From a virus: a stretch of DNA of 20,616 nt. Below the pieces are notes generated by a model. That model ran no database searches. It saw nothing but the letters and a program-made list of their open reading frames with translations, and was not told the origin of the DNA. The position numbers were made by a program, and so were the translations under genes. Shown in pieces: positions 1 through 20,616 of this stretch (within the stretch, counting starts at the first letter, position 1; each line of letters starts with the position of its first letter). The DNA lies in IMG/VR virus record IMGVR_UViG_3300037071_003609, positions 1-20,616 of that record; one strand, written 5' to 3'.

Positions 1-2
1 GA

Positions 3-1556
3 CCATTGCCGAAGTACACGCTGCACGAGCCGGACCTGACGACGAAGGAATGGCGGATTGTCTGCAACAAGGAAGTGGTGGAGAGCTGGCCGGGCGAGGT
101 GAAGATAAGCGAGCGCGCCGCGCAAATCCGGATGGAGGCGCTGAACGAGTTTGAATACGAGCTCGTGGCCGGCGAGTGCCGATGGCGCGCGTTTCAGTTG
201 CTCAAGCAGAAGACGATTCCCGCGATCGTCAAAGCGATGTCGGACAAGGAGGCCTTCGGGCTGCAGCTCGCGGAGAATTTGCAGCGCAAGAACCTGAACG
301 CGATGGAGGAGGCCAAGGGTTACCAGACGGCGCTGGACCGCTTCGGTTACACGGTCGACGAGCTCGCGGAAAAGGTGGTGAAGAAGAGCCGTAGTCATGT
401 GTTCAGTTTGTTGCGGTTGCTCAAGCTCGACTCGAAAAGCCAGGAGCTCGTGCAGAAATACAAACTACCGGACAGCATCGCGGTCCTGATTCCGACCGTG
501 GCCGAGAAGCAACGCGCCGAGGTGATCCAGGAGATTGCCACGCGCGGCCAATACAACAGCGAGCTGCGCAAGAACGAGTGCATGACGGCGCGGCGGGCCA
601 AGGAATGGATTGCGGAACGGTACCGGCAGGATTTGAAACACGCGAAGTTCGACACAGAGGACAAGGACCTGCTGCCGCTGGTGCCAAGCTGCGAGAAGTG
701 CCCGAAGCGGACCGGGAACATGGCGCTGGAGGGGAATCCAAACGTTTGCACTGACCCCGGATGTTACCAGCGAAAGGTGACCGCCGGCTTAAACCAGAAG
801 CTGGATGCCGCGCGGGAGAAGGGGCTGGAGGTCGTGCCGCCGAGTAAATCGGAGCAGCTCTTCTGGTATGGGAACGATTTGAAAAGCGGCTGCGGTTACG
901 TGAAACCGGGCGACGCCGCGCCGAATGACAAGAAGGGGCGCACGTTCAAGCAGCTCGTGGGCGACGCGGTGAAACCGGTGGTGGCGCTCGACAAGCACGG
1001 CAGCACGGTGCAGCTCTTCAAGGCCGAGGATGTGGAGAAGGCCTTCAAGGATAAGGGCATCACGATGAAAATCGCCGCGCGCGCGGAGGGTGGCAGCGAC
1101 GAGAATTACAAGGAACGCGAGGCCGCGCGCAAACGGAAGGCCGCGGCGACAGCAGAGATTTGGAAGGTCGCGCTGGGACAGATCCGGCAGAAGATTCAGG
1201 CCGGCAAAACGGACCCTGCCTTTCTGCGGCTGCTGCTAACACTCGACGGGGATCGTTGGCAGTTGCGCGAGCTGTTGAAGTCCTGGGACATGGACGAGAA
1301 GGACCTCGCCAAAGCCAACGAAGGAATTCTGCGGTGCATGGTGTTGGAGAACATCGCGATGACGGGCTACGGCGACGACTGGGGGGTGGAGTATAACGGC
1401 GAGCTCAATCGGTCGGCCAAAGGTTTGGTGCAACATTTCGGGATCGACATGAAGGCCCTTAGCAGGGCGGCCACTGAAAAGGAGGAGCCGAAAGCCGAGC
1501 CGAAGAAGAAGGCCGCCAAACCCAAACCCGCGAAGAAGAAGGGGAAAAAGAAATGA
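3..1556 (+). CDS. ParB/Spo0J-like DNA-binding protein with zinc ribbon, 5' end cut by window edge
   Basis: The frame is open to the left edge, so the true start lies upstream; the TTG at position 6 is only the first possible start inside the window, and residues are numbered from it. A ParB-type nuclease/CTPase core is visible: YELVAGECRWRA (residues 51-62, the family's GERR-x-RA box with Cys for the first Arg) and AENLQRKNLNAMEEA (89-103). A helix-turn-helix-like stretch follows at about 115-141. A four-cysteine cluster, C229-x2-C232-x15-C248-x4-C253, looks like a zinc ribbon. The C-terminus is a Lys/Pro/Ala-rich basic tail. The usual N-terminal ParB box before GECRWRA is not recognisable in the visible part. 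Family members partition plasmids and phage-plasmids by binding palindromic sites, or act as phage regulators or nucleases. Which applies here is not shown. The stop overlaps the next start (ATGA). Confidence 0.82.
   Translation, partial: PLPKYTLHEPDLTTKEWRIVCNKEVVESWPGEVKISERAAQIRMEALNEFEYELVAGECRWRAFQLLKQKTIPAIVKAMSDKEAFGLQLAENLQRKNLNAMEEAKGYQTALDRFGYTVDELAEKVVKKSRSHVFSLLRLLKLDSKSQELVQKYKLPDSIAVLIPTVAEKQRAEVIQEIATRGQYNSELRKNECMTARRAKEWIAERYRQDLKHAKFDTEDKDLLPLVPSCEKCPKRTGNMALEGNPNVCTDPGCYQRKVTAGLNQKLDAAREKGLEVVPPSKSEQLFWYGNDLKSGCGYVKPGDAAPNDKKGRTFKQLVGDAVKPVVALDKHGSTVQLFKAEDVEKAFKDKGITMKIAARAEGGSDENYKEREAARKRKAAATAEIWKVALGQIRQKIQAGKTDPAFLRLLLTLDGDRWQLRELLKSWDMDEKDLAKANEGILRCMVLENIAMTGYGDDWGVEYNGELNRSAKGLVQHFGIDMKALSRAATEKEEPKAEPKKKAAKPKPAKKKGKKK
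736..751 (-). promoter_or_regulatory. 16-bp near-palindrome, site 1 (inside ParB-like gene)
   Basis: ATCCAAACGTTTGCAC, two mismatches from GTCCAAACGTTTGGAC. Read on the minus strand it is GTGCAAACGTTTGGAT, sharing 15 bases with site 4. It lies within the ParB-like gene, over the codons just before C248. Confidence 0.55.
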
Positions 1557-1975
1557 GCGTGCGCCAGTGTCGCGGGTGTGGATGCACGGACGAGCGGGGG
1601 TGTGTGACCGAGGGCGAACTGTGTCATTGGGTGTCGGTGAATTTGTGCAGTGCGTGCGTGGATCACGCGTCGGGTGCCGAGCTCATCCAGTACGAACGCG
1701 CGCGGCAGATCGTCGTGGAGGGATGGAGCGCGGAACACGACGACAAGTATCGCGGGTTTCGATTGGCGCGCGCGGCATGGAGTTATCTGGCGCACGTCAT
1801 AGACAGGATGACGCCGGACGACGAGCCTTGTTTTGACTGGCCGTGGGCAAAGAAGTGGTGGAAGCCGTCGCCGGATCCGGTGCGCAATCTGGTGAAGGCC
1901 GGGGCGCTCATCGCGGCGGAGATCGACCGGTTGAAACGCCGGGCCGCCGCCGCTGCAAAGAAGGGAAAGCGGTGA
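1553..1975 (+). CDS. Phage protein with N-terminal Cys cluster and WPW/WWKP...RNLVKAGALI motif
   Basis: 140 aa. The N-terminus holds a cysteine-rich module (C6, C9, C11, C17, C24, C32, C35) resembling the phage domain with a CxxCGCTD...C...LCSxCV pattern, probably zinc-binding. The second half carries ERARQIVVEGWSAEHDD, then WPWAKKWWKP, then RNLVKAGALIAAEIDRL. From memory this signature belongs to a widespread family of small phage proteins, some found fused or next to nucleotide pyrophosphohydrolases. I do not assign an enzyme activity. The start ATG overlaps the ParB-like stop, and its own end overlaps the GTG of the next gene, so translation is probably coupled. Confidence 0.8.
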   Translation: MSVRQCRGCGCTDERGCVTEGELCHWVSVNLCSACVDHASGAELIQYERARQIVVEGWSAEHDDKYRGFRLARAAWSYLAHVIDRMTPDDEPCFDWPWAKKWWKPSPDPVRNLVKAGALIAAEIDRLKRRAAAAAKKGKR

Positions 1976-2241
1976 AAGAAATGGTGTACGTGACGGTGGT
2001 GCGGGCGATCGGGAACGGTGAACGGATCCAGGAAGAGGTCTGCACGGATTCGCTGCACCTCGAGACATTGCGCATGGGGCCGGGCCGTGGCTTGGAGGAG
2101 TTGTGGCTGAACGCACGCGAACGGTTGAATCGACGGGAGGCCGCGCAACTCAAGGCCCGGTCGAAGACTTGCGGGTTGTGCGGGTGCGAGGTGGATCCGA
2201 TGGCGGAACGGTGTCCGGGTTGCCTGGCGGCGCTGCGATGA
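1972..2241 (+). CDS. Small zinc-ribbon protein, unknown function
   Basis: 89 aa from a GTG at 1972 that overlaps the preceding stop (GTGA); an in-frame ATG at 1981 is the alternative start. The frame is open further upstream but overlaps a well-supported gene, so the later start is preferred. The C-terminus shows a compact four-cysteine ribbon, CGLCGCEVDPMAERCPGC, with CxxC pairs of the rubredoxin/zinc-ribbon type. The rest is charged and probably helical. It sits in a coupled run of small replication-region genes and ends in ATGA with the next gene. No specific function is recognised. Confidence 0.7.
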   Translation: MKEMVYVTVVRAIGNGERIQEEVCTDSLHLETLRMGPGRGLEELWLNARERLNRREAAQLKARSKTCGLCGCEVDPMAERCPGCLAALR

Positions 2242-2471
2242 TTAACGGCGAACAGATGGAGGCCGAGGTGCGCGCGGCCGCGGAGCGGTTGAAGGCCGTG
2301 GAGTTGACGGAGGCGGAATGGTTTTTCGTCACGTGCGCGCTGCAGGCCTCGCGCTACCGCAAGGATGCCGGGTTTGTGCCGGCAATGCACCTCGAGACGG
2401 CGCTGACGGTGATCCGGGAAGTGAACAAGTTTCAAGGGCAGATGAACAAGTTGATCGAAGAACGGGAATGA
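2238..2471 (+). CDS. Small helical protein, unknown
   Basis: 77 aa, beginning at an ATG overlapping the previous stop (ATGA). The sequence is charged and predicted mostly helical, with no cysteine pairs, membrane segment or signal peptide. The motif LTEAEWFFVTCALQASRY and the closing helix NKFQGQMNKLIEERE give it the look of a small accessory or regulatory protein. Support comes from the tight overlaps on both sides and from codon use like that of its neighbours. Confidence 0.65.
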   Translation: MINGEQMEAEVRAAAERLKAVELTEAEWFFVTCALQASRYRKDAGFVPAMHLETALTVIREVNKFQGQMNKLIEERE

Positions 2472-2650
2472 GCGCGGATCCAACCACGACAAAGATCATG
2501 CAGGAGATTTACGAGGCGGTGGAACGTCTCGACGGCCCGCTGGGATTGCTGGCCGCGATCGGCAGTTACGGGGACACGCTGACACCGGACGAGGTGTTGA
2601 CAATGTTGGAAGCGTGGAACGAGAACGAAAGAAAGAAAAATGCACAATGA
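2468..2650 (+). CDS. Small acidic protein, unknown
   Basis: 60 aa, with the start overlapping the previous stop (ATGA) and its end overlapping the next start. The content is acidic and helical (MQEIYEAVERLDGPLGLL, then TPDEVLTMLEAWNENERKK). No known domain is recognised. The chain of overlaps on both sides is the main reason to call it a gene. Confidence 0.6.
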   Translation: MSADPTTTKIMQEIYEAVERLDGPLGLLAAIGSYGDTLTPDEVLTMLEAWNENERKKNAQ

Positions 2651-3204
2651 AACTGGAGTTGAAAGAATATCGAAACGAACTGCAGACGCAGGTGGACCGA
2701 CTGCAGCGACTGATAACGTCTGTAGACGGTTTGATGGAGGCAATGGCCGAAGAAGGCGCGAGCTCGCCGGTCGCCAACCGCAAAGTGCGCAAAGCACCGA
2801 AGGCCACTAGCGTGGCGGCCACTGCGCCGAAGCGGCGCAAGAAGAAGTGCGTGAAGTGCGGACGGTCACCGAACAATTGCGCGCGCTATGGGTGCTGCAC
2901 TGGCAAAACGCCGGCGCTGCCTGCAAAACGTGAGGACCCCAACGACGTGATTCAATCGGCCGCTGTGACTGCCGCGACGGCCGGCGAGTGGAGCGTGAGC
3001 GACAAGATCCGCGCGGCCTACAAAAAGTGTGGTGAACCGTTTCAGGCGCGCGACGTGCGCGAAGTGGCGAGCGGGATGTATCCCGAGTGGGGCCCTGTCG
3101 AACTGGGGCGCGTGAGCGGATATCTGAATCAAATGGCCGGCATTGGTGAGTTGAAGCGCGAGGGGACCGGGTGCGACACGCAGTATCGCATGGGGACCAA
3201 ATGA
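2647..3204 (+). CDS. Coiled coil, Cys-cluster and winged-helix-like protein, possible DNA-binding regulator
   Basis: 185 aa. Three parts are visible. Residues 1-45 form a coiled-coil-like N-terminus (leucine-spaced LQTQVDRLQRLITSVDGLM). A basic linker leads into a cysteine cluster, CVKCG...NNCARYGCC, at about 73-90. The C-terminal third (about 110-183) reads like a winged helix: SVSDKIRAAYKKC, FQARDVREVASG, then LGRVSGYLNQMAGIGELKREG. The N-terminal coil plus central Cys-knuckle and C-terminal HTH suggests an oligomeric DNA-binding protein, perhaps a regulator of this phage. That is inference from layout alone. Its start overlaps the previous stop and its end overlaps the next start (ATGA both times). 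Confidence 0.72.
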   Translation: MKLELKEYRNELQTQVDRLQRLITSVDGLMEAMAEEGASSPVANRKVRKAPKATSVAATAPKRRKKKCVKCGRSPNNCARYGCCTGKTPALPAKREDPNDVIQSAAVTAATAGEWSVSDKIRAAYKKCGEPFQARDVREVASGMYPEWGPVELGRVSGYLNQMAGIGELKREGTGCDTQYRMGTK

Positions 3205-3383
3205 ACGCGTGGATCCGGCAACACGAGTATGAGCCGTGGATCGGCGAGGTGCGCCGCCTGGCCAAGGAGCGCGAGCTCGAATGGTTGATCGGCAGCGCGG
3301 ACCTACTCGACTCGTTTTACGAAGGGATGACGCCGGAGGCCGCGCTCGAGGTGGAAGCAGCCGAAGCAGCCAGGAACGTATGA
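3201..3383 (+). CDS. Small acidic protein coupled to helicase gene
   Basis: 60 aa, charged and helical with an acidic C-terminus (EAALEVEAAEAARNV). It starts in an ATGA overlap with the upstream gene and ends in an ATGA overlap with the helicase gene, so it is probably translated with the helicase. No family is recognised. Its place directly before a replicative helicase would suit a small helicase-associated or loader-like factor, but nothing in the sequence shows that. Confidence 0.6.
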   Translation: MNAWIRQHEYEPWIGEVRRLAKERELEWLIGSADLLDSFYEGMTPEAALEVEAAEAARNV

Positions 3384-4879
3384 GCGGGAAACGTAAGAGC
3401 GCGAAGACGGAAAGTGCCGGCGGCGACCGCCTGCCGCCGCATGACCTGGCTGCGGAGCAAGGTGTTCTCGGATCGGTGCTGTTGGATCCGAGTTGCCTGA
3501 CGGAAATCGAGGAGCGGCTGGGGTTGGATCCGGAGGCGTTCTTCAGCCTGGGGCACCGGGCGATTTTCGGGGCGTATCGGGAGTTGCGACGGCGCGGGCA
3601 GGGAATCGACGTGATCACGGTGCAGTCGGCGCTGCGCAGTGTGGACCAGCTCGACGCGGTGGGCGGCGGCGCATACATCAGCGCGCTGCCGGACAATGTG
3701 CCGAGCGCGGCGCACGTCGGCGATTACATCCGAGTGGTGTGGGAAAAGTTTTTGGCGCGCCGGCTGGTGCAGGATAGCACGCGGATTGTCTCGAGCATTC
3801 ATCAGTGGGACGGCATTAGCGAAGGCCTTTGGGCCGAGGTGGATCGGTTGCACGAGGAATGGAAAGCGAAAGCGGCGCGGGGATCGGCCAAGCCGGAGCA
3901 TTTGAAACGGGCGTTCGATTTCGGCGCGGAAGTGGAGGAAGCCTTTTTCGGGGGCGAGAAGGAAGAGCCGGGCATTGTGTTGCCGATCGACTTCAAGCAC
4001 CGGATCCGTTTCGGAGAGACAACGCTGGTCTACGGAGACGACGGTTGCGGCAAGTCGACGTTGCTCAAGTATTTCGCGATCCACCTGGCCGCGCATTTGG
4101 CGGAGGGGGAACGAATCACCATCGCCAGTTTCGAGGAACCGCCGAAAATGGTGTTGCGGCATTTCCTGACCATGCTGCTGGGCACGCGCAACCTGCCGGA
4201 CACCGAGGCGGGCCGGAAGAAGTGGCGCGCGGCGTTCGCGTGGTTGAACCGGAAATTTCTCTTTTACGATTTCCAAGGCATCGGCAGTTATATGGACTTG
4301 CTCGACACGTTGCGCTACGCGGCGGAAAAGGAGAAGAGCCGCATTGAAATTGTCGACAACATGATGCGCCTGGGCATCGCCGACGATGATTATGCGCAGC
4401 AGGCGTTTTGCGCCGGGAGTTTCGCGACGCACGCGGCGCGGTTTGGCACGCACCTGTTTTTCGTGCTGCACGAGAACAAGGGGGACGGGAAGGGGAAGCT
4501 GAAAATTCGCGGGAGCAAGTTGCTGTCGGCCAATGCGTGGAACGTGTGGCAGGTGGAAAAGAACGATAAGAAGGGGGAGAAGGTCGCGCAGATTTGGGCG
4601 CGGATCGAAAGCGAGCAGGACATGCCGGAGCCGAACAAGAAGGCGATCGACGAGGATTTCAAGGAACTCGACAAACTGAACCAGAGCGCGAGCGGTTGGG
4701 ATACGCAAATCACGTTGCGCAAGCAACGACTGGATGGGACGCGACAGAATTCCTGCCGCCGTTTTTATTTCGATCACAAGACGCTGCAGTTCCGGACGAA
4801 GTATTACGACGCGGCGACGAACTGGCTCGACCGGTGGGGCGCTAGCGCGCCGGCCACAAAGAAGAGTCCAAACGTTTAG
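3380..4879 (+). CDS. DnaB-type replicative DNA helicase
   Basis: 499 aa, starting in an ATGA overlap. The N-terminal domain is DnaB-like: PPHDLAAEQGVLGSVLLD at about 19-36, then FFSLGHRAIFGAYREL, GIDVITVQSAL and VGGGAYISALPDNVPSAA. The RecA-like ATPase core has Walker A GDDGCGKST (G219 to T227), a Walker B-like IEIVDNMM with D326, the histidine of HLFFVLHENKGDG, and KIRGSKLLSANAWNVW, the family's R-finger/late motif region. The ATPase half is closer in feel to the Twinkle/T7 gp4 type than to classical DnaB. No primase or zinc domain is fused and none is seen nearby. It unwinds the replication fork in the 5'-3' direction as a hexamer (family knowledge). Its stop codon lies inside one of the five 16-bp near-palindromes. 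Confidence 0.9.
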   Translation: MSGKRKSAKTESAGGDRLPPHDLAAEQGVLGSVLLDPSCLTEIEERLGLDPEAFFSLGHRAIFGAYRELRRRGQGIDVITVQSALRSVDQLDAVGGGAYISALPDNVPSAAHVGDYIRVVWEKFLARRLVQDSTRIVSSIHQWDGISEGLWAEVDRLHEEWKAKAARGSAKPEHLKRAFDFGAEVEEAFFGGEKEEPGIVLPIDFKHRIRFGETTLVYGDDGCGKSTLLKYFAIHLAAHLAEGERITIASFEEPPKMVLRHFLTMLLGTRNLPDTEAGRKKWRAAFAWLNRKFLFYDFQGIGSYMDLLDTLRYAAEKEKSRIEIVDNMMRLGIADDDYAQQAFCAGSFATHAARFGTHLFFVLHENKGDGKGKLKIRGSKLLSANAWNVWQVEKNDKKGEKVAQIWARIESEQDMPEPNKKAIDEDFKELDKLNQSASGWDTQITLRKQRLDGTRQNSCRRFYFDHKTLQFRTKYYDAATNWLDRWGASAPATKKSPNV

Positions 4880-4881
4880 AC
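4866..4881 (-). promoter_or_regulatory. 16-bp near-palindrome, site 2 (over helicase stop)
   Basis: GTCCAAACGTTTAGAC, one mismatch from the palindromic consensus. It contains the TAG stop of the helicase gene and ends three bases before the next ATG. On the minus strand it reads GTCTAAACGTTTGGAC, sharing 15 bases with site 5. Confidence 0.65.
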
Positions 4882-4883
4882 CC

Positions 4884-5075
4884 ATGTGTGAAGCGAAAAT
4901 TGAGACGTGGCCGTTGCCGGGTGGGACGGCGGTGAAGTTGGTTTGTGCCGAGTGCGGCGAGGTGGCGGGCGGGAAGTTTTCGGATGTGTTCGACGAGGAT
5001 CGGATCCGGAAATGGGCCGGAGATGAATGGTTGAAACATTTGTTCCCGCAGGTGGTGGTGGATTTCCAGATATGA
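4884..5075 (+). CDS. Small protein with one CxxC, unknown
   Basis: 63 aa from the ATG at 4884, four bases after the helicase stop. The frame is open further upstream but there overlaps the helicase, so this start is preferred. It has one LVCAECGEVAGG cysteine pair and a C-terminal helix with RIRKWAGDEWLKHLFP. It ends in an ATGA overlap with the PolX-like gene. Only one CxxC is present, so if it binds metal it would need a partner or a second protomer. Confidence 0.62.
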   Translation: MCEAKIETWPLPGGTAVKLVCAECGEVAGGKFSDVFDEDRIRKWAGDEWLKHLFPQVVVDFQI

Positions 5076-5680
5076 GTGAGCCGATGGAATTGACACGGGC
5101 GGTGGATTACGCGGCAAAGATCGTGGCATGGCTGAGCCCGTTTTGTGAGACGTTGTTAATCTGCGGGTCGGTGCGGCGAATGCGGCCGATGTGTAATGAC
5201 ATTGACCTAGTAGTGATCCCGAAGCGCGGTCAAGCGCCGACGGATTTGCTGGGTGTGGCCACGGGCCCGGCCGAGAACGTGTTGCGAACAGAGTTGGTCC
5301 GATATGTTCGCGCAGGGGATTGGAAGAAGGAAGGGAAACCTGAGTGGCGCGGAGGTGTGGAACCGAAGGAGGACGCCGAGAACTTTTTGTTGGCACTGGC
5401 AAAGTGTGACCTCGACGTGTTTTGCGCGACGCCGGCGACGTGGGGCACCATGGTGATGTGCCGGACCGGATCGAAGGAACATAACGTGTGGATTGCACAG
5501 CGTGCGCAGGGGATGGGGTTGCACTGGAATCCATACAAGGGGCTGACGAAGGACGGCCACACGCTGCTCACGCTGGTAGAGGGTGACATTTACGAGGCGC
5601 TGGCGATGCCATTTGTGCCGCCTGAGAAACGAGAGTTGGACGTGCTGCAAGGCTTCGAGAGACGCGGGCGAATTTACTGA
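5072..5680 (+). CDS. PolX (DNA polymerase beta-like) nucleotidyltransferase, palm/thumb only
   Basis: 202 aa. The catalytic pattern of family X polymerases is present: G32-S33 in ICGSVRRM, D43 and D45 in NDIDLVV, and the third carboxylate D115 in CDLDVF. CRTGS (130-134) sits where Pol beta has its YFTGS sugar-selecting motif. The C-terminal VEGDIYEALAMPFVPPEKRE matches the end of the bacterial PolX polymerase core. The N-terminal 8-kDa lyase/helix-hairpin-helix region and the PHP exonuclease domain of cellular PolX are absent, so this is a minimal palm/thumb enzyme. It probably adds nucleotides during gap filling or end repair of phage DNA; the activity itself is inferred. It overlaps the previous gene (ATGA) and is followed two bases later by the terminase. 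Confidence 0.86.
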   Translation: MSEPMELTRAVDYAAKIVAWLSPFCETLLICGSVRRMRPMCNDIDLVVIPKRGQAPTDLLGVATGPAENVLRTELVRYVRAGDWKKEGKPEWRGGVEPKEDAENFLLALAKCDLDVFCATPATWGTMVMCRTGSKEHNVWIAQRAQGMGLHWNPYKGLTKDGHTLLTLVEGDIYEALAMPFVPPEKRELDVLQGFERRGRIY

Positions 5681-5682
5681 CG

Positions 5683-7680
5683 ATGATCGAGACGACGACA
5701 CTGATTGACGAGGGTGAAAGCCAGGTGGTGGTGCCGCAGGTGGAGAAGCGGCCTTTCTTTCCGGTGGCGCATCCGATCCTGCCACCGCACACGCCGGCCG
5801 AGGCAGAGGAGCTCTACGCGCAAATCGTGGTGAACGGGACCGCGGAGGAGCGGGAGCAATACGCGAAGTGGTGGAAGAAGCGAAAGCTGCGACTGGACCA
5901 GGCCGAGGCCCCGCCCGAGGGGGAGCCGTATTATTACGGGTTTGAGCTGGCGCACTGGGTCGACGCGGACGGCGAGCTGCGCAAATGCGAAATCGGGTTG
6001 TATGACGCCGGCGGGAAGCGCGCGAGCAAGAGCGAGTGGGCCGGTAAACGTTTCGTGCAGGCCGCAATGGCATTCCCGCGCATGAAGATGTGGGCGATTC
6101 AGGCGAACGAGACGACGAGCAAAGCGACGCAACAAGCGCTCGTGTGGAAATACCTGCCGGCACACGTGCGCGCGTTGAACGGGAAAGCGCGGCACGGTTT
6201 TGCCAAGGTGAATTATTCGCTCGACGGCGGGTTTACCGAAGGGGTGCTGGTGCTGCCCAACATGACGGAGATTTATTTTCTGACGTTCAAAAGCGATCCG
6301 AAGCAATACCAGGGATGGGAACTGGGCGCGTATTTGAAAGATGAGCAGCTCGCGAAAATGGCGGCCTGCCCATGGCTGCACAACATCGGGTGTTGGCTGG
6401 ACGAGGACGCTCCCCTGCCCTGGGTCGAAACGGCCGAGATGCGTTGCTCGACGCGATCGGCAAAAGTGTTGTGGACGTTCTCCACCATGGAAGGCATCAC
6501 GCTGGCAGTGAAGGAAGTGCTGGGCGCACCGAAGACGATCAAGAGCCGGAGAGCAGTGTTGTTTCCGCCGAACCAGAAGCTGGTGCCGGACTGTCCGCCC
6601 GGCGAGATGCCATACATTCAGGCCTGCACGCGCAAGGGATGGCGCGCGATGTATTTCCACACGGACCTGAATGTGTTCGGCAATAGCTGGCCGGAGGTGC
6701 GCAAGCGGTGCGAAGGCAAAGCGTTTCCTTATGTGGCGGAGAATGCCTACGGCTGGAGCGAGGACGCGCGGCAAAAGGCGTGGCCGCTGTTCGGCGGTTG
6801 GAACGTCGTCGAAGACAACGAGCTGCCGGCGGAGGGGACCAACTACATGCTCACGGATCCGGCCGGCGCGCGGAATTGGTCGATCATTTGGGTGCGCGTG
6901 GCACCGGGCAGTCCGGCGAAGATTTTTATTTATCGCGATTGGCCGGACGAGCGGCGCTTCGGACCGTGGGCGGAGCCGGATCCTGGCACGCAAGGGAACA
7001 ACGGGAATCCGGACGGCCGCGCCGGGCGCGCGCAGCGTTCGCTGGGTTTTGGTTACGATCGGTATAAGCAGCTTTGGCTGCAGGAGGAGCGGATCATCGT
7101 GCCCTCTGAAATTGTGATCGAGGCCAAGGCCGTGACCGAAGCGGGCGAGTGGCCGATCAAGTTTGATTTGTTGCTCGAGCAGCGCGTGACGGATCCGCAC
7201 CACCGCGCGCGGATCCGGGAGGCGTGGGGCCAGGAGGACCTCGAGCAATTGCGCGAGCGGGTGCACGCGCGGTTTATCGACCCGCGCGCCGGCCGGGACC
7301 AGAAGACCTCGCGCGAGGGAGGCACCGATGCGATCCGGGAATTCGCCAAGGAAGGGGTGGACAAGAAGACCGGCGAAATTATTCCGCGCATGCGGGTGCT
7401 GCCGGCGAAAGGGTTTCACATCGAGACAGGCCTGCAGGCGGTGACGAGTTTGCTCGACTGGAATAAGAACGAGCCGATGGACGCGATCATGAACACGCCG
7501 CGGCTGTTCGTCAGCCGGCGCTGTAACCAAGTGATTTGGGCCATGACGAATTACACGAACCAGGGCGGCGAGGATGGGGCATGCAAGGATTTCGCGGACC
7601 TGTTGCGTTACATGGCGCTGGAGGAGTTGCGCTACATCGCGCCGGGCACGGTCAAGACCAGCGGCGGCGGAGCATACTGA
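5683..7680 (+). CDS. terL: Terminase large subunit (packaging ATPase/nuclease)
   Basis: 665 aa. The N-terminal ATPase has a P-loop-like GGKRASKSE (G110 to E118), a Walker B CWLDED with D240/E241, and a TFSTMEG motif III at about 264-270. The C-terminal RNase H-like nuclease shows LTDPAG (D392), FIDPRAG (D533) and a closing DFADLLRY with D636/D639, where the family has D-x-x-D-ALRY. The P-loop has serine where the second glycine of GxxxxGK[ST] is usual. The protein pumps DNA into the prohead through the portal and cuts the concatemer (family knowledge). It starts two bases after the PolX-like gene with no clear Shine-Dalgarno. A chance AAACGTTT lies inside at 6046-6053 but lacks the flanks of the palindromic sites. 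Confidence 0.88.
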   Translation: MIETTTLIDEGESQVVVPQVEKRPFFPVAHPILPPHTPAEAEELYAQIVVNGTAEEREQYAKWWKKRKLRLDQAEAPPEGEPYYYGFELAHWVDADGELRKCEIGLYDAGGKRASKSEWAGKRFVQAAMAFPRMKMWAIQANETTSKATQQALVWKYLPAHVRALNGKARHGFAKVNYSLDGGFTEGVLVLPNMTEIYFLTFKSDPKQYQGWELGAYLKDEQLAKMAACPWLHNIGCWLDEDAPLPWVETAEMRCSTRSAKVLWTFSTMEGITLAVKEVLGAPKTIKSRRAVLFPPNQKLVPDCPPGEMPYIQACTRKGWRAMYFHTDLNVFGNSWPEVRKRCEGKAFPYVAENAYGWSEDARQKAWPLFGGWNVVEDNELPAEGTNYMLTDPAGARNWSIIWVRVAPGSPAKIFIYRDWPDERRFGPWAEPDPGTQGNNGNPDGRAGRAQRSLGFGYDRYKQLWLQEERIIVPSEIVIEAKAVTEAGEWPIKFDLLLEQRVTDPHHRARIREAWGQEDLEQLRERVHARFIDPRAGRDQKTSREGGTDAIREFAKEGVDKKTGEIIPRMRVLPAKGFHIETGLQAVTSLLDWNKNEPMDAIMNTPRLFVSRRCNQVIWAMTNYTNQGGEDGACKDFADLLRYMALEELRYIAPGTVKTSGGGAY

Positions 7681-7681
7681 A

Positions 7682-8056
7682 ATGAACTTCTACGACGATT
7701 TCCTGAAAGGCGCACAGTATACGAGTAGCGGAGGCAGTTCGTTTAACATGGACCAAATGCGCGCCGCGCAGCAGCGCATGAACGATTTGCTGGGGCGAGA
7801 GATCCGCGACGAGTGGGGCGGGGTGCAAGGCCACGAGTTGAGCCAAGACGAGAAGATGCGGCTGGAGGTGAAGCGGATCGGCAACATTTGTTTGCAAGCC
7901 AAGGACGAGGGCTGGGTCGCTAGCGCGACGGCCACAGGGGGAAACTATCGGGTGAGTTTTGCGAAGGGCGAGCGGGTCGTGAGCGAGACAGGGGACAGTC
8001 TGAAACTGGCGCTGGCGAAAGCGGCGATCACACTCGGAAAGCAACTGGAGCGATGA
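7682..8056 (+). CDS. Small protein after terminase, unknown
   Basis: 124 aa, starting two bases after the terL stop and ending in an ATGA overlap. The first part is helical (QMRAAQQRMNDLLGREIRDEW). The second half, LQAKDEGWVASATATGGNYRVSF...GDSLKLALAKAAITLGKQL, looks like a small alpha/beta fold. No membrane segment or cysteine motif is present. Its position between terminase and portal is where small packaging or connector genes lie, but no family is recognised. Confidence 0.68.
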   Translation: MNFYDDFLKGAQYTSSGGSSFNMDQMRAAQQRMNDLLGREIRDEWGGVQGHELSQDEKMRLEVKRIGNICLQAKDEGWVASATATGGNYRVSFAKGERVVSETGDSLKLALAKAAITLGKQLER

Positions 8057-8247
8057 CGCAGACGGAGTTCAACAATTTGCCGGGGTTGCTCACGTTGAGT
8101 GTGTTTCGTGAAGTCACGGGGTTGAGCAAAGAGAACGTGGGGCAGTTGGTGAAGAGCAAGGAGTTGAAGGTGTGGATGGCGCGGCAGGACGGGCGGCGCC
8201 GGTTTTACAAGTCGGACGCGGCGCGGATTGCGGGCTTTAAGCTATGA
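8053..8247 (+). CDS. Helix-turn-helix protein, candidate small terminase or regulator
   Basis: 64 aa, in ATGA overlaps on both sides. It reads as a small MerR/excisionase-like winged helix: LTLSVFREVTGLSKENVGQLVKSKEL is a helix-turn-helix, and RQDGRRRFYKSDAARIAGFKL is the wing plus final helix. No other small terminase is seen next to the large subunit, so this DNA-binding protein is a candidate for that role. Equally it could be an excisionase or a regulator. The HTH is seen; the role is inference. Confidence 0.7.
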   Translation: MTQTEFNNLPGLLTLSVFREVTGLSKENVGQLVKSKELKVWMARQDGRRRFYKSDAARIAGFKL

Positions 8248-8594
8248 ATACATTCACACAGGCAGCGGCGGTGCTCGCGTTGAAAAAGATGTTCACGCAA
8301 AACTATTTCGACATCTGCACGATCGACTCGCTGGTGAAGGCCTCGGGCGTGCTCGTGCCGCCGGAAACGTATGCGGCGTGGCGTCTGTTGCATTGCGTGC
8401 ATTACGACACGATGTCGCCGGAATTTCGCGCGGCGTTGATGGAGCAAGTGATCGAGACATTCAAGGCCGGGCCGGCTTTCGACGTGAACCGGTTGAATGA
8501 GATTGCCGGCTGCACGGCCTACCTTGAACCGCAGGAATCGAAATCGACCACGCTCGTCATTGTGCAGAAGGAGCGGAAGTGGTTGCCGTGGTGA
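8244..8594 (+). CDS. Small protein before portal, unknown
   Basis: 116 aa, starting in an ATGA overlap. It is helical in its first two thirds (VPPETYAAWRLLHCVHY, then FRAALMEQVIETFKAG) and ends in TTLVIVQKERKWLPW. No domain is recognised. The stop codon lies within the first bases of the 46-bp repeat, and a 92-base gap to the portal gene follows. It could be a connector or packaging accessory protein by position only. Confidence 0.66.
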   Translation: MNTFTQAAAVLALKKMFTQNYFDICTIDSLVKASGVLVPPETYAAWRLLHCVHYDTMSPEFRAALMEQVIETFKAGPAFDVNRLNEIAGCTAYLEPQESKSTTLVIVQKERKWLPW

Positions 8595-8636
8595 TCAAAG
8601 GAAAGTTGGTCGGGTTCGGTCGGGTTCGGTCGGGTT
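8591..8636 (+). repeat. 46-bp direct repeat, copy 1, with three 10-bp iterons
   Basis: This stretch is identical over 46 bases to 12567-12612. It begins GTGATCAAAGGAAAGTTG and runs into three tandem copies of GGTCGGGTTC (8608-8637), one unit per helical turn. Copy 1 overlaps the stop codon of the upstream gene and lies about 50 bases before the portal start. The repeated sequence, the helical phasing and the place ahead of large late genes suggest a protein-binding or late-promoter element. Confidence 0.85.
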
Positions 8637-8637
8637 C

Positions 8638-8686
8638 GGCACACTGCGTGTGGTGCCACTATTTGGTTTTGGTGTAAACGGCGCTC
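8638..8686 (+). other. Leader between repeat and portal gene: weak hairpin and half-palindrome
   Basis: A short imperfect hairpin, GGCAC...GTGCC (8638-8657), is followed by a T-rich stretch and then GTGTAAAC (8672-8679). That octamer equals the left half of the 16-bp site at 10823, but the right half is absent. No clear -35/-10 pair or Shine-Dalgarno precedes the portal ATG. Confidence 0.35.
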
Positions 8687-10822
8687 ATGCGAGAACGGCA
8701 TCCGAAGTATCGGGAGAACGCGACGGCGGAACCGGACATTAATTTGTTGAAGGAGGAATTCGAGTGGGCGGTGGAGAAGCGGGACTCGAATTATTTCACG
8801 CGCAACCGGATCAATTACAACACGCGCCGGTGCATTTGGCCCAATCAATCGTCGGACGGCCGGAAGTGGGCGGCCTACAAGGGGCAGGAGATTTTTCCAT
8901 GGAAGGGCGCGAGCGACGCGCGCGTGCCGTTGGTCGACATGTATATCAACGAGGACGTGGCCAAGCTCATGGTGGTGTGGCGGCGCATGAAAATTCTCGT
9001 GAGCGGGACGGAAGCAAACGACCACAATTTTGCCAACCGAATGACGCAGGTGTTGCGCTGGATGAAGTACACGCAGATGCGCGAGGCGCGCCGGGAAATG
9101 CGGTTGCTCTGCAATTACATGCTCGAGCGCGGGGCGGCCGCGCTGGGCGTGTGCTGGGAAAAGAAGCGGCAACTGGGTTACGAAACGATCGACCTCGAGA
9201 CGATCCAGGGGGCGGCGATGGAAGTCCAGCAGGGGCAGATCGACGGGTTGCCGCCGGGCATGGAACCGGACGAGCTCATGGAATTGCCGGAGCTGATCCT
9301 GAGGCCGAACCAGGAGAAGCGCGCGGTCGCCATCGCGCACAAGTTTTATCCGGACGTGACGAAGGAACGATTGACCAAGGCGGTCCGCGATTTGCGCACG
9401 ACCGGGACGGCGCGTTTTCCACGGCCGTATGTGGTGCGGAATCGGCCGGTCATGACCGCCTTTGCGTTGAATGAGGATTTGTTCATCGCGCCGGAAGCGA
9501 TGGACATTCGCGACGCGCGCACGATCGACCGGTTGGAGCTGCTGACGGAAACGGACTTGCGCGAGCGCATCACGGGATCGGACTGGAGCCCGGGCTGGGT
9601 TGAGGAAATGATCGAGTTCCAGCGCGGCAAGGTGCCGATGAATTTCCACGGCCAGGTGTTGCGCGCCAATCTGCTGCGATCGACGGGCCAGGGCACACTG
9701 AACACGGACAAGTTGTTTGCGGTGGTGCACGGCTACCGACGCCGACATGACGCGGAGGGCGTGCCCGGTTTGTATTACACCTGTTATTCGCCGTTCATGA
9801 CCGAGAGCTACGCCTATCACGCGCTGCTCGATTATGACCATGGCGAAAATCCGTTTACGCTGTTCGAGCGCGAGACGCTGAGCCGAGGCCTCGATGATTC
9901 GCGCGGCGTGGGCGAATGCCTGCACACGCACCAGCAGCATATCAAAGCGGAATGGGACGGGCGCATTGACCGCTCGAGCATCGCGACGTTGCCGCCGTTC
10001 TATCATCCGGAAGGCCTGGCACCGGAGAACTGGGGCCCGGGCGTGAAAGTGCCGACGATGCGGCCGGATGATTACGGGTTTATGGCGACGCCAAAGTACG
10101 ATCCGGGCAGCGCCGAGGTGCAACAGTTCGTGGGGCGTTTCGCGGCGCGTTACGTGGGCCGGCCGGTGGACGAGGAGAACGTTGTCGAGTCGCAGATCAT
10201 GGGGCAGGACCAGGCGGACAATTTCATGGGGAACGTGGGCGAGGCGGACACGCAGATCCTGAAGTTGATGCAGCAATACATGCCCGAGAATTTTTATTAT
10301 CGGGTGGTGGGATCGAGCAAGGCGAAGAGCATCCGAGCCACACGCGAGGAAATCCAGGGCCAATTCGACGTGGCCGTGGGTTACAGCGTGGGCGACCTGA
10401 ATCCGGAACAGGTAAAGGCCAAGCTGGATTACATCGAGAAGGCGCTGCAGTGGGACGTGACCGGACGCATCGACCGCGACGCGGTGTTGGAACTGGGCTT
10501 TGATTTGATCGACCCGAACATGGGAGAGCGGGTGTTGCGCCCGGCGCAGGAGGCCGCGCAGGCCGAGCTCGAGGACGAGGACAGCGTGCTGTCGCGCATG
10601 GCGACAGGGATCGGCACGAACATCAAGCCGGGCCAGGCGTATCAAATGCGCCTGCAGCGCTTGCAGCAACGACTGATGAACAGCCCGAAACTGCAGCAGC
10701 AATACCAGCAGGACGAGACGTTCAAGGAGCTCGTCGACACGCGCGTGAAACAGTTGAGCCACCAGCTCGAGCAAAAGGAGAATGCGCGCATCGGAGTCCT
10801 GGGCGGGCAGAGCATGAGTTGA
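8687..10822 (+). CDS. Portal protein
   Basis: 711 aa, close to the size of large P22-like portals. It has the typical portal features: an early LLKEEFEWAVEKRDSNYF and FPWKGASDARVPLVDMYI stretch, a long mixed alpha/beta body with repeated Trp/Tyr motifs, and a Gln-rich helical C-terminus (RLQQRLMNSPKLQQQYQQD) such as builds the barrel. It forms the dodecameric ring at one vertex, through which the terminase pumps DNA and to which the tail attaches (family knowledge). It follows terL and precedes the scaffold and capsid genes, in the canonical order. The start ATG at 8687 has no obvious Shine-Dalgarno. A 16-bp palindromic site begins directly at its stop codon. Confidence 0.8.
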   Translation: MRERHPKYRENATAEPDINLLKEEFEWAVEKRDSNYFTRNRINYNTRRCIWPNQSSDGRKWAAYKGQEIFPWKGASDARVPLVDMYINEDVAKLMVVWRRMKILVSGTEANDHNFANRMTQVLRWMKYTQMREARREMRLLCNYMLERGAAALGVCWEKKRQLGYETIDLETIQGAAMEVQQGQIDGLPPGMEPDELMELPELILRPNQEKRAVAIAHKFYPDVTKERLTKAVRDLRTTGTARFPRPYVVRNRPVMTAFALNEDLFIAPEAMDIRDARTIDRLELLTETDLRERITGSDWSPGWVEEMIEFQRGKVPMNFHGQVLRANLLRSTGQGTLNTDKLFAVVHGYRRRHDAEGVPGLYYTCYSPFMTESYAYHALLDYDHGENPFTLFERETLSRGLDDSRGVGECLHTHQQHIKAEWDGRIDRSSIATLPPFYHPEGLAPENWGPGVKVPTMRPDDYGFMATPKYDPGSAEVQQFVGRFAARYVGRPVDEENVVESQIMGQDQADNFMGNVGEADTQILKLMQQYMPENFYYRVVGSSKAKSIRATREEIQGQFDVAVGYSVGDLNPEQVKAKLDYIEKALQWDVTGRIDRDAVLELGFDLIDPNMGERVLRPAQEAAQAELEDEDSVLSRMATGIGTNIKPGQAYQMRLQRLQQRLMNSPKLQQQYQQDETFKELVDTRVKQLSHQLEQKENARIGVLGGQSMS

Positions 10823-10838
10823 GTGTAAACGTTTGGAC
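10823..10838 (+). promoter_or_regulatory. 16-bp near-palindrome, site 3 (after portal)
   Basis: GTGTAAACGTTTGGAC, two mismatches from the consensus. It fills most of the 24-base gap between the portal stop and the next gene. Confidence 0.65.
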
Positions 10839-10846
10839 GAATTTGC

Positions 10847-11236
10847 ATGAAGAGCAAACGGAATACGACGCGCGTAAACGCGCAAAAGGAAACGCCGGCC
10901 GCGGCCGTGGCAGAGGAGAGAGCTGCGGCCGCGCCGCCGCGGGGGACGTATGCGCGCGCGATGGCGGAGGCGAAAACGATGGATCCGCAGGAGATGGCGG
11001 CCACGCTGCGATTGCTGGCGATGGATCCGCGGTTTGCGGCGGTCCTGGCCTTTCTGTGGATGCGCCGGGAAAGCTACGTGAAATCGGCGAGCGCGCAGAA
11101 GTTCGCCACGCATCACGGTGTGCTCGCCCATGGCATGGGCAGCGTGAATGCGCTCGACGACACGATTGAAGCGACGCGGGCATTTTATGCCGTCGCGCGC
11201 GTCACGGGCGGGATGCAGAAGCCCCAGGAGGATTAG
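10847..11236 (+). CDS. Small protein after portal, unknown
   Basis: 129 aa. A basic, Ala-rich N-terminal tail (about 1-35) leads to a helical core with DPQEMAATLRLLAMDPRFAA, then FLWMRRESYVK and LDDTIEATRAFYAVARVTGG. The start ATG at 10847 follows the palindromic site at 10823-10838. An overlapping frame starting at 10819 was discarded. By position it may be a head accessory protein. No family is recognised with confidence. Confidence 0.66.
   Translation: MKSKRNTTRVNAQKETPAAAVAEERAAAAPPRGTYARAMAEAKTMDPQEMAATLRLLAMDPRFAAVLAFLWMRRESYVKSASAQKFATHHGVLAHGMGSVNALDDTIEATRAFYAVARVTGGMQKPQED
11226..11231 (+). promoter_or_regulatory. Strong Shine-Dalgarno AGGAGG
   Basis: AGGAGG lies 9 bases before the ATG at 11241, and it fixes that start. 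This is unusual in the window, where most genes lack a clear Shine-Dalgarno or rely on overlap with the gene upstream. Confidence 0.75.
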
Positions 11237-11240
11237 CCCG

Positions 11241-11498
11241 ATGCCGTCGCGATACATGACCACGGAGCAGCGGGAGATGAAGAATTGCAAACGGCACACC
11301 TGTTCCCGTTGTGGCGCGACGTTCAGTTGCAAAACGAAGTGCTGGGCGCACATGGACAATGATTGCCCCAAAAGACCGAATTTAAGCGCGGGGACTTGCG
11401 AGACGGTAACGTCCGCAGACGTGGAAGCCGTAACCGATGACTACGGCCAGTACGTAAGGGGGTCCTCGCGCTTTGCACTTGGCCACAAAGGGACGTAG
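11241..11498 (+). CDS. C2HC zinc-finger small protein
   Basis: 85 aa from the ATG at 11241, chosen over earlier in-frame codons because of the AGGAGG 9 bases upstream. Residues about 21-42 form a classical-type finger, CSRCGATFSCKTKCWAHMDN followed by DC: C-x2-C-x12-H-x4-C with Phe at the usual core position. The C-terminal half is less structured and ends RGSSRFALGHKGT. It probably binds nucleic acid or a protein partner. A strong terminator follows its stop, so it is the last gene of the transcript that passes the portal. Confidence 0.68.
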   Translation: MPSRYMTTEQREMKNCKRHTCSRCGATFSCKTKCWAHMDNDCPKRPNLSAGTCETVTSADVEAVTDDYGQYVRGSSRFALGHKGT

Positions 11499-11508
11499 CC
11501 ATACGGGA

Positions 11509-11551
11509 GAGCGGCGGGGTCGACGTGGAACTCACCTCGCCGCTCTTTTTT
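11509..11551 (+). terminator. Intrinsic terminator
   Basis: A 12-bp stem (GAGCGGCGGGGT at 11509-11520 pairing with ACCTCGCCGCTC at 11534-11545, with one G-T pair) has a 13-base loop and is followed by TTTTTT. It closes the transcript carrying the portal and the two small genes after it. Confidence 0.88.
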
Positions 11552-11555
11552 GGCT

Positions 11556-11589
11556 TTGACAAGATTTTTGGAGTGTCTGATTCTATTGT
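11556..11589 (+). promoter_or_regulatory. Candidate sigma-70-type promoter, leaderless
   Basis: A perfect TTGACA -35 (11556-11561) is followed at 17 bases by a weak GATTCT -10 (11579-11584). TATTGT (11584-11589) is an alternative but at a long spacing. The next ATG is only 7-12 bases further on, with no Shine-Dalgarno, so a leaderless transcript would result. It lies straight after a terminator. Confidence 0.5.
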
Positions 11590-11595
11590 CACCCT

Positions 11596-11883
11596 ATGGA
11601 AAGTCATGTGACAGCAAAGGCGGAGTGCCCCGAATGTTTCTATCAAGTGGACCGCGCGGCCGGATTACAGGATCCATCGTTGAGGCCTGATCCGGGCGAC
11701 GTAACCCTGTGCTTTAATTGTGGCGCGATTCTGGTGTTTGAGGAGGCGGACCAGGTGCGCCAACCCACAGAGGAGGAGCGCATTGAAGCTGAAAGACATA
11801 AGGTCCTCATGCGTTACCGCCGGATCCTGCTGCAGGACATAGCAGCACGCAAACGCGAGGGCAAATTGCCGAAAAGCCGATGA
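11596..11883 (+). CDS. Zinc-ribbon small protein, first gene of cargo-like block
   Basis: 95 aa. Two CxxC pairs, CPEC near residue 12 and CFNC near residue 39, are typical of a zinc ribbon. The C-terminal half is a charged helix (TEEERIEAERHKVLMRYRR). The ATG at 11596 is kept because the candidate promoter ends only a few bases upstream. It opens a block bounded by two terminators and ends in an ATGA overlap with the next gene. The function is unknown. A regulator or an adaptor to host RNA polymerase would fit the ribbon-plus-helix form, but this is speculation. Confidence 0.7.
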   Translation: MESHVTAKAECPECFYQVDRAAGLQDPSLRPDPGDVTLCFNCGAILVFEEADQVRQPTEEERIEAERHKVLMRYRRILLQDIAARKREGKLPKSR

Positions 11884-11984
11884 AGGTTTTTCTAATTCTC
11901 GGAACGCTCGCCAGTGTGCTGTGGTTTGCCTGGGCGACGCGGGAGCTGCGACGGGTGCGCCGGCAACGGAAGGGGCAGCGATGA
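11880..11984 (+). CDS. 34-aa single-pass membrane peptide
   Basis: The start overlaps the previous stop (ATGA) and the end overlaps the next start (ATGA). The sequence is a hydrophobic N-terminal helix (VFLILGTLASVLWFAWA) followed by a strongly basic tail (RELRRVRRQRKGQR), so it is a membrane-anchored peptide with the tail probably in the cytoplasm. The overlaps on both sides argue for a real gene. Small phage membrane peptides of this shape can act in superinfection exclusion, lysis or as toxins; none is shown here. Confidence 0.6.
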   Translation: MKVFLILGTLASVLWFAWATRELRRVRRQRKGQR

Positions 11985-12112
11985 ACCCGCACCAACGAAG
12001 AGCGATCGAGAATCATTGCCGGCTCGCCGGCGAAACGTTACAGCCCAAGTTTGCCCGACTGTTACCGAGTGGAATCACGATCGTGCTGACCGTGAACTCG
12101 GGTTACGAGTGA
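11981..12112 (+). CDS. 43-aa small protein, unknown
   Basis: Starts in an ATGA overlap with the membrane-peptide gene and ends six bases before the next start. The sequence is basic at the N-terminus (MNPHQRRAIENHCRLAGE), then hydrophobic/beta-like (LLPSGITIVLTVNSGYE). The layout supports it more than its content does, and no family is recognised. Confidence 0.5.
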   Translation: MNPHQRRAIENHCRLAGETLQPKFARLLPSGITIVLTVNSGYE

Positions 12113-12118
12113 CTGGAG

Positions 12119-12406
12119 ATGAATTTCGGCGGGCCCGTGTGGCACGCCAGTGCAGCCCATGCTCCGGAGCGCCGCTTGAAAGCGACGGTGGTCGACGAGT
12201 TGGCCGGAGTTGGAGACGCGGGCCTGGGCGAATGGCATGAATGGAGCGGCAAGGCGTATCACGTGCGCCGGCGTTTGAGTGAGGACGAGCAAAAGCTCGT
12301 CGGGCCAGTCATCGACATTAGGGGCACAGTCGAAGCCACCATGCGATTGATGCCAGTGCAGCGAATACTGCCGGCCAATTGGGGCGAGTATCGAAAGGGC
12401 GGATAG
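12119..12406 (+). CDS. Small protein, unknown, last gene of cargo-like block
   Basis: 95 aa, starting six bases after the previous stop, with CTGGAG just upstream as a weak Shine-Dalgarno. The content is mixed, with several Trp residues (HEWSGKAYHVRRRLSEDEQKL) and a C-terminal VQRILPANWGEYRKGG. No domain is recognised. It closes the block between the terminator at 11509 and the terminator-like hairpin at 12515. Confidence 0.6.
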   Translation: MNFGGPVWHASAAHAPERRLKATVVDELAGVGDAGLGEWHEWSGKAYHVRRRLSEDEQKLVGPVIDIRGTVEATMRLMPVQRILPANWGEYRKGG

Positions 12407-12427
12407 AATTTTTCGTGCGGTGCAGAA

Positions 12428-12468
12428 GGCCGGCGGGTCCCGCCTAAAGTGAAAACCTGCCCGCGGCC
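12428..12468 (+). other. Strong hairpin, possibly part of a small RNA
   Basis: GGCCGGCGGG (12428-12437) pairs with CCCGCGGCC (12460-12468), giving 9 bp with one bulged G. A competing smaller palindrome, GGCGGGTCCCGCC, is nested at 12432-12444. No U-tract follows, so it is not a simple terminator. Confidence 0.5.
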
Positions 12469-12514
12469 GGGTGGTCAGAGTGCAACGTGTTTAGCGTCAC
12501 CCCACCGGACGAGA

Positions 12515-12562
12515 GCGGCGCGCTGAGCGGCTAAAGCAACCTCCAGCGCGCCGCATTCTTTT
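12515..12562 (+). terminator. Probable intrinsic terminator
   Basis: A perfect 11-bp stem GCGGCGCGCTG / CAGCGCGCCGC (12515-12525 with 12544-12554) has an 18-base loop and is followed by ATTCTTTT. The sequence before the stem, GAGAGCGGCG, is shared with the terminator at 11509. It ends the four-gene block before the scaffold gene. Confidence 0.72.
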
Positions 12563-12566
12563 GTAC

Positions 12567-12612
12567 GTGATCAAAGGAAAGTTGGTCGGGTTCGGTCGGG
12601 TTCGGTCGGGTT
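12567..12612 (+). repeat. 46-bp direct repeat, copy 2, with three 10-bp iterons
   Basis: Identical to 8591-8636 over 46 bases, with units GGTCGGGTTC at 12584, 12594 and 12604 (the last base of the third differs). It begins 4 bases after the terminator's T-tract and about 107 bases before the scaffold start. That is where transcription would have to restart for the capsid genes. Confidence 0.85.
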
Positions 12613-12718
12613 TGGGACAGGGGGTCTTGCACGGTTGCGCTGCTGCGCAGTAAGAGCGCGGGTGTGAGCAACAAACCATACGGACGCTTAAAAATGTAGC
12701 GGACGAGGAAATGCACCC

Positions 12719-13963
12719 ATGAAAACCCAAGCCACTAATACACCCAACACCTCCACTGCTGCCGCGCCTGCTCCTGAAGCCGGCGCGGCGGCGAGCAACG
12801 GCAAGCCTGTAACTAAGTCGGGCCGAGTCGTCGCAGAACCGGAGAGTGACAACATGAGTCTCGCGGATTTAGCCGCAGGATTCACAACCAAACGTGCTGC
12901 TGCGACCACAGCGGCCACTGGTGGGAAAGGTGGGAAGGGAAACAAAGGTGCGACAGCTCAAGCAGCCGCAGAGGTGGAAACCACAGAGGAGGAACCTGTC
13001 CAGGGTGAAGAAGAACAGCCCGAGACGGAAACCGAAGTGGAAGCCACGAGCGAAGCAAATGAAACAGAGGGTGAAGGGACCGAGACGACCCAGGGCGAGG
13101 AAGGCCAAGAGGGCGAGGGCGAAGGATCGGAAACCGAAGGCGAAGACGAAGGCGAGGAACAGCCGGCCACCGCCAAGGAGTTGGAAAAGAAACTCCGAAA
13201 AGCGGCGAAGCGGATCGACAAGTTGACCGCGCGTTTACGTGAAGCCGAAGCGGGTGCGAATGCGCCGGCAAATGGCGAGACGGAACAGCGGCCGAGTGGC
13301 GATCAAGTGCTGGCGCAGCTCGAGAGCAACCTGGCGGTGTTGGAAAACGCGTTGACGTGGGTGGATGAAAACCCGGAAGGGGGCGAGTACACCGACGAGA
13401 AGGGCAACAAGCGCGAATTCACCGCGGCCGAGGCCCGCAAGATCCGGCGCAATGCTGAGTATCAGCGGACCGAGTTGCTCACGGCGAAAGCCGCGCGCAA
13501 GCAGGCAGTGCAAGCCGCGTACGCGAAAGAGCAGACCACGGCGCAGAAGGAATTCGAGCGCGCGTATGCAGAACTCGCGGACGAGGACTCCGAAACGCCG
13601 CAGGCCGTCGAGTATCGCCAAACGATCCAGATGGCCGCGCCGGCGCTGAAGCAATTCCCAGATTACAAGCTGTGGATTGCGGACGCGATTGCCGGCCGCG
13701 CTGCACGCCTGGCCAAAGTCGCGAAAACCAATGGCACGAACGGGAAACCGGGCGTGCGTGCATTGGGCGCGCCGATGACAAGGCCCAAGGGATCGACGGA
13801 ACCACCCAATGTTGTGACACGGCCGGCCGCGGGAGCAACGCGTGTAGACGCGAAGCAGAAAGCGGTGCAGGACGCGGAAAAGGACTTCGCGAAAAGCGGC
13901 AGCACCGAAGATTTAGCAAACCTGTTCTCCCGGAAAAAGCAGGCGCGGTTACAGCCTGCGTAA
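12719..13963 (+). CDS. Probable scaffolding protein
   Basis: 414 aa. The N-terminus is Ala/Thr/Pro-rich and unstructured (about 1-85). A very acidic Glu/Gly/Thr tract (about 85-148) follows, then a coiled-coil-like region (KELEKKLRKAAKRIDKLTAR and the next helices, to about 300). The C-terminus is basic (LANLFSRKKQARLQPA). This acidic/helical protein with a basic tail, directly before the capsid gene, is the classic scaffold layout: it guides prohead assembly and then leaves. No sequence family was matched, so the call rests on composition and place. GAGGAAA upstream of the ATG is a weak Shine-Dalgarno. Confidence 0.72.
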   Translation: MKTQATNTPNTSTAAAPAPEAGAAASNGKPVTKSGRVVAEPESDNMSLADLAAGFTTKRAAATTAATGGKGGKGNKGATAQAAAEVETTEEEPVQGEEEQPETETEVEATSEANETEGEGTETTQGEEGQEGEGEGSETEGEDEGEEQPATAKELEKKLRKAAKRIDKLTARLREAEAGANAPANGETEQRPSGDQVLAQLESNLAVLENALTWVDENPEGGEYTDEKGNKREFTAAEARKIRRNAEYQRTELLTAKAARKQAVQAAYAKEQTTAQKEFERAYAELADEDSETPQAVEYRQTIQMAAPALKQFPDYKLWIADAIAGRAARLAKVAKTNGTNGKPGVRALGAPMTRPKGSTEPPNVVTRPAAGATRVDAKQKAVQDAEKDFAKSGSTEDLANLFSRKKQARLQPA

Positions 13964-13965
13964 AA

Positions 13966-13980
13966 GCCACCGAGCGTGGC
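13966..13980 (+). other. Small hairpin between scaffold and capsid genes
   Basis: A 5-bp stem GCCAC / GTGGC with a CGAGC loop sits just after the scaffold stop. An A-rich leader (AGAAAAGAACGAAC) then runs into the capsid ATG. It may protect or tune the abundant capsid mRNA. Confidence 0.4.
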
Positions 13981-14000
13981 GGAAACAGAAAAGAACGAAC

Positions 14001-15005
14001 ATGAATGTAAGCAGTTATTTGCCCGGAACAGTGGGCGGTAATCGCGAGGACCTTCGAGGGCCGTTGACGATCCTCGAGCCGGAGGAAACTCCGTTCACCT
14101 CGACCATCAAGAAGGGGCCCGCGCCGAAATCGACGCTGGTTGAAAAGGGCGCGGACCGGCTGCGCAAACCCCGCACGAGCGGCACGCGCGAAGGCGCGAG
14201 CGGTGCGAAAGGCGGCAACAAAGCATTGAAGCGTGCGCGCTTCGGCAGCTACCTGCATCGCTGGCTCGAGCCGTTCGGCGTGACCGACGTGCAGCAGCTC
14301 ATCAGCGAGAACGGCGGCAACGCGTTCACCGCGGACGAATACGGCACGTCGAAGGCCAAGACGGTGCGCGAAATCAAGCGCGACATCGAAGCGACCAATT
14401 GCGGCGGCCAGGACGGCCAGGGCGGCAGCGATGACGAGATGAAGAGCCGGGGATTCTTCAAGTGGCTCGCGGCGACGCAGACGCCACAGATTCCGGACGA
14501 CTTCCTGTGCCCGGCGACCCAACGCCTGACGGGCCAGGCCAACCTCGTCGAGTCCGGCGCGAACAGCCTCAACGGTGTCTTGAAGGCGATCAAGAGCCGC
14601 GTGGGCGGCCGGCCGACCCTCGATGGCATCTGTGGGAACGACTACCAGGAGAACGCGGACATTTTCACGCGGACCGGCCCGGAGTCGACGTATTCGCGGT
14701 ATCGCGTGAGCGAGAGCGCGGACCGTCACGAAATCACGCTGATGGTGAAAGTGTTCAGCTCGAGCTTCGCGCGGGTGAACCTGATCCCGAGCGAGTTCGT
14801 GAACATCGACGCCGCCGGCGACGGCAATCCGAAGGCGATCATGCTGGTGAACCGGCCGTTGTGGGAGCTGCTCTTCCTCGACGAGCTGCACGCCAAGGAT
14901 GGCGACGAGGACGCCGGCGGCCAGGACGGCTATGTGAAAGCGATCGGCGGGCTCTTCTGCTCCGAGCCGCGCGGTAACGGGTTCATCGTCAACACGTTGA
15001 ACTAA
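14001..15005 (+). CDS. Major capsid protein, SU10/DUF5309-like
   Basis: 334 aa. The N-terminus NREDLRGPLTILEPEETPFTS, followed by TIKKGPAPKSTLVEK, is the signature of the SU10-type major capsid family (DUF5309; HK97 fold as known for the family). The size is normal. The C-terminal half carries the long beta-strand and loop region (STYSRYRVSESADRHEIT, then NLIPSEFVNIDA). The pattern scaffold, capsid protein, small head protein supports the call. An A-rich leader, not a Shine-Dalgarno, precedes the ATG. It would be the most abundant phage protein in infected cells. Confidence 0.85.
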   Translation: MNVSSYLPGTVGGNREDLRGPLTILEPEETPFTSTIKKGPAPKSTLVEKGADRLRKPRTSGTREGASGAKGGNKALKRARFGSYLHRWLEPFGVTDVQQLISENGGNAFTADEYGTSKAKTVREIKRDIEATNCGGQDGQGGSDDEMKSRGFFKWLAATQTPQIPDDFLCPATQRLTGQANLVESGANSLNGVLKAIKSRVGGRPTLDGICGNDYQENADIFTRTGPESTYSRYRVSESADRHEITLMVKVFSSSFARVNLIPSEFVNIDAAGDGNPKAIMLVNRPLWELLFLDELHAKDGDEDAGGQDGYVKAIGGLFCSEPRGNGFIVNTLN

Positions 15006-15045
15006 CAGGCCGCACAACTCAGCAACCAAGAAAGAACTAGACGAA

Positions 15046-15531
15046 ATGAGACATTACAAATTGCGAGGCGCGCAGAGCGCGGTCCTCGCCGGCCTGACAG
15101 ACCTGTGGGTCATCACTCACGCGGACCTGACGCAAGCCACGGTCGCCACCGACGAGGTGGAAGACTTGGACGCGGTCGAGTTCGGCGACATCGTGTCGTA
15201 CGACTGCTTCATGCAAATCCTCGTGCCGTTTACCCCGCAGCCGAGCGCGGACGCGGGCTTGAACGTGACGCTGGGCGTGAACGGTGCGTTGACCCAGTTC
15301 ATCGGCAACAGCGCACTCATGGCGGCCGGCGTGGCCACCGCAGCCAAAACGGCCTATGTGCCGGTGGCGGCGGGTGTGCCCTACGCGGTGCCGACCGGCG
15401 GTAAAACGTTGCAGGCCAACTTCGACATCACCGATGCCGATGGGGCCCTCGCGACGTTCACCGCGGGCGAGCTCGCGATCGGCATGCGCATCCAGCGCTA
15501 TAGCGAGCTGTTCGGCCAAGCACAACTGTAG
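15046..15531 (+). CDS. Probable head accessory or decoration protein
   Basis: 161 aa, mostly beta-rich and Ala/Val/Gly/Thr-rich, without cysteine pairs or membrane segments. It follows the capsid gene, where decoration or head-fibre proteins usually lie. Motifs such as GLNVTLGVNGALTQFIGNSA and LQANFDITDADGALATFTAG suit a beta-sandwich. The leader AGAAAGAACTAGACGAA before the ATG resembles the A-rich leaders of the capsid gene and of the gene at 17062. The decoration role is inferred from place. Confidence 0.65.
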   Translation: MRHYKLRGAQSAVLAGLTDLWVITHADLTQATVATDEVEDLDAVEFGDIVSYDCFMQILVPFTPQPSADAGLNVTLGVNGALTQFIGNSALMAAGVATAAKTAYVPVAAGVPYAVPTGGKTLQANFDITDADGALATFTAGELAIGMRIQRYSELFGQAQL

Positions 15532-15541
15532 TCCACCAACG

Positions 15542-15557
15542 GTGCAAACGTTTGGAC
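15542..15557 (+). promoter_or_regulatory. 16-bp near-palindrome, site 4 (before 15542 gene)
   Basis: GTGCAAACGTTTGGAC, one mismatch from the consensus. It overlaps the GTG chosen as the start of the gene there, and a 12-bp hairpin follows 8 bases later. Confidence 0.65.
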
Positions 15558-15955
15558 ACAACAAGAGGACCGCTCCGAAAGGGGCGGTCCTCGATCCTAA
15601 CGGGACGCCGTGCCGCAATCCCAACTCGCAGGCCGTGCCGCATATCTTCATTCCGAAACTCACCGAGGTGGTGCGCTGGGACGAGTGGATGTGGAGCGAG
15701 CTGCGGGAGGGCGGGTATCTGCACGAATACTTGCGACGGGAAAAGGCGCTGAGCGTGCGGCGGCAGCGTGCGGTGAGCCGGAAGGCCTCGCGGGTGAAGC
15801 CCAAGGGCGATTCCGAATGGGAATGCAAGGCAATGGTCCCCGCCCGGGAATTTTTTCGCTGGCGGGAGCAGGACGAACATTTTTGGGACGATGACAGCAA
15901 CCTCAAGAGTTTGAAGCGGGACAATCCGGACCTGGCTCCCGCGATCTTTGTCTAA
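15542..15955 (+). CDS. Small head/neck-region protein, unknown
   Basis: 137 aa if it starts at the GTG at 15542, which overlaps the palindromic site; a GTG at 15635 would give 106 aa. Residues DPNGTPCRNPNSQAVPHIFIP look like genuine coding sequence, so the earlier start is preferred, though no Shine-Dalgarno is seen. The rest is Trp- and Arg/Glu-rich (TEVVRWDEWMWSELREGGYL, later FFRWREQDEHFWDDDSNLK). A strong hairpin lies within the first 17 codons. The stop TAA overlaps the next ATG by one base. The function is unknown. Confidence 0.62.
   Translation: MQTFGHNKRTAPKGAVLDPNGTPCRNPNSQAVPHIFIPKLTEVVRWDEWMWSELREGGYLHEYLRREKALSVRRQRAVSRKASRVKPKGDSEWECKAMVPAREFFRWREQDEHFWDDDSNLKSLKRDNPDLAPAIFV
15565..15592 (+). 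other. 12-bp hairpin with GAAA tetraloop
   Basis: GAGGACCGCTCC (15565-15576) pairs with GGGGCGGTCCTC (15581-15592), with one T-G pair, across a GAAA (GNRA-type) loop. No T-tract follows. It lies 8 bases after a 16-bp palindromic site and inside the 5' end of the gene as called from 15542. Confidence 0.7.
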
Positions 15956-17016
15956 TGCGACGCGTTAGTTACAAAACGATTTTGCAGAGCGCGAGCCAGC
16001 TCTGGACCGGCGAGAGTGTGCCAACTCCGGACGACGCGGGCTCGCTGAACGTGTTTATCAATCAGCGCGCAGGCGAGTTTTGGGGAACGTTTTGGTTTCC
16101 GGAAATCACGCCGGCCGAGCAACGGCAATTTCGCGCAGACTGGGCGACCGGGACCAGCTACGCCGCACCCACTGCGACGACGGCCGTCGAGGTCTACTAT
16201 CCGCGCGCGCGGAAATACTACCAGAGTTTGCACAGCGCGAACCTGGGCAACGCGCCGGCGACGGGCACGGCGTTGACCGAGAACAGCGCGCACTGGGCCG
16301 AGAGCAAGGCGGAGTATTCCGAGGACAAGGAATGGAACACGGGCGTGGTGTTCATCGTGGGGCAGAAGACCAAGAACCCGGATGACCAGCGCTATTACCA
16401 GTGCCACACCGCGCACACGGCCGGCGCGAGCTTCGACGCGACCAAGTTCGGGATCCTGACGCCGTTTGTGCGGGACATCGACTATGAGCAAACGCTGGCG
16501 GCGGTGGTGAAAACGCCGATCGGCGAGGTGCGCGATGTGTGGGACAAGGATCCGAATGTCTATGAGAGGTTTCAGCTCTGCCGGATCAAATTCGATTTGA
16601 CCACGCTGGGCGTGATCGTGCGCGGCGAGCTGCCACTGGTGTGGATTGAATTTCGTCTGTGCGTGCCGAGTTGGACCGCGACCGTGACGCCAGCGCAGCA
16701 CAGCCTGGCCACGACCTACGGGCTGGCGGCGCGGGTGTATGACGATACCGAGGGGGATTATTTCACGAGTTTGCAGGCGGGGAATTTGAACCATGTGGTC
16801 ACAGACACCGCGTGGTGGCAGCGCATTGAAATTCCGTACGTGCTGCGGGACGCGGTGCCGCAAGCGGCCTATGCCGACATGCTGCGGACCGATGGACAGA
16901 CCGAGAAGCACGGCGTCGAGCTGGCGCGCGCGCGGGAGTTGTTGCGGAGCGAGATCCGGAAGATCGAGCTGCTGCAGGGACAAAGCCGCCAAATGAATGT
17001 CGTGGGAAGGAACTAA
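15955..17016 (+). CDS. Structural protein with carbohydrate-binding-like repeats
   Basis: 353 aa. The N-terminus (SLNVFINQRAGEFWGTFWFP, then EITPAEQRQFR) looks like a recurring phage head-tail/neck protein type. Three weakly similar modules follow, each with an aromatic core: VEVYYPRARKYYQSLHSANL with GNAPATG...AHW (about 75-120), DQRYYQCHTAHTAGASFD (about 143-165), and YFTSLQAGNLNHVV...AWWQRIE (about 265-295). They resemble chitin-binding type-3-like folds. The C-terminus is an acidic/basic helix (ELARARELLRSEIRKIELLQ). It may join the tail to the head or touch sugars at the cell surface; both are inference. The ATG overlaps the previous TAA. Confidence 0.62.
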   Translation: MRRVSYKTILQSASQLWTGESVPTPDDAGSLNVFINQRAGEFWGTFWFPEITPAEQRQFRADWATGTSYAAPTATTAVEVYYPRARKYYQSLHSANLGNAPATGTALTENSAHWAESKAEYSEDKEWNTGVVFIVGQKTKNPDDQRYYQCHTAHTAGASFDATKFGILTPFVRDIDYEQTLAAVVKTPIGEVRDVWDKDPNVYERFQLCRIKFDLTTLGVIVRGELPLVWIEFRLCVPSWTATVTPAQHSLATTYGLAARVYDDTEGDYFTSLQAGNLNHVVTDTAWWQRIEIPYVLRDAVPQAAYADMLRTDGQTEKHGVELARARELLRSEIRKIELLQGQSRQMNVVGRN

Positions 17017-17021
17017 AGACC

Positions 17022-17042
17022 GGACGTCGCGGCGCGCCGTCC
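17022..17042 (+). other. Hairpin in leader before 17062 gene
   Basis: GGACG (17022-17026) pairs with CGTCC (17038-17042), with two inner pairs (CG/CG) and a small internal mismatch. It is followed by an A-rich leader (GAGAAAGAGAACAAA) into the ATG, much as before the capsid gene. Confidence 0.4.
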
Positions 17043-17061
17043 TACCGAGAAAGAGAACAAA

Positions 17062-17631
17062 ATGTTTAACACGAATATCGCAGCGGAACTGATGGGGCTG
17101 ACGCCGGCGGCGGCGCGGCAGTTCGTCAAGACGGTGGCGTCATCCGCGACGCCGGAACGATTGACGCAGCGGGCGGTGAGCAGCCTGGCCGTGGTTGTGG
17201 CTACGCGGGTGGTGACCGTGACGACGGGCGTGGCGCACGAGTTCATTGTGGGCGACCAGGTGACCATCTCCGGCGCGAACGAAACGGAATACAACAAGAC
17301 GTTCACGATCGAGACGGTGCCGAGCACCACGACGTTCACGTTCACCATGCCGGCGCGCGAGACGGCGTATGCGAATGGGACCGGGACGATTGTGGCCGTG
17401 GGCGAGATTTGGTTTCGCGCGGCGACGTTCCTCGGGCGCAACGCGGTGCGGACGCCGAACACGGGCAACGTGTGGATCGGGCCGAACAGCGCGAACGACA
17501 CGCAGCCGTTTGTGATTGGGAGCGACGGCGAAGTGGGGCTGCCCGCACCGACCGGGACGCGGTTGAACGCGGCGCAATGGTATATCGACGTGGCGACGAA
17601 TGCGGACGGCGCTGTGATTCTGTTTTTCTGA
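17062..17631 (+). CDS. Beta-rich structural protein
   Basis: 189 aa. After a short helical N-terminus, residues about 48-100 (VTVTTGVAHEFIVGDQVTI, SGANETEYNKTF, TTTFTFTMP) have the pattern of a small beta-sandwich or beta-barrel module found in tail and baseplate proteins. The C-terminal part (GNVWIGPNSANDTQPFVIGS) looks beta-rich as well. It is probably a virion protein. Exact role unknown. The A-rich leader and hairpin upstream match those of other abundant structural genes. Confidence 0.6.
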   Translation: MFNTNIAAELMGLTPAAARQFVKTVASSATPERLTQRAVSSLAVVVATRVVTVTTGVAHEFIVGDQVTISGANETEYNKTFTIETVPSTTTFTFTMPARETAYANGTGTIVAVGEIWFRAATFLGRNAVRTPNTGNVWIGPNSANDTQPFVIGSDGEVGLPAPTGTRLNAAQWYIDVATNADGAVILFF

Positions 17632-17641
17632 AGGCTGCCCG

Positions 17642-18064
17642 ATGCTGAGAACCATCACCAAACTGAGCGGATACACGCTCCCGATCTGGACGGGCGCGGC
17701 CTACACGCCGCTGGACGCGGCCACGTTTGTGTTTGGGATGGAATTAAGCGGCACCGCGCCGAGCTATAACGCGGCCGCCATCGCGATTCCGAAAGCGGGC
17801 GTTATCAAGCGCGTGGACTACGTGCTGCGGATCGTGACGACGCTGGCGAGCAACGAGAACGTGCAGCATTTCCTGCGGATCAACGACACCACGGACGTTG
17901 GGCTGGTGAACACGACGTGGGACGCGGTGCATCGGGCGTTTAGCGCGACGCCGAACACGCCGGTGAACGCCGGCGATTTTGTGGCGGGCAAGGTGGTGTG
18001 CCCGACCTGGGTGACGAACCCGGCAGGGGTGACGGTGCGCGGGCTCATCTACATCGAACCATAA
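17642..18064 (+). CDS. Small structural protein, unknown
   Basis: 140 aa, ten bases after the previous stop, with GAAGG upstream as a weak Shine-Dalgarno. The sequence is rich in beta-strand residues and small amino acids (YTPLDAATFVFGMELSG, then WVTNPAGVTVRGLIYIEP). No family is recognised. It is followed two bases after its stop by the LamG gene, suggesting a shared role in a tail or fibre structure. Confidence 0.58.
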   Translation: MLRTITKLSGYTLPIWTGAAYTPLDAATFVFGMELSGTAPSYNAAAIAIPKAGVIKRVDYVLRIVTTLASNENVQHFLRINDTTDVGLVNTTWDAVHRAFSATPNTPVNAGDFVAGKVVCPTWVTNPAGVTVRGLIYIEP

Positions 18065-18066
18065 AA

Positions 18067-18888
18067 GTGTTGATCACGATAAAACCAACAGCGCGCGCGA
18101 CGCGGATCCTGGGCGGCCGAGTGGACAGAGCCGCTGTGCTGCACACGGTGAACCGGGACGCGGGCGAGACGGTGGCGTTGCTGAACGGCTTGGTGAGCTA
18201 CTGGACCCTGGGCGAGGCGAGCGGCGAACGGGCGGACTCGCACGGGGCGCACCCACTGACGGACAACAACACGGTGAGCAATGCCACCGGGCACCACGGC
18301 AGCGACGCCGTGGCGGCCTCCTTTGGCGCTCCGAGTGGCGAATACCTTTCAGCGGCGGACCACGCGGACTTCGACTTTACGACGGGGTTTTCAGTGTCGG
18401 CGTGGATCCTGATGAACACAGCCATCAACAACATGGCGATCATCTCGAAGTTCAACCATGGGGGCAATCAATGCTCCTGGGTGTTTCAGACTTCGCCCAC
18501 GGTGCAGTCGTCGGGCGGCTTTCGAGTGTTCATCGCGGACGTGATCGGCGACGACGGCAACAATTTCGCCACCTACGACAGCGCGCCGCTGGTGAATGGT
18601 AACTGGTATCACGCGGTGCTCGTGTATGACGGAACGTTGGCGGAGGCCGACCGGGTCAAGGTGTATCAAGACAACGTATTACTTGCGCCAACTGGGAAGA
18701 CAGGGACGTGGGCTGCGTCACTCCAAAACAGCACGGCGGAGCTGCGCATCGGAGATTTTGAAAGCCTGAACCGGTTCTGGAACGGCTTGATCGACGAAGT
18801 CGCACTTTATAACCGGCCGCTCAATGCGTCGGAAGTGGCGGCCATTTGGAACGGCAGCAACGGACTGGCCTACGAATCATTCACATGA
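18067..18888 (+). CDS. LamG / concanavalin-like lectin-domain protein
   Basis: 273 aa from GTG at 18067 (TTG at 18070 possible); the frame is open further up but would overlap the previous gene. A LamG-type jelly-roll runs from residue 42 to the end: LVSYWTLGEASG, ADFDFTTGFSVSAWI, WYHAVLVYDG, VKVYQDNVLLAPTGKTG, LRIGDFESLNRFWNGLIDE, and the closing LYNRPLNASEVAAIW that typifies these domains. The first 41 residues are a short basic lead, perhaps a virion anchor. It probably binds polysaccharide on the host surface. No catalytic motif is seen. Confidence 0.82.
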   Translation: MLITIKPTARATRILGGRVDRAAVLHTVNRDAGETVALLNGLVSYWTLGEASGERADSHGAHPLTDNNTVSNATGHHGSDAVAASFGAPSGEYLSAADHADFDFTTGFSVSAWILMNTAINNMAIISKFNHGGNQCSWVFQTSPTVQSSGGFRVFIADVIGDDGNNFATYDSAPLVNGNWYHAVLVYDGTLAEADRVKVYQDNVLLAPTGKTGTWAASLQNSTAELRIGDFESLNRFWNGLIDEVALYNRPLNASEVAAIWNGSNGLAYESFT

Positions 18889-19316
18889 AAACGATCATTG
18901 TACTTCTATCGTCGGCCGTCGCCCTCGTGGCGGCGGATATTCGGTTGGCGTGGGATCCGGTGCCAGGCGTCGCCGGCTATCGCGTGTATGCCGGCACGAA
19001 TTCGCGCGCGTACACGATCGTGACGACGAATTATCCGAGCGCGGGGACTAACCGCGTGAGCGGGTTGCAGTCGGGCACGGTGTATTACTTCGCGGTGGTA
19101 TCGGTGGCCGGCGGAGGACAGGAAAGTGATTTCTCCAACGAGGTGTCCGGGATGCCGAACCCGGCCGCGCCGGTGCTGCGGATCGTGACGACGAACACGT
19201 TGCAGTCGGCGCTGAGTCCGGAGGGGCCGTGGCAGGATGAGACGAATTTTATTTTCAGCATGGCGGCGGACGGTCCGCGCCGTTTCGTGCGGACCAAGAT
19301 CGACATCACGCAATGA
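18885..19316 (+). CDS. Secreted fibronectin type III protein
   Basis: 143 aa, starting in an ATGA overlap with the LamG gene. A signal peptide is clear (MKTIIVLLSSAVALVAA, then D). An FN3 domain follows at about 19-100: LAWDPVPGVAGYRVYAG, NRVSGLQSGTVYYFAVVSV, ESDFSNEVSG. The last 40 residues (TLQSALSPEGPWQDETNF) resemble the short tail seen after FN3 in cell-surface proteins of some Verrucomicrobiota (from memory). A signal peptide on a protein amid tail genes is odd: it would be exported rather than packed in the virion, unless the host processes it later. Confidence 0.75.
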   Translation: MKTIIVLLSSAVALVAADIRLAWDPVPGVAGYRVYAGTNSRAYTIVTTNYPSAGTNRVSGLQSGTVYYFAVVSVAGGGQESDFSNEVSGMPNPAAPVLRIVTTNTLQSALSPEGPWQDETNFIFSMAADGPRRFVRTKIDITQ

Positions 19317-19408
19317 GCGCGCAGGAAGAGGCGGAGGTCCGGCGGGTGGATCGGTTGTTTGAGCTGGCGTGTCGAGCCTGGCTGGCGCGGCGCGGAGTGA
19401 GTTACTGA
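19313..19408 (+). CDS. 31-aa small protein, unknown
   Basis: Starts in an ATGA overlap with the FN3 gene and ends 12 bases before the next start. The peptide is charged and helical (MSAQEEAEVRRVDRLFELAC). Overlap and spacing support it; the content gives no function. Confidence 0.42.
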   Translation: MSAQEEAEVRRVDRLFELACRAWLARRGVSY

Positions 19409-19420
19409 AGTGAACGACGT

Positions 19421-19714
19421 ATGAACAACATCCTTGGAGCGGCAGAAGTCGAAGCGGTAACGCAGGTGGCAGAGGCGCTGGCGGGCAAGAGTGACCGATA
19501 CTTGATGATCGTTGCCATCGTGCTGCTCGTCGCTTTTTTGGTGTGGGTCGTGCGTTACATGCTGACGTGGAACGAAAAGCAGGCGGCGAAGGTGGAAGGC
19601 ATCACGGCGGAATACAACAAGGCGGTGACGCAAATGACGGTGTCCATGGACCGGAACACGGAGGCGCTGGACGGCTGCACGGAGTTCATGCGGCGCGTGG
19701 AAGGGAAACTCTAA
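19421..19714 (+). CDS. One-TM protein, candidate holin or inner-membrane spanin
   Basis: 97 aa. An N-terminal helix is followed by one strong membrane segment (residues about 27-47, LMIVAIVLLVAFLVWVVRYM) and then a charged helical tail (EKQAAKVEGITAEYNKAVTQ). The lipoprotein gene follows four bases after its stop. The pair has the look of a lysis cassette with either a class III-like holin or an inner-membrane spanin. No endolysin is seen in the window, so the lysis role is a guess from topology. Confidence 0.6.
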   Translation: MNNILGAAEVEAVTQVAEALAGKSDRYLMIVAIVLLVAFLVWVVRYMLTWNEKQAAKVEGITAEYNKAVTQMTVSMDRNTEALDGCTEFMRRVEGKL

Positions 19715-19718
19715 ATTT

Positions 19719-20171
19719 ATGAAAAAACATCTAAACGTTTGGACGGCCTCGCTCATGGCGGGGGTTTTATTGTGCATGACCGGTTGCGCAGGCCTGCAGG
19801 GAGGCAACGCCGCGGGCGAGCTCGCCTTCTGGGCGAACACGGCGGCGAACATTGGGACGCAGGAAGCGGTGCTCGAGCATCCGGAATTGCGGCCGAAATT
19901 CGAGGCGGCGCTGGCGAGCTTGAATGCGTTGGTCGACGCCGGCAGCACGGATCCGGGTGCGTTTCGCAATGTGCTGAATTCCTTGCCGGTTAAAGAGCTG
20001 AAGGGCCGGGAGGCGCGCATTGCCATCAACCTGGCGTCCATCGCGTTTTATCGCTACGGACAGAATGTGGCGCTCGATGACAAGAGTTACGTGGGCGCGG
20101 CGCTGCGGGCGGTGCGGGACGGGATCCGCGACGGCCTGGGCACGGCGGCGGCGACAACGGCGAAGAAGTAG
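19719..20171 (+). CDS. Lipoprotein, possible outer spanin
   Basis: 150 aa with a signal peptide ending in CMTGC, a lipobox-like site with Cys at residue 23, so a lipid-anchored envelope protein is likely. The mature part is helical and Ala/Leu-rich (KFEAALASLNALVDAGST, ARIAINLASIAFYRYGQN). No enzyme motif is seen. It lies four bases after a one-TM gene, as outer spanins do, but it is larger than many and lacks the Pro-rich linker of some. The 16-bp palindrome overlaps codons 4-9, so the site and the gene start share sequence. Confidence 0.6.
   Translation: MKKHLNVWTASLMAGVLLCMTGCAGLQGGNAAGELAFWANTAANIGTQEAVLEHPELRPKFEAALASLNALVDAGSTDPGAFRNVLNSLPVKELKGREARIAINLASIAFYRYGQNVALDDKSYVGAALRAVRDGIRDGLGTAAATTAKK
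19729..19744 (+). promoter_or_regulatory. 16-bp near-palindrome, site 5 (start of lipoprotein gene)
   Basis: ATCTAAACGTTTGGAC, two mismatches from the consensus. It covers codons 4-9 of the lipoprotein gene, so DNA binding there would meet the start of that gene. Confidence 0.6.
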
Positions 20172-20172
20172 A

Positions 20173-20346
20173 ATGGAAAATTCCCAAACACCCGCGCGGC
20201 CGGCCACCGAGCCGGCCGCTCGCGTGCCGGCGAGCGATGGCTGGCCGTTGGGAAGAATGCCGATCGACACGAGCGTGACGGCCGTGGCGCGCCGATCGGC
20301 AAAGCGACGTATACGGCTGGCGCGCGCGAAATTCAGAGCAGGCTAG
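20173..20346 (+). CDS. 57-aa Pro/Ala-rich basic protein, unknown
   Basis: Starts one base after the lipoprotein stop and ends one base before the next ATG. The first half is Pro/Ala-rich (TPARPATEPAARVPASDG) and the end is strongly basic (ARRSAKRRIRLARAKFRAG), like a small nucleic-acid- or protein-binding peptide. The tight spacing and shared strand support it. No function is assigned. Confidence 0.5.
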   Translation: MENSQTPARPATEPAARVPASDGWPLGRMPIDTSVTAVARRSAKRRIRLARAKFRAG

Positions 20347-20347
20347 C

Positions 20348-20616
20348 ATGGGACGTTACCGAACCAATCTAGGACTTGATGACCCCTCCTTACCGGATGG
20401 GGATGAAGAGTTTTTAGGGGTGAACCAACTCGGAGAGCCGCACGAGCTGCAGCCGGGGGAGATGAGCGACGGATTGAATTGCCGGTTTGATCAGAAGGCA
20501 TGCGATCCGCGCCTGGGCGTAGCCAAGCTGGCGTGGACGAACTTGGTTGCGACCGGCGGGACCGCTCCCCTGCCCTTCGGCACGGTCTACGGATCCGAGG
20601 TGTTCAAGGATAATGA
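20348..20616 (+). CDS. Structural protein, 3' end cut by window edge
   Basis: Open reading frame from ATG at 20348 to the right edge with no stop (at least 89 codons). Near residue 40 it reads PGEMSDGLNCRFDQKACDPR and then LGVAKLAW. That pattern is seen at the start of some phage tail or neck proteins, which use such a stretch before a long beta-rich body. Most of the gene lies outside the window, so the role is only suggested. Confidence 0.6.
   Translation, partial: MGRYRTNLGLDDPSLPDGDEEFLGVNQLGEPHELQPGEMSDGLNCRFDQKACDPRLGVAKLAWTNLVATGGTAPLPFGTVYGSEVFKDN

Follow-up and report, generated by a model that had tools for sequence, protein, structure and literature searches.

The window (the whole 20,616-base virus record analysed here, a fragment like many of its relatives) encodes, at 18885-19316 on the plus strand, a 143-aa protein composed of a predicted Sec signal peptide, an FN3 domain and a C-terminal beta-hairpin, and its gene overlaps that of a LamG protein. 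Our favoured interpretation, in which we place about even confidence, is that this FN3 protein is a small Sec-exported phage protein that, once cleaved, is either periplasmic or released from the infected cell, is not part of the particle, and most likely serves as an accessory acting on the envelope. An exported, non-virion product appeared most likely because signal-like N-termini were present on all viral-contig relatives that could be judged, and because the gene is sometimes located away from the tail genes.

Genes were called with a simple script on the plus strand, with some starts trimmed, and gene counts are therefore partial; in the relatives, adaptor, nozzle, tape measure and terminase-like names were given by eye and by position. 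Within positions 14001-20616, an SU10-type major capsid gene (PF17236, E = 1.2e-27) is followed by small head genes. An adaptor-like gene (15955-17016, 353 aa; by position and eye) and two small proteins then precede the LamG gene (18067-18888, plus strand). The FN3 gene runs from ATG 18885 to TGA 19316 and shares the bases ATGA (18885-18888) with the LamG stop, an arrangement from which we infer translational coupling. The LamG gene overlapping a signal-peptide FN3 gene, as reported in the preliminary description, was confirmed by the ORFs, the bases themselves, Pfam, AlphaFold2 and the signal-peptide heuristic described below. A 31-aa ORF (19313-19408, plus strand), which may not be a gene, overlaps the FN3 stop, again through ATGA. 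Downstream on the plus strand are genes for a 97-aa protein, holin-like by eye, that has a single TM segment and a charged tail (19421-19714), and for a predicted lipoprotein with an MTGC lipobox recognised by eye (19719-20171); a gene named neck/nozzle-like by eye begins near 20349. The LamG-FN3 pair starts about 3 kb past the capsid gene and lies ahead of the neck/nozzle-like gene, so that its original assignment to a "tail region" is correct in a loose sense. The TM protein had no confident family in Pfam or PHROG; its relatives (26-31% identical) lie 3' of the FN3 gene in phages G005 and G006, and another is present in G002. A lipoprotein-like gene also occupies the 19719-20171 slot of G002, L046 and L047, and the window lipoprotein, when used as a query, returned no relative. 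In a consensus scan of positions 16900-20616, no promoter-like site was found, which says little given that 0.9 were expected by chance; terminator-like sites numbered five, compared with 3.6 expected.

The LamG ORF extends from GTG 18067 to TGA 18888 (273 aa), with GTG 18136 as an alternative start in the scripts. Residues 91-258 matched Laminin_G_3 (PF13385) at 76.6 bits, compared with a cut-off of 27.6 bits (E = 3e-21). The product is likely a binding protein, and it perhaps belongs to the virion. "Lectin-like", the term first applied to it, is retained here as a fold-level name, with sugar binding predicted at most. No signal peptide was found in this LamG protein, and its AlphaFold2 model was too poor for use (pLDDT 45.3). 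By BLAST, it has a relative in the same gene slot of L047 (26%, 4.7e-7) and another in L039; no match at E<=1e-3 linked it with the LamG-like proteins of G002, G005 and G006, which make up a group apart. The LamG-like protein of G005 was missed by Pfam and is 31% identical to that of G006, which Pfam finds.

The FN3 protein matched Pfam fn3 (PF00041) at 24.6 bits (E = 3e-5), 0.4 under the curated cut-off of 25 bits. As modelled by AlphaFold2 (12 sequences), it forms an FN3-type beta-sandwich (mean pLDDT 80.6, pTM 0.57) with a C-terminal hairpin built from strands 99-108 and 117-127. Foldseek returned FN3 domains, with the phage T1 tail tip complex first and one match at E<=0.001 in the viral library; because no PDB entry matched the model at E<=0.001, the fold match says no more than "FN3". 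The best PHROG was a major tail protein family (1.9e-6). The N-terminus MKTIIVLLSSAVALVAA, followed by D, fits a 17-aa Sec signal (18885-18935, plus strand) with predicted cleavage before D18. Signal peptides were called in this study by a home-made heuristic and by eye, not by SignalP. In control runs, the heuristic fired at the called start of 17 of 546 genes, and it flagged 0.15% of shuffled N-termini (20 shuffles each) and 1.3% of reversed ones. It missed the G006 FN3 signal and that of E. coli MalE (misses were added by eye), and positives at G014 1813, G005 39664 and G006 29381 were doubtful. Given these control rates, a lone positive is not strong, and the layout conserved among relatives carries more weight. 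Having no Cys, the FN3 protein lacks a lipobox, and inspection by eye revealed no sorting tail; in a diderm host, Sec export alone would therefore take it only as far as the periplasm. The preliminary description had proposed export to the host surface. Export and a role outside the virion are supported by the signal-like relatives and the off-tail gene positions detailed below, but the surface location is not, and with no surface anchor visible "periplasmic or secreted" is the safer wording.

A scan of viral_contigs yielded 46 pattern matches, 16 of which encode an FN3 relative (near-duplicates being L004/L005, L007/L008 and L009/L010). The N-terminus was at least partly present, and signal-like by eye, in 14 of these 16 loci; the other two, L015 and L016, are truncated where the contig ends. 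One locus, L002 (= G014), encodes a protein similar to the window FN3 protein over nearly its whole length (best segment, 35%), and the other 15 constitute a second lineage with a different conserved C-terminus. Signal-like N-termini were also present on the FN3 relatives of G001 (two copies), G002/G007, G005 and G006, those of G006 and of the second G001 copy being called by eye only. When 23 proteins were compared by BLAST with the plus-strand ORFs of 28 sources, FN3 queries matched, at E<=1e-3, only proteins with signal-like N-termini, and the C-terminal part was conserved together with the FN3 domain in G014, G006 and G002.

The gene order LamG or LamG-like, overlapping signal-FN3 and single-TM protein recurs in G005 and G006, both of which have related capsid proteins. 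In G005 (L022), the LamG-like gene (5980-6717) is followed by the signal-FN3 gene (6714-7226) and by a TM gene from 7223, with successive overlaps. In G006 (L023), a metallophosphoesterase gene precedes a LamG gene ending at 39537; the signal-FN3 gene starts with the GTG at 39534, and a TM gene follows at 40034. Because three phages have the FN3 gene overlapping a LamG or LamG-like gene, the functions of the two may be linked. In G002, LamG-like, TM and lipoprotein genes are kept in the slot, and the signal-FN3 gene lies elsewhere (6809-7264), among small genes ahead of a terminase-like gene; in G007, a record that ends inside the capsid gene, the FN3 gene has the same early position and its product is identical. 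Likewise, in the six second-lineage loci with genes listed, the signal-FN3 gene is upstream of a terminase-like gene and outside the tail block. These positions away from the tail genes argue against a virion part. Among L003-L017, a second small FN3-like protein without a signal follows in some of the six listed loci (by eye), and the second lineage perhaps has a pair of exported and unexported FN3 proteins.

In the second lineage, NG86 dN/dS of the mature region was 0.04-0.25 over 45 pairs (from 10 of the 15 loci, which are not independent), and the mature domain is under purifying selection. The signals look mutually unrelated by eye, and all end shortly before a conserved A-G-E/D-A. The heuristic flagged four of the 10 N-termini at the starts given, two or three of which were wrongly set. 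A conserved mature part behind unrelated signals was read as a domain whose export is selected.

Related phages were drawn from capsid scans, and profile searches covered 14 records (13 capsid relatives plus G014, several of them fragments). Pfam fn3 matched five of the 14, two over the cut-off (G002 and G007), and gave nothing at E<=0.01 in the other nine; these include G014, whose FN3 gene the model misses and BLAST finds. The LamG model matched four records, three over the cut-off. In a control set of 14 well-known genomes, fn3 matched seven and LamG five. Since most capsid relatives searched show no FN3 gene, we regard it as an accessory. Against annotated phages, the best of the 18 records that the FN3 query returned at E<=10 reached E 0.3 (major tail proteins), and one weak match came from a Paenibacillus plasmid (E 1e-3). 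Scans with the G005 FN3 protein, the G006 FN3 protein and the first block protein of G014 (see below) returned their own contigs only.

Under the favoured interpretation, the LamG and FN3 genes would be expressed late as a coupled pair, and the FN3 protein would pass through the Sec pathway, lose its signal and remain in the periplasm or leave the infected cell. There the mature protein may bind a ligand on the surface or in the periplasm, perhaps the same receptor or glycan as the neighbouring LamG protein recognises. By shielding this ligand, it could prevent superinfection or keep progeny from being wasted by adsorbing to cell debris. The structural-region position, the lack of a lipid anchor and the lack of known homology to exclusion proteins were counted against shielding. 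PMC9586334 describes early expression of exclusion proteins.

Exported phage accessory proteins are already known, and the FN3 protein would be a further variant. T4 Spackle is a soluble exported exclusion protein without a lipid anchor; its gene setting differs from that of the FN3 gene. The lambda morons Lom and Bor are also exported, lom lying in the tail-fibre region and Lom being an outer-membrane barrel, whereas the FN3 protein looks soluble and its gene overlaps a structural-region gene. According to PMC9586334 and PMC12685063, phage T5 Llp and phage Rtp45 are small exported proteins that act from the periplasm to block the receptor. The FN3 protein resembles them as a small phage protein with an export signal (judged by the heuristic and by recurrence); compared with the descriptions in those papers, it differs in that both are lipoproteins and Llp is early, whereas the FN3 protein has no lipobox, an FN3 fold and a structural-region position. 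Xanthomonas phage PBR31 gp40 (PMC10975493) also has a signal peptide and resembles tail-associated hydrolases of phages, but it is an SGNH esterase encoded near lysis genes and has no FN3 domain. In Verrucomicrobia phage P8625, the gene for the LamG protein gp24 immediately follows genes annotated as tail fibre, but none of the 50 called genes was flagged with a signal peptide, and its authors report none (PMC4642752). The initial view that a signal peptide is unexpected near tail genes therefore agrees with P8625, but such signals recur in the present set.

Serial signal-peptide blocks are a more surprising part of these data than the exported FN3 accessory. G001 (L018) has, between adaptor-like and lysis-like genes, a run of six adjacent genes with signal-like N-termini (8190-14492). 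They encode two proteins that are fibre-like by eye and belong to no Pfam or PHROG family, a signal-bearing LamG protein (5.1e-21), a beta-helix protein (11933; best PHROG pectin lyase/moron, 1.7e-9; tail spike, 2.2e-5) and two FN3 proteins that close the run. The heuristic flagged four of the six and no other among 42 called genes; the other two were recognised by eye. In G014, a tape-measure phage by eye that was not returned by the capsid scans, six consecutive flagged genes (9268-13877; L002:3904-8513) follow tape-measure and tail genes (by eye) and include a LamG match (3.5e-5, below cut-off), a bacterial Ig domain (1.4e-7), a fibre-like protein (by eye) and an FN3 protein closing the run. 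Outside this block, a lipoprotein at 15555 and the doubtful 1813 were flagged among 61 called genes. The last 70-90 residues of G014 10272 are 38-43% identical to Arthrobacter and Escherichia phage proteins; because all but one of these are annotated hypothetical (the exception being a "head-binding domain-containing protein"), its fibre nature was judged by eye. G014 also has a recombinase-like gene (by eye). Neither the G001 tailspike-like protein nor the first G014 block protein had a match in annotated phages. In L045, which has the most similar capsid protein across the full length (58%), a signal-bearing tailspike-like gene (L045:13957-14356, cut by the contig end) has a GTG start that overlaps the adaptor-like stop (13957-13960); it matched tail fibre/tail spike PHROGs at 1.3e-5, and its best match (1.9e-7) was without known function. 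One flagged gene each was found in L031, L049 and L061 and two each in L038 and L046, mostly short TM proteins or lipoproteins; in L047, L054, L057 and C75C1 (plus strand) there were none. A search with exact terms in text from open-licence PMC papers, a weak test, found no description of signal-peptide blocks in tail operons. A decoy receptor-binding protein was also considered as a candidate and gained no sequence support, since BLAST (E<=1e-3) did not show the signal-bearing proteins to be copies of virion fibres from the same or related phages; matches were of the FN3-FN3 and LamG-LamG types only, the latter including one in L006 and one in L039.

We advance, as a speculative and rather doubtful extension, that apparently unrelated phages (those with the SU10-type capsid, and G014) carry in the structural operon an "export module" of serially overlapping Sec-signal genes, which would send fibre-type modules for binding and degradation (LamG, Ig, FN3 and beta-helix tailspike) out of the living cell before lysis to treat the host surface or glycans; the window would be its minimal form, in which the FN3 partner alone is exported. 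Receptor-binding modules are expected inside virions, and if the extension were true, some phages would alter the exterior of the infected cell with fibre-type proteins. This would have consequences for superinfection and progeny release, and for the reading of "tail fibre" genes in metagenomes as host-range markers.

Of the other explanations, the one that survives best, unlikely as we consider it, is that the FN3 protein and the other signal-bearing proteins of the slot are virion decoration or fibre parts, the hydrophobic N-terminus acting as an anchor or in an extracytoplasmic assembly step. The FN3 gene lies among structural genes and overlaps the LamG gene, and its product matches tail PHROGs and the FN3 domains of tail proteins found by Foldseek. 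This explanation keeps its place because tailspike- or fibre-like proteins carry signals in L045 (13957), G001 (11933) and G014 (10272, by eye), and signals on virion proteins could be normal in these phages. However, tailed virions are assembled in the cytoplasm, the FN3 gene of G002/G007 and of the six listed second-lineage loci lies apart from the tail genes, and in related phages the fibre-like genes after the neck-like gene are signal-less (by eye).

We find it improbable that the exported FN3 protein is instead a periplasmic helper of a lysis module, working with the TM (holin-like) protein and the lipoprotein that follow. Its gene precedes a TM gene in the window, G005 and G006, and in the window a lipoprotein gene as well, and the signal-bearing esterase beside the lysis genes of phage PBR31 provides a precedent (PMC10975493). 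However, the FN3 protein fell into no enzymatic Pfam family over cut-off, and G002 keeps its TM and lipoprotein genes in place with the FN3 gene elsewhere.

Less probable still is a moron, that is, a host-derived secreted protein that benefits the infected cell through adhesion or biofilm. FN3 and LamG domains are common in secreted bacterial proteins, and lambda lom is a precedent for finding an export signal on a gene of the phage tail region. CAI was low for LamG (0.568) and FN3 (0.612), but the TM (0.614) and lipoprotein (0.623) genes were equally low; the five core genes had values of 0.68-0.73, being themselves the CAI reference set. Moreover, the FN3 gene begins within an overlap, and its GC (0.620) is near that of the window (0.613). 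The suggestion that the gene was taken from a host found no backing in one low-sensitivity scan of genome_contigs, a weak test, which revealed no close host copy and three distant FN3 relatives (33-38% identity over about 60-90 residues), none of them verrucomicrobial.

Finally, it is very improbable that the signal peptide was misread from an uncleaved hydrophobic stretch or a later translation start: the call comes from the heuristic rather than from SignalP, and codon score preferred GTG 18927 in one script run and TTG 18846 in another, but ATG 18885 is favoured by the 4-base overlap, which also occurs where the signal-bearing genes of G005, G006 and L045 and eight of the 12 G001 and G014 block genes begin, and the layout recurs in relatives.

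With regard to the host, a diderm was inferred because lipoproteins and barrel-like genes occur in the slot; a verrucomicrobial host for the window phage is a guess. The window capsid protein matched that of phage C75C1 (36.5% over half, 9e-18) and, weakly, that of Cronobacter phage Ss1 (28.9%, 2e-6), and the window terminase matched C75C1 only (25.5%), for which no host is recorded. For the G014 terminase, P8625, with its verrucomicrobial host, was best by coverage (20.6% identity), and Faecalibacterium phage FP_Epona was better by E-value (24.1%, 3e-15), among 36 records of many hosts.

Other genes were noted in the same slot of related phages. The G006 metallophosphoesterase (L023:13830-15164; PF00149, 3.6e-6) lies in the structural slot ahead of the LamG and signal-FN3 genes. 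In G005, an outer-membrane beta-barrel domain (L022:7536-8276; PF13505, 2e-6, 0.1 bit below cut-off) follows a short unrelated segment in frame. A protein with a signal peptide and a barrel (about 15943-16563, by eye) is encoded in G001 outside the six-gene block. At the left end of the window, positions 6-1556 encode a protein that is ParB-like by eye.
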